Shown here piece by piece: positions 1 to 46,993 of a stretch of 46,993 nt of DNA (positions within the stretch are counted from its first letter, which is position 1; the number at the start of each line of letters is the position of its first letter). Below the pieces are notes generated by a model. It did no database searches. It was given only the letters and a program-made list of their open reading frames with translations, and was not told the DNA's origin. The translations under genes were made by a program, and so were the position numbers. The stretch is from Thermodesulfovibrionales bacterium (GTDB lineage: Bacteria; Nitrospirota; Thermodesulfovibrionia; Thermodesulfovibrionales; UBA9159), in the NCBI GenBank assembly GCA_035686305.1, contig DASRZP010000124.1, positions 1 to 46,993 of the forward strand, in the 5' to 3' direction.

Positions 1-1
1 T

Positions 2-331
2 ATGATCTACTGGGAGGCCCTGAAGCCGAAGCCCTTCAAGTCCATGGTGACCACGGCAAAGGAGGATAGGGAGTACCGGAGGGAACTGGGACAGGGCAGC
101 ACGATGAAGACGATCCGGAAGATAGCGACGGCACCCTTTGTTGGATTGGCCTATATCGCAGCCCTTCCCGCGGCCTTTCTGTTCGCCCTTGGTGTTGCGG
201 CAGTGAACGGACTTCTGAGTCTGGCAGGGAAGGAGGCGTCCTTTGGCTGGAGACCCGTTGAAGCCTATCTGACGGGCAGGAAGAGGAGGAAGGAAGAGAA
301 CAAAGAGCATGAAAAGAAGGAGGAGAAATAG
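2..331 (+). CDS. Small membrane protein of unknown function, possibly 5'-partial
   Basis: Not recognised. The frame is open from the window edge, so the gene may begin upstream. An internal ATG at 104 would give a 75-residue protein that starts just before a hydrophobic stretch (about residues 10-35 of that shorter form). The C-terminal 20 residues are almost all Lys, Glu and Arg, which suggests one or two membrane passes with a charged cytoplasmic tail. No convincing ribosome binding site precedes ATG 104. It lies 86 bases before the first cytochrome gene on the same strand and is probably part of that operon, perhaps as a small accessory subunit. That role is inference from position only. 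Confidence 0.5.
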   Translation: MIYWEALKPKPFKSMVTTAKEDREYRRELGQGSTMKTIRKIATAPFVGLAYIAALPAAFLFALGVAAVNGLLSLAGKEASFGWRPVEAYLTGRKRRKEENKEHEKKEEK

Positions 332-417
332 GCTGGAGGCCTGATTAAGAAGTGGAGAACCCGCAATCCCCGGGAGTCCCTGAACTGACCGGGGTAGCTC
401 AAAAGGAGGCTGGATCT

Positions 418-882
418 ATGAAGAAGATCTCAGTACTTGTAGTAGTCATAGGGATATCCCTTTTCTTTGGCGCATCCCTTTTCGCAGCAAACCAGGCGGC
501 AAAGGCCCCTGATATGGTCACACTTGACAGCATAAGCACCACGTACGAGCCGGTATTCTTCACCCATGAGCGGCACGTCTCTTTGGCAGGTGACTGCTCG
601 GTGTGTCATCATGAGCACCAGAGCATCAAGAGCCTGCCATGCAAGGACTGCCATTCCCTGCCGTCTTCAGCTTTTGAAAGCTCGCTGACGAAGAATTTCA
701 CGGCTTGCAGGAATTGCCACGGCAGTGCCTCGCCCGATACCCCTGCTGTTCCGGGTCTTAAGGTCGCTCTCCACCAGACATGCTTCCAGTGCCACAGGGG
801 CATGGGAAATATTGGTGCTGATCCGAAGGGCTGCACGGAGATCTGCCACGCGAAAAAGGAACAGAAAATAACTAAAAAATAA
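418..882 (+). CDS. Small periplasmic multiheme cytochrome c (c3/c7-like)
   Basis: A 154-residue exported cytochrome that should shuttle electrons in the periplasm. A Sec signal peptide covers about residues 1-24. CXXCH heme sites are at residues 60, 75, 97 and 122, and a CX3CH variant (CTEICH) is at 139, so four or five hemes bind. His50 and His53, before the first site, fit the distal-ligand pattern of class III cytochromes. An AAAAGGAGG ribosome binding site 8-10 bases upstream fixes the start at 418 rather than the in-frame codon at 352. It is followed 23 bases later by the Fe-S protein gene. The pairing with Fe-S and NrfD-type proteins resembles Hmc-, Cbc- and Nrf-type membrane complexes, where such a cytochrome takes electrons from the Fe-S subunit. 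Confidence 0.88.
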   Translation: MKKISVLVVVIGISLFFGASLFAANQAAKAPDMVTLDSISTTYEPVFFTHERHVSLAGDCSVCHHEHQSIKSLPCKDCHSLPSSAFESSLTKNFTACRNCHGSASPDTPAVPGLKVALHQTCFQCHRGMGNIGADPKGCTEICHAKKEQKITKK

Positions 883-905
883 CGAACCTGCTTGAAGGAG
901 GAGCC

Positions 906-1883
906 ATGGCAAACAGACGGAAAGAAGACAATCATCAAGAGAAGACCGGCAAAGGCCGGTCAATCAGCAGGAGGGCCTTTCTGGGGAGCGTGGCTGGTGC
1001 GGGTGGAGCAGCCATGCTCGCTGGCCCGAAAAAGGTCCTCGGCTACCAGGAGTTCACCGGCTGGCCGAACAGCAAGGGATGTCTGACAGACCTGACTCGC
1101 TGCGTCGGCTGCAGGAGCTGCGAGAAGGCCTGCAACGAAGCAAACCATTTACCAGCGCCGAAGCTACCCTTTGACGACAAGTCGGTGTTCGAAGAGCAGA
1201 GAAGGCCGAATTACCAGGCCTATACCGTTGTAAACCGTTACGAGAACCCCAAGGATAAGAACAGCTTTGTCTTCAGGAAGATGCAGTGCAACCACTGCAA
1301 GGAACCGGCATGCGCAACTGCCTGCCCGATCCATGCCTATTCCAAGACGCCCGAAGGCGCGGTCTTCTATGATGAAAACCTCTGTTTCGGGTGCAGGTAC
1401 TGCATGACAGCCTGTCCGTTCTATGTGCCTGCCTTCGATTACTGGAGCGCCCTGGAACCGAAGATCGTAAAGTGCACTATGTGCTTAGACAGGATCAAGG
1501 CCGGCAAGATGACGGCCTGCGCAGAGGCTTGTCCTGCGGGCGCCATAACCTTCGGCAAGAGGACCGACCTGATCACCATTGCCAGGGAGAGGATCAAGAA
1601 GAACCCGGACAGGTACATCGACCATATCTATGGAGAACATGAGGTCGGAGGGACAAACTGGATGTACATCTCGGGCGTGCCCTTTGAGCAGCTCGGATTT
1701 CCTACGAACCTTCCGACAACGCCCCTCGTTGAACAGACAAAGGGCTTCCTCTCGTCGGTCCCAGTGGTGCTCACTGTCTGGCCTGCCCTCTTCGGTATGT
1801 GCTATACCGCCCTGCGCCACAGGACGGGAGCAGAGAACGAGGAGGAATCACATAAGGGAAAGGAGGATGCAAAAAATGGCTGA
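906..1883 (+). CDS. Tat-exported four-cluster 4Fe-4S electron-transfer protein (HybA/HmcB/DsrO-like)
   Basis: 325 residues. A twin-arginine signal (SRRAFLGS, arginines at residues 22-23) indicates export of the folded protein. Four cysteine groups follow: CVGCRSCEKAC, CNHCKEPACATAC, CFGCRYCMTAC and CTMC...CAEAC. This is the classic four-[4Fe-4S] set of the HybA/NrfC/DsrO family. A hydrophobic stretch near residues 283-305 probably anchors the C-terminus in the membrane, as in HybA. An AAGGAGGAG site precedes ATG 906. The gene overlaps the next by 8 bases, so translation is probably coupled. In such modules the protein wires the NrfD-type quinone subunit to periplasmic cytochrome c. Confidence 0.92.
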   Translation: MANRRKEDNHQEKTGKGRSISRRAFLGSVAGAGGAAMLAGPKKVLGYQEFTGWPNSKGCLTDLTRCVGCRSCEKACNEANHLPAPKLPFDDKSVFEEQRRPNYQAYTVVNRYENPKDKNSFVFRKMQCNHCKEPACATACPIHAYSKTPEGAVFYDENLCFGCRYCMTACPFYVPAFDYWSALEPKIVKCTMCLDRIKAGKMTACAEACPAGAITFGKRTDLITIARERIKKNPDRYIDHIYGEHEVGGTNWMYISGVPFEQLGFPTNLPTTPLVEQTKGFLSSVPVVLTVWPALFGMCYTALRHRTGAENEEESHKGKEDAKNG

Positions 1884-3111
1884 CGGTTACGCAGTAAAAT
1901 CAGACAATTTCAGATCATGGTTCATGGACAAGCTGCTCATGGGGATGACCTGGCCCGAATACGCCAGGAGCCTTGTGACTCCCTTCAACACGATAGCCGC
2001 GATCATCCTGAGCGTCGGAATTCCCCTTATCGTGATGCGGTTCGTTTACGGCCTCGCCTTTGTGACGCATGCCTCCGACGTTTACCCGTGGGGACTGTAC
2101 CTCGGCTGGGGGCTCTTCGGCGGGGTCCCTCTCTCAGCCACCGGTTTTGTCATGGGCACGGCCTATTACATCTTCGGGTTCAAGGCGTACCGCCCCGTGG
2201 TGAGACTCGCGCTCTTGGCGGGCTTCCTCGGTTACCTCTTCGCCGTCATCTACCTCCTCATCGATCTCGGGAGGCCCTGGAGGATCTACTACCCGATGAT
2301 CATAGGCTTTGGTACAGCCTCTGTCCTGTTCCTCGTGGCCTGGCACGTCGCATTGTACCTGACGGTGCAGATCCTTGAATTCAGCCCCGCCATTCTCGAA
2401 TGGTTGAGGTCGAGGAGGGTCAGGAAATGGTTAGAGATGATGACCATCGGCCTGACGATCGCCGGCATTGTCCTCTCTACGCTCCACCAGTCTGCGCTCG
2501 GGGCGATGTACCTCCTTGCGCCAGGCAAGCTCCATCCCCTGTGGTACTCATCGTACATCCACATCTTGTTCCTCAGTTCAAGCATCTATGCAGCATTCTC
2601 GATGGTCATCATTGTGAGTGCCCTTTCGAAGCGCTTTCTGAGGGAGAGGTGCGGACCGAGCTTCCTCCAGAACATCGACAGGCTAACTGTAGGACTCGGC
2701 AAGGCCGGCTGCGTCGCAATGTTCGTCTACTTCGCTCTCAAGATAATCAGCGTCATGCACGATAACAACTGGCACTATCTCAACACCCCCTATGGTTACT
2801 GGTTCCTCGTCGAGGTCCTCGCCTTCGTTCTCCTGCCCGCTCTCGTATACACCTTGGGGGTTAAGACCAATAATCCGACGATAGTCCGCCTGGCGGCTTT
2901 CTGGGCGGTTGCGGGGATTATCATGAACAGGATCAACGTCTCGATCATCGCCTTGAACTGGGACCTGCCGGAACACCTCCATCACATTATCCCTCCATGG
3001 AGGGAAGCAACCGTTGTGCTTACGATAGTCACGATACACATCCTGATCTTCCGCTGGATCCTCAATCGCATGCCCGTTCTCAGAGATGAACCGGGTTATG
3101 AAGATCATTAG
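1876..3111 (+). CDS. NrfD/HybB-family polytopic quinone-interacting membrane protein
   Basis: 411 residues, almost wholly hydrophobic, with about ten predicted membrane helices and the length usual for HybB/HmcC/DsrP proteins. These proteins bind quinone without heme and exchange electrons with the partner Fe-S subunit. The start at 1876 is favoured because AAGGAGGA lies 10 bases upstream. An ATG at 1867 sits directly on that site, and the open frame extending back to 1579 is only overlap with the Fe-S gene. It follows that gene with an 8-base overlap. A 120-base spacer holding a strong hairpin separates it from the 13-heme cytochrome gene. Confidence 0.92.
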   Translation: MADGYAVKSDNFRSWFMDKLLMGMTWPEYARSLVTPFNTIAAIILSVGIPLIVMRFVYGLAFVTHASDVYPWGLYLGWGLFGGVPLSATGFVMGTAYYIFGFKAYRPVVRLALLAGFLGYLFAVIYLLIDLGRPWRIYYPMIIGFGTASVLFLVAWHVALYLTVQILEFSPAILEWLRSRRVRKWLEMMTIGLTIAGIVLSTLHQSALGAMYLLAPGKLHPLWYSSYIHILFLSSSIYAAFSMVIIVSALSKRFLRERCGPSFLQNIDRLTVGLGKAGCVAMFVYFALKIISVMHDNNWHYLNTPYGYWFLVEVLAFVLLPALVYTLGVKTNNPTIVRLAAFWAVAGIIMNRINVSIIALNWDLPEHLHHIIPPWREATVVLTIVTIHILIFRWILNRMPVLRDEPGYEDH

Positions 3112-3137
3112 AACATGGCGTTGTGAAAGTTCTATCA

Positions 3138-3168
3138 GGGAGGGACACCTGACCACAGTGTCCCTCCC
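3138..3168 (+). other. Strong intercistronic hairpin in the cytochrome operon
   Basis: A perfect 11-bp inverted repeat (GGGAGGGACAC at 3138-3148, GTGTCCCTCCC at 3158-3168) with a 9-base loop lies between the NrfD-type gene and the 13-heme cytochrome gene. No T-run follows, so it does not look like a simple intrinsic terminator. It could set the ratio of the two halves of the operon through RNA processing or 3'-end protection. Confidence 0.6.
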
Positions 3169-3231
3169 CCATCCCGTGTGCGAGACAGAGATGCACGAGC
3201 TTGATACGCGGTCGAATGAAAGGGGGCAGAC

Positions 3232-4674
3232 ATGAAGTGGGCAGCAAGAACAATCTTCCCGGCGTTATGCTGTGCCGCGATATTGTTGCTCACTGTCCCG
3301 CCTACCCGTTCCGAGGACCGCGTCTTCTCCCCTGAGACCCGGAATTGCCTGGAATGCCACGGCAAGAAGGGGATTATCAAGACCTTCGAGAGCGGTGAGA
3401 AGATATCGGCGTATGTTGACGCCACGGCATTTGACGCCTCCGTCCACCGGTCTCTCTCATGCTCCGACTGCCACGACGAATTCTCGCAGGGGAAACATCC
3501 GAACCGCAGGTTCAGGGACAAGGAGCAGTACAGGACGAAATCAGCAAGACTTTGCCTGCGCTGCCACAAGGAAAAGGAGATAAGTACAACGCCGGCACAC
3601 GCAGGTCTGCAGTATGCTGACGGCAAGATCCACGCATGCACAAACTGCCACAGTCCGCATTCAGTTGCGCGCGTGGCCGGAACCAGGCGGTTTATTAGCG
3701 AAGAGCAGTACTGCATGGGCTGTCATGTCCATGATGCAAAGATTCTCTTCAGAGACGGTGAGACGCTGTCAGTGAAGACAGACGCTGAAGACTTGCGGGG
3801 ATCGGTCCATGGAAAACTGAGCTGCTCAGATTGCCACTTCGGGTTTTCCCATGAGGAACATCCCATGAGGAACTTTCGGTCGAGAAGGGAGTACTCCCTT
3901 GCCCTGTCGGAAACTTGCAGGCGGTGCCATTATGACAAGTATACGAAGACCCTCGAGAGCACCCATTACACCATATTGAGCCAGGGGAATCTCAAGGCGC
4001 CGACATGCACGGACTGCCACGGCTCCCACTCCATATCGGGGTTTGAAAAAGAGCGAACATTGATACCTCAGAGATGCCGGAAATGCCATCCCGACGTATA
4101 TGAAATCTACGCAAAGAGCGTCCACGGAATGGCCCTTTCGACCGAGAGGAATAGTGATGTGCCGGTCTGTACAGACTGCCATAAAGCCCATGATATCGGG
4201 AATCCCCTCTCCGCAGCATACCATCAGAGGATACCCGAGATGTGCGGCAATTGCCATGCCAACAAGGTAATAGCAGAGCGATACGGCCTTTCGACGGATG
4301 TTGTGAAGTCCTATCTCGCCGATTTTCACGGCATTACCTTGAGGTTTTATCAGAAACAGCGGGAGACTTTGGACAAGCCGGCCAGACCCATTGCGGTCTG
4401 TACGGATTGTCACGGCACCCATAATATCATCAGCACGAGGGACACAGACTCGGCTGTGGTGAAGGCAAACCTCAGGAAGAGATGCCAGGAGTGCCATAAG
4501 GAGGCAAGCAAGAATTTTCCTGACGCATGGCTCTCCCACTATGAGCCGAGCATGAAAAAGGCGCCTCTCGTCTTTTTCGTCAACCTCGTCTATGAGATCT
4601 TTATGCCCTTCATGATCACAGGACTTTTTCTCCAGATCGCGCTCCACGTCTGGCGTTATGCGAGAAACCGGTAA
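3232..4674 (+). CDS. 13-heme membrane-anchored cytochrome c
   Basis: 480 residues with a Sec signal peptide (about residues 1-27), thirteen CXXCH motifs spread along the chain, and one hydrophobic segment near the C-terminus (about residues 450-472) ending in a basic tail. The heme domain should face the periplasm with a C-terminal anchor. Many extra His residues could serve as second heme ligands. Several SVHG-type spacers resemble NapC/NrfH-like and CbcA-like multiheme chains. A GGGGGCAGAC site precedes ATG 3232. The cytochrome b gene follows 12 bases after the stop; multiheme c plus cytochrome b is the arrangement of CbcBA-type quinol:cytochrome oxidoreductases in Geobacter. Family assignment is by pattern, not by alignment. 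Confidence 0.9.
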   Translation: MKWAARTIFPALCCAAILLLTVPPTRSEDRVFSPETRNCLECHGKKGIIKTFESGEKISAYVDATAFDASVHRSLSCSDCHDEFSQGKHPNRRFRDKEQYRTKSARLCLRCHKEKEISTTPAHAGLQYADGKIHACTNCHSPHSVARVAGTRRFISEEQYCMGCHVHDAKILFRDGETLSVKTDAEDLRGSVHGKLSCSDCHFGFSHEEHPMRNFRSRREYSLALSETCRRCHYDKYTKTLESTHYTILSQGNLKAPTCTDCHGSHSISGFEKERTLIPQRCRKCHPDVYEIYAKSVHGMALSTERNSDVPVCTDCHKAHDIGNPLSAAYHQRIPEMCGNCHANKVIAERYGLSTDVVKSYLADFHGITLRFYQKQRETLDKPARPIAVCTDCHGTHNIISTRDTDSAVVKANLRKRCQECHKEASKNFPDAWLSHYEPSMKKAPLVFFVNLVYEIFMPFMITGLFLQIALHVWRYARNR

Positions 4675-4686
4675 CGGAGGACAGAG

Positions 4687-5454
4687 ATGGAAAAACCCCA
4701 GGAGAAGAGTGAAAACATGAGACGCTTCAGCCCCTATCGCATCATCGAACACTGGGTGAGCGCACTGACCTTTGCGGTCCTCGTGGCCACTGGCTTGTCC
4801 CAGAGGTTTCATGGTGCCGGGCTTTCGCAATGGATTGTTCTTACCCTTGGCGGGATAGATGCGGTGAGGCTTCTCCATCGGGCCGCCGGCCTGGTCCTCT
4901 TCCTGATCTTCTTTCAGCATGCCGTCGTGGCATTCTTCGGCGTGCTTTTCAGGAAATGGAGACCTTCCATGATAATCGAAAAAAAGGATTTTGTTGATGC
5001 GGTCGAAAACATGAAATACTATCTTGGCGTCACAGACCAGCCTGCTCTTTGCGATCGCTATAATTACAAGCAGAAATTTGAGTACTGGGGGATCCTTACC
5101 GGGGCGATCATCATGATGCTCTCGGGATTCGTCCTCTGGTTTCCGATCATCGTCACAAAATACCTCCCCGGTGAGATCATCCCTGCCGCAAAAGCCCTCC
5201 ATACGAATGAGGCGATGCTCATCGTTCTCCTTGTAACCGTCTGGCATATCTATAACGCCATATTCAGCCCCGACATCTTTCCCCTCGACACGAGCATTAT
5301 CACGGGATATATCTCGAGGGAGAGGATGGAAAGCGAGCATCCTCTCGAACTTGCCCGCCTCGAAGGCAGAGCTGCGGGCGATCTGTCGGGGGAGAGTCGT
5401 CATAAAGAGGAGGATGCTGTGGAGGCGATAGACATTCAGCGGGAAAGGGTGTGA
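4687..5454 (+). CDS. Cytochrome b membrane subunit (formate dehydrogenase gamma / b561-like)
   Basis: 255 residues with about four membrane helices and histidines placed as in diheme b subunits (His22, His64, His78, and further His in the last two helices, in ALHTNE and VWHIYN). Such subunits pass electrons between the quinone pool and a periplasmic partner, here most likely the 13-heme cytochrome encoded just upstream. An ACGGAGGACAGAG site precedes the ATG. The hydrophilic C-terminal 50 residues are charged and probably cytoplasmic. It is the last structural gene of the operon; the sensor kinase starts 23 bases later from its own promoter-like sequence. Confidence 0.88.
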   Translation: MEKPQEKSENMRRFSPYRIIEHWVSALTFAVLVATGLSQRFHGAGLSQWIVLTLGGIDAVRLLHRAAGLVLFLIFFQHAVVAFFGVLFRKWRPSMIIEKKDFVDAVENMKYYLGVTDQPALCDRYNYKQKFEYWGILTGAIIMMLSGFVLWFPIIVTKYLPGEIIPAAKALHTNEAMLIVLLVTVWHIYNAIFSPDIFPLDTSIITGYISRERMESEHPLELARLEGRAAGDLSGESRHKEEDAVEAIDIQRERV

Positions 5455-5462
5455 TATGATTA

Positions 5463-5471
5463 TGATATAAT
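5463..5471 (+). promoter_or_regulatory. Extended -10 promoter directly before the sensor kinase start
   Basis: TGATATAAT (TGN plus a perfect TATAAT at 5466-5471) ends 6 bases before ATG 5478. No Shine-Dalgarno lies between. A transcript starting 6-7 bases downstream of the hexamer would begin at or near the ATG, so the mRNA would be leaderless. No good -35 box is visible, which fits an extended -10 promoter. Confidence 0.5.
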
Positions 5472-5477
5472 ATTTTC

Positions 5478-7331
5478 ATGGGGGAGAAGAAAGGGAGCCT
5501 GCGGAAAAGGATAGCCTTGGCAATACTTTTCGGCATGTCCTTCATCCTGCTCAGCTATGCCGCAGTAAGCACTTACATTGTGAACACGACCATTGCAAAA
5601 TCGCAGGAACATAAGCTCGCAATGGCCCGTCTCATACGGAACCGTATTGACACCGTCGTTCAAGAGAACATCAACCGTCTTTATGATATTTCTCTCTCTG
5701 GATCGGTGGATTTTACCGATAAGAATATAGAACCTGAAAGGAGGGCCGTCCGAATTGCTTACCGATACTCAATATTCAGGGACGGCGTCTTTCTTCTCGA
5801 CCGTGGAGGGAATATCGTCCTGAATTATCCCGACCGTATAGGGGAGAGGGCGGTGAACGTACTGGGAGTTGAGCCGATAGGCAGGACAGTCTCCATGGGA
5901 AAGCCTGTTGTATCGAATCTCTATACCCTCAATCCATCGGGAAGAAAAGTCCTCTTTGTACTTGTCCCCCTGAGGGATCGAAACGGTGAATTTGCCGGGA
6001 CTGCAGGCGGTGAGATCGACCCCACAGATCCTCTCCTGACACAGATGCTCAACCTCGTCGATTTAGGAGAAAAGGGGTTTATCGACATCATTGATTCAAA
6101 CGGAATGATCATTGCCTCTTCGAAGGCTTCCCGGACTCTCACCCAGATTGACCATAACCGCGTCCTCAGCTCAATCATGGCTGAAAAAAGGGAGGTCGTG
6201 AGGAGATGTCATCATTGCCACGATTCAGGGAAGAGAAGGGAAAAGACGAACAATGTGCTGCTCTTTGTACCCCTCGAAACAGCTCCCTGGGGTGTGTCGA
6301 TTCAGGAGTCTGAGGATGAAGTCTTTGCCCCTGCCCTTAAGTTAAGGAAAACGTTCATAGCGTTCGGCATCCTCTTTCTCGGGACCGCATTGGCATTGAC
6401 CATCGGGATCACCCGCAGTATTGTCAACCCTATCAATGAACTTGCCTTAGCTGCCGACCAGATATCCAAGGGAGACATGTCGCACTCCGTAAAGGTCCAC
6501 GGCAATGACGAGATCGGTGTTCTGAGTCAGAGCTTTGAGAGTATGAGGACAAAACTCCTCGAATCTCTCGAAAGCATCAGAAAACATAATCTCGAGCTCG
6601 AGAGCAGAGTGAGAGAGAGGACGATACAGATCGAGAAAAGCCAGGACAGGGTTAAGAATCTGCTGGAGCAGGTCATCACAACGCAGGAAGACGAACGAAA
6701 GAGGATCGCCCGGGAACTCCATGACATGACTCTCCAGGACCTGTCGGTCATTCTCATGAAGATCGACATGTGCAAGCTCCGCCCTGATCAGATCAGCAGC
6801 GAAAAGGTCGACGAGATGCGGAACATAACCATGAAGTCCCTTGACGGAGTAGTCAAGATCATCCAGAACCTGAGACCGTCCCTCCTCGACGATCTCGGCA
6901 TGAAGTCCGCAATCAGATGGCTTCTTGACAATCACCTGAAAGAGAAGGGTGTGGAGTATTTCTTCAACGTAATTGGGGCCGAAGATATGCGCTTCCGGCC
7001 GGAAGTCGAAATAACGCTTTTCAGGATCATCCAAGAGGCAATCATGAACATAGCAAAACACTCGAAGGCGGAGCATGTCTTTGTTATCTTCAGAATGAAT
7101 AACACTAACGTTCATGTGGACATAGAGGACGACGGTGCAGGTTTTGATTTTGAGTCCCTATTCCATCAGACCATGCATAACACGAAAGACAGAAGGGGAC
7201 TCGGTCTCCTGGGCATGATGGAAAGGGTCTCCCTTATCGGAGGCGACATCAAGATCTGTTCTTCACCGGGGAAAGGGACGAGAATAACGGTGAAATTTCC
7301 CCTGGAATTCACAGGAACAGAAGATGCCTAA
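5478..7331 (+). CDS. Membrane sensor histidine kinase (Cache-like-HAMP-HisKA_3), with a CXXCH motif in the sensor domain
   Basis: 617 residues. Membrane helix 1 is at about 12-34, an extracytoplasmic sensor of about 255 residues looks like a double Cache domain, helix 2 is at about 292-312, then HAMP, a coiled coil, a NarX-type HisKA_3 domain with the phospho-acceptor in ARELHD (His415), and an HATPase domain ending with GLGLLGM and SSPGKGT motifs. The sensor contains CHHCH at residues 244-248, a c-type heme attachment site in the correct compartment, which suggests redox or gas sensing. It overlaps the response regulator by 8 bases and lies just after the cytochrome operon, its likely target. 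No other Met starts before the first helix, so the leaderless start is the best choice. Confidence 0.9.
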   Translation: MGEKKGSLRKRIALAILFGMSFILLSYAAVSTYIVNTTIAKSQEHKLAMARLIRNRIDTVVQENINRLYDISLSGSVDFTDKNIEPERRAVRIAYRYSIFRDGVFLLDRGGNIVLNYPDRIGERAVNVLGVEPIGRTVSMGKPVVSNLYTLNPSGRKVLFVLVPLRDRNGEFAGTAGGEIDPTDPLLTQMLNLVDLGEKGFIDIIDSNGMIIASSKASRTLTQIDHNRVLSSIMAEKREVVRRCHHCHDSGKRREKTNNVLLFVPLETAPWGVSIQESEDEVFAPALKLRKTFIAFGILFLGTALALTIGITRSIVNPINELALAADQISKGDMSHSVKVHGNDEIGVLSQSFESMRTKLLESLESIRKHNLELESRVRERTIQIEKSQDRVKNLLEQVITTQEDERKRIARELHDMTLQDLSVILMKIDMCKLRPDQISSEKVDEMRNITMKSLDGVVKIIQNLRPSLLDDLGMKSAIRWLLDNHLKEKGVEYFFNVIGAEDMRFRPEVEITLFRIIQEAIMNIAKHSKAEHVFVIFRMNNTNVHVDIEDDGAGFDFESLFHQTMHNTKDRRGLGLLGMMERVSLIGGDIKICSSPGKGTRITVKFPLEFTGTEDA

Positions 7332-7983
7332 GACACGGGTCCTGATCGCAGACGACCACGCAATGGTGAGGGAGGGGATCGTGGCATTCCTCCGTCTTTG
7401 CGATGATATTGAAGTTGTGGGGGAGGCGGCTGATGGTCTCGAGGCAGTCGAGAAAACGGGCAAGCTCAGACCCGATGTGATCATTATGGACATCAATATG
7501 CCGAGATTCGGAGGACTGGAGGCGACGCTCGAAGTGAAGAGGATGAGCCCGGAAACGAAGATCCTCGTGCTCACGCAGTATGACGATAAGGAGTACATAT
7601 CACGGTTCCTAAACGCCGGGGTTTCGGGGTATCTCCTCAAGAAAGCCGTAGGAAGCGACCTGATTACCGCATTGAGGGCGGTAAGTAAAGGGGAGACGTA
7701 TCTGCACCCCTCGGTCGCGTCGGAAGTGGTTGCGGGTTTTCTGAAAAAAGACGGGAGCCACTGCGTTGAAGACCCCTATGAAAGACTGACTGACAGGGAA
7801 AAGCAGGTGTTGAAGCTCGTTGCCGAGGGATATACCCACAAGGAGATCGCCGATCTGTTGAACATCAGCGTGAAAACCGTGATAGCCCATCAGACAAATC
7901 TCAGTGAAAAGCTCGATATCCACGCCCGCGCAGGGTTGATCAAGTTCGCCATCCAAAGGGGGATCATAAAGATCGGTTCCTAG
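7324..7983 (+). CDS. NarL/FixJ-family response regulator
   Basis: 219 residues. The receiver domain (about 1-122) has the acidic pair at Asp10-Asp11, phospho-acceptor Asp56 (VIIMDINMP) and a conserved Lys in YLLKKA. A LuxR-type helix-turn-helix follows at about 150-215 (LTDREKQVLKL, YTHKEIADLL, SVKTVIAHQ). It is the expected partner of the upstream HisKA_3 kinase, whose gene it overlaps by 8 bases, and probably controls transcription of the neighbouring cytochrome operon. The target is inferred from position. The 236 bases after its stop hold no gene I can support. Confidence 0.95.
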   Translation: MPKTRVLIADDHAMVREGIVAFLRLCDDIEVVGEAADGLEAVEKTGKLRPDVIIMDINMPRFGGLEATLEVKRMSPETKILVLTQYDDKEYISRFLNAGVSGYLLKKAVGSDLITALRAVSKGETYLHPSVASEVVAGFLKKDGSHCVEDPYERLTDREKQVLKLVAEGYTHKEIADLLNISVKTVIAHQTNLSEKLDIHARAGLIKFAIQRGIIKIGS

Positions 7984-8219
7984 CAGAGGCCCATTTTTCG
8001 CTAGAGCGACTCTGCCCTCATAGTTCCCGAATTTGGTGCGATCAGCGCCCGCACTTCTTCCGCCGGTTGCCATTTGCAGGATTCTGCGGTATGCTTTAGT
8101 TGTGACCTGATCCGTGAGATTCTGTCTCTGGCAGGACAGAAGAAGATTCCCTTCCTTTTTCCAACGAACTCAGGGGGGGCAGGTCGGCAGCTTCCTTCAG
8201 CTGACAGGGGGTGAGACGG

Positions 8220-8540
8220 ATGGAGAACGCTCTCACAACGGTACGAAGCCCGTTTTTGGGTCCGCAAATCGCGTATGCCCGCGGGCCCGAAAGCCTTCCG
8301 CGGGAAAAGCCTCCCTTGGAGGGTGAGTATATACCGCCCGAGTCTGTCCATTCCCAAGGAAGACAGCCCATTGATATCATTTTCAGGCTTTTCGTTGAAA
8401 TCAATCTCCATAGGGGTGCCCTGACCGAGGAGAAGGAATATGAGCGGAGCCCTGCGTATGGAATCTCGGCTTATCAAAAATATGAGACATTTCCTCAGGA
8501 GCAAAGGATAAAGGGGAATTATATAGACATTATGATATAG
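8220..8540 (+). CDS. Small hypothetical protein, 106 residues
   Basis: Not recognised. ATG 8220 is preceded by GGGGGTGAG with 6-base spacing, a good ribosome binding site and better than the in-frame GTG at 8211. The protein is soluble, with a Pro-rich middle and a C-terminus ending in an ISAYQK...YIDIMI pattern. The protein at 46187-46510 ends in a very similar INAYQR...LVDLYA, so the two may belong to one small-protein family. A longer reading frame on the opposite strand (8001-8504) is less convincing. Real-gene status rests on the ribosome binding site and the shared C-terminal pattern. Confidence 0.55.
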   Translation: MENALTTVRSPFLGPQIAYARGPESLPREKPPLEGEYIPPESVHSQGRQPIDIIFRLFVEINLHRGALTEEKEYERSPAYGISAYQKYETFPQEQRIKGNYIDIMI

Positions 8541-8613
8541 TATCCTTCGGGGACGCTCGAGTTTCTTTTAATGCTTTCATCCTGTCGACTATGTCTTTCC
8601 CACAAAGGCAGGC

Positions 8614-9453
8614 TTATGCCAGACTGAAAATGCCTCCCGTAAATATCTCTCTGTCGATATTTGCTTCTATATCAAGCAGGTCGGCTTCTGTTATATCAAG
8701 CCTGATAAGGGCTTCAGGGTCAAGGGGGTAGTTCGGGTCTTTATCCATAACTCTGAGGGAGTGCTTGCTTACGAGGTAATCGGCAATATGGATGAGCGAG
8801 GTGATCCTTGTGCTGGAAAGAGAAGGGGTATGATGATAGGTTATCGCCTCCAGCACAACATCCGGAAGGTCCCAGTTGTCCGCAAGCCATGCCCCGATTA
8901 CCGGATGTGTATGCCCGAGTACCTCTGTTTCGGCCTCGAGGAGCGATCCCCCCTCGGTAAACCGGTCCATCACCTTCCTGTATTCATCCGCAAAATAGGT
9001 ATTCAGTACCAGGAAGCCGAGATCATGCAATATGCCGCATGCAAATATCTCATCGCCATATTCGAAATGAAAATCCCTTGACAGCAGTCTGGCGAGTATT
9101 CCTACAGCAATAGAGTGGCTGTATACACGCTGGGTCTTGAGCGGTTTATCCTGATTTTTGCTCTCGAATGCCGTCAGCAAGGCGATCCCCAGTGCAATGC
9201 TGCTCGTATTGCGGGTCCCTAGCCTGAATATGGCGTCACTTATTGTGGTAACAAGGTTTGCCGATCGGAAAAAGGCCGAATTTGCAACGCTCAGGACCTT
9301 TGCAGAAATCGAGGGGTCATGTTCGATGATCTCCTCAAGCCTGTCAATAGCGATCATGTCATCGCTCATGCGGTTGAGTATTTCCTGTGCGATATAAGGC
9401 ACAGTAGGAAGTCTCGTTATCCGCTCTACAAAAAGCCGTGATAGTTCAATCAT
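8614..9453 (-). CDS. HDOD domain protein
   Basis: 279 residues filled by one HDOD domain (a degenerate HD-phosphohydrolase-related output domain). Typical stretches are LPTVPYIAQEIL near the start, ISAKVLSVANSAFF, SDAIFRLGT, and CGILHDLGFLVL followed by HTHPVIGAWLADNW in the middle. HDOD proteins act in signalling, often with cyclic-di-GMP or chemotaxis systems, and have no proven enzyme activity. It is a single gene with its own upstream region; no strong ribosome binding site is visible. The target is unknown. Confidence 0.9.
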   Translation of the reverse strand: MIELSRLFVERITRLPTVPYIAQEILNRMSDDMIAIDRLEEIIEHDPSISAKVLSVANSAFFRSANLVTTISDAIFRLGTRNTSSIALGIALLTAFESKNQDKPLKTQRVYSHSIAVGILARLLSRDFHFEYGDEIFACGILHDLGFLVLNTYFADEYRKVMDRFTEGGSLLEAETEVLGHTHPVIGAWLADNWDLPDVVLEAITYHHTPSLSSTRITSLIHIADYLVSKHSLRVMDKDPNYPLDPEALIRLDITEADLLDIEANIDREIFTGGIFSLA

Positions 9454-9610
9454 TGCATTCCGTTTTGCTCAGCCTAAATCATATGACCATATGCGTACAA
9501 TATACAGTATCACTCCAGGAATAATCAAAATATGATTACAATCACAACCTGATGAAAGAGATGCCCGCCTGATCTTCCGCTAAGCAATTCTTATCCTCGA
9601 ATTCTTGTTG

Positions 9611-9619
9611 TGATAAGAT
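9611..9619 (+). promoter_or_regulatory. Extended -10 promoter before the DUF72 remnant
   Basis: TGATAAGAT (TGN plus TAAGAT at 9614-9619) ends 6 bases before the ATG at 9626 with no Shine-Dalgarno between. This is the same leaderless arrangement as at the sensor kinase, the GGQ protein and the M1 peptidase. Confidence 0.4.
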
Positions 9620-9625
9620 CTATAC

Positions 9626-9845
9626 ATGTCTGAAACATATATCGGCTGCAACGGGTTTCATTACGGCGACTGGAAGGGGAATTTCTATCCGTCCGATCTG
9701 CCTCAAAGAAAGTGGCTGGACTATTACTGCACGGTTTTGAAAACAGTTGAGCTGAACGTCACGTTCTACAGACTTCCGCTCGCTAGGACCTTTGAAAGAA
9801 ACTCCTCCTGATTTCGCGTTCTCAGGAAGCTACTGGAGATGCTGA
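9626..9845 (+). pseudogene. DUF72 (YecE-like) gene remnant, frameshifted and truncated
   Basis: The first 56 codons read as the start of a DUF72 protein (YIGCNGFHYGDWKG, then LKTVELNVTFYRLP and ARTFE). The frame then breaks near 9797: the original frame stops at 9809-9811, while the +1 frame continues with the family's TPPDFAFS and stops at 9843-9845. Intact DUF72 proteins have roughly 240-300 residues, so most of the gene is gone. YkgJ begins 9 bases later, as expected if a deletion joined the two loci. DUF72 function is not established. Confidence 0.8.
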
Positions 9846-9854
9846 AGAGAGAAA

Positions 9855-10418
9855 ATGAAGAGTGATTCGGGGGCAAAGAAGAAGGTCAGAGGAAGGGACC
9901 AACGGGCCGGTTTGAGTAGCATACAAAACAAGATGGCGAGCGACAGCGCCATGGATGGACCTGCCTCTCTCGCAGAACATTTGAGAGACCTGTACTCGGA
10001 GATCGAGCCCCTCATCGAGCAGTATACGAGTGCGGTCTGTCCTCAATGCAGGGAGGTCTGTTGCAGACAGAGATTCGCCTTCCCCGATGAAAAGGACCTC
10101 CTCTTTCTCAAGATCCTCGGCGCCGGGATTCCCACTTGTGACGTGAGCAGGCCCGATGACGGACCATGTCAGTTCCTCGGAAAGAAAGGCTGCGTCAAAC
10201 CACGATGGTTGAGGCCCCTTCGCTGCACCTGGTTCTTCTGCGAGCCTCTCCTGAAGGCGATGGGAGAGGGAACGCCGAAGACCTTCCGGAAACTGACCGC
10301 GGTGTTGGGTGAGATCGTCAGAATCAGCAGCGAACTGCAGTCCGCTTATCTTCGTTCTGATATAAATCATATCCTCTCCCATCAGACAAGCGGTATCATG
10401 AAGCATGAAGATCAATAG
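9855..10418 (+). CDS. YkgJ-family cysteine-cluster protein
   Basis: 187 residues with the conserved cysteine pattern CPQCREVCC, CDV...GPCQFLGKKGC and LRPLRCTWFFC. This matches the YkgJ/CxxCxxCC family, thought to bind zinc or an Fe-S cluster; the function is unproven. The first 40 residues are basic and variable, so the true start may be a later Met. It overlaps the downstream membrane Fe-S protein by 14 bases, so the two are probably translated together and may act together, for example in metal-centre assembly or electron transfer. Confidence 0.82.
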   Translation: MKSDSGAKKKVRGRDQRAGLSSIQNKMASDSAMDGPASLAEHLRDLYSEIEPLIEQYTSAVCPQCREVCCRQRFAFPDEKDLLFLKILGAGIPTCDVSRPDDGPCQFLGKKGCVKPRWLRPLRCTWFFCEPLLKAMGEGTPKTFRKLTAVLGEIVRISSELQSAYLRSDINHILSHQTSGIMKHEDQ

Positions 10419-11403
10419 GTCCTACGTCAGGAAAATGAGATACGCAATTCAGTGGGCCACGTTCTTCATGGTCACCTATGCCGGATGCCGTTTTCTTTTT
10501 TTTGCAAGGGATCTGGGTAATGGGATGCTGCCGTCAGTAAGCCGTCCCTCTTCTGTTGAGGGCTTTATGCCCATCGGCGCTCTTATGTCGCTCAAGCTCT
10601 GGCTCGCAGAAGGTATCTTCGATCCCGTGCACCCTGCGGCACTGACGATCTTCATCGGTGCGATCCTCCTCGCCGTGATCCTGAAAAAGTCCTTCTGCAG
10701 CTGGATATGTCCTGTGGGAGCACTCTCCGAGGCTGTCTGGAAAGGCGGGGCAAAGCTCTTCGGGAAGAATGTTATCGTTCCCCGGTATATCGACTATCCC
10801 CTCAGATCGGTCAAGTACCTCCTGACGGCCTTCTTTGTTTACATCATCGTAGTGAAAATGTCTCCATCGGATATCAGGGGCTTCCTGGATACTCCATACT
10901 GGAAAGTCTCTGACATCAAGCTTCTGAAGTTCTTCACCGAGATGTCGCTTACGACCCAGGTGACGCTTCTTTCGCTCTCTGCGCTGTCACTCTTCTACAA
11001 GAACTTCTGGTGCAGATATCTCTGTCCCTACGGGGGATTTCTCGGCCTGATGAGCGTGCTGAGCCCTGTCAAGATACGGCGGGACGAGAAGGCCTGCATC
11101 CACTGCGGCCTCTGCGCAAAGAACTGTCCTGCCCTTCTTCCCGTCGACAGGAAGGAGACGATCCGCTCGCCCGAATGCACCGGATGTCTCACCTGCGTGA
11201 GCTATTGCCCCGCAAAGGGAGCGTTGGATGAGACCGTGATCGGGGGGAGGACCGTCCACCCCTCAGTATATGCCGCCCTCGTTGTGGCCGTCTTCTTCGG
11301 TCTTATCCTCCTGTCACACGTAACGGGGCACTGGCACTCGTCGGTCTCGCCGGAAGAACTCCTGAGTCTTGTTCCTGTCGTCGATAACCTGACCCATCCA
11401 TAG
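10405..11403 (+). CDS. NapH/NosR-like membrane 4Fe-4S protein
   Basis: 332 residues with about five membrane helices. Two CXXXCP motifs on the membrane segments (CSWICPVG and CRYLCPYG) are typical of NapH, NosR and CcoG-type proteins. A two-cluster ferredoxin domain follows (CIHCGLCAKNCP, CTGCLTCVSYCP), then one last helix and a short tail. Relatives take electrons from quinol or pass them across the membrane to periplasmic enzymes. Here the partner is not encoded nearby, apart from the YkgJ-type protein it overlaps. A specific pathway cannot be assigned. Confidence 0.88.
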   Translation: MKINRSYVRKMRYAIQWATFFMVTYAGCRFLFFARDLGNGMLPSVSRPSSVEGFMPIGALMSLKLWLAEGIFDPVHPAALTIFIGAILLAVILKKSFCSWICPVGALSEAVWKGGAKLFGKNVIVPRYIDYPLRSVKYLLTAFFVYIIVVKMSPSDIRGFLDTPYWKVSDIKLLKFFTEMSLTTQVTLLSLSALSLFYKNFWCRYLCPYGGFLGLMSVLSPVKIRRDEKACIHCGLCAKNCPALLPVDRKETIRSPECTGCLTCVSYCPAKGALDETVIGGRTVHPSVYAALVVAVFFGLILLSHVTGHWHSSVSPEELLSLVPVVDNLTHP

Positions 11404-11477
11404 TCCTCTTTTCTTTGCATGTGATAGGAGTTCTTGAGGAACGTAAAGATACCCCAGACATAATTTGTGAACTTCGG

Positions 11478-11969
11478 TCAACAGCCCTTTGCCTCGAACC
11501 CTTCAAAGCGCTGCTCTTCTTCCGTTTTCCACTCCGGAGTGAATCGGTACTCTGACACGATCTCCTTGACAACCATGGTTTGAGAGCGATCCAGGTTTCT
11601 CAGCTTCTTCAGGAAGAACCACGACGAGACGAGAAGGGAAGCAAAGCCTGTAATCACCTCGAGAGAATGTCCTCTCCCTATCACATATCCGATGGCTGAA
11701 CCTGCGAGGAGAGAGACAAAGGGGATTATGAAGGCAAAGAGAAAGCCCTTGACCTGGGTCTCCTGAGAGATGCCGACGGTCACCACGTCTCCGATGGCCG
11801 CGCCGGCCGTATTCTTCGCGGTCAGCAGGGACATATGACCTGCTCCTCCGCAAAGCCCGATCCGTCCGGCACCGCATCCCCGGCAGGATTCTCCTCCCTG
11901 GAGCATGACGATCGCCATGTTCCCCTCTAAGGTGATCACTCTGCCCGTCTCGGGAATAGAAGATTTCAT
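11478..11969 (-). CDS. RseC/MucC-family membrane protein (SoxR-reducing system type)
   Basis: 163 residues. An N-terminal domain with a cysteine cluster (ESCRGCGAGRIGLCG, close to the family's CXXCX(n)C pattern) is followed by two membrane helices (about 73-92 and 98-117) and a charged tail. RseC-type proteins occur with Rnf/SoxR-reducing systems or sigma-E regulation and may carry redox centres. No rnf genes are in the window, so the partner is unknown. It converges with the NapH-like gene, leaving 74 bases between stops. Confidence 0.85.
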   Translation of the reverse strand: MKSSIPETGRVITLEGNMAIVMLQGGESCRGCGAGRIGLCGGAGHMSLLTAKNTAGAAIGDVVTVGISQETQVKGFLFAFIIPFVSLLAGSAIGYVIGRGHSLEVITGFASLLVSSWFFLKKLRNLDRSQTMVVKEIVSEYRFTPEWKTEEEQRFEGFEAKGC

Positions 11970-12039
11970 AAGGACAGGATAATACCAGCGGGGAAATAGC
12001 GATATGATTTAAAACATATCTGACAGCCCAGGGGGAAGA

Positions 12040-12477
12040 TCAGAGATTGCCTACGATCTTTCTTGCCCGGTATTCCCGTTCCTTGTGCATCACGAACATG
12101 CTGATGATCCTCTTCATGGCACGGGCTCTGCACGGGAATTTCAGGGCAACACTGTAGAGATTGCCCCTGACGTGCTGCGTCCTCACGACTTCGCCGCAGA
12201 GAACGACGAGGTCGTCCTGTATGTCACGGAAGCGCATCGTAACCTCCACATAGTCGCTAGGCTGGAAAGGCCTGTTCCAGACAAACTGTATGCCGCCTTC
12301 GCTGATATTCACCCTCACTTCCTTCAACGCTTCAACCATCCCATGTCTCTGTGTGCGAAGATGAGTATGGCATCCGAGGCACCCCTTGTGGCGCTCGGGC
12401 AGGATGCGGACTGCTAGAGGAACGTAGACATCTATTCTGAAGTATTGCCTCCGGTTCCTCTCGTCTGCTTCAGGCAT
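12040..12477 (-). CDS. PilZ-domain protein
   Basis: 145 residues. The start (RRQYFRIDVYVPL) matches the RxxxR cyclic-di-GMP binding motif region of PilZ domains, and NISEGGIQF matches the second motif (D/NxSxxG). It is probably a cytoplasmic c-di-GMP effector for motility, adhesion or exopolysaccharide. A CLGCH sequence near residue 35 resembles a heme site, but the protein has no signal peptide, so c-type heme attachment is unlikely; metal binding is possible. Confidence 0.85.
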   Translation of the reverse strand: MPEADERNRRQYFRIDVYVPLAVRILPERHKGCLGCHTHLRTQRHGMVEALKEVRVNISEGGIQFVWNRPFQPSDYVEVTMRFRDIQDDLVVLCGEVVRTQHVRGNLYSVALKFPCRARAMKRIISMFVMHKEREYRARKIVGNL

Positions 12478-12570
12478 AATGCCCTCTCCCCTTGCAACAT
12501 CCCTGTTTACTGAATGATGGCATGGGGAGACAATGTAATCTGCTCCTCAAGGGAGAACCCTCCAGTATGC

Positions 12571-12585
12571 ACCCCTGAAAGGGGT
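12571..12585 (-). terminator. Short GC-rich hairpin after moaC
   Basis: ACCCCT and AGGGGT with a 3-base loop lie 17 bases past the moaC stop. The stem is short and no U-run follows, so it is only a weak candidate for the end of the tol-moa transcript. Confidence 0.25.
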
Positions 12586-12601
12586 CCGTCGCTTCTTGTT
12601 G

Positions 12602-13078
12602 TCAGCTTCTCTTATACTCACCGCTCTTTCCGCCGCGTTTCTCGATGAGCATGATATCGGATATCTTCATCTCCCTATCAACAGCCTTGCACATATCGTA
12701 TACCGTTAGGGCAGCAACAGATACTGCTGTTAGTGCCTCCATCTCAACCCCTGTCCTGCCGACGGTCCTCACCGTCGACTCGATATCTACCGCATGCCTT
12801 TTTTCGTCAATGGCTATCTCAACAGCAACAGAGGTGATACTGAGGGGATGACACATCGGGATAAGCTCGGCAGTCTTCTTTGCAGCCATCATGCCGGCAA
12901 TCCTTGCCGTTCCGATCACATCTCCCTTCGGGGCGGCCTTGTCCGCGATCAGCCGCAGGGTGTCGGGCATCATGAAGACGGAACCTCGTGCAACAGCCTC
13001 TCTCTGCGTAACGGCTTTTTCTGAGACATCCACCATCCTGGCCTTCCCTTTGTCATCAAGATGGGAGAGCATCTTCAT
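12602..13078 (-). CDS. moaC: Cyclic pyranopterin monophosphate synthase MoaC
   Basis: 158 residues, normal for the family. MoaC converts the MoaA product into cyclic pyranopterin monophosphate, the first stable intermediate of molybdenum cofactor synthesis. Recognisable blocks are the N-terminal MVDVSEK, the [10 protein letters not shown] segment, [32 protein letters not shown], and the C-terminal [10 protein letters not shown]. Its ATG overlaps the moaA stop by 4 bases, so the two are translationally coupled. Mo-enzymes of the formate dehydrogenase or nitrate reductase type are not encoded in the window. Confidence 0.97.
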
Positions 13079-14058
13079 CCTCCTATCCTCGACATGTTTT
13101 TCAATGATCCGAAATCATTGCGGACAGGGATATTGTGACCTTCGGGCTTGATTTCCATGGCGAGCCTGAGGAGGCGTTCGATCTCCCTGTCAGACGGCGA
13201 GATCCTGAGAGCCGGTTTCAGGTCTATTTCGGTCTCAGAAAAGAGGCAGGGTCTCAGCTTTCCGTCGGCAGTAATACGAAGCCGGTTGCATTCAGCGCAA
13301 AAATGATGGGTCAAAGCGCTGATGAAGCCGATGACCCCGGGTGCCCCTTCGAAGCGGAAATACCGTGCCGGCCCCGTCTTTCGCACCTTCACCGGGAAAA
13401 GAGGACCTATCCTTCCGACAATGGCCTTTATCTCGGATGTTGAGACGTATCTCTCAGGGTTCCATAAATCCCTCGATCCGATGGGCATGAATTCGATGAA
13501 CCTCACCTGGTACGGCATCCTGAGGGTAAGGGTGGCAAAATCCTCTACTTCGTCGTCATTGAGGCCCCTGACGGGGACCATATTGATCTTGAGCGGCATC
13601 AGCCCCGATCTCTCGGCAGCTTCTATGCCCCTCATGACCTGGACGATCTCTCCGCCCCCCGTCATTTCGCGGTACCGGTCAGGATGAAAGGTATCAAGGC
13701 TCACATTCACCCTGCTGAGGCCGGCATCGGCAAGCTCCCGAGCGTACGTCTCAAGGAGGATCCCGTTTGTGGTCAGACTCATATCCTCAATCCCGCCGAC
13801 AGCCCTCAGGGATGAGACAAGGTGAGTGACATTCTTCCTTGTGAGAGGCTCTCCACCGGTGATCCGTATCTTCCTCACGCCGAGGGTTGCAGCAATACCG
13901 ACGACCCTTACGATCTCTTCGTAGGTCAGGATATCTTTGTGCTCAAGGAGCCTCACCCCGCTCTGCGGCATACAGTAGACGCATCTCAGGTTGCACCTGT
14001 CGGTGATGGATATACGGAGGTAGTCGATGGTCCGGTCGAAACGGTCCTTGAGTTCCAT
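13075..14058 (-). CDS. moaA: GTP 3',8-cyclase MoaA (radical SAM)
   Basis: 327 residues. MoaA uses a radical-SAM cluster and a second C-terminal [4Fe-4S] cluster to rearrange GTP, starting molybdenum cofactor synthesis. The radical SAM motif is [10 protein letters not shown], the SAM-binding segment is TGGEPL, and the C-terminal cluster is formed by CAECNRLR and a later cysteine (LRPCLF). The usual C-terminal GG is present (MSRIGG). The ATG at 14058 is preferred to the one at 14067 because AAGGA lies 9 bases before the former but directly abuts the latter. It is 27 bases downstream of cpoB and probably co-transcribed with the tol genes. Confidence 0.97.
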
Positions 14059-14085
14059 GCTTTCCATTCCTTGCTGACCGCCGGA

Positions 14086-15087
14086 TCAGTACTTCGGTTT
14101 TGCCTTGGCCGGTTTCTTATCCGCCTCACTCATTTTCTTCTTTGCCGTCTCGGCTTCCTTTGAATCCGGGTATTTGTCCAGGAGTTTCTGGAATATTACC
14201 TTTGCCGTCTTCTTGTCTCCGAGCTCAAGAAAAGACATCCCCTGTTTGAGAAGGGCGCCGGGCATCTTCTTGCTGTTGGGATAGGCCTTGATGAGACTCT
14301 CATACGCCAGGATCGCACCCTCAAAGTCCTTCTCGGCGTAGTAGGTCTCTCCTATCCAGAACTGTGCGTTATCGGCGCGTTCATCGTTCGGGAACTTTTT
14401 TATGAAAGTGTTGAACTTTTCCCGGGACTCCCTGTATTTCTTCTCTTTGAAGAGATTAAGGGCCGCTTCGTATGTCTTTAGGGAGCCGCCCTCGGAGATC
14501 TCGCTCCCTCCGGTCTTGGCACCTCTTCCCGTTTCTTCCCTGTTCTTTTCCCCTTCTTCCTTTGTCCCCTGCGGTTCTGTCGCCCCCTTATCTTCCGCAG
14601 CCGAACCGGTCAGTTTGGCGATCTTCTCATTCAACTCCTTCACGCGTGTCTCGAGATTATTAACTTGAGATCGGAGCAACTCTTTTTCCGTAGCGCTCTC
14701 CTTCAGGGACTTATCAACAAAAAACTTGTATTCATCAAACCTGCCGCGAAGGACCTGGACGTCCTTCGACATGTCGGAGACCTGGGAATAGAGCGAAGTC
14801 TGGCTCTCCCTGATGGCGCCGAAGGACTCCTCCTTTGCAGCTCCCGCAACGAGCTGTTTTACCGTGCTCATGTCCTTACGAAGCTCCGACACCTCCTTCT
14901 TCATCTCGAAGGTATCCCTCTTTAACTGATTGACATCACCCCTCATCGCGTCGAGATCCGACGTTGACGCACATCCCGAAAAGAAGAGGAGAGAAAGGGA
15001 AGCGAGGATGATTGCAGATCGTTGACTGCAGATTGTCGGTTGGATCCCTGAGATCCGAAATCGGAAACCTGAAATCCCCTTCGACAT
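14086..15087 (-). CDS. cpoB: Tol-Pal cell-division coordinator CpoB (YbgF), lipoprotein type
   Basis: 333 residues. A lipobox (LFFSGC, cysteine near residue 39) replaces the usual signal-peptidase-I site. A coiled coil (about 45-170), a low-complexity Glu/Lys/Thr linker (about 170-205) and C-terminal tetratricopeptide repeats (about 205-325) follow, in the YbgF/CpoB order. The protein links Tol-Pal to peptidoglycan synthesis at the division site. The n-region before the hydrophobic core is unusually long, about 25 residues, and its DNA looks like a short intergenic-type repeat. It starts 1 base after the pal stop. Confidence 0.92.
   Translation of the reverse strand: MSKGISGFRFRISGIQPTICSQRSAIILASLSLLFFSGCASTSDLDAMRGDVNQLKRDTFEMKKEVSELRKDMSTVKQLVAGAAKEESFGAIRESQTSLYSQVSDMSKDVQVLRGRFDEYKFFVDKSLKESATEKELLRSQVNNLETRVKELNEKIAKLTGSAAEDKGATEPQGTKEEGEKNREETGRGAKTGGSEISEGGSLKTYEAALNLFKEKKYRESREKFNTFIKKFPNDERADNAQFWIGETYYAEKDFEGAILAYESLIKAYPNSKKMPGALLKQGMSFLELGDKKTAKVIFQKLLDKYPDSKEAETAKKKMSEADKKPAKAKPKY
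15010..15076. repeat. Repeat-like stretch inside the cpoB signal region
   Basis: This stretch contains GATTTCAGGTTTCCGATTTC-type and ATCTGCAGTC/ATCTGCAATC-type near-repeats. It resembles the short low-complexity micro-repeats often seen between genes in deep-branching anaerobes. It encodes only the extra n-region residues of CpoB, suggesting insertion or expansion of a non-coding repeat into the gene start. Confidence 0.4.
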
Positions 15088-15088
15088 T

Positions 15089-15649
15089 CTACTTCTTCCC
15101 CTTCATAACGACAAAATGTGCCCTTCTGTTCTTGGCCCAGCAATCCTCCGTATGTTCGTTACAGAGGGGTTTTTCCTTGCCGTAACTTATCGTCTCTATG
15201 CGGTTGGCAGGGACTCCGAGTGAAATGAGATAGTCTTTGGTAGCCTTCGCCCTTCTGTCGCCGAGACCGAGGTTATATTCAGACGTCCCTCTTTCGTCGC
15301 AATGCCCTTCAACGAGGATCTTCTCCGAAGCGCTTTTGATGAGATGATCCGCGACAGATTTCAGCACAGCTTTTGCATTCTCTTTGATGTCATATTTGTC
15401 ATAATCGAAATGGATGTCATCGAAGATCCCGGAGACTTCCTCGACCTTCGTCGCGACTTCCTTTGATTCAACCTTTTCCATCTTCTGTTCGGTTATCTTC
15501 TCAGGACCCTTTTTTGCTTCTTGCGCTTCCTTTGCCGCCTTCTGCTCAGTCGCCTCCTGCGGCGCCTCAGAAGGCGTTACGACCTTTCTCTGAGCACAAC
15601 CACTACCGATCATCCCTAGGATTACTGCCAAGACCAGGAATCTCCTCAT
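15089..15649 (-). CDS. pal: Peptidoglycan-associated lipoprotein Pal
   Basis: 186 residues. A lipobox (IGSGC, cysteine near residue 19) gives an outer-membrane lipid anchor, a Lys/Glu-rich linker (about 30-70) follows, and an OmpA-like peptidoglycan-binding domain fills the C-terminal half (FDYDKYDI, GHCDERGTSEYNLGLGDRRA, RAHFVV). GAGGAGGAG at a good distance from ATG 15649 decides the start over the longer frame to 15691, which overlaps tolB. Pal ties the outer membrane to the wall and binds TolB. It lies between tolB and cpoB as in most Gram-negative genomes. Confidence 0.97.
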   Translation of the reverse strand: MRRFLVLAVILGMIGSGCAQRKVVTPSEAPQEATEQKAAKEAQEAKKGPEKITEQKMEKVESKEVATKVEEVSGIFDDIHFDYDKYDIKENAKAVLKSVADHLIKSASEKILVEGHCDERGTSEYNLGLGDRRAKATKDYLISLGVPANRIETISYGKEKPLCNEHTEDCWAKNRRAHFVVMKGKK

Positions 15650-15672
15650 CGCCAGAACTCCTCCTCTGTAAT

Positions 15673-16935
15673 TTAGTAATTCGGTGACCATCGCGGGCCG
15701 AAGGCCCTGACCCCTTTGGGTGTTATTCTCTTTTGAGCCTCTCCGTTGGCCCTCATAACATAAACAGCCCTGTCTCCATCCCTGTCCGACGTAAATACTA
15801 TAAACCTTCCATCGGGAGAAAAGGAAGGGTCTTCATTATTCCCCCGGTCGGTAAGCTGTGTCAGGTGTGACGAATCGGGGCTGATCGTGAATATCTGGTT
15901 CTTGCCTCCCTGCCTTCCCGAAAAGACGATCCTGTCTCCCTTGGGAGACCAGGAAGGCGAGGTGTTATAGGAACCACTGAAGGTGAGCCTCCTGATGTCG
16001 TAACCGTCTGTGCCCATGATAAATATCTGCGGGCTTCCCTGTCTGTCAGAAACAAAGGCAATAAGACTTCCGTCAGGTGAAGCAGCGGGCGAAACATCCA
16101 CGGACCGCGATGAAGTTAGTCGTGTCAGCTTCGACTCCGAGATCCGGTATTTATAGATGTCCGGAGTTCCTCCTGTTGATGAGGAGAGGAGAAACTGATC
16201 ACCGTCAGGCAAGAAATCTCCGGCCAGATTGGTCCCTTTGGCAGAAAAAAGAACCCGCTCCGAGCGCTTTCTGAAATCGAGGAGGTATATCTCCCATTGC
16301 CTGTTTCTCTCGGAGGAGTACACAAGTCTTGAAGCGTCTCTCGTCCAGCGGGGACTGAGCAAAACCGTACCCTTAACCCCAGGCCTGTATGCCCTTTGTC
16401 CGTCCCAGTCGGCGATGGTAAGTTCGTCGTGAGAACCGTATCTCGTAACATAGGCAATCCTTGACCTGAAGATCCCGGGCTGACCGGTTATCTGCCGGTA
16501 GATGTCATTTGCTATCGTATGGGCGAGGGGACGCGTCAGTGAGGCATCGGTCTGGTATGCCTTCCTGAATATCTCCTGGCCTTCCATCACATCGTAGAGC
16601 GATACGATGGTCGTCTTCTCTTTGTCCCCGGTCACGATGCCTTTTACAACAATCTCGGCTCCGAGGACCGACCAGTTCCTGACTTGAAAGGGTTGGGAAG
16701 GGCCTTCGATAAAGGCGCTTCTGTCGAGGGGTTGAAAGAGGCCGCTGAAATCAAGGTCATCCCTGATAATATCGGATATCTCCCTGCCGGACTGTCCAGA
16801 AAACTCGGCGATCGCGATAGGGAGTTTCTTGAAAGCAGGTGATGTCACGTCGATATAGATCTTCGCACCGGCACGAGAAACAAGAAGGACGAAGACGGTA
16901 AAAAGTGCCTGTGCGATAAGACCCGGCCGTGTCAT
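15673..16935 (-). CDS. tolB: Tol-Pal periplasmic protein TolB
   Basis: 420 residues: an N-terminal signal peptide (about 1-24), a mixed alpha/beta domain, and a C-terminal six-bladed propeller with WD40-like/PD40 repeats such as SPRWTRDASRLVYSS, SPDGSLIAFVSDR, SPKGDRIVFSG and SPDGRFIVFTSDR. TolB binds Pal at the outer membrane. The start is ATG 16935, because GAGGAGGAAC sits 8 bases upstream; an in-frame GTG at 16953 is part of that binding site. The tolA stop overlaps this leader region. Confidence 0.96.
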   Translation of the reverse strand: MTRPGLIAQALFTVFVLLVSRAGAKIYIDVTSPAFKKLPIAIAEFSGQSGREISDIIRDDLDFSGLFQPLDRSAFIEGPSQPFQVRNWSVLGAEIVVKGIVTGDKEKTTIVSLYDVMEGQEIFRKAYQTDASLTRPLAHTIANDIYRQITGQPGIFRSRIAYVTRYGSHDELTIADWDGQRAYRPGVKGTVLLSPRWTRDASRLVYSSERNRQWEIYLLDFRKRSERVLFSAKGTNLAGDFLPDGDQFLLSSSTGGTPDIYKYRISESKLTRLTSSRSVDVSPAASPDGSLIAFVSDRQGSPQIFIMGTDGYDIRRLTFSGSYNTSPSWSPKGDRIVFSGRQGGKNQIFTISPDSSHLTQLTDRGNNEDPSFSPDGRFIVFTSDRDGDRAVYVMRANGEAQKRITPKGVRAFGPRWSPNY

Positions 16936-16949
16936 CGCGAAGTTCCTCC

Positions 16950-17684
16950 TCACGGATAAAACCTCACGCCGATCTCCATCTCCTGGGAAGGCGGGGTAAC
17001 GGGACTCGCCTTTGTTATTGCCCTTAAAGCCGACCGGTCAAAGAGCGGATTTCCGGAGCTCTTCTCAACCCCGAGTATCTGCAGGGAACCGTTCTTCTGT
17101 ATCCGTATCGAGATGATCGCCTCAATGTCCTGTTCGCCTGTTTCAGGATAGGCCCAGTGCTGCCGGATCTCTTCGCCAACCCGGGCAGCGTAGTTCTCTA
17201 TATTCGATCCCCTCCCCTGCCTGGCCGTCCCTGTGACGGATCCTCCCTCGCCCTTTGCTGTGGACGGGACAGACCCGCCCCCGCCCTTTCCTGCCTTCAG
17301 AGAGACCACATCCCTCAGCCACACCCGCTTCTTGATCTTTTCCTTCGCCTCGATCTCAGCGATCCTCTCCGAAAGATACTCTTCCCTGTTTCTCCTCAGG
17401 GCCTTTGGACGCTCCTGGGCAGACATACTCTCGGGCCTGCTCTTATGGGCCGCAGGTTTCTCAGATGCAGACTTCTCAGACACAGGCTTTTCAGGCGTCC
17501 TGACCTCGCTCACCGCGCCTCCCTGAGTGCTCGTTACGGACGCTGGAGAGACGAGATTTACAACATAGGGCGACGGCATGACAAAGTGGTTCGAATGCCT
17601 GGCTGCCCAGAGTGCTGCGCCGAAAAGCGTAAGATGGAGGAGGAAAGAGATGGCCGCCGAGCGCTGCAGTGATGCCGCGCTCAT
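16950..17684 (-). CDS. tolA: TolA/TonB-type energy-transducing protein
   Basis: 244 residues. One N-terminal membrane helix (about 10-28), a long Lys/Glu/Pro-rich periplasmic region, and a TonB/TolA C-terminal domain (from YAARVGEEIRQHWAYP to the end) with the family's SSGNPLFDRSALRAI stretch. It transmits proton-motive force from TolQR to TolB/Pal. It overlaps tolR by 4 bases (ATGA). It is named TolA by position; by sequence alone the C-terminus is closer to TonB-family proteins. Confidence 0.9.
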   Translation of the reverse strand: MSAASLQRSAAISFLLHLTLFGAALWAARHSNHFVMPSPYVVNLVSPASVTSTQGGAVSEVRTPEKPVSEKSASEKPAAHKSRPESMSAQERPKALRRNREEYLSERIAEIEAKEKIKKRVWLRDVVSLKAGKGGGGSVPSTAKGEGGSVTGTARQGRGSNIENYAARVGEEIRQHWAYPETGEQDIEAIISIRIQKNGSLQILGVEKSSGNPLFDRSALRAITKASPVTPPSQEMEIGVRFYP

Positions 17685-18082
17685 TTCATCTGTATCGCCG
17701 GCTCTGTTATCATGCCGAGTTTCTCTATCCCGGCATCCTTAACCTCACCCATGAGCTCAACGACAAGACCATAGGGCACGGACTTATCAGCCTTGAGAAA
17801 CACGTTGGGGTTCAGCTTCGATACCGATTCGAGTTTCTTCTTCATCTCTCCCATGGATACCGGATTGTCGTTCATATAGATACTGCCGTCTTTTTTTATG
17901 ATTAAGGTTATTCTCTCTTCAGGAGGCAGTTCCTTGCCCTTCGCCTTCGGCAGGTTCACATCAACCCCCTGTTGAAGAAGGGGTGCGGTGACCATAAAGA
18001 TGATGAGAAGGACGAGCATGACATCCACGAGAGGCGTCACGTTTATTTCGGACATCGCCGACCTGCCGCGCTCTGCCTTCAC
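17681..18082 (-). CDS. tolR: TolR/ExbD biopolymer transport protein
   Basis: 133 residues. A short cytoplasmic start, one membrane helix with the key Asp in NVTPLVDVMLVLLIIFMV, and a periplasmic domain ending with YGLVVELMGEVKDAGIEKLGMIT. With TolQ it forms the proton-driven motor of the Tol system. The GTG start at 18082 overlaps the tolQ stop by 4 bases and has GGGAGAC just upstream. A later ATG at 18055 is possible but has no better site. Confidence 0.95.
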   Translation of the reverse strand: MKAERGRSAMSEINVTPLVDVMLVLLIIFMVTAPLLQQGVDVNLPKAKGKELPPEERITLIIKKDGSIYMNDNPVSMGEMKKKLESVSKLNPNVFLKADKSVPYGLVVELMGEVKDAGIEKLGMITEPAIQMK

Positions 18083-18708
18083 AGCGTCTCCCTGGAAAAG
18101 AAATCAAGGAGTTCTTCTGAGAAGTCTTCCATTTCTATGATCATCTTCCTCGCACGGCTGAGATAGTAGTTGTATGCGACAACAGCAGGAATAGCTGCCG
18201 CGAGTCCCGCTGCCGTTGTTATCAGGGCCTCGGCAATTCCCGGAGCCACGACAGCCAGCGATGCAGAGCCTGCAGCGCCGATCCCCCTAAAGGCGTTCAT
18301 GATACCCCAAACCGTACCGAAGAGGCCTATGAAAGGCGTCGTTGAACCGGTCGTCGCAAGGAAATTGAGATATTGTTCGAGTTTTGCGATCTCGAGGGCC
18401 TCGTACCTCCGGAGGAGCCTCTTGATCTCATCCCTGTTGATACGGCCCTCTTCAGTATATACCGACTTGAATACGTTGGCGAGTGGGCTGAGGGTAAGGT
18501 TCTTTGCCGTGCTGAAAAGTCCCCTCGTCTCACGGCCGGCCCTGAATGCCCTCAGGAAGAATTCGGACTCCTTCGAGGCCTTTAAGAAGTACCGTTGTTT
18601 ATAAATGATTATCGCCCACGAAAAGACGGAAAAAAACAAGAGGATCAGGAGGATCGCCTTTACGACATAGCCTGCCTGAAGAATCAATTGAATCGCTGTA
18701 TCCTGCAT
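18079..18708 (-). CDS. tolQ: TolQ/ExbB/MotA proton-channel protein
   Basis: 209 residues with three membrane helices. The family signature lies in the second and third helices (GLFGTVWGIMNAFRGI and APGIAEALITTAAGLAAAIPAVVAYNYY). It is the first gene of the tolQRAB-pal-cpoB-moaAC run. GAGGAGAG precedes the ATG. The 296 bases up to truA hold no gene I can support; they contain a TACAAT box for this operon. Confidence 0.96.
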   Translation of the reverse strand: MQDTAIQLILQAGYVVKAILLILLFFSVFSWAIIIYKQRYFLKASKESEFFLRAFRAGRETRGLFSTAKNLTLSPLANVFKSVYTEEGRINRDEIKRLLRRYEALEIAKLEQYLNFLATTGSTTPFIGLFGTVWGIMNAFRGIGAAGSASLAVVAPGIAEALITTAAGLAAAIPAVVAYNYYLSRARKMIIEMEDFSEELLDFFSRETL

Positions 18709-18740
18709 ATCTCTCCTCTGTCGGGGTCTGAATTTTCATT

Positions 18741-18746
18741 ATTGTA
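18741..18746 (-). promoter_or_regulatory. Candidate -10 box for the tol operon
   Basis: On the minus strand TACAAT (5 of 6 consensus bases) lies 32 bases before the tolQ ATG, preceded by a run of eight T and a poor -35 match (GTGCAA). A plausible start for the tol operon, judged by eye only. Confidence 0.35.
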
Positions 18747-19004
18747 AACCAGATGAAAAAAAATTGCACGACGAGCCGCTTTGGCTGCCGTCAGGAAGTC
18801 TGTGCTTCTCCATCGCATATAGATTACACCTGCCACGTCGAGAAAATGGATTAAATTGTATTCATAATGATTTTCGGAGATGTCCCATCTATGCGAGCAT
18901 CTGAAGAGAGCAGAGAGATTGAAAATGCACCTGCCTTTATTTTATGCTATTTTTTGATAAAGGCCCTCTTGAGACCGTCATGAAGCTGAATCCCGAGGAC
19001 GAAG

Positions 19005-19835
19005 GTGACGCGCACAAGACTCGAACCCCTCGATAAGGGAGTCAAAAGGAAACCATTGAGACGGATACGGTTGGCGGTCCAATATGACGGCACCGCATAT
19101 AACGGCTGGCAGGCCCAGCCATCGGGGACAACAATCCAGAGGACACTCGAGAAGAGCATACAGAAGATCACCGGTGATACGGTATCGCTCATCGGCGCTG
19201 GCAGGACCGATGCCGGTGTCCATGCAGTAGAACAGGTCGCGTCCTTCGATTCCGCAACAAAGCTTGATACGACTGTCCTGAAGAGGGCCCTCAATGCGGT
19301 GCTTCCTGAGGACGTGAGGGTCTTCGCCGTTGAGGACGTTCAAACCGACTTCCATCCAAGATACAGCGCGCTCCGCAAACGATACGTTTATCTCATCGCG
19401 AACATGGAGATAGGAAGTGTTCCCGTCTTTCTCAAGCGCTATGTGTGGCAAATTAGCGTTCCTCTCAGAGCGGCAGAGATGAAGCGTGCTGCCGACTATC
19501 TCTGTGGCCGCCATGACTTTTCATCCTTCAGGGGAACAGGATGCGGCGCAAGAAGTCCGGTTCGCGAGGTCTATGCTATCGACGTACAGGGGTTTGACGA
19601 GATACACTTTCTTTGCGCACGCTTTAGCGGCACGTTCCTGAAGATTGCGATTGAGGCTGACGCCTTCCTGAGACACATGGTAAGAAATATCGTCGGGACA
19701 CTCGTTGAGGTCGGGAGGGGGAAACTGACGCCGCAAGACATCAGGGGAATATTGGAAGCAAGGGACAGGAAATGTGCCGGTCCAACTGCACCGGCAAAGG
19801 GGCTCTTCCTCGACAGGGTCATCTACCCCTTATAG
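19005..19835 (+). CDS. truA: tRNA pseudouridine(38-40) synthase TruA
   Basis: 276 residues. TruA makes pseudouridine at positions 38-40 of the tRNA anticodon arm. The catalytic Asp lies in GAGRTDAGVHA, and other family blocks are LAVQYDGTAYNGWQ, FHPRYSALRKRYVY, HDFSSFRG and DAFLRHMVRNIVGTL. GTG 19005 has GAGGA upstream. A TTG at 19056, preceded by AAAAGG, would start nearer the conserved domain and is an alternative. The stop overlaps the convergent DksA-like gene by 6 bases. Confidence 0.95.
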   Translation: MTRTRLEPLDKGVKRKPLRRIRLAVQYDGTAYNGWQAQPSGTTIQRTLEKSIQKITGDTVSLIGAGRTDAGVHAVEQVASFDSATKLDTTVLKRALNAVLPEDVRVFAVEDVQTDFHPRYSALRKRYVYLIANMEIGSVPVFLKRYVWQISVPLRAAEMKRAADYLCGRHDFSSFRGTGCGARSPVREVYAIDVQGFDEIHFLCARFSGTFLKIAIEADAFLRHMVRNIVGTLVEVGRGKLTPQDIRGILEARDRKCAGPTAPAKGLFLDRVIYPL

Positions 19836-20453
19836 CTCTTCTTCCTCCATCTTTTCGAGTTCTTCCCTCTTCTCCTGGCAGTCCCTGCAATAAATGGCGA
19901 AAGGCAGGACCTCGAGGCGCGCTGTATTTATCTCTTCCCCGCAATCTTCACAGGTACCATACGTACCTTCCTTCATCTTCCTCAAGGCCTCGTCGATCTT
20001 GAGGAGAACCTCGCGGTGCTTTGCAAGCCTTCTCAGATTGATGTCTTCGGAAAGGTCGATGACAGACCAGTCGCCGTCGTCCAAGACGGACTCGACAAGC
20101 TGTCTGGTCTCACCCTTAATGTATTTCCCTATCTCGCTCTTCGCTTCCCGCACAATCTCCTCTCTGGAACGGATCAAGTGCTTCCGCAAGATCTCCTCCC
20201 TGCTGCCTGCGGCAGATTTCTTCCGGGCAGGGCCGACAGGTTTTGGTACGTCCATTTTAACGGCCGTCTTTGCTCTTGTTGTCACTGCCTTCGCGGGTCT
20301 TCCTCTTTCCGTCTTTCCCATTGCCACGGGACCTGTCGTCTTTCTTTCTGTTTTCGATGCCTTCTTCTCAGCCTCTTTCCGTTTCGGTTTCGCTGAAGCT
20401 CTTTTCTTCCCTGTCTCGCTTTTCTTAACTGGCTTTACCGGTTTCTTTGCCAT
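19830..20453 (-). CDS. DksA/TraR-family zinc-finger protein with a Lys/Ala-rich N-terminal extension
   Basis: 207 residues. The C-terminal half is a DksA/TraR module: a coiled-coil segment (about 105-160) and a four-cysteine zinc finger (CEDCGEE then CRDCQ), ending in acidic residues. DksA-type proteins bind in the RNA polymerase secondary channel and alter promoter response, often with ppGpp. The first 85 residues are an unusual, highly basic Lys/Ala/Thr tract that looks disordered and may bind nucleic acid. The start is supported by AAGAGG. Confidence 0.9.
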   Translation of the reverse strand: MAKKPVKPVKKSETGKKRASAKPKRKEAEKKASKTERKTTGPVAMGKTERGRPAKAVTTRAKTAVKMDVPKPVGPARKKSAAGSREEILRKHLIRSREEIVREAKSEIGKYIKGETRQLVESVLDDGDWSVIDLSEDINLRRLAKHREVLLKIDEALRKMKEGTYGTCEDCGEEINTARLEVLPFAIYCRDCQEKREELEKMEEEEL

Positions 20454-20528
20454 TGGTACCTCTTTATTGATAGGTTATCTCTATGGTCTCAGCATGTCCG
20501 CAATGGGGTTCTCGTGATACTGCGCAGA

Positions 20529-20675
20529 TCAGTCCTTGGGAGCCGCCGCCTGAACCTCGCCCTCTTCCTTAAAAATCTCGAGGATGCTCCTCACCTGGAT
20601 GCCGGCCTGCTGAAGGGCCTTCTGAACGTCCATAAGCTTTGCATCCTTCACCTTCACCATGTAATTAATATTCAT
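20529..20675 (-). CDS. 48-residue conserved-looking small protein
   Basis: Not recognised. GGAGGTATAGG directly before ATG 20675 is a strong ribosome binding site, placing the start there rather than at 20723. The peptide reads as a compact beta-alpha fold (a VKVKDAKLMDVQKALQQAGI stretch) with an acidic C-terminal tail. It begins 1 base past the frr stop and is probably co-expressed with the translation genes. A role in translation or ribosome recycling is only a guess from position. Confidence 0.65.
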   Translation of the reverse strand: MNINYMVKVKDAKLMDVQKALQQAGIQVRSILEIFKEEGEVQAAAPKD

Positions 20676-20676
20676 C

Positions 20677-21237
20677 CTATACCTCCATGATCTCATTTTC
20701 TTTATGCTTGAGTACTTCATCAACTTTAACGATAAAAGAGTCTGTCATCCGCTGGATCTCATCGTGAAACTTCTTGACATCATCTTCACTCAGGTGCTGA
20801 TCTTTTTCGAGCCTCTTGAGTTCTTCGTTCGTATCTCTTCTGATGCTCCTGACCGCGATCTTCGCCTCCTCGGCCCGTTTCTTTACGACCTTCACAAGCT
20901 GTTTCCTTCGCTCCTCCGTGAGGGGCGGGATCATGATGCGTATCATCCGTCCGTCATTCGAAGGTGTAAGACCGAGGTCCGACTTCATGACCGCCTTCTC
21001 TATCTCGGGGATGATCCGTTGCTCCCACGGCTGGATCGCTATCTGGCGCGGGTCAGGCACGCTGAGGCTCGCAACCTGCTGGAGAGGCGTGGCCGTCCCG
21101 TAATAATCGACCATAATGCCGTCGAGGAGCGCCAGGGAAGCCCTTCCTGTCCGTATTGAGGCGAAGTCCTTCTTCAGTGCTTCAAGAGCACCGTCCATCC
21201 TGTCAGTGGTCTTTTTTCTGAGTTCCTTCTGCATCAT
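20677..21237 (-). CDS. frr: Ribosome recycling factor
   Basis: 186 residues, the standard length. RRF splits post-termination ribosomes with EF-G. Family blocks include the [10 protein letters not shown] segment, [27 protein letters not shown], and [40 protein letters not shown] precedes ATG 21237. The gene overlaps the end of pyrH by 35 bases, more than usual, which suggests translational coupling. Confidence 0.98.
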
Positions 21238-21961
21238 AACCCCCTACCAGGGTTCCTACTCTTTTCCCCTGAACAATCCTTTTGATATTGCCCTTCCCTC
21301 GCAGGTTGAATACCGTAATGGGCAGGTTGTTGTCCATACAGAGTGATATGGCCGTCGAGTCCATGACGGATAGACCCTTTCTGAGAACGTCAATGTAGCT
21401 GATGGTGACGAATCTCTTGGCAGTCGGGTCCTTCATCGGGTCAGAGGAATAGACGCCGTCGACCTTTGTTGCCTTCAGGATGATTTCGGCCCCTATCTCC
21501 ATCGCCCGCAGGGCAGCAGCCGTGTCCGTGGTGAAATAGGGGTTCCCTGTTCCCGCAGCAAAGATGACAACCCTGCCTTTTTCGAGATGCCTCATCGCCC
21601 TGCGCCTGATATAGGGCTCTGCCAGTTCCTGCATCCCTATCGCCGATTGGACCCGTGTATGAACGCCGATCTTCTCGAGGGCGTTCTGAAGGGCAAGGGC
21701 ATTGATCACCGTCGCGAGCATTCCCATATAATCTGCCGACGCCCTCTCCATACCCTTGACACTCGCTTCGACCCCTCTGAAGATATTCCCTCCTCCAATC
21801 ACGACGGCGATCTCGACTCCCATCCTCGCTACCCCCTTGATCTCGGATGCCATGTAGTGGACGGTGGCAGAATCGATGCCGTACCCCTTATCGCCCATGA
21901 GGGCTTCACCGCTGAGCTTCAAGAGAATCCGCCTATAGCGAAGAGTCTTCTGCATTGACAT
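21203..21961 (-). CDS. pyrH: UMP kinase PyrH
   Basis: 252 residues. This hexameric amino-acid-kinase-fold enzyme phosphorylates UMP to UDP. Signatures are LLKLSGEAL near the start, [10 protein letters not shown], the [19 protein letters not shown] stretch, and the C-terminal [14 protein letters not shown]. It lies in the conserved order rpsB-tsf-pyrH-frr. The ribosome binding site is weak, and a second ATG at 21955 is possible. Confidence 0.97.
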
Positions 21962-21968
21962 GAGAGTG

Positions 21969-22020
21969 TATGGATGAAGGACAAAAAAAAGGATGAGGGA
22001 TGAGGGACGAAAAAAAAGGG
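21969..22020. repeat. Low-complexity repeat between tsf and pyrH
   Basis: Two or three degenerate copies of a GGATGA(A/G)GGACAAAAAAA-like unit. On the minus strand these give alternating CATCCCTCATCC and poly-T runs in the tsf-pyrH spacer. It looks like a replication-slippage micro-repeat; the T-runs could weaken transcription into pyrH. Confidence 0.5.
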
Positions 22021-22062
22021 GTAGAATTCACGAAAGCCGAATCCTTTTTCATCCTTGCTGTT

Positions 22063-22662
22063 CTATGACCGTTCGCCCACCTGGAATCTCACAAAACGCC
22101 TCACGACGATGTTCTCTCCGAGTTTTGCGATCTTTTCAGTCACGAGGTCCTTGATCTTGAGCTTCTGCTCAGGGTCCTTGATAAAGACCTGCTCGAGAAG
22201 GCAGGTATCGGCAAAGAACTTTTCGAGCTTTCCCTCAACAATCTTTTCAACGACCTGAGCAGCTTTGCCTGTGACCTGGGCGCGGTAAATGGCCTTCTCG
22301 TTTTCGACAACATCCCGGGGAACGTCCTCCCGCGACACGTACGTCGGGTTCGCCGCAGCTATGTGCATAGCGATGTCCTTCACGAGGGCCTTGAAATCAT
22401 CGGTCCTGGCAACAAAATCGGTCTCGCAGTTGACTTCCACAAGGACGCCGATCCTCTCCATATGGATATAGGAGCCGATGGAACCTTCCGAGGCGCTCCT
22501 CCCAGCCTTCTTCGATGCTGTTGCCAGACCTTTCTGCCTGAGGACCAAGACGGCCTTGTCAAAATCTCCGCCCGTCTCGGTAAGGGCTTTCTTGCATTCC
22601 ATCATGCCGACGCCCGTCTTCTCCCTCAGTTCCTTGACCATATCCGCCGTAATCGTTGCCAT
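22063..22662 (-). CDS. tsf: Elongation factor Ts
   Basis: 199 residues, the shorter form common outside Enterobacteria. EF-Ts exchanges GDP on EF-Tu. The UBA-like start ([19 protein letters not shown]) and the core ...[19 protein letters not shown] and [10 protein letters not shown] match. GGGAGG precedes the ATG. It follows rpsB with only a 2-base gap. Confidence 0.98.
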
Positions 22663-22664
22663 GC

Positions 22665-23480
22665 TTAAACCTCCCCTGTGCTTGCCGCAAAGGCCGGTGC
22701 ATTCTGCGGAGGAGAACCCTCGGCAAGCGCGGCAGCCTCTTCCTGCTCCGCCTTCTCCTGAATCACAGCCTTCTCCGCCTCGAGGGAAGCCGCTTTAGCT
22801 GCGGCCTCTTTTCCCCGGAGAATAGCTTCCGCCATCTTCGACGTTATGAGCTTTATCGCCCGTATCGCATCGTCGTTGCCTGGTATTACGTAATCAACCT
22901 CGTCAGGGTCACAGTTGGTATCGACCACGGCGACGATCGGAATCGAAAGCTTCCTTGCCTCTGCAATCGCGATCTTCTCCTTCTTGGGATCGATGACAAA
23001 TACCGCACCGGGCAGTTCCGGCATCTCTTTTATGCCGCTCAGATTCCTTTCGAGCTTCAGCCTCTCCTTCTCGAGACCGGCAACCTCTTTCTTTGAGAGG
23101 GCCTCATAGGTGCCGTCTTCTTTCATCTTTTCGATGCTCTTGAGTCGCTCGATGCTCTTCTTGATCGTGGCGAAGTTGGTCAGCATTCCGCCGAGCCACC
23201 TCTGGTTTACGGAGAAGGCACCCGCCCTCTGGGATTCGTCCTGGATGGCGTCCTGTGCCTGTTTTTTCGTGCCCACAAAGAGTATCGGTTCACCTGCCTC
23301 GGCGACATTACGGACAAAACGAAAGGCCTCCTCAAGACCCTTGAGCGTCTTCTGGAGGTCAATAATATAGATGCCGTTTCTCTCACCGAAGATATAACGC
23401 TTCATCTTCGGGTTCCACCGCTTTACCTGGTGGCCGAAATGGACACCGGCCTCAAGTAATTCCTTCATCGTTGCTACCAT
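22665..23480 (-). CDS. rpsB: 30S ribosomal protein S2
   Basis: 271 residues. Signatures are [19 protein letters not shown] at the start, [21 protein letters not shown] and [19 protein letters not shown], and [24 protein letters not shown]. The last 45 residues are an Ala/Glu-rich tail beyond the usual end, as in several deep-branching lineages. AGAGGAGGAG precedes the ATG. The upstream 320-base spacer separates it from the divergent SPOR gene and holds that gene's promoter; I see no clear rpsB promoter. Confidence 0.98.
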
Positions 23481-23744
23481 CTTCTCCTCCTCTGGTTTTT
23501 TTCCTCCGCCATTGCCCCATCCACCCCCTCAAGGGACCACTGAAAAGGGATATTCCATGGCGTGTGTTTTTTACAGGGTAAAAGCTTAGCATAGAAAACC
23601 CCTTTTTTGCAAGGCTGAACAGGGGAAGAACCTCATGAAGTTTCGTTACGAGCAGCGCCGTTGCAAACATGGCCTCTTCCCCCATTACTGATTTTGCGAG
23701 GGAGCAGAGGATACCAGGACCACGGCGGAAAGATTGACCCTCCC

Positions 23745-23773
23745 TTGACAAATCCTGTCTGTTGCCCGATTAT
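23745..23773 (+). promoter_or_regulatory. Promoter of the SPOR-domain gene
   Basis: A perfect TTGACA (23745-23750), a 17-base spacer and GATTAT (23768-23773, 4 of 6) lie 28 bases before ATG 23802. This is the main recognisable signal in the 320-base spacer between rpsB and this gene. Confidence 0.55.
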
Positions 23774-23801
23774 TGAGGAACAATGATTGAAGGGTTCTAA
23801 T

Positions 23802-24554
23802 ATGAGGATGAGGAGTTGTCTGATACTCTTTGTGCTCGTCGGCGGGATATTCCTCATCTCCGCCCGCTCCCCAGACGCTGAAGATGAATACTACTCCATT
23901 CAGATAGCAAGCCACGGTACTCTTGAGTCGGCGCAAAGACAGTTCAGAATCCTCAAAAAGAGACTACCGGACGATGACCTTGCTTACCTCAGGGTAGAGA
24001 AGATCGGCGACCTTTTTTCCGTGAGGCTCGGCAGGTTCAACGACAAGGAATCGGCATTGTCGCTGCTCAATAGACTCAGGCCGCAGCTGCCGGGAGCTGT
24101 CATCCTTAAGGTCCCTATAAAGGATGCAAACATCATTGATATATACGGCGAAGGCCTGCCGGCTGACCTGAAGGAACCTCGGCCCCGGGAAACGAGGGAG
24201 GCCAAACCATCAGGGTCTCCCAAAAAGGACGATGGCACCGCTGGCGGGACATCGCCGGTATTCAGCAGGTCAGTCATAAAGGGCACCGTCCTCGAAAGCA
24301 GGGTTGCTCCGTCAGGCCTCACCTGTTCAGGGTCGAAGGGAGTCCTGTATCTGATCATGGTATATGTTGAGGAGGTAGAAGATGTGGCCAACTACGAGAA
24401 CTTCCTCAGGGACAAAAAAGACCGGTCCCTGTCGTTCTTTACCGGAGAAGCGCCGGCAGCCTTATCGGGAAAACGTATAAAGGCGATTGTTGAGTACAGG
24501 GGCGACAAGAGATGCAGACTTTACTGGATAGAGGATATCGTGATCATTCCTTAG
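23802..24554 (+). CDS. SPOR-domain exported protein
   Basis: 250 residues. A signal peptide (about 1-20) is followed by a SPOR-type domain (YYSIQIASHGTLESAQRQF to ...FSVRLGRFNDKESALSLL), which binds denuded glycan strands of septal peptidoglycan in known members. The second half (about 150-250) has no family I recognise and contains conserved-looking hydrophobic strands and two cysteines. ATG 23802 with AAGGG upstream is preferred to the TTG at 23787. A single gene with its own promoter; a cell-division or wall role is likely. Confidence 0.8.
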   Translation: MRMRSCLILFVLVGGIFLISARSPDAEDEYYSIQIASHGTLESAQRQFRILKKRLPDDDLAYLRVEKIGDLFSVRLGRFNDKESALSLLNRLRPQLPGAVILKVPIKDANIIDIYGEGLPADLKEPRPRETREAKPSGSPKKDDGTAGGTSPVFSRSVIKGTVLESRVAPSGLTCSGSKGVLYLIMVYVEEVEDVANYENFLRDKKDRSLSFFTGEAPAALSGKRIKAIVEYRGDKRCRLYWIEDIVIIP

Positions 24555-24655
24555 GGGATGCAAAGCCTCAAATATCTTCTCTGTCCCGATCGTCCTGATA
24601 ACGCTTTTCATGGTCGACGCCCTTTCCGTCAGGCACGTATACCTTTGGCGAAGTC

Positions 24656-25870
24656 CTATATCGGCAGAAGCCATCGCATGAGATAACGGAGCTTCGGTTC
24701 CCGGAGCTTCGCCGAAAGAGCCGAAACGCTCGGTCTTGTCAGGTACGTCATGATATGCCTTATCTGAACCATTTTTTTCAGAAGGACGACAGATTGACCT
24801 GAAAAGACGTACTCTCCCCTGACGAAAATCCCCATGTCCTTTCCCAAAGAGAGCAATTGCGGTTTCGTCTTCGGCGAGTATGCAATTGTCCTGCGTCCCC
24901 TGATATGATTTGCAATATTGCGGCCCGCCACACGCGCCTGATCGAGTGCATGATAGGCGAGACGTGACAAGGCGACGGCACCTCGCTCATTATACATGCT
25001 GATTGCATCTCCAACGCCATAGATGCGATCAGTATCCGGCGACTGAAGACTCTCCGTCACCCGAAGCCACCCTTGGTCATCTTTCGATAGCGGCAGTCCC
25101 CTGAGCAATTTTGAAGGCTGAAGGCCGCCTGTCCATATCAGGACGGACATGCCGTAACGCGCTCCAGGATCAAGGACGACCTCCCTCTTGCGAACCTCCG
25201 TGATCCTGCTCCCCGCGAAGATCTTCACCCCGCGCTGCGAGAGATATTCCTCCACGAAGTCCTGGGCCTTCACAGGAAAAGTATTGAGGAGCCTGCTTCT
25301 ATCGATCAAGGCCACCGTAATTCTGCCCGAAGCCATATCGTGTTCCGAGCCTGTCTCCCTGACCAGATCTAAGAGTTCCCCGGCCACCTCTACCCCTTCC
25401 GTGCCCCCTCCCGCTACAATGAGTCGGCATGGTCTCTTTTCATTCTTCAAAAGCCCCTTTACGGTTGCAGAGATTCGTTCAGCGCTCTCAGGACTGCGGA
25501 AGGGATGGGAGAACTCTGCAGCTCCAGGTACGCCAAAGAAGTTGTCCTCTGCACCACTGCTCAGAACGAGATAGTCGAACTCCATGACCCGTGAAGGCGT
25601 TATCACCTGCCGATTCCAAGGATCTATGGAAACAACCTCGTCCTGAAGAAACGTGACGGTTGTAGGACTGAGCACAACGGAAAGAGGAATTTGGATATCC
25701 CGTGCACCGACCTTGCCGGAAATGATCTCGTGGATCGAAGGGATAAAGGAATGGCAGGCGTTTCGGTCAATAAGCGTGATGTCAGCCTGCGACTCCAGGA
25801 TCTCCCAAAGGGAGAGGGCGCTCTCCAGCCCACCGAAACCGCCACCAATAATGACTATCCGTTTCTTCAT
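24656..25870 (-). CDS. Type II NADH dehydrogenase-like FAD oxidoreductase
   Basis: 404 residues. FAD-binding motif near the start (IIGGGFGGLESALSL), NAD-binding motif in the middle (VAGGGTEGVEVAGEL), and the flavin-contact motif IYGVGDA, in NDH-2 order. The C-terminus (LSAKLREPKLRYLMRWLLP) looks amphipathic and could hold the enzyme on the membrane, where NDH-2 passes electrons from NAD(P)H to quinone without pumping. Sulfide:quinone reductases are related, but the redox cysteines expected for those are not evident. Monocistronic. Confidence 0.87.
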   Translation of the reverse strand: MKKRIVIIGGGFGGLESALSLWEILESQADITLIDRNACHSFIPSIHEIISGKVGARDIQIPLSVVLSPTTVTFLQDEVVSIDPWNRQVITPSRVMEFDYLVLSSGAEDNFFGVPGAAEFSHPFRSPESAERISATVKGLLKNEKRPCRLIVAGGGTEGVEVAGELLDLVRETGSEHDMASGRITVALIDRSRLLNTFPVKAQDFVEEYLSQRGVKIFAGSRITEVRKREVVLDPGARYGMSVLIWTGGLQPSKLLRGLPLSKDDQGWLRVTESLQSPDTDRIYGVGDAISMYNERGAVALSRLAYHALDQARVAGRNIANHIRGRRTIAYSPKTKPQLLSLGKDMGIFVRGEYVFSGQSVVLLKKMVQIRHIMTYLTRPSVSALSAKLREPKLRYLMRWLLPI

Positions 25871-25911
25871 AGCTGTTCTTCGAAAGGGAAGTGCTGCCTC
25901 CTCACAATCTC

Positions 25912-25917
25912 ATTATA
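25912..25917 (-). promoter_or_regulatory. -10 box of the NDH-2 gene
   Basis: A perfect TATAAT on the minus strand, 41 bases before the NDH-2 ATG. No good -35 box is seen at 16-18 bases. Confidence 0.45.
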
Positions 25918-26046
25918 CAGCCCCTTGCAGGTGGACAAGAGATTGAAATTCTCCCGGCATTACGGATGAAGGCGGTCATCTCTCCGCAGAATGAAACCTG
26001 TTACACTTCTCAACCATCGAACCGACAGAATAACTGTCCCCGGAAC

Positions 26047-26640
26047 TTAGGCTGAATCAGGCATTGCCCACTTTGCCAGATACAGTTCGCCAAGGGCTTT
26101 CATGACCTTGCGCGCATATTCGGGATCCCCTCCAACATAATCTATTAAGGCCTTCTCAAGGGTCTTGCCCCTCGACAGATACTTCTGCAGCACATACGCA
26201 CCTGAGGCTATATTCTCGGATATCTGGTAAAGGTCTTGTTTCTCGCGCACGATTCCCTGAGCCTTCAGTTCGTCAAGCCAGGCCCATGGTGATATACCCA
26301 TAAGGCCTATGGCGCCTTGTTTGCTCTTCGCCTTCGGGTTGAAGTTGGACTCTACCATGCAGATGGCCAGTATCAGATCAGCGTTACCATTGCGCACCGC
26401 AGCACGGTAAACTTCCGAGAGGATTTCCTCGGGCATCCCGGAGTTGTTCCTCATCCATTCCAGGATGACAGGGTTCATCTTTCCTGCCTGATAAACAGCA
26501 TGGAGCGGTTTGGCCAGGTCTCTCGCTGCAAATACCAGCGCAAACCCCGGGATCACGATGAGACATGAAAGGACAAGGGTCACCAGCAATATCTTCCTGA
26601 AGACCATCACCGCAAAGCCTTTCACATTCTTCTTCACCAT
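26047..26640 (-). CDS. Lytic transglycosylase-like (SLT domain) membrane-anchored protein
   Basis: 197 residues. A hydrophobic N-terminal segment (about 15-38) serves as signal or anchor. An SLT domain carries the catalytic Glu97 in ICMVESNFNPKAKSKQGAIG and continues with GLMGIS, NIASGAYVLQKYL and ALIDYVGGD. It should cleave peptidoglycan between MurNAc and GlcNAc. GAGGAGGTGTTT directly before ATG 26640 fixes the start; the frame upstream to 26760 is not needed. The 259 bases to the next gene upstream show nothing clear. Confidence 0.88.
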   Translation of the reverse strand: MVKKNVKGFAVMVFRKILLVTLVLSCLIVIPGFALVFAARDLAKPLHAVYQAGKMNPVILEWMRNNSGMPEEILSEVYRAAVRNGNADLILAICMVESNFNPKAKSKQGAIGLMGISPWAWLDELKAQGIVREKQDLYQISENIASGAYVLQKYLSRGKTLEKALIDYVGGDPEYARKVMKALGELYLAKWAMPDSA

Positions 26641-26899
26641 AAACACCTCCTCAGACGTCGGCAGGAGCTGACTCTTTCTCCTGCACACATCCTGCGTGAC
26701 AGCCTGAACTGCACCCATGGAGCAGAACGTTAACTCGGCTGTCGCTGTATATATCCTCAATGAGGTTGGTCCATCTGCTTTCTGAACCGTTCGGGTTGGG
26801 TTTTGTCAGGAGATCCAGGACTGGTTTATCTCTATGATAGAATCAGTCTAAACCACTTGAACCATAAAAAGCAAGCTCAAGAGAGTGTCAGATGCTCAA

Positions 26900-27232
26900 T
26901 TACGGACAGACCTCTTGAAAAAGCATCTCATCTCCTGATCCCCCCTTAACAGCAAACCATTCTGACCCGGCGGAACCCGTCCCTTCGAGAAGCCGAGCTT
27001 TTTTTCCCTTACAATCGATCTCGTACAGATATTTTGCGCCGTCGCTTTTGGCCCAAACTTTGACCGTATTCGTCTCACCCTTCTTCACACTCGCAGTATC
27101 ATAGGAGAAGGAATTTCCATAGGTGTCTTGCCGGAGGACTTTCCAGTCCGCCCCTTCAGCTTCAGCCAGGCCAAACGCAAAAACAGACAGGCAGAGAATG
27201 GTCGCCATGAAGAAACTTACATACCTTTTCAT
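26900..27232 (-). CDS. Small exported protein, surface-adhesin-E-like
   Basis: 110 residues. A signal peptide (about 1-27) is followed by a small beta-rich domain (DWKVLRQDTYGNSFSYDTASV, VKVWAKS, YLYEIDCKGKKARLL) that resembles adhesin protein E-like domains. Two cysteines (in IDCKG and the C-terminal EVCP) could form a disulfide. AAAGGAGGG precedes the ATG. Most bacterial relatives are uncharacterised periplasmic proteins, so the adhesin name should not be taken as function. Confidence 0.7.
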   Translation of the reverse strand: MKRYVSFFMATILCLSVFAFGLAEAEGADWKVLRQDTYGNSFSYDTASVKKGETNTVKVWAKSDGAKYLYEIDCKGKKARLLEGTGSAGSEWFAVKGGSGDEMLFQEVCP

Positions 27233-27359
27233 CTTCTTCCCTCCTTTCCCTTCCTGATATCATTTGTCAACACCTCACCCGCATGGTGTCTGATAGATAC
27301 ATCATAGCAGAAGAGAACTCGACAAAAAAGGGGATGGTGAGGAGAGAAGTGAAAAAAAG

Positions 27360-27368
27360 TGGTACAAT
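27360..27368 (+). promoter_or_regulatory. Extended -10 promoter before the GGQ-protein start
   Basis: TGGTACAAT (TGN plus TACAAT at 27363-27368) ends 7 bases before ATG 27376, with no Shine-Dalgarno between. It suggests a leaderless or near-leaderless transcript for the release-factor-like gene and greB. Confidence 0.45.
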
Positions 27369-27375
27369 GTAGTCC

Positions 27376-27813
27376 ATGAGCCTATTTTCGGTGAGCCGGT
27401 CTAAGGAAAGGGATCTGAAGGCGAAGATGGATACCCTGAACATCCGTGAGGAGGAAATCGAGGAGTCCTTTGTGCGTTCAGGGGGCAAGGGCGGCCAGAA
27501 GGTGAACAAGGCCTCGACCTGTGTCTATCTGAAGCATGTTCCCACCGGTATCGAGGTGAAGTGCCAGGAAGAACGCTCGCAGGCCCTGAACCGCTACAGG
27601 GCAAGAGTAATCCTCGCGAGAAAGATTGAGGAATTGATCAAGGGTGAGGAGAGCGCGGAGAGACTGAGGATAGAGAAGATCAGGCGTCAGAAGAGGAAAC
27701 GATCGAAGAGGGCAAAGGAAAAGATGTTGGCTGAAAAGAGGGCCATATCCAAAAAGAAGAGGCTCCGTTCACCCGTTGTCTTTCATGACGATCGAGCAAA
27801 AGGCGCAGGATAG
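27376..27813 (+). CDS. Peptide chain release factor-like GGQ protein (ribosome rescue type)
   Basis: 145 residues. The catalytic GGQ loop is in RSGGKGGQKVNKASTCVYL, followed by the family's HVPTGIEVKCQEERSQALNR and a long basic tail (KRKRSKRAKEK region). Codon-recognition domains of RF1/RF2 are absent, so it resembles ribosome-rescue hydrolases (ArfB/YaeJ, PrfH, mtRF-R), which free peptidyl-tRNA from stalled ribosomes. Which of these it equals is unclear. greB begins 4 bases after its stop. Confidence 0.88.
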   Translation: MSLFSVSRSKERDLKAKMDTLNIREEEIEESFVRSGGKGGQKVNKASTCVYLKHVPTGIEVKCQEERSQALNRYRARVILARKIEELIKGEESAERLRIEKIRRQKRKRSKRAKEKMLAEKRAISKKKRLRSPVVFHDDRAKGAG

Positions 27814-27817
27814 AGGA

Positions 27818-28330
27818 ATGACGACAGGACCTCACCAGAGAAAAACACGAGCTTCAGCATATATCACACCTCAAGGACAGAGGCGTTTGCATGAGGAACT
27901 GTCCTATCTCTGGCAGATTAAACGGCCCCAGGTTACTCAGGCTGTTGCTGAAGCAGCCGCAATGGGGGACCGTTCTGAAAACGCAGAGTATATTTATGGC
28001 AAAAAACAGTTGCGACAGATCGATTCGCGTATACGTTTCCTTGCACGGAGACTGAACGAGCTGGTCGTTGTAGACAGGGTGCCTGACGACAGGTCAAGGA
28101 TATTCTTTGGCGCATGGGTGAAACTTGAGGACAGTGACGGAAACGTATGCCAGTATCGTATTGTCGGTCCTGATGAGATCGATTCTGAAAGAAAGTCTAT
28201 CAGCATTGACTCACCCATGGCAAAGGCGTTGCTGCGCAGGGAAGAGGGTGACGAAATCGTGGTGTCGAGACCGAACGGAACAACGGCATATTTTGTGATA
28301 TCGATCCGGTATGAGTCATTTCCCCCGTGA
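27818..28330 (+). CDS. greB: Transcription elongation factor GreB
   Basis: 170 residues. An N-terminal coiled coil (YITPQGQRRLHEELSYLW to RIRFLARRL, with the acidic tip region MGDRSENAEY) precedes a C-terminal FKBP-like domain (IFFGAWVKLED, RIVGPDEID, ISIDSPMAKALL, GDEIVVSRPNG). GreB induces RNA polymerase to cut backtracked transcripts. ATG 27818 with AGGA 7 bases upstream fits; earlier in-frame codons at 27776 and 27785 overlap the previous gene. It shares a transcript with the GGQ rescue protein. Confidence 0.95.
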   Translation: MTTGPHQRKTRASAYITPQGQRRLHEELSYLWQIKRPQVTQAVAEAAAMGDRSENAEYIYGKKQLRQIDSRIRFLARRLNELVVVDRVPDDRSRIFFGAWVKLEDSDGNVCQYRIVGPDEIDSERKSISIDSPMAKALLRREEGDEIVVSRPNGTTAYFVISIRYESFPP

Positions 28331-28412
28331 GGATCACCATAGGGAGGTTCTGCCGATAAGCAGCGGACGAGCCCTAACGACAGCCGGACATCAGCTCGGA
28401 GTGGTGAGAAAA

Positions 28413-28451
28413 CGGTTTCGAGTGGCCATAGAAGTAGACCACCCGAAACCG
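28413..28451 (+). other. Stable hairpin in the greB-M1 peptidase spacer
   Basis: CGGTTTCGAGTGG (28413-28425) pairs with CCACCCGAAACCG (28439-28451) with one A/C mismatch and a 13-base loop. No T-run follows, so it is not a typical intrinsic terminator. It is the only clear structure in the 340 bases between greB and the M1 peptidase gene, apart from that gene's promoter. Confidence 0.45.
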
Positions 28452-28635
28452 GCCCCCCGAGGCCCTTCTCCCTCACTAACCTGAACAGCCTTAACGGGAG
28501 ATTACAGCTATTCTATCGGTCTTTTTCGGGAAAACTTTAGTCGTCACCCGATTCGTGAGTCGTCCTGCCGGAACCGGGTTTTTATCAACGCTGGTCGATG
28601 TTTCATAGCTGTGTAGCCGGTGAATCCACATCAGA

Positions 28636-28664
28636 TTCTCATGGAGAGGAATTTTTGCTATAGT
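28636..28664 (+). promoter_or_regulatory. Promoter directly before the M1-ChaN fusion start
   Basis: TTCTCA (28636-28641, 4 of 6), 17-base spacer, then TGC plus TATAGT (28659-28664), an extended -10. The hexamer ends 6 bases before ATG 28671. The nearest Shine-Dalgarno-like GAGAGGA is 20 bases away, too far to serve, so the transcript is probably leaderless. Confidence 0.55.
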
Positions 28665-28670
28665 GTCATT

Positions 28671-31655
28671 ATGAAAGGCCTTTTTCAGAGATCACTACGG
28701 TCATTCCCGGCAGTCTCGGCACTCGTCTGTCCGCTCCTTCTCATGAGTGCTCTGCCCTCATTCTCCGCGGATCTCCCCGATGTTACGACGTCCATATCCT
28801 TTGATTCCGGGGGAGCGTTGATGAAGGGCTCTACGGTGATTAGCGTACATCGCGACGGCGAGACCGTGATTCATACAGGGTTGCTGCAGATACGCTCCCT
28901 GAGGCTGAACGGGAGCTTTCTTGAGCCTGTAATAAAAGACGGAACGCTGAAAGTGAAAACGACACGGGGGAGCGCCATAGAGATTGAGTTTCAGTGTGCC
29001 TCAGACAAGGACGGCCCCTGCGTAATAAATGAACGGGGCATGTTTCTCACGAATACCTGGTATCCATCTCCTGAAGGACTCTTCACCCATCGGCTCAGTG
29101 CCCTCGTCCCCAAAGATTTTACGGCCCTTTCGGAGGCTGAAACGATCGTGGTAGACGAGAGACCTGAGGGGAAGCTCTTCTCCTTTTTCTTTCCTCATCC
29201 TGTGAATGGCGTAAATTTTATCGCAGGCAGGTACGCCGTCAGGACAGACATCCATAACGGCATCGAATTGTATGCTTACTTTTTTCCCGAGGACATCGGT
29301 CTCGCTGATACCTACATCGAATACACAAAAAAGTATCTGTCGCTCTATGAGGGGATGATCGGCAAGTTCCCCTTCAAGAGGTTCTCCGTTGTCGAGAACT
29401 TCCTCCAGACAGGATATTCGATGCCGACATACACACTCCTCGGACAGGATGTTGTTCGACTTCCGTTTATCGTCAAGACTTCCCTCGGCCACGAAATACT
29501 CCATCAATGGTTCGGAAACCTTGTCTATATCGATTACGAAAAAGGCAACTGGGCTGAAGGGCTCACCACCTATCTCTCCGACCATCTCTACGAAGAACAG
29601 GAAGGCAGGGGATGGCAATACAGAAAACAGATCATGACCGATTACGATAGCTACGTCAGTCCGGAAGAGGAGATCACCCTCAGGGACTTCAGGACGAGAA
29701 CGGACTTTGCATCGCGGGCCGTCGGCTATGGAAAAGGAGCCATGGTCTTCCACATGCTCAGGGGACTCGTCGGAGAGGATCTCTTTTACCGGTCATTGAG
29801 GGAGCTTGTCGAGACGAAACAATTCCAGGAGGCCTCCTGGGGAGACATAGAGACTGCCTTTGAGAAGATCGCCGGCATGGAGCTCGGCTGGTTTTTCAAG
29901 CAATGGGTTGACGGAAAGGGATCACCGCTCTTCGAGGTCATGGATACGACAAGAGGCCCGAAGGGCCTTCACTCCCTCGTCTCCTTCGACATCATCCAGA
30001 AAGGGCAGAAGTACTCCCTTGACGTCCCCGTCTCAGTCAAGGCAGAGAGGGGAGAGACGGGACAGATCCTGAAGGTCAGGGACACAAGACAGAGTTTTGA
30101 AATCTCTGTTGACGGGAATCCCGAGAGACTGGCAATCGATGAGAATTATGACCTCTTCAGGAGCCTCTCGAAAGACGAGACTCCTCCAGTCATCGCAAAG
30201 ATCCTCAGTGAACAAGAAGGGCTCCTTGCGCTCCCCGTTGAGGGAAAGGATGATCTCTACAGAGGAGCTGTGGAATTCTTCAAGGGAAGAGGCTATGCGG
30301 CAAAAAGGTTGAAGGAGATCAAGGATGAGGACATAAAGACAGCTTCCGTCGTTGTCCTCGATCACGAGAATCCTCTTCTCAAACGGTTGTTCGGAAAAAC
30401 AGACGCTCCTTCCAACGGACTGTCGATCACTGTCCGAAAGAACCCTCTTAACACCTCCAAGGTGATCGCGATCGTCGACACCGATTCCCGTGATGAAGTC
30501 GAGGCCTCGCTGGGGAAGATCACTCACTTTGGGAAATACAGCCTGCTCCTCTTTAGAGAAGGGAGGAACAGTGAAAAGAAGATCGCAGAGAGTGACAGGG
30601 GCTGGAGTATTCCGCTGAAGGAGAACGTTACCGGCTTTCAGGTCGCAACGGCGTTGACCCTCAATGACATTATCGAGAAGGTCTCCGGAAAGAGGATCGT
30701 CTATGTCGGAGAAGAGCACGACAGGTATGAAGATCATATGGCAGAGCTTGAACTGATCAGGGGTCTTTTCAAAAAGAATCCAAGGATCGCCATCGGCATG
30801 GAGATGTTTCAGAGACCCTTCCAGAAGGCCCTCGATGACTATATCGAGGGGAGCATCGAAGAGCCTGAGTTCCTGAAGTCTTCAGAGTATTTCAAGCGGT
30901 GGGGGTTTGATTACAACCATTACAAGAACATCCTGAGGTTTGCGAGGGACGAGAAGATACCGGTGATAGCCCTGAATATCAGACAAGAGATCGTGAGCAA
31001 GGTGTCGAGGAGCGGGATAGATTCCCTCACTGAAGACGAGAAGAAGGAACTGCCCGATGCCATGGACATGACCGATGAGGCATACAGAGAGAGACTGAGG
31101 GCGATCTTTGAGAGGCATGAGGGCGCAGAAAGCAAGAACTTTGACAATTTTTACCAGTCCCAGGTGATCTGGGATGAGATCATGTCACAGTCCATCGATG
31201 ACTATCTAAAGAAGAACCCTGACCGTCAGATCGTGGTCATTGCGGGCGGAGGACATCTTGCCTTCGGCTCCGGCATTCCCAGGAGGACCTTCAGGAGAAA
31301 CGGCCTCGATTACGCATTAACTCTCAATGATACCTCGGGAGAGCCGGGGATCGCTGATTTTGTCCTCTTCCCGAAGAGCCTCGACATTGTTCATGCCCCC
31401 AAGCTCATGGCACTCCTGAAGGAGGAAGACACAAGGGTGAAGATCACGGCCTTCCCTGAAAAGAGCGTTTCTGAAAAGGCAGGGCTGAGGAGTGGTGATA
31501 CCATCCTTTCCCTCGACGGGAAGAAGATCACCAGCGTCGATGACATCCAGATATTCCTTTTCTACAAGAAGACAGGAGAGACGATTAAGGTCAAAGTTCT
31601 GAGGAGACGATTCATCTTCGGCGAGCAGGAGCGGGAGTTTGACGTCACGCTCTGA
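28671..31655 (+). CDS. M1-family metallopeptidase fused to a ChaN-like domain and a PDZ domain
   Basis: 994 residues, exported by a signal peptide (about 1-33). The first half is an M1 aminopeptidase-like domain with zinc motif HEILH at 274-278 and a following Glu in NWAEG 18 residues later, in the region where M1 enzymes place their third ligand. The middle (about 660-905) is a ChaN/haem-binding-uptake-like domain (YVGEEHDRYEDH, GMEMFQRPFQ, IALNIRQEIV, VIAGGGHLAFG). The end (about 920-990) is a PDZ domain (AGLRSGDTILSLDGKKI). All three in one periplasmic or surface protein is unusual and suggests digestion of, or binding to, hemoproteins. ATG 28671 is chosen over GTG 28620. Confidence 0.85.
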   Translation: MKGLFQRSLRSFPAVSALVCPLLLMSALPSFSADLPDVTTSISFDSGGALMKGSTVISVHRDGETVIHTGLLQIRSLRLNGSFLEPVIKDGTLKVKTTRGSAIEIEFQCASDKDGPCVINERGMFLTNTWYPSPEGLFTHRLSALVPKDFTALSEAETIVVDERPEGKLFSFFFPHPVNGVNFIAGRYAVRTDIHNGIELYAYFFPEDIGLADTYIEYTKKYLSLYEGMIGKFPFKRFSVVENFLQTGYSMPTYTLLGQDVVRLPFIVKTSLGHEILHQWFGNLVYIDYEKGNWAEGLTTYLSDHLYEEQEGRGWQYRKQIMTDYDSYVSPEEEITLRDFRTRTDFASRAVGYGKGAMVFHMLRGLVGEDLFYRSLRELVETKQFQEASWGDIETAFEKIAGMELGWFFKQWVDGKGSPLFEVMDTTRGPKGLHSLVSFDIIQKGQKYSLDVPVSVKAERGETGQILKVRDTRQSFEISVDGNPERLAIDENYDLFRSLSKDETPPVIAKILSEQEGLLALPVEGKDDLYRGAVEFFKGRGYAAKRLKEIKDEDIKTASVVVLDHENPLLKRLFGKTDAPSNGLSITVRKNPLNTSKVIAIVDTDSRDEVEASLGKITHFGKYSLLLFREGRNSEKKIAESDRGWSIPLKENVTGFQVATALTLNDIIEKVSGKRIVYVGEEHDRYEDHMAELELIRGLFKKNPRIAIGMEMFQRPFQKALDDYIEGSIEEPEFLKSSEYFKRWGFDYNHYKNILRFARDEKIPVIALNIRQEIVSKVSRSGIDSLTEDEKKELPDAMDMTDEAYRERLRAIFERHEGAESKNFDNFYQSQVIWDEIMSQSIDDYLKKNPDRQIVVIAGGGHLAFGSGIPRRTFRRNGLDYALTLNDTSGEPGIADFVLFPKSLDIVHAPKLMALLKEEDTRVKITAFPEKSVSEKAGLRSGDTILSLDGKKITSVDDIQIFLFYKKTGETIKVKVLRRRFIFGEQEREFDVTL

Positions 31656-31834
31656 CATCACATTTTCCCTGACCAAATAGAGGCCTAAGCATTATTTATT
31701 GCCTTCAGAGTAGTCAGCAGGGAGAGGAGCTTCATAACCCTGCTGCTTATGCGTGACAATCGCAAGGGCAAGAGCGCCCTGTTCTCTTCCATGTGCAGCG
31801 TGAATTTCGATTGGGTCAACCTTATCGTCAGAAC

Positions 31835-31862
31835 TTGACATTCGTTAGGAGTCAGATATACT
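31835..31862 (+). promoter_or_regulatory. Promoter of sixA
   Basis: A perfect TTGACA (31835-31840), 16-base spacer and TATACT (31857-31862, 5 of 6) lie 81 bases before ATG 31944. This is one of the best sigma-70-type promoters in the window. Confidence 0.65.
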
Positions 31863-31943
31863 TCTCTTGAAGGGAAGCAAGAGGGCTAATGATCCGGACC
31901 ACCCTTGTAATACTCATGTGATTCTTTGAACAAGAGGTGCTCA

Positions 31944-32414
31944 ATGCTTCTTTATCTCGTTCGCCACGGTGAAGCCGAGGAGGAGAAGGGGGATCCGGCA
32001 AGGCCTCTCTCTGAACAGGGAATCTCTGCCACGAAGGCAACTGCCTCCCACTTGTCCCGGATGAAGATAAGGGTAAATCAGATTCTCCACAGTAAGAAAT
32101 TGAGGGCGAAACAGACAGCCGAAATAATCGCAGAACATCTTACCGCGGCAAGTTACAAAGAATTTACAGAAACCGATGGATTATCTCCGCTCGATGATCC
32201 TGGAACGTGGGATGACCGTCTGAAGTACCTGACGGACGACCTCATGCTCGTCGGACATATGCCGCATCTCGGGAAGCTTGCATCCCTGCTCCTCTGCGGA
32301 GATGGAGAAAAGGATATCGTTGCGTTCAGGCCGTCTTCTGTGCTCTGTCTCGAAAGAGACGAAAGATCACACTGGCGCCTGCAATGGATGATAACGCCGG
32401 ATATGATTATGTAG
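31944..32414 (+). CDS. sixA: Phosphohistidine phosphatase SixA-like
   Basis: 156 residues, histidine phosphatase superfamily. The RHG motif (LVRHGEAEE, residues 7-9) and the second catalytic His in LVGHMPHLG match SixA, as do RPLSEQG, ILHSKKLRAKQTAEII and the end LERDERSHWRL. SixA removes phosphate from histidines, for instance of phosphotransfer proteins. AAGAGGTG 7 bases before ATG 31944 decides the start. It converges on the Kai-operon kinase genes, so a link to their phosphorelay is possible but unproven. Confidence 0.9.
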   Translation: MLLYLVRHGEAEEEKGDPARPLSEQGISATKATASHLSRMKIRVNQILHSKKLRAKQTAEIIAEHLTAASYKEFTETDGLSPLDDPGTWDDRLKYLTDDLMLVGHMPHLGKLASLLLCGDGEKDIVAFRPSSVLCLERDERSHWRLQWMITPDMIM

Positions 32415-32846
32415 TTGTTAGGGGTTAGTCTTACAGACAATGGCTGATTATCCCGCAACTCTTACGTGCGAATACTTCTCGCCTGGGAGATCTCGCCAAT
32501 TCTACCCACTTCCGAAAGAAACCTCGATAGGTTTGTGCACTCTCACTGATTTCCTGTCCTTCCTGAATCTGAGATTGTCAGTCTTCCGACATTGGTGTGA
32601 GATTCTTTTGGAATTTTATGTCGAAGAGATTCTTTGAAGGTGAGATGTACACCTCTAAGACGCACCAATCAGGTTTTCGTTGACGCAAGGCTTTCGGCGA
32701 AACTCTGCATATTTCTCGTTCCCGCCCCCCGAATAATTCATCCACTTATCTTCGCTGCCGTCCTCCGCCAAGAACGCCTATTTTTTGTAAGTTAAAAAAC
32801 TGTACCTGGCAAAATGAAGGAGGATTCGTCCAAAAGACATGGCTCT
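32415..32846. other. Spacer without a supported gene between sixA and the Kai operon end
   Basis: Both flanking genes end here. Short reading frames exist but lack ribosome binding sites and protein-like composition. A weak A/T-rich inverted repeat (TTTTTTGTAAGTTAAAAAA, about 32780-32798) could mark a transcript end. Nothing else is seen. Confidence 0.4.
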
Positions 32847-34454
32847 CTATGTCCTCTTCACAGGCAACGTAAAGTAGAACCGTGAACCCTTTCCCTTCTC
32901 CGATTCCACCCATATCCTTCCGCCATGCAGTTCGACGATTTTTTTGCATGTGGCCAGCCCTATTCCGCTGCCGGGCGTTCGTTTCATCCCCGGTATTCTC
33001 TTGAACATCTGAAATACCGCCCCAGCATATTCCGTTGGGATGCCGATCCCGTTATCACTTATACAAAAGGTATGTTCGTCTGCTTGCAATTCAACCGCTA
33101 TATGGATCTCGGGGCGCATTTCTGAGCGGTATTTTATCGCATTACCGATAAGGTTCTGCAAGAGAAGAGATATAAGCACTGGGTCAACGAAGAGTTCCGG
33201 AAGCGAACCATGGGTGACAGAAGCTGATGATTTTTCGATCATGGAGTTGAGATTCTTAACGGCAATTTCCAGAATTTTTGTTATATCCGAATTCACAAAA
33301 GACGGCTGCCTGCCTACTCTGGAATACGAAAGAAGGCTCTGAACCATTTTTTGCAGATTCTCAGCGTTGCCCATTGCATCAGAGAGAATCTCAATCGCCT
33401 CGTCGTTAACCCCTGTTTTCAATCGCTTAAGGCTGAGTTTGATAGCACTCGCAAGGGAGACAAGCGGCTCCTGAAGATCATGGGATGCAACTGAGGCGAA
33501 TTGTTCGAGGTCTCTATTGCTCAGTTCAAGTTCGGATGATTTCCTTCTAAGATTATCCGCAGCTATCCTGCATTCCTCATAGAGCTCCGCATTTTCAAGG
33601 GAAAGGGAGATGGAGGTAGATATCTTGCGTGCTGAATCGATCTCAATGTCGTCGAAGATGCGGTCCGAAAAATTGAAGAATGCGAGCGCCCCCGCGACGG
33701 AACGGTCCACATAAAGAGGGAAAAACATCGCTGCATGAACACCGAACCTCTTTGCAGCCTGTGGATTAAGACGGTCATCTGTCTGGGCGTCGACCGATAT
33801 GATCGGTATTCCGTCCTTTTCCAGGGAGCCAAAGGCCCTGAACTCTTTCCTCGGCAGTACGAAGTCCCTTAATTCATCGAGAAGTCCGTAGCTATATCTG
33901 ACGACAAAACCTCTTTCTTCATATCGGCCTATCAGGGCCGCCTCGCCAATAGATTTGGCTGCCTCGCTGACGCAGCGGTTCATAATTTCTTCGATGTCCC
34001 GCGTCGACATAATAAGATCTGTAATCCTATTGCGAGCCTCGCTGAGTTCCTCTATTTTCTGAAGACGCAATTGAACATGTTTACGGTTTATCGCGAAATG
34101 CAGAACTCGACGGAGCACGTCTGCCGTGAAATGGCCCTTTACAACATAATCCTGCGCCCCCTGCTCGATTGCACTTTCCCCGCTCATATCGTCGTCAATG
34201 CCGGTCAGAACCACAACGGCTGAATGTATGGTCTTACCCAGGATACTCCGAAGGGTGTCAAGACCCGCGCTATCGGGAAGGTTAAGATCGACAAGTACGG
34301 CATCGAAAGAATCCGCATCCAGAAGAGAAGAGGCAACTGAAAGACTATTGGCGTTACTCAGTTGAATCTGACCATCGGCCTTTTTCAACATTATCCTGAC
34401 GAGCTCGGCATCGGCGAGGCTATCCTCTATGAGAAGAACCTTCTTTGTTACCAT
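32847..34454 (-). CDS. Receiver-GAF-histidine kinase (last gene of the Kai operon)
   Basis: 535 residues, soluble. A receiver domain (about 1-125) has phospho-acceptor Asp56, Thr in VVLTG and Lys in DYVVKG. A GAF domain follows (about 150-295), then HisKA with phospho-acceptor His325 (ASHDLQEP), and HATPase with N434/N438, DNGIGI (468-472) and [19 protein letters not shown] kinase controlled by its own N-terminal receiver is a bacteriophytochrome/CikA-like layout without the phytochrome. AGGAGCGCG precedes the ATG. It ends the seven-gene run and could receive or read out KaiBC state; that is inference. Confidence 0.93.
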
Positions 34455-34492
34455 ATATCGCGCTCCTAATAGTATTATAAATTAATCGTGCG

Positions 34493-35560
34493 TCAGGGGT
34501 GAACAATCTTTCCGCCTGCGTGGCCCAGCACAATAACGATTGGTGTCAGAATCAGGAGCATCGTCAAATAGGCATATTTAAGCACCGTTTCCTCAACAAG
34601 AATAACCGGGTTTACTACCCGAAGCATTAATGCCGCCGTGACGACAATCGCCAATATTACGGTAAATATTATCTTTCTTCTAAAAATCGGAGTCATTTTC
34701 CCCTCGTAAGCAATCTTCCAGGAGAGAACCCCCGAAATTCCGGCAACCATCACAGCTAAGAACCCACCGACGAGCATATAAAATGAAGCCCTCTCAAAGG
34801 AGCTGTTTCCGCTGAAGAGATAAAGAAGCGAAAAAGCGGACACTGCAATGGAATAAGCGATAGCGAAATGGACTGTTATAGAATGTGGATGCAGCCGCTC
34901 GAGCACTGTTAGAAATCTTTGTGCAAAATATTCTTCTTTGATAAACTCTCCTACAGACGTCACTCTTGACAGCACCTCTTCACCATGAGGAGCGCTCTTG
35001 AATTCTTCGGTCAGATCTTTGCCAGGAGAGTGCAGCGCGCCGTGCAGCCCGTTCTTCCAAAGTTTGCTATCCGATACGTCAAAGACCTTTCCTTTGTATG
35101 CGATGTATGCGCGCCTGCCTTCCTGCCCGTCAAAACCCTTCAGTTGCTCTACGGTGATCTTTCTCCCTTCGCCTGCATGCCGTACCACCGCATACATTAT
35201 TGCTCGTTCAAGGTTGTTGCGACCAATTTGACTTTTTACAAAATAGTCCTGGGCTCCTTTCCTAATGGCTCTGGTAGCCATTGATTCATTATTCAGACTT
35301 GCCATTATAATTATAGGGATGGATGTAGCCTCGGACTGCATTTTGGAAAAGGTAGTAAAGCCGACGCTGTCGGGAAGCATTAGGTCCAGAAGGATAACAT
35401 CGATTTGCCCTTCTTTAATGCGTTTCAGCCCCTTTGCAAGAGTGTCTGCCAGCTCGACATCAAATATCCCCCGGTCCGTCTTTAGCAACATTTCAACGAG
35501 CATCGCATCGTCAGGATTGTCTTCTATGAGAAGGATTCTTATCTTTTCTTTTTCTTCCAT
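34493..35560 (-). CDS. Receiver domain fused to cytochrome-b5-like heme domain and DUF2231-like membrane domain
   Basis: 355 residues. Residues 1-125 are a receiver (acidic pair Glu13-Asp14, phospho-acceptor Asp59 in LLDLMLPD, Lys109); the usual Thr/Ser in strand 4 is Ala87. Residues about 135-206 match prokaryotic cytochrome-b5-like domains (ITVEQLKGFDGQEG, AYIAYKGKVFDVSDSKLW, HSPGKDLTEEF, APHGEEVL), with His177 and His192 as likely heme ligands. Residues about 218-350 look like DUF2231 with HPHSITVHF and four helices. b5-DUF2231 pairings are known; adding a receiver is unusual. ATG 35560 is the first sensible Met; a TTG at 35620 overlapping the upstream stop is possible. It may couple heme redox state to phosphorylation. 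Confidence 0.88.
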   Translation of the reverse strand: MEEKEKIRILLIEDNPDDAMLVEMLLKTDRGIFDVELADTLAKGLKRIKEGQIDVILLDLMLPDSVGFTTFSKMQSEATSIPIIIMASLNNESMATRAIRKGAQDYFVKSQIGRNNLERAIMYAVVRHAGEGRKITVEQLKGFDGQEGRRAYIAYKGKVFDVSDSKLWKNGLHGALHSPGKDLTEEFKSAPHGEEVLSRVTSVGEFIKEEYFAQRFLTVLERLHPHSITVHFAIAYSIAVSAFSLLYLFSGNSSFERASFYMLVGGFLAVMVAGISGVLSWKIAYEGKMTPIFRRKIIFTVILAIVVTAALMLRVVNPVILVEETVLKYAYLTMLLILTPIVIVLGHAGGKIVHP

Positions 35561-35616
35561 CACATTACCAGTTAGTGCCCTTTGGGCCGATGATGACAGC
35601 TTTGCATCATACCAGT

Positions 35617-36684
35617 TCAATAAAAGGGAATCGTAAAATAGAACTGCGACCCCTTTCCGGGCTCTGATTCCACCCAGATCCTTCCCCCGTGACCCTCAAC
35701 TATCTTCTTGCACATGGCAAGACCCAGGCCGGTGCCGGGATATTCCTCTTCGGTATGAAGGCGCTGGAACAATACAAATAGCCTGTCAAATTGCTTCCGG
35801 TCTATTCCTATGCCATTGTCTTTTACAGAGAAGATCCACTCACTTCCATGACGAACGGCAGATACGTGCACTTGCGGAGTGCCTTTAGAAAATTTGACTG
35901 CATTGCCAAGAAGGTTCTGGAGCAACAAAATCATTTGTGTTTGGTCCGCCATGACCCGGGGGAGGGGATCGTGAGTTATGATCGCCCTCTTTTCTTCAAT
36001 GACAACCTGAAGGTTCTCCATCGCTTGAACAAGGATCGACTCAAAATCGAGGTCGACCGTCTCAATACTTTTTCCGACTTTGCAGAACGACAAAATGGCG
36101 TTCACCATTTGTTCCATCCGCACCGCGCCGCGTATGATGCGGTCCAGCATCTTCCCGGCGTCTTCGTCCATAATGCCCCTATAATCATTCGCCAGGATCT
36201 CGGAGAAGCTTTTTATCGATCGAAGGGGAGCCCGTATGTCGTGAGAAACGATATTAGCAAACTGTTCGAGATCCTTGTTAGAACTGGCCAGTTCCCCTGT
36301 CAAACGGGTCAGATGTTCCTCCATCATCTTGCGTTCGGTGATATCCCGGAGGGCAGCCAGAGAAGCATCTTCACCTTCCCATTCGGTTTCCGTTATCCGC
36401 ATCTCTACTACTACCCGCTGTTTCCCTCTGAGCAAAATTTCTATTTCTGTCTTCTCATTGGCCAAGACTGGATATCCGAATTCCTCCCCCAGCAGATCGC
36501 CCGCCTTTCGTCCGAACATCTGCTCAGCTGTGGGATTCACAAAAAGAATGCGGCCTTTCTTGTCCATAATAAGGATACCATCGGCGCTTTTGTTGATGAC
36601 ATTACAAAAGAGCGCTTCAGAGGCCTTGAGCGCAGTCCTCAGCTCTTCCAGTTGGGCCCTTAATTTTTCCTCATCTTCTGCCAT
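35617..36684 (-). CDS. PAS-domain histidine kinase
   Basis: 355 residues, soluble. An N-terminal coiled segment, a PAS domain (about 20-120: VINKSADGILIMDKKGRILFVN, DITERK), HisKA with phospho-acceptor His148 (IVSHDIRAP), and HATPase with N-box (LLQNLLGNAVKF), DNGIGID and GTGLGLAMCKKIVEGHGG. The last two domains are very close to those of the receiver-GAF kinase two genes on, so the pair probably arose by duplication. AGAGGAGCC precedes the ATG. It starts 28 bases after the kaiC stop and is a natural candidate for a SasA-like output kinase, though it lacks a KaiB-like sensor domain. Confidence 0.93.
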   Translation of the reverse strand: MAEDEEKLRAQLEELRTALKASEALFCNVINKSADGILIMDKKGRILFVNPTAEQMFGRKAGDLLGEEFGYPVLANEKTEIEILLRGKQRVVVEMRITETEWEGEDASLAALRDITERKMMEEHLTRLTGELASSNKDLEQFANIVSHDIRAPLRSIKSFSEILANDYRGIMDEDAGKMLDRIIRGAVRMEQMVNAILSFCKVGKSIETVDLDFESILVQAMENLQVVIEEKRAIITHDPLPRVMADQTQMILLLQNLLGNAVKFSKGTPQVHVSAVRHGSEWIFSVKDNGIGIDRKQFDRLFVLFQRLHTEEEYPGTGLGLAMCKKIVEGHGGRIWVESEPGKGSQFYFTIPFY

Positions 36685-36711
36685 AAGGCTCCTCTTCCGC
36701 TTGCCGCCTGT

Positions 36712-38220
36712 TCACTCAGTCTTGAAGAGCTCATTCAAACGCTCGATTTCGTCGGCGCCGGCCTGGACCGGGTTTCCCGACAGTATGCCGGAAATTCCCC
36801 TGAAAGGTCTGCCGATATGCATGCCCTTGGCGTCAATCGTAAATTGACGGATCTCTTTCTCATGTTTCGATCCCCTCATCTTCAGCACTACCACTCCGCG
36901 CCTGATATCGCCGTATACTTCTACATAGCGAAGCAGAATTATGGTGTCGGTAATAGTCGATATGTGAGATTCAGTTATCGATGTACCCCCCAGAAGAGTG
37001 GGTGCGGTAACTGTGAAGAGACCTGCGATCTCCCTATGTTTAACAAAGGAAGTCAGCCCTACGATGAATTCCCTGTACCCCTTTACAGTTGCCACACGCT
37101 CAAGAGCCGATAGGCTGTCGACTGCAAGCCGATTAGGCCGAAACTCCTCTATAGCATCCTTGATCTCGATAAGGTGCTCCTCAAGACTGGCTATTTCAGG
37201 GTAAGAACAGATGATCTTAAGTTGACCAGCCTCCTCCATACCTACGAAGTCCTCGCTCCATCCGCGTGCGTTTCGGATAAGCTGCTCGCGGCTTTCCTCA
37301 AAGGCAAGCATGAGGCATTTCTCTCCCTGTGATGCACCGCCTGCCAGGAATTTGGTGGCTAATAAGGTCTTGCCGGTTCCGGTAGCCCCTGAGACGAGGA
37401 TTACAGAATCCCTGAAAAAACCGCCGCCGCACATACCGTCCAGCTCCTCATTTCCGGAGAAGACTCGCTGATCCGAAGATTTCTGGGTGAGTTCGATGGC
37501 CGAAAGCGGCAATACCACAACGCCCTCACCGGAAGAAACTGTGAATGGCCATTCACCTTTTTGGTGGTATGCCCCGCGGAACTTAAGGATCTCTATCGTC
37601 CGCCGCCGTTTCTCCTCATCAAGAGCGTTTCGCAGGATAATAACGTTATCCGCCACGAACTCTTCAACACCGATGCGAGAGATTTCTCCATACTCCTCGA
37701 TCCTCTCCACCGTAAGGAGTGCCGTCACCCCCATTTCCTTTAGGGCAGCGACAATCCGGAAGAGCTCGCGCCGGACAACGCCCTGATTGCTGAAACGTGT
37801 AAAAATGGCGCCTACAGAGTCCATGGACAATCTCGTCGCCCCTGTTTTTTTTACAGCATACTCGACACGGGCCAGCAGCGCTCCGAAGTCGTATTCGCCA
37901 ACAACCGTCGCCTCCTGGTTCGGTTCGGGCGAGGCGTCGACAAAGGCCCACTTGCCTTCCTTTTCCCATGATTTGATGTCCCAGCCGAATCCTTTCACAT
38001 TGCTCCGGATATCCTCTTTAGGTTCCTCGAAGGTGACGAAAACGCCATTTTCATCAATACGGATCCCAGCCGCCAAAAACTGGGCCGCGAATACCGTCTT
38101 TGCGCTGCCGGATGACCCAGCAAGCAGGGTTGTCCTCCCTTTTGGAAGGCCCCCGGCGGCTATCAGGTCAAAACCCGGGATATGTGTTGCAAGCTTCTCG
38201 ATGTCCTGATGTCCTTCCAT
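36712..38220 (-). CDS. kaiC: KaiC-type double-domain ATPase
   Basis: 502 residues, close to cyanobacterial KaiC. Two RecA-like domains: CI with Walker A at 35-42 (GSSGSAKT) and catalytic Glu65-Glu66; CII with Walker A at 278-285 (GATGTGKT) and Glu308-Glu309. In CII the phosphorylation region reads TESHISTITDTI, so residues Ser421 and Thr422 (equivalent to Ser431/Thr432 of Synechococcus KaiC) and Thr416 are all kept. KaiC hexamers auto-phosphorylate and dephosphorylate, and the cycle is shifted by KaiB. AGGAGGATAAATAG precedes the ATG. It lies 29 bases after a kaiB gene. Intact phosphosites suggest a working phosphorylation switch rather than a generic RecA-like ATPase. Confidence 0.95.
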   Translation of the reverse strand: MEGHQDIEKLATHIPGFDLIAAGGLPKGRTTLLAGSSGSAKTVFAAQFLAAGIRIDENGVFVTFEEPKEDIRSNVKGFGWDIKSWEKEGKWAFVDASPEPNQEATVVGEYDFGALLARVEYAVKKTGATRLSMDSVGAIFTRFSNQGVVRRELFRIVAALKEMGVTALLTVERIEEYGEISRIGVEEFVADNVIILRNALDEEKRRRTIEILKFRGAYHQKGEWPFTVSSGEGVVVLPLSAIELTQKSSDQRVFSGNEELDGMCGGGFFRDSVILVSGATGTGKTLLATKFLAGGASQGEKCLMLAFEESREQLIRNARGWSEDFVGMEEAGQLKIICSYPEIASLEEHLIEIKDAIEEFRPNRLAVDSLSALERVATVKGYREFIVGLTSFVKHREIAGLFTVTAPTLLGGTSITESHISTITDTIILLRYVEVYGDIRRGVVVLKMRGSKHEKEIRQFTIDAKGMHIGRPFRGISGILSGNPVQAGADEIERLNELFKTE

Positions 38221-38249
38221 CTATTTATCCTCCTGTTGTAGGCATATGT

Positions 38250-38528
38250 TTATAGGTCCTTCAGGTCCATCCCGATAAGTACCTTTTCCTTTTCTGAAAG
38301 ATCACCGATGAGTCTCCTCATAGGAGGAGGCAATTTTTTGATCAGGGTCGGCGTTGCCAGAATCTTGTCATCTTCAGCCAGTTGCGGGTTCTCAAGGACA
38401 TCGATGACACTCAACTCGTATTCGCCACGCAGTTCCATTTCACAAATAGAATGCAGGTTGACGATGCACTGCTCCGACCTTTGAGTCCTGCCAGCAATAT
38501 AGAGCTTAAGATGATATCTATGTGGCAT
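38250..38528 (-). CDS. kaiB: KaiB protein, copy adjacent to kaiC
   Basis: 92 residues. The KaiB signature is very clear: [19 protein letters not shown] at the start, [22 protein letters not shown] in the middle and [24 protein letters not shown] at the end. The prolines in ATPTL and LPPP, which support the fold switch of KaiB, are present. AAAGGAG precedes the ATG. It overlaps the PAS/KaiA-like gene by 11 bases. Relative to cyanobacterial KaiB it lacks the acidic C-terminal tail. It should bind KaiC CI. Confidence 0.96.
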
Positions 38529-39393
38529 TTTCTTCTCCTTTAGGCAGCCCGATCTTATTTTGAGTCTTCACCTCCCCGCCTCCGAATGCCCGATTTCGGT
38601 AATAAGTCGTTACACGACCGAGAAGTTCAATTAGGAGGAAGTGTCCCTCTTCAATATAGCCTCTCATCCGAGCCGGGGAAGCGTTCCTGCCTTTATTCTT
38701 CAATACCGCACTATGAAGATCTACCACATCGCGCGCGGTCGCCTTAAGAAAACCCAGTCGGTTTCCAAGATCATCGATCGCATTTGAAAGATTCCCTTCG
38801 ATTTTGAAAATCCGTCGCTCAATAGATTCCTCCATAATCCTGCCATACCCTTCGACCATGTCCTCAAAAACGGCAGGGGCGGAGTCTCTAAGAGGCATCA
38901 CTCCCATCATGCGCGCCGTCACCGAGGCTGCCGGAGGCTGCGAAATCTCTTCGAAAGCACGGAGCGTCGTCTCAAGTTCAGCGATCCTTCGTTCCATAAG
39001 CTGGGCCCTCGCTTCCTCCAACAGTTTGCGTTCGGTAATGTCGCTTATAGATGCCATAACCATCAGGTCAGCCCCTTCTCCTGCGTGGCTTAGAGAAATT
39101 TCGACTGGAAATTCGCTGCCGTCCTTTTTCCTCGCTGAAAGATCGAGCCCCAGCCCTATAGGACGGTTACGGGGATTGGTCAGATACCCGTTTCTGCGAG
39201 CTACATGGATCTCGCGCACCCGGTCCGGCACCAGGACTTCCACTACCTTACCGATCAACTCTTCTGACCGATAGCCGAAGAGATCCAATGTCCTATTATT
39301 TGCAAAGACAATCCGTCCCTGTCTGTTCACGATAATGATGCACTCTGCCGCAGACTGCAGAAGTATGCGCAATATGGAATCAGATTTTTCCAT
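38518..39393 (-). CDS. PAS-domain protein with a C-terminal helical domain resembling KaiA/RsbU
   Basis: 291 residues. A PAS domain (about 8-122: [29 protein letters not shown]) and a coiled linker (about 122-150) precede an all-helical C-terminal domain (about 172-270, including [20 protein letters not shown] and [20 protein letters not shown]). By eye this resembles the KaiA C-terminal/RsbU N-terminal helical fold (helix, then a DVVxLHxxxL helix, then a long final helix). No kinase or phosphodiesterase motif follows. Its position between two kaiB genes makes a KaiA-like role attractive, with PAS in place of the KaiA pseudo-receiver. PAS is sure; the KaiA-like call is a hypothesis. Confidence 0.8.
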
Positions 39394-39420
39394 GCGTCTG
39401 TTACACCGGCGTAGATCTGA

Positions 39421-39723
39421 TCATGCCGGCTCCTCTCGCTTTAATGGAGGCTGAAGTGGCAACCCGAGGTAAGAGAAAACTTTTTCAGTTTCGGAGAAAT
39501 CGCCGACTATACGTCTGGCCGGGGGAGGAGAAATAAGGATAAGTGTAGGAGTCGCAAGAATTTTATCTTCTTCGGCCGCCTGGGGTTGATCCACCACGTC
39601 GCAGACACTGAACTCATAATCAGCAGCCGGAAGGGCGTCAAGTATGCGGCTTAGATTGGCAACTGCACGCTCAGTTCGCGGAGTCCTCCCCGAAATGTAA
39701 AGTTTAAGTATAATTCTTGCCAT
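39421..39723 (-). CDS. kaiB: KaiB protein, distal copy
   Basis: 100 residues, the first gene of the Kai operon. [41 protein letters not shown] and SPPPARRIVGDFSETEKVF match KaiB. It differs from the other copy by a VDQPQAAE segment for LENPQLAE and by a Pro-rich, charged C-terminal extension. Two diverged copies in one operon suggest different partners or a competition between them. GGAGATGAATA precedes the ATG. Confidence 0.95.
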   Translation of the reverse strand: MARIILKLYISGRTPRTERAVANLSRILDALPAADYEFSVCDVVDQPQAAEEDKILATPTLILISPPPARRIVGDFSETEKVFSYLGLPLQPPLKREEPA

Positions 39724-39842
39724 TATTCATCTCCATGATATGAATCCCATCAACAATATGAACAATCCCGCAGCGAGTAATTACCGCTTCCGACTTGGCA
39801 TCATGTCTCCTTTATGATCTATTTTAATATATCAAGACATTG
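39724..39842 (-). promoter_or_regulatory. Leader of the Kai operon with candidate promoter and short upstream frame
   Basis: On the minus strand TAAAAT (39826-39821) lies 18 bases from TTGGAC (39850-39845), which falls in the likely end of the IS4 element. Further down, AAGGAG precedes ATGATGCCAAG, a seven-codon frame ending in TAA at 39781, about 55 bases before kaiB. The box matches are moderate and the short frame may be chance. Confidence 0.3.
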
Positions 39843-39919
39843 CTGTCCAAGATAACTGTGGCCTATATAAGACCTCTTTGAAACATACGACTTTTTAGAC
39901 GGATTTTGACGATCTGAAA

Positions 39920-39969
39920 ATGAGGTTCTCTCATCTGTGCTGTCCAAATCACGCGAAAAAGAACCTCAT
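39920..39969 (-). terminator. Inverted repeat at the end of the transposase gene
   Basis: ATGAGGTTCT (39920-39929) and AGAACCTCAT (39960-39969) form a perfect 10-bp stem that spans the stop codon. A short T-run follows on the minus strand. A weak terminator candidate; it may also protect the mRNA end. Confidence 0.4.
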
Positions 39970-41112
39970 CTGGTCGGGATCGTAAGTCACTGGTAATGTT
40001 TCAAAGGGACTGTCCAGCCAAGCCCACAAATTCCGATGGGTGAAGAGATTCATCCGCACCGGAGAGACCAAGTTCGATAACGACCAGTTGTATTGTGATT
40101 TCAATTGAAGATATTTCAAGATGAGCATTGCTATCAGTGCTGTCCAAATCTGTATCTTCACCGCATTGGCGCTTGTTCCCACAAACGTCTTGATCTTGAG
40201 GTTTTGTTTCAGTGCCTTGAAAAACAACTCCACCTGCCACCGGTCTTTATATACTGCGCTGACCGTAGAGGCACCAAGCTGCAGATGATTCGTCAGAAAC
40301 GCAAACACCCTGTCAGCTTCAGGATCATACACATCCACTCGACGCAAAAGATACGGACACTTTTCCTCTGCCTTTACTCCTGTCAGACGGATAATCTCAT
40401 CTTTAAGAATATGACGGTTTTGAGGAACTTCTCTGGTCTCGACGACGTCATACACGGCGTTGTCTTTCATTCTGGTTACAAAGTATATTCCCTGGGCCGT
40501 CCATTTGCCGAAGAGGACGTAATCGTTATATCCCCGGTCATCCACCACTATGGTTCCGGGATCGAATTGAATCGTATGAGCAACCCTTACATCGGAAATC
40601 TTCCCTTCGGTAATTACGGCAAAAGAGGGTAAGTAACCATCGTGATCGAGCACAAGATGAAGCTTCACCGCTCCTTTTCTCCTGCGAAACTTCGCCCAAT
40701 CATAGAGACTCAAGCACAAGTCAATGGGGGAGGAATCAAGACTCATCAGCTTGTTTTTGAACCGAAACTTCTTCTTCCCCGTCACGGCTCCTTTGCACCG
40801 ACCGAGGAGGGCCAAGAACAGATCCTGGTACATTTCCCACGGACGGTGCGCATTGGCATACGCAAGCGTTGTCCGTTTCGGAGCTTCGATGCCCAAATGC
40901 TTCAGCTTTCCTTCACAGCTCATCAGGCCGTTAACGATCTCCCTCAGCGATTGAGCCTTCCCCAACTGACAAAACAGCATACTCACAAACTGCCCCCAAC
41001 TGCTGAATCCCTTCGCATGCCGCTCCGCCTGATGCTTCTTTGCCACCAACTGAAACTCCTTCCGCGGAAACCATTGCAACAATTGGCTGAATATGCTACA
41101 AAATACACTCAT
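39949..41112 (-). CDS. IS4-family transposase
   Basis: 387 residues, apparently intact. The N-terminal DUF4372-like region (QFVSMLFCQLGKAQSLREI) precedes a DDE domain with Asp126 (LMSLDSSPID), Asp192 (VVDDRGYND) and Glu295. The IS4 YREK motif is complete: Tyr288, Arg291, Glu295 and Lys302 in YKDRWQVELFFKALK. AAAGGAGG precedes the ATG but lies inside a long hairpin, which should keep translation low on read-through transcripts. Confidence 0.95.
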   Translation of the reverse strand: MSVFCSIFSQLLQWFPRKEFQLVAKKHQAERHAKGFSSWGQFVSMLFCQLGKAQSLREIVNGLMSCEGKLKHLGIEAPKRTTLAYANAHRPWEMYQDLFLALLGRCKGAVTGKKKFRFKNKLMSLDSSPIDLCLSLYDWAKFRRRKGAVKLHLVLDHDGYLPSFAVITEGKISDVRVAHTIQFDPGTIVVDDRGYNDYVLFGKWTAQGIYFVTRMKDNAVYDVVETREVPQNRHILKDEIIRLTGVKAEEKCPYLLRRVDVYDPEADRVFAFLTNHLQLGASTVSAVYKDRWQVELFFKALKQNLKIKTFVGTSANAVKIQIWTALIAMLILKYLQLKSQYNWSLSNLVSPVRMNLFTHRNLWAWLDSPFETLPVTYDPDQMRFFFA

Positions 41113-41173
41113 GTTGAGCCCTCCTTTGGTTTTTTGTTCTTCCCAGAACTGTTATACCAAATCAGGGCTCAAC
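41113..41173 (-). promoter_or_regulatory. Hairpin covering the transposase ribosome binding site
   Basis: On the minus strand the 5' leader folds as GTTGAGCCCT paired with AGGGCTCAAC (10 bp, perfect), then an internal TTTGGT/ACCAAA pairing and an inner GTTCT/AGAAC. The 3' arm contains the GGAGG site and ends directly at the ATG. Transcripts that enter from outside would carry the whole hairpin and hide the site. Confidence 0.6.
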
Positions 41174-41210
41174 TCATAAATCTATTTTGGCCAAGAGTGA
41201 TACACGGTAG

Positions 41211-41750
41211 GTGTTTTCCCCAATCATGGGTTGATATTGGCACATTTTGTTTCCATAAAAAAGAAAAAGGTTGGTTTAAATCGAGCTGTATTGTTTAATC
41301 AGTTTGGGTATTTTGTGTTATTACGGACAAAAGGCGGTTTGGGTAAAATATGGGAAAATCCACAAAGGTCTTGAAAGAGGCTGGCTCCACAGTTCCACAT
41401 GTACTCCGCAAACGTGCATGCCTCCGAAAAGTGAAGGGTATTATCGGAAATCTTGCTCCCGTCAAAAGATTGCCAGAGTCGACTTGTCGGTGTTAACGAC
41501 AGCGGATAGCAGAAGAAGAAACGTTGCTTTCCCAAAGAAACTTGACAGGACTTTGCAAAGACTGCAATCTGTCAGCGATTGAACGACACGCATGTGTCAA
41601 TCGAAAATCATCCGTCTGTCTTCGCTGTCGACACCATCCCCTGTGAGACCGTCTTTAATATACTGAATTATTACCCTTCGATCTCTCTTACTGGAACGTC
41701 TTCAAATTATATTCTGCGATCGCATTTGCGACGGAACAGCGCATGTACCA
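41211..41750. other. Spacer between the IS element and serA without a supported gene
   Basis: Reading frames on both strands (about 41299-41582) have no ribosome binding site and no recognisable family. The stretch could hold decayed coding sequence from an older insertion, but I cannot show it. Confidence 0.35.
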
Positions 41751-43352
41751 TTATTTGGCCGTCAAATTGACATACTTTGCGCTATAGATGCCGTCTATCT
41801 TCTGTAGTTGCTTCAAAACACTATCGTTGACGGGTTCATCAACATTCAGAATCATTACGGATTCACCGCCTATCTGCGCACGATCTTTTCTTCCTACCTG
41901 CATCATAGATATATTAATATTTTCCTTGCTCAGTACCGCTGCAACCTGCGCAACCATACCCGGTTTGTCTTTATGCGGCAAAACGAGCATATGCTCTGCA
42001 GGCTCGATACTCGTGTGATATCCGTTCAATCTCAGAATCCTCGGAATGTCCTTCTCAAGCATGGTCCCTGCAGTTTTATTCGCTTCCTTATCAGTAGTCA
42101 GAACCACTTTCAAGAGGCTTACATAGCTTTCTGAATCAGTCGACGTCGATTTCTTAATGCCTATCCCCCTTCTCTCCGCTGACCTGAGGGCGTTCACATA
42201 ATTCACTCCCTCACTGCTGCAACAGAGTATCCCCTTCGTGACCGCCACTGCCAGGGGAGCGAGGTCGAATTGAGCGAGGTCGCCGCACGCAACAACTTCC
42301 ACTTCCCGTGCTGTGCCGTTCGTAATTTGCCTCACGAGAGCTCCGAGGTTTTCAGCGAGGGCCATATAGTGCTTCACGGGCTCGAGTGTCTCAGGTCTGA
42401 ACGCCGGGATATTCACGGCGCTTCTCGCGGGCACCCCCAGAAAGAAATCGCGAATTTGCTCGGCGACATCAACAGCGACGTTGATCTGTGCCTCTTCTGT
42501 GCTTGCCCCCAGGTGCGGGGTAAGAACAACTTTACTGCCAAGGCTCAAAAGCGGGGAATCCTCGACAGGTTCTTTGTCAAAAACGTCTATAGCAGCCATT
42601 TCAACCCAGCCCTTTTGTATCGCTTCAGCAAGATCGGCCTCGTTTATTATTCCGCCTCTGGCACAATTGATTATCTTCACGCCTTTCTTCATTTTCAGAA
42701 TCGAGTCTCTATTAATCAGGTTGAGGGTGTCCTTGTTTTTCGGGATATGGAGGGTAATGAAATCCGCCAACTTCCACACCTCATCAAGTGACGCAGCATA
42801 GTTTACGCCCTGTTCTTCTATCCGATCTCTGCCGACAAAGGGATCATACACGAACACTTTCATACCCATCGCCTTCACGATCGATGCCACTCTGCTTCCC
42901 ACCTTGCCAAACCCGATAACGCCTACATTCTTGTTAAATACCTCCTTGCCTCTCAGCCTCGACCTTTCCCATTTGCCTTCCTTCATGGAACTATCGGCAG
43001 AGGGGATATGTCTCACCATGGAGAGCATTAAGGCTATGGTGTGTTCCGAGGCTGCTACTGTATTGCCTTCAGGAGAGTTGGTCACAACGATCCCTTTTTC
43101 TGTGGCAGCTTCGATATCGACATTATCCACACCGACACCCGCCCTGCCGATGATCTTCAGTCTGTCTGTAACAGAAAGTACATCCTTCGTGATTTTCGAA
43201 GAGCTTCTGATCATGAGAGCATCGTAATCTTTGATGACTGCCTTCAGCTCCTCAGCGGACAGAAGAGGTCTATAGTCAACCTCACTCACGTCCTGTAAAA
43301 TTGTCACCGCCATCTCTTCAATCTGATCGGTAACTAACACTTTATACCCCAT
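41751..43352 (-). CDS. serA: D-3-phosphoglycerate dehydrogenase SerA
   Basis: 533 residues, the long type. It oxidises 3-phosphoglycerate with NAD, the first step of serine synthesis. The NAD-binding domain has GFGKVGSRVASIVKAMG, and catalytic-region blocks such as GRAGVGVDNVD, INCARGGIINEADL and LTPHLGASTEEAQ. An ASB domain (about 320-450) and a C-terminal ACT domain (about 460-530) follow, the site of serine feedback control in some relatives. GAGGGGG before ATG 43352 decides the start over the TTG 9 bases earlier. Confidence 0.97.
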   Translation of the reverse strand: MGYKVLVTDQIEEMAVTILQDVSEVDYRPLLSAEELKAVIKDYDALMIRSSSKITKDVLSVTDRLKIIGRAGVGVDNVDIEAATEKGIVVTNSPEGNTVAASEHTIALMLSMVRHIPSADSSMKEGKWERSRLRGKEVFNKNVGVIGFGKVGSRVASIVKAMGMKVFVYDPFVGRDRIEEQGVNYAASLDEVWKLADFITLHIPKNKDTLNLINRDSILKMKKGVKIINCARGGIINEADLAEAIQKGWVEMAAIDVFDKEPVEDSPLLSLGSKVVLTPHLGASTEEAQINVAVDVAEQIRDFFLGVPARSAVNIPAFRPETLEPVKHYMALAENLGALVRQITNGTAREVEVVACGDLAQFDLAPLAVAVTKGILCCSSEGVNYVNALRSAERRGIGIKKSTSTDSESYVSLLKVVLTTDKEANKTAGTMLEKDIPRILRLNGYHTSIEPAEHMLVLPHKDKPGMVAQVAAVLSKENINISMMQVGRKDRAQIGGESVMILNVDEPVNDSVLKQLQKIDGIYSAKYVNLTAK

Positions 43353-43726
43353 ACTCGTCAAGCCCCCTCTATAATTGTTTCACCGTTAAACCTTTCACGA
43401 GGTTTCTCAAGATTGCTCTCTTCATTATCGCAGAAAATTGAGATCGTGCAAGATGAGGAGCATCAAGAGGTCGAGCGAAATCTCTGGTGGAATCCGGACA
43501 TTGCGGCAGAGTCCGCCACCGAAACACCCTTTCGGATGACTATGAAGCCACCGGGGATTGACAGCTGTTCTTTTTCTGCGATACTGAAATCAGGACCAAC
43601 GGCATAAGGCGAAAGGAGAAAGACGAAGACCGAAAAATGCACAGGGGCTGCAAGGCTCGAATGTTGTCCTCTCTGCATCAGGTTTCGCAGTCTGTTGACC
43701 AAAGGTTCGAAAGGAGGAGCGGTCAT
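43353..43726. other. Divergent spacer between serA and the GlsB-like gene
   Basis: It holds a short hairpin in the serA leader (AAACCT at 43388-43393, AGGTTT at 43400-43405) and a second (CCGAAA at 43519-43524, TTTCGG at 43530-43535). Reading frames here lack ribosome binding sites. No riboswitch class is recognised. Confidence 0.4.
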
Positions 43727-43972
43727 ATGGAATTTCTCTGGTTTATCCTGATTGGTTTGGCTGCCGGATGGTTAGCGGGACAATTGATGAGGGGCGGCGG
43801 GTTTGGCGTCATCGGAGACATCATTGTCGGGGTAATCGGTGCGCTCCTCGGTGGTTTTCTTTTTCGTACTCTGGGCATTTTCCCCGGAGGCGGGCTGCTC
43901 GGCAGTTTGATCGTTGCGACCATCGGCGCCGTGATTTTGTTGTTTCTGTTGCGTCTGATCAAGAAGGCTTAG
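43727..43972 (+). CDS. GlsB/YeaQ/YmgE-family small membrane protein
   Basis: 81 residues with three membrane helices and the glycine-rich blocks of this family (WFILIGLAAGWLAGQLMRG, GDIIVGVIGALLGGFLF, LIVATIGAVILLFLLRLIKK). Relatives are stress-induced membrane proteins of unknown mechanism, sometimes labelled transglycosylase-associated. AAGGAGGAG before ATG 43727 sets the start. Monocistronic. Confidence 0.93.
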   Translation: MEFLWFILIGLAAGWLAGQLMRGGGFGVIGDIIVGVIGALLGGFLFRTLGIFPGGGLLGSLIVATIGAVILLFLLRLIKKA

Positions 43973-43999
43973 GCCGTCTTTTTCGAGTCCTTGCTATGA

Positions 44000-44035
44000 T
44001 TCGGGCAAGAGGTTCGCAGCAGGACCTTGCCCGAA
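44000..44035 (+). other. Hairpin downstream of the GlsB-like gene
   Basis: TTCGGGCAAG (44000-44009) and CTTGCCCGAA (44026-44035), a perfect 10-bp stem with a 16-base loop, 27 bases after the GlsB-like stop. It lacks a T-run. Confidence 0.45.
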
Positions 44036-44336
44036 CCGTTCTCGTTAATGTGCCCTGAATCGATAATAGAAGCCGTACTCGTGCGGGTAGCCAGGTGGTC
44101 ATTGATAGGGATCGCGGGAAAGGTGGTGCGGCACGGGAGGAGGCTGTGACTTTTGCTTGCCAGAACGTGGGAGAAGTTGAATGTATATCATCAGACGCGT
44201 AAACGATGTATGGTCTTTGCGTAACCGCCCACTGCGAGACTTGAATTTGGCTTCTTGAGAGGAGAGGTTTGTCCTGGAAAGGGGTTTTCGAGAGGCAAAT
44301 CACACCTTGCGTGATAAAGGGATCGACGAAGGGGTC

Positions 44337-44381
44337 CGAATGCGCTTTTTAAAGATTGCGCCGGTTTAAAAAGCGCATTCG
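44337..44381. repeat. Perfect 17-bp inverted repeat upstream of parA
   Basis: CGAATGCGCTTTTTAAA (44337-44353) and its exact complement (44365-44381) flank an 11-base centre. It lies about 190 bases before parA in a 597-base stretch with no gene. It may be an operator or centromere-like site, a bidirectional terminator, or a remnant of a small mobile repeat. Confidence 0.7.
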
Positions 44382-44465
44382 TAGGCCTCAGATGGAGGAT
44401 ATGCCAAATTCTATCGCCGGATTTGGGCAGTGTCCTCCACGTAGCATTTGTCTCCGTGAATCGGC

Positions 44466-44471
44466 TATAAT
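44466..44471 (+). promoter_or_regulatory. -10 box for parA
   Basis: A perfect TATAAT 98 bases before the parA ATG. No good -35 box is seen. It lies between the inverted repeat and the gene. Confidence 0.4.
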
Positions 44472-44569
44472 GCCTTCACTCATTTGTGAGTCTGGGGACC
44501 TCATGGCACCATTGCGATGTGGCTTCGAGAATATCCGTCAATCCATAAGAACTCATTCAGGGAGGGGAC

Positions 44570-45316
44570 ATGCAACAGGTTGTGGCAATCGTAAATCATA
44601 AGGGCGGCGTTGGGAAGACTACCTCGACGGTGAACATCGCTGCTTGCTGGGGTGAGATCGGGAAAAGGGTCCTTGTCATTGATCTCGACCCCCAAGGAAG
44701 CGCAACGGTATCCTTCGGAATCACAGACGACGGGACCGCACTCCTTAATGCCTTGCAGCAGACAGCAGCCTTGCCCGTTGTGTCAACCAAGGCGCAGGGC
44801 GTAGACCTCGTACCGGCAGGGCATAGGCTTGCGGAAGCGAGACAGAGATTTGTTGGAACTGCCGCCAGCGAACTCTTGATGAGGTGCCTCAGATACACCG
44901 AGGGAGAATGGGACTTTGTCATCGCCGACTGCCCCCCCAGTTTAGGCATCTTCACAATGAACGCCTTAAAGGCGAGCGCTCATGTCCTCATCCCTGTGGA
45001 GGCAAATCATCTTTCCTACCTCGGGTTGACCCAGATGATGCAAGCCGTAAATTCGTTCCGCTCGGATAATCCTGTCCTCACCGTCCGTGCGATAATACCG
45101 TGCAGAGCCCAAGCACGCCGGCGCATACACGAAGAGTTCCTTGCGATGATGGAAAAAGTTCTTCCGGGTGGAATTAGCCCCTCCGTCCGCGAGAACGTCT
45201 CCCTCGCCGAGGCGCCGGGCAGAGGGCTGCCCGTTGTGCTCTATTTTCCGAACTCCAATGGGGCCTATGATTACCGGCGGGTCGCTCAATGGCTTTTGGA
45301 GCGGATTCCAAACTAA
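44570..45316 (+). CDS. ParA/MinD-family ATPase, orphan (no ParB nearby)
   Basis: 248 residues. Deviant Walker A (NHKGGVGKTTSTVNIA), Walker A' (VIDLDPQGSATVSFG) and Walker B (DFVIADCPPSLGIFTMNAL) match ParA-type ATPases used to position DNA or large complexes. No parB or centromere-binding gene follows; the next gene is convergent. It may therefore place protein clusters or act with a distant partner. GGGAGGGGAC precedes the ATG. The perfect inverted repeat 190 bases upstream may be its operator. Confidence 0.9.
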   Translation: MQQVVAIVNHKGGVGKTTSTVNIAACWGEIGKRVLVIDLDPQGSATVSFGITDDGTALLNALQQTAALPVVSTKAQGVDLVPAGHRLAEARQRFVGTAASELLMRCLRYTEGEWDFVIADCPPSLGIFTMNALKASAHVLIPVEANHLSYLGLTQMMQAVNSFRSDNPVLTVRAIIPCRAQARRRIHEEFLAMMEKVLPGGISPSVRENVSLAEAPGRGLPVVLYFPNSNGAYDYRRVAQWLLERIPN

Positions 45317-45358
45317 GTGCCCTGCATCGGGAGGCTTGCTTCTGACTCAGGTTGGCAT

Positions 45359-46168
45359 TCAGCGGGAAACGAGGGAAATGGCAGAAGGCATACAGACGTT
45401 ACGGCACAGTCCGCAGCCAAAACATTTTTTCGGATCAATGCGAGCCACGGTCCTGCCGCTTTCCCGTACGCTCCCTATGGCATCGAACTGACAGCGCGTC
45501 TCACAGAGACCGCACCCTTCGCAGAGCCCTTCGTTGACGGTCGCCGCATACTCTCCTCTTGCCATGATCTCCACGCCAATGCCCGACCTCGTCCTCAGCG
45601 CAATGCAATCCTGGGCCGAACAATTGCAAACAACGCCGATAAAGGGCGTAACCATGGTCCAGATCGTATGGATCGTCCCGCTCTCTTCGAGCCCGGCCAT
45701 CTGCTTCACAGCCTCTTCCCGGTCCAGTGATTCAAGACCCTCTGCCGGCGCCTTGCCGAAATAACCCATGTCGATATTGTCGTACCAGGCATTGGGGCCG
45801 TAACTGATCCCGTAGCAGCACCTCTCTTCTTTCTTTTCCATAGTCCAGCGACAGGCGCATGGCATGCGGACTACTGTCTCTGCCTTCATGACGAGATCGC
45901 GGACATCTTCGATCGGAAGGACCTGGCCGAAATGTTCTCTCTTGGCCCTGCTCACCATGCCTTCTCTCAGCGAATCCTTCAGACGGCCTTTTTTCCTGTA
46001 AAGGGCTTCGAGACGTCCGAGCGTATTGAATCCATCCTGGATGGTGGTCTCAAGAAATTCTTCGATGTACTTCCGTCGTCTGAGATCGGAGACAAGGTCA
46101 TCGGCATAATTGGCAGCGTTCTTATACCAGATCTTTCCGTCCCCATGTTTCGTGCAGAATTCACACAC
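45359..46168 (-). CDS. Ferredoxin-type 4Fe-4S protein with cysteine-rich N-terminal domain
   Basis: 269 residues, no signal peptide. The C-terminus is a two-cluster ferredoxin (CEGCGLCETRCQFDAI and CFGCGLCRNVCMPSAI). Upstream, cysteines in MCEFC, RMPCACRW, RCCYG and CNCSAQDC suggest further metal or cluster sites. The family is seen in anaerobes as an uncharacterised 4Fe-4S protein; a role in cytoplasmic electron transfer is likely, but the partner is unknown. It ends 42 bases from the convergent parA. A small unknown gene lies 18 bases upstream on the same strand. Confidence 0.85.
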   Translation of the reverse strand: MCEFCTKHGDGKIWYKNAANYADDLVSDLRRRKYIEEFLETTIQDGFNTLGRLEALYRKKGRLKDSLREGMVSRAKREHFGQVLPIEDVRDLVMKAETVVRMPCACRWTMEKKEERCCYGISYGPNAWYDNIDMGYFGKAPAEGLESLDREEAVKQMAGLEESGTIHTIWTMVTPFIGVVCNCSAQDCIALRTRSGIGVEIMARGEYAATVNEGLCEGCGLCETRCQFDAIGSVRESGRTVARIDPKKCFGCGLCRNVCMPSAISLVSR

Positions 46169-46186
46169 CCCTGCTATCTCCCTTGC

Positions 46187-46510
46187 TCACGCGTAGAGGT
46201 CAACAAGCCTCGATTTGAACCGCAGTTCACTCTCCTGCACCCGCTGGTATGCATTTATCGCCTCCTCCGCTGCTGAGGAGGTTCTTACTCTCTCTATCAG
46301 GATCTGCGTCGTTCTTCGCTCAGAGGCTGCGTCCCAAAATGCGACTCCTCTTCGGAAGGGACTCTCATTTTCCGTGGCTTGAGGGAAAGTGTCTGCCTTC
46401 TTATAACCGACAATCCCGTCCTGGTCGATCCTCGAAAGCTGGAGGGCATCATGGTTTGCTCTGACGTAAGGCGTTACGGGGTAATTGATTGTTATGAGTT
46501 CTGTATGCAT
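46187..46510 (-). CDS. Small hypothetical protein, 107 residues
   Basis: Not recognised. The last 25 residues (INAYQRV...LVDLYA) resemble those of the protein at 8220-8540, hinting at a small-protein family with a conserved helical C-terminus. The rest is soluble and variable. The ribosome binding site is weak (AGAGAATCC). It may be co-transcribed with the ferredoxin-type gene that follows. Confidence 0.55.
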   Translation of the reverse strand: MHTELITINYPVTPYVRANHDALQLSRIDQDGIVGYKKADTFPQATENESPFRRGVAFWDAASERRTTQILIERVRTSSAAEEAINAYQRVQESELRFKSRLVDLYA

Positions 46511-46567
46511 CGCGCCGGATTCTCTTTATTATACTCGTTATAACTGGTTCCCTTCCAGCTCACGTAA

Positions 46568-46597
46568 TTGACAAAAGGGCTTTTCCTGGTGTTTAAT
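46568..46597 (+). promoter_or_regulatory. tRNA-Val promoter
   Basis: A perfect TTGACA (46568-46573), 18-base spacer and TTTAAT (46592-46597, 5 of 6) lie 15 bases before the mature tRNA start. Confidence 0.6.
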
Positions 46598-46611
46598 AAG
46601 ACTTCTCGTCC

Positions 46612-46687
46612 GGGCGGATAGCTCAGCTGGGAGAGCAATGCCCTTACAAGGCATGGGTCACAGGTTCGATCCCTGTTCCGCCTACCA
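46612..46687 (+). tRNA. tRNA-Val (anticodon UAC)
   Basis: 76 bases with an encoded CCA end. The acceptor GGGCGGA pairs with TCCGCCT (first pair G-U), the D arm holds AGCTCAGCTGGGAGAGC, the anticodon loop CTTACAA reads UAC, and the T arm is ACAGGTTCGATCCCTGT. It is the attachment site of the integrase-encoded element that begins right after it. Confidence 0.96.
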
Positions 46688-46690
46688 TTA

Positions 46691-46731
46691 AAAATCAAGG
46701 GGTTAGGCATTTACGGCAACCCCTTGATTTT
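46691..46731 (-). terminator. Intrinsic terminator of the integrase gene
   Basis: AAAATCAAGGGGTT (46691-46704) and AACCCCTTGATTTT (46718-46731), a perfect 14-bp stem with a 13-base loop, with a T-run on the minus strand. It includes the integrase stop codon. It could also end transcription from the tRNA side. Confidence 0.75.
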
Positions 46732-46993
46732 GGAAATTGTGCACTTTTTGTGTCAGTTGACGAATGGAGGGCTTTTCCTCGGAGGGAGAAACGGCGGTTC
46801 CGTTTAGTGCCCGGTCAAGGATGTCGATAGCCTTGACCTGATGACTGGGGGCAAGGTGAGCATAGCGGAGAGTCATTTTGATATCCTTGTGACCTAACAG
46901 TCTGCTTACGGATATTAGGTCAACCCCGGCCATTACGGATTGACTGGCAAAGGTATGCCTAAGATCGTGAAAGCGGAAATCCCGGATACCTGC
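46703..46993 (-). CDS. Tyrosine recombinase (phage-type integrase), C-terminal part, cut by the window end
   Basis: Only the last 96 codons are present; the frame runs off the right edge. The catalytic HDLRHTFAS (HxxR) box, LLGHKDIKMTLRYAHL with the second His and the nucleophile Tyr, match the integrase family. A 30-residue tail follows. The gene abuts the 3' end of tRNA-Val and points toward it, the classic arrangement of an integrative element. The rest of the element lies to the right, outside the window. Confidence 0.93.
   Translation of the reverse strand, partial: AGIRDFRFHDLRHTFASQSVMAGVDLISVSRLLGHKDIKMTLRYAHLAPSHQVKAIDILDRALNGTAVSPSEEKPSIRQLTQKVHNFQNQGVAVNA

Follow-up and report, generated by a model that had tools for sequence, protein, structure and literature searches.

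A receiver fused to cytochrome-b5-like and DUF2231 domains beside kai genes: a recurrent response regulator architecture with an unusual output

Introduction

For the most part, response regulators target DNA, enzymes or protein partners, and their usual order places the receiver at the N-terminus and the output domain at the C-terminus. One gene in the 46,993-nucleotide stretch of Thermodesulfovibrionales DNA analysed here (hereafter the window) raises the question of what a receiver might control when a cytochrome-b5-like domain and a membrane domain of the DUF2231 family follow it. Were a response regulator to act on a membrane b5 module, phosphorylation would switch electron transfer directly. 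A preliminary description of the locus considered that a kinase might gate heme-based electron transfer through such a protein, or that heme state might instead control a phosphorelay; it did not mention the kai genes that lie beside the gene.

Results

The gene occupies the minus strand (Table 1). The plus-strand reading of the same interval is riddled with stops, and an in-frame TTG at 35620 offers an alternative start that would add 20 residues. Judged against curated Pfam cut-offs, the receiver (PF00072, Response_reg; E 4e-20, 72.4 bits against 30.2), the b5 domain (PF00173, Cyt-b5; E 2e-6, 27.9 bits against 23.7) and the membrane domain (PF09990, DUF2231; E 1e-10, 42.3 bits against 26.4) all exceed the threshold, and they do so as well in four relatives (L049, L051, L172 and L180), which rules out chance domain calls and upholds the three-domain fusion proposed earlier. 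The 355-residue translation also confirms the earlier numbering of D59, A87, H177, H192 and the HPHSITVHF motif, and the four helices noted after this motif appear in the AlphaFold2 (AF2) model as hydrophobic helices at residues 227-250, 253-284, 291-316 and 326-353.

Table 1. Features of the REC-b5-DUF2231 gene, its kai gene row and related loci (window coordinates unless a locus is named)
Feature	Coordinates	Strand	Basis
REC-b5-DUF2231 protein, 355 aa plus stop	34493..35560	-	ORF translation, Pfam
Receiver domain, residues 9-119; E13/D14, D59, K109 present, A87 replaces switch Thr	35204..35536	-	Pfam, alignment, structure comparison
Cytochrome-b5-like domain, residues 136-197; invariant W168, H173, H177, H192	34970..35155	-	Pfam, alignment
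HPHSITVHF motif, residues 224-232	34865..34891	-	alignment
DUF2231 domain, residues 226-353, four membrane helices	34502..34885	-	Pfam, AF2 model
REC-GAF-HisKA-HATPase kinase, 38 nt downstream of REC-b5-DUF2231 gene	32847..34454	-	Pfam
PAS-HisKA-HATPase histidine kinase, 56 nt upstream of REC-b5-DUF2231 gene	35617..36684	-	Pfam
KaiC, HISTITDT phosphosite region present	36712..38220	-	above NCBIfam KaiC equivalog cut-offs
KaiB	38250..38528	-	above one of two NCBIfam KaiB cut-offs
PAS + KaiA-C-terminal-like domain (suggestive KaiA3-like relative), between two kaiB genes	38518..39393	-	Pfam, profile
Second KaiB	39421..39723	-	Pfam only; NCBIfam cut-offs not reached
Small ferritin-like-by-eye genes	L179 9835-10152, L181 1306-1557, L182 10257-10517, L029 1235-1480, L030 2033-2422		

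Residues D14, D59, K109, W168, H173, H177 and H192 do not vary across the 14 receiver-b5 proteins that we aligned, of which 11 are full length. T87, G88 and D91 are nearly invariant, and the window copy departs from all three, with A87, S88 and N91. The usual Thr/Ser switch residue is absent from this copy, as the preliminary description had it, and the alignment adds that the alanine is private to the window; switching may therefore be weakened or constitutive here. Of the heme ligands, H177 and H192 had been put forward as candidates. Both are invariant, but the list was incomplete, as H173 is a third invariant histidine of the b5 part. The spacing from D182 to H192 equals that from D53 to H63 of cytochrome b5, so by register H192 presumably matches the second b5 ligand, and the first may be either H173 or H177. 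Among PDB sequences, 6VZ6 and 6NZX match the b5 part best (E about 1e-17) and keep all three histidines; weak matches extend to the MAPR-type relatives 1J03, 1T0G and 4X8Y. 6NZX is counted among the heme-containing b-type cytochromes (PMC7096707). Taken with the invariant histidines, homology to this pair makes heme binding by the b5 domain likely. Further along the protein, an alignment of 21 DUF2231 domains shows no variation at H224, H226 and H231, which precede or fall at the first helix.

The full-length AF2 model (mean pLDDT 82.9, pTM 0.45) shows a receiver and a small b5-like domain ahead of four long helices, with good confidence within each domain and low confidence for their relative placement. 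Its receiver part reaches VIA Z scores of up to 18 against solved receiver structures. Modelled alone, DUF2231 is predicted well (pLDDT 90.1, pTM 0.81), and comparison with solved folds, for which CydA, CcmC and b561 were considered as known membrane heme folds, gave no confident match among the families listed: the best Foldseek E was 0.45 (CcmC), CydA scored a probability of 0.99 but an E of 0.55, and VIA Z, at most 13.3 and 12.8 for bd-II (rmsd 5.6 over 143), stayed at a level that helical bundles commonly reach. A literature search on DUF2231, in which a single paper mentioned the family, found no function and no ligand, its gene neighbours in Nitrospirota formed no redox pattern, and plasmid records held no clue to its function.

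A scan of 84,980 species genomes placed the best relative in the methane-oxidising archaeon Candidatus Methanoperedens (L049, 55% identical over b5-DUF2231) and found another in a Chloroflexi metagenome-assembled genome (L051, 48% over the same part); both have a receiver in front. The full protein occurs in eight of the 150 genomes of the Methanoperedens order (L049 and L172-L178) and in two of the 294 genomes of L051's Chloroflexi class (L051 and L180). With ten further full-length proteins in the same domain order, a one-genome assembly artefact is ruled out, and the genome searches do away with the notion of an isolated case. The architecture had been called unfamiliar, and this holds insofar as we found no description of it in a literature search whose cover of subscription journals was thin, nor any experiment on a member; it is nevertheless a small recurrent family and not a one-off. 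The architecture, that of a response regulator whose output is unusual, recurs in three phyla.

Outside this set, three Methanoperedens copies (L071, L183 and L184) have receiver and b5 and end before DUF2231, and relatives in Aminicenantes, Acidobacteriota and two Chloroflexi have no receiver. Among the 230 genomes of the window's own class, the full architecture is confined to the window copy; b5-DUF2231 is nearly full length in four others, in frames of 225-251 aa that are too short to hold a receiver. A search of viral contigs returned no relative. In a maximum-likelihood tree, all receiver fusions and four receiver-less members form one clade (support 100/98), a grouping under which the fusion may have arisen once. 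The tree leaves the order within this clade open, so we do not place the window copy as sister to a named Methanoperedens copy; distances alone favour L049. With one occurrence in the 230 genomes of the class, vertical inheritance in Nitrospirota is unsupported. So solitary a copy is most simply explained by horizontal transfer, and the window copy was probably acquired.

A histidine kinase gene lies directly upstream in the window, in L049 (with a 4-nt overlap), in L180 and at the receiver-b5 copy L071. In L051, L172-L175 and L178 the order is kinase, small Rcp1-like receiver, then REC-b5-DUF2231, and adjoining genes overlap or are almost contiguous; the small receiver is retained in L176 and L177, where no kinase is adjacent. 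By this order the protein looks like the end point of a two-component pathway. Receiver genes so often adjoin kinases that the linkage alone is weak evidence; it is the recurrence of the gene order that supports kinase coupling. In the window, the PAS-HisKA-HATPase kinase is the likeliest candidate phosphodonor.

The gene is the sixth in a row of seven co-directional genes (kaiB, PAS-KaiA_C-like, kaiB, kaiC, PAS kinase, REC-b5-DUF2231 and REC-GAF kinase), with intergenic gaps of -11 to 56 nt. KaiC scores 609.8 against 546.25 for TIGR02655 and 698.8 against 408 for NF006799, above both equivalog cut-offs, and carries the HISTITDT segment of the CII phosphosites; such a KaiC together with KaiB is consistent with a Kai clock operon. 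The KaiB encoded next to it (KaiB2) passes NF006798 (119.5 against 110) and falls below TIGR02654 (114.6 against 145.3). In related kai loci, genes immediately 5' of kaiB code for proteins that share the domain that follows PAS in the protein between the window's two kaiB genes, and several of these proteins join it to a receiver (KaiA3-like). A profile of this domain and its relatives ranks KaiA structures first, weakly (E 0.0046), and Pfam KaiA matches one of ten members of the set.

We sought REC-b5-DUF2231 in ten kai loci of nine related genomes, whose kaiC clusters carry receiver and kinase genes, and it was absent from all ten. In L177, of the Methanoperedens order, a kaiB lies about 540 nt from the REC-b5-DUF2231 gene, and most other copies have no kai gene nearby. 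The kai linkage is thus real in the window, but the family as a whole does not conserve it. A DDE transposase gene (DUF4372 + DDE_Tnp_1; 39949-41112, minus strand) lies immediately upstream of the row, and an RNA-element search of 30000-46993 found only a tRNA at 46612. A relative with a 6-Mb genome (G165) encodes four KaiC homologs (on L209 and L214) that are 47-65% identical to the window KaiC; three of the four share a contig, in surroundings rich in receiver and kinase genes.

Discussion

How, then, might the receiver and the membrane heme module work together? Our preferred reading, which we put forward tentatively and at somewhat under an even chance, is of a response regulator that is anchored in the membrane, has a redox output and is controlled by the upstream histidine kinase. 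The kinase would phosphorylate D59 of the receiver; this would move the b5 heme domain with respect to the four-helix DUF2231 domain, or change its activity, and so raise or lower electron transfer on the cytoplasmic side of the membrane. We infer that the upstream kinase is the phosphodonor, that b5 binds heme, that DUF2231 participates in electron transfer and that control runs from the receiver to the membrane module. Of the two possibilities raised at the outset, domain order and gene order favour the kinase gating electron transfer over heme state controlling the relay. Most copies of the protein belong to the Methanoperedens order, and Methanoperedens lives by membrane redox chemistry.

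The reverse flow of information is the alternative to which we give most weight, while still thinking it unlikely. Here phosphate uptake or loss at the receiver would be set by the b5 heme and DUF2231 through their redox or ligand state (e.g., that of the quinone pool), so that the protein would drain or reset a kinase relay as a sensor or feedback element and, in the window, could feed redox state to the kinase of the Kai row. A receiver that has lost its switch threonine and kept D59 suits a phosphate sink better than a switch, and the copies that keep receiver and b5 without DUF2231 suggest that these two domains are the minimal unit. There is also a precedent, an Fe-S-binding receiver reported to give feedback on its kinase (PMC7078487). 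However, the relatives retain the full switch, with T87, G88 and D91 nearly invariant, the domains are arranged as in an output protein, and the protein itself has no kinase domain.

Two further accounts strike us as improbable, to a similar degree. One would make the b5-like domain a MAPR-type carrier of heme or of a hydrophobic ligand, with DUF2231 a mere anchor and the receiver setting where or when the carrier acts. The weak matches to 1J03, 1T0G and 4X8Y, and a DUF2231 for which our literature search turned up no function, fit such a carrier; against it stand the three invariant histidines and 6NZX and 6VZ6, small b5 cytochromes that match the domain far better. The other would make the gene an acquired and decaying passenger of the kai row, with no working role in this genome. 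Its solitary occurrence among the 230 genomes of the class, its absence from the ten related kai loci, the private A87/S88/N91 and the transposase gene just upstream of the row are what decay after acquisition might leave; yet the 355-aa frame is intact, all the histidines, D59 and K109 are kept, and the gene sits among co-directional neighbours at gaps of -11 to 56 nt.

Parts of this putative redox-output response regulator have counterparts in known systems. A receiver before an output that does not bind DNA is also found in PleD (REC-GGDEF), where the output is a nucleotide cyclase in place of a heme/membrane module. The b5 and DUF2231 pair is shared with receiver-less proteins (L029/L053, L030/L058 and L054-L070) that carry invariant equivalents of H173, H177 and H192 and an HPHP..VHF motif, but these are 31-45% identical to the window protein and have no receiver. 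The prokaryotic small cytochrome b5 proteins 6NZX and 6VZ6 are of the same b5 subtype, although the deposited chain is the b5 domain only, with neither receiver nor membrane part. A CopD-b5 protein of the window's own genome (L002) likewise joins this b5 subtype, at 45% identity, to a membrane part, but its CopD domain precedes b5 and it has no receiver. On the Kai side, KaiA3 is a receiver-KaiA_C protein of KaiA3-B3-C3 systems (PMC11372060), and the window resembles these in having receiver proteins and a KaiA-like domain within a kaiBC cluster, as do related loci that hold REC-KaiA_C-like genes. In contrast to KaiA3, the REC-b5-DUF2231 protein has no KaiA domain, and the window's KaiA-like domain is fused to PAS instead.

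Placement in the kai row suggests that a signalling kinase, possibly a clock, may act on membrane electron flow. Kai output routes outside cyanobacteria have been described as different from SasA-RpaA and as unknown, and a kinase in a Rhodobacter kaiBC operon has been proposed to relay redox signals to KaiBC (PMC5520375); the window's row is one concrete candidate for such an output route. The stronger version, in which the row's kinase would connect a KaiABC-like oscillator or hourglass to the membrane heme protein, is a long shot. Were it true, the output (or the entrainment input) would be electron transfer itself rather than transcription.

Several observations touch on the wider setting of these domains. 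The CopD-like domain and its same-subtype b5 domain lie at 895-1845 of L002 (contig C45), and across both the order and the phylum b5 domains of this subtype recur, carried in frames of about 300-390 aa. In more than one phylum, b5-DUF2231 genes that lack a receiver are in several cases followed by a small gene whose helical product looks ferritin-like by eye (Table 1). Within the window, 28620-31655 on the plus strand encodes a 1011-aa protein that combines M1 peptidase, ChaN/Tiki-type haem-binding and PDZ domains.
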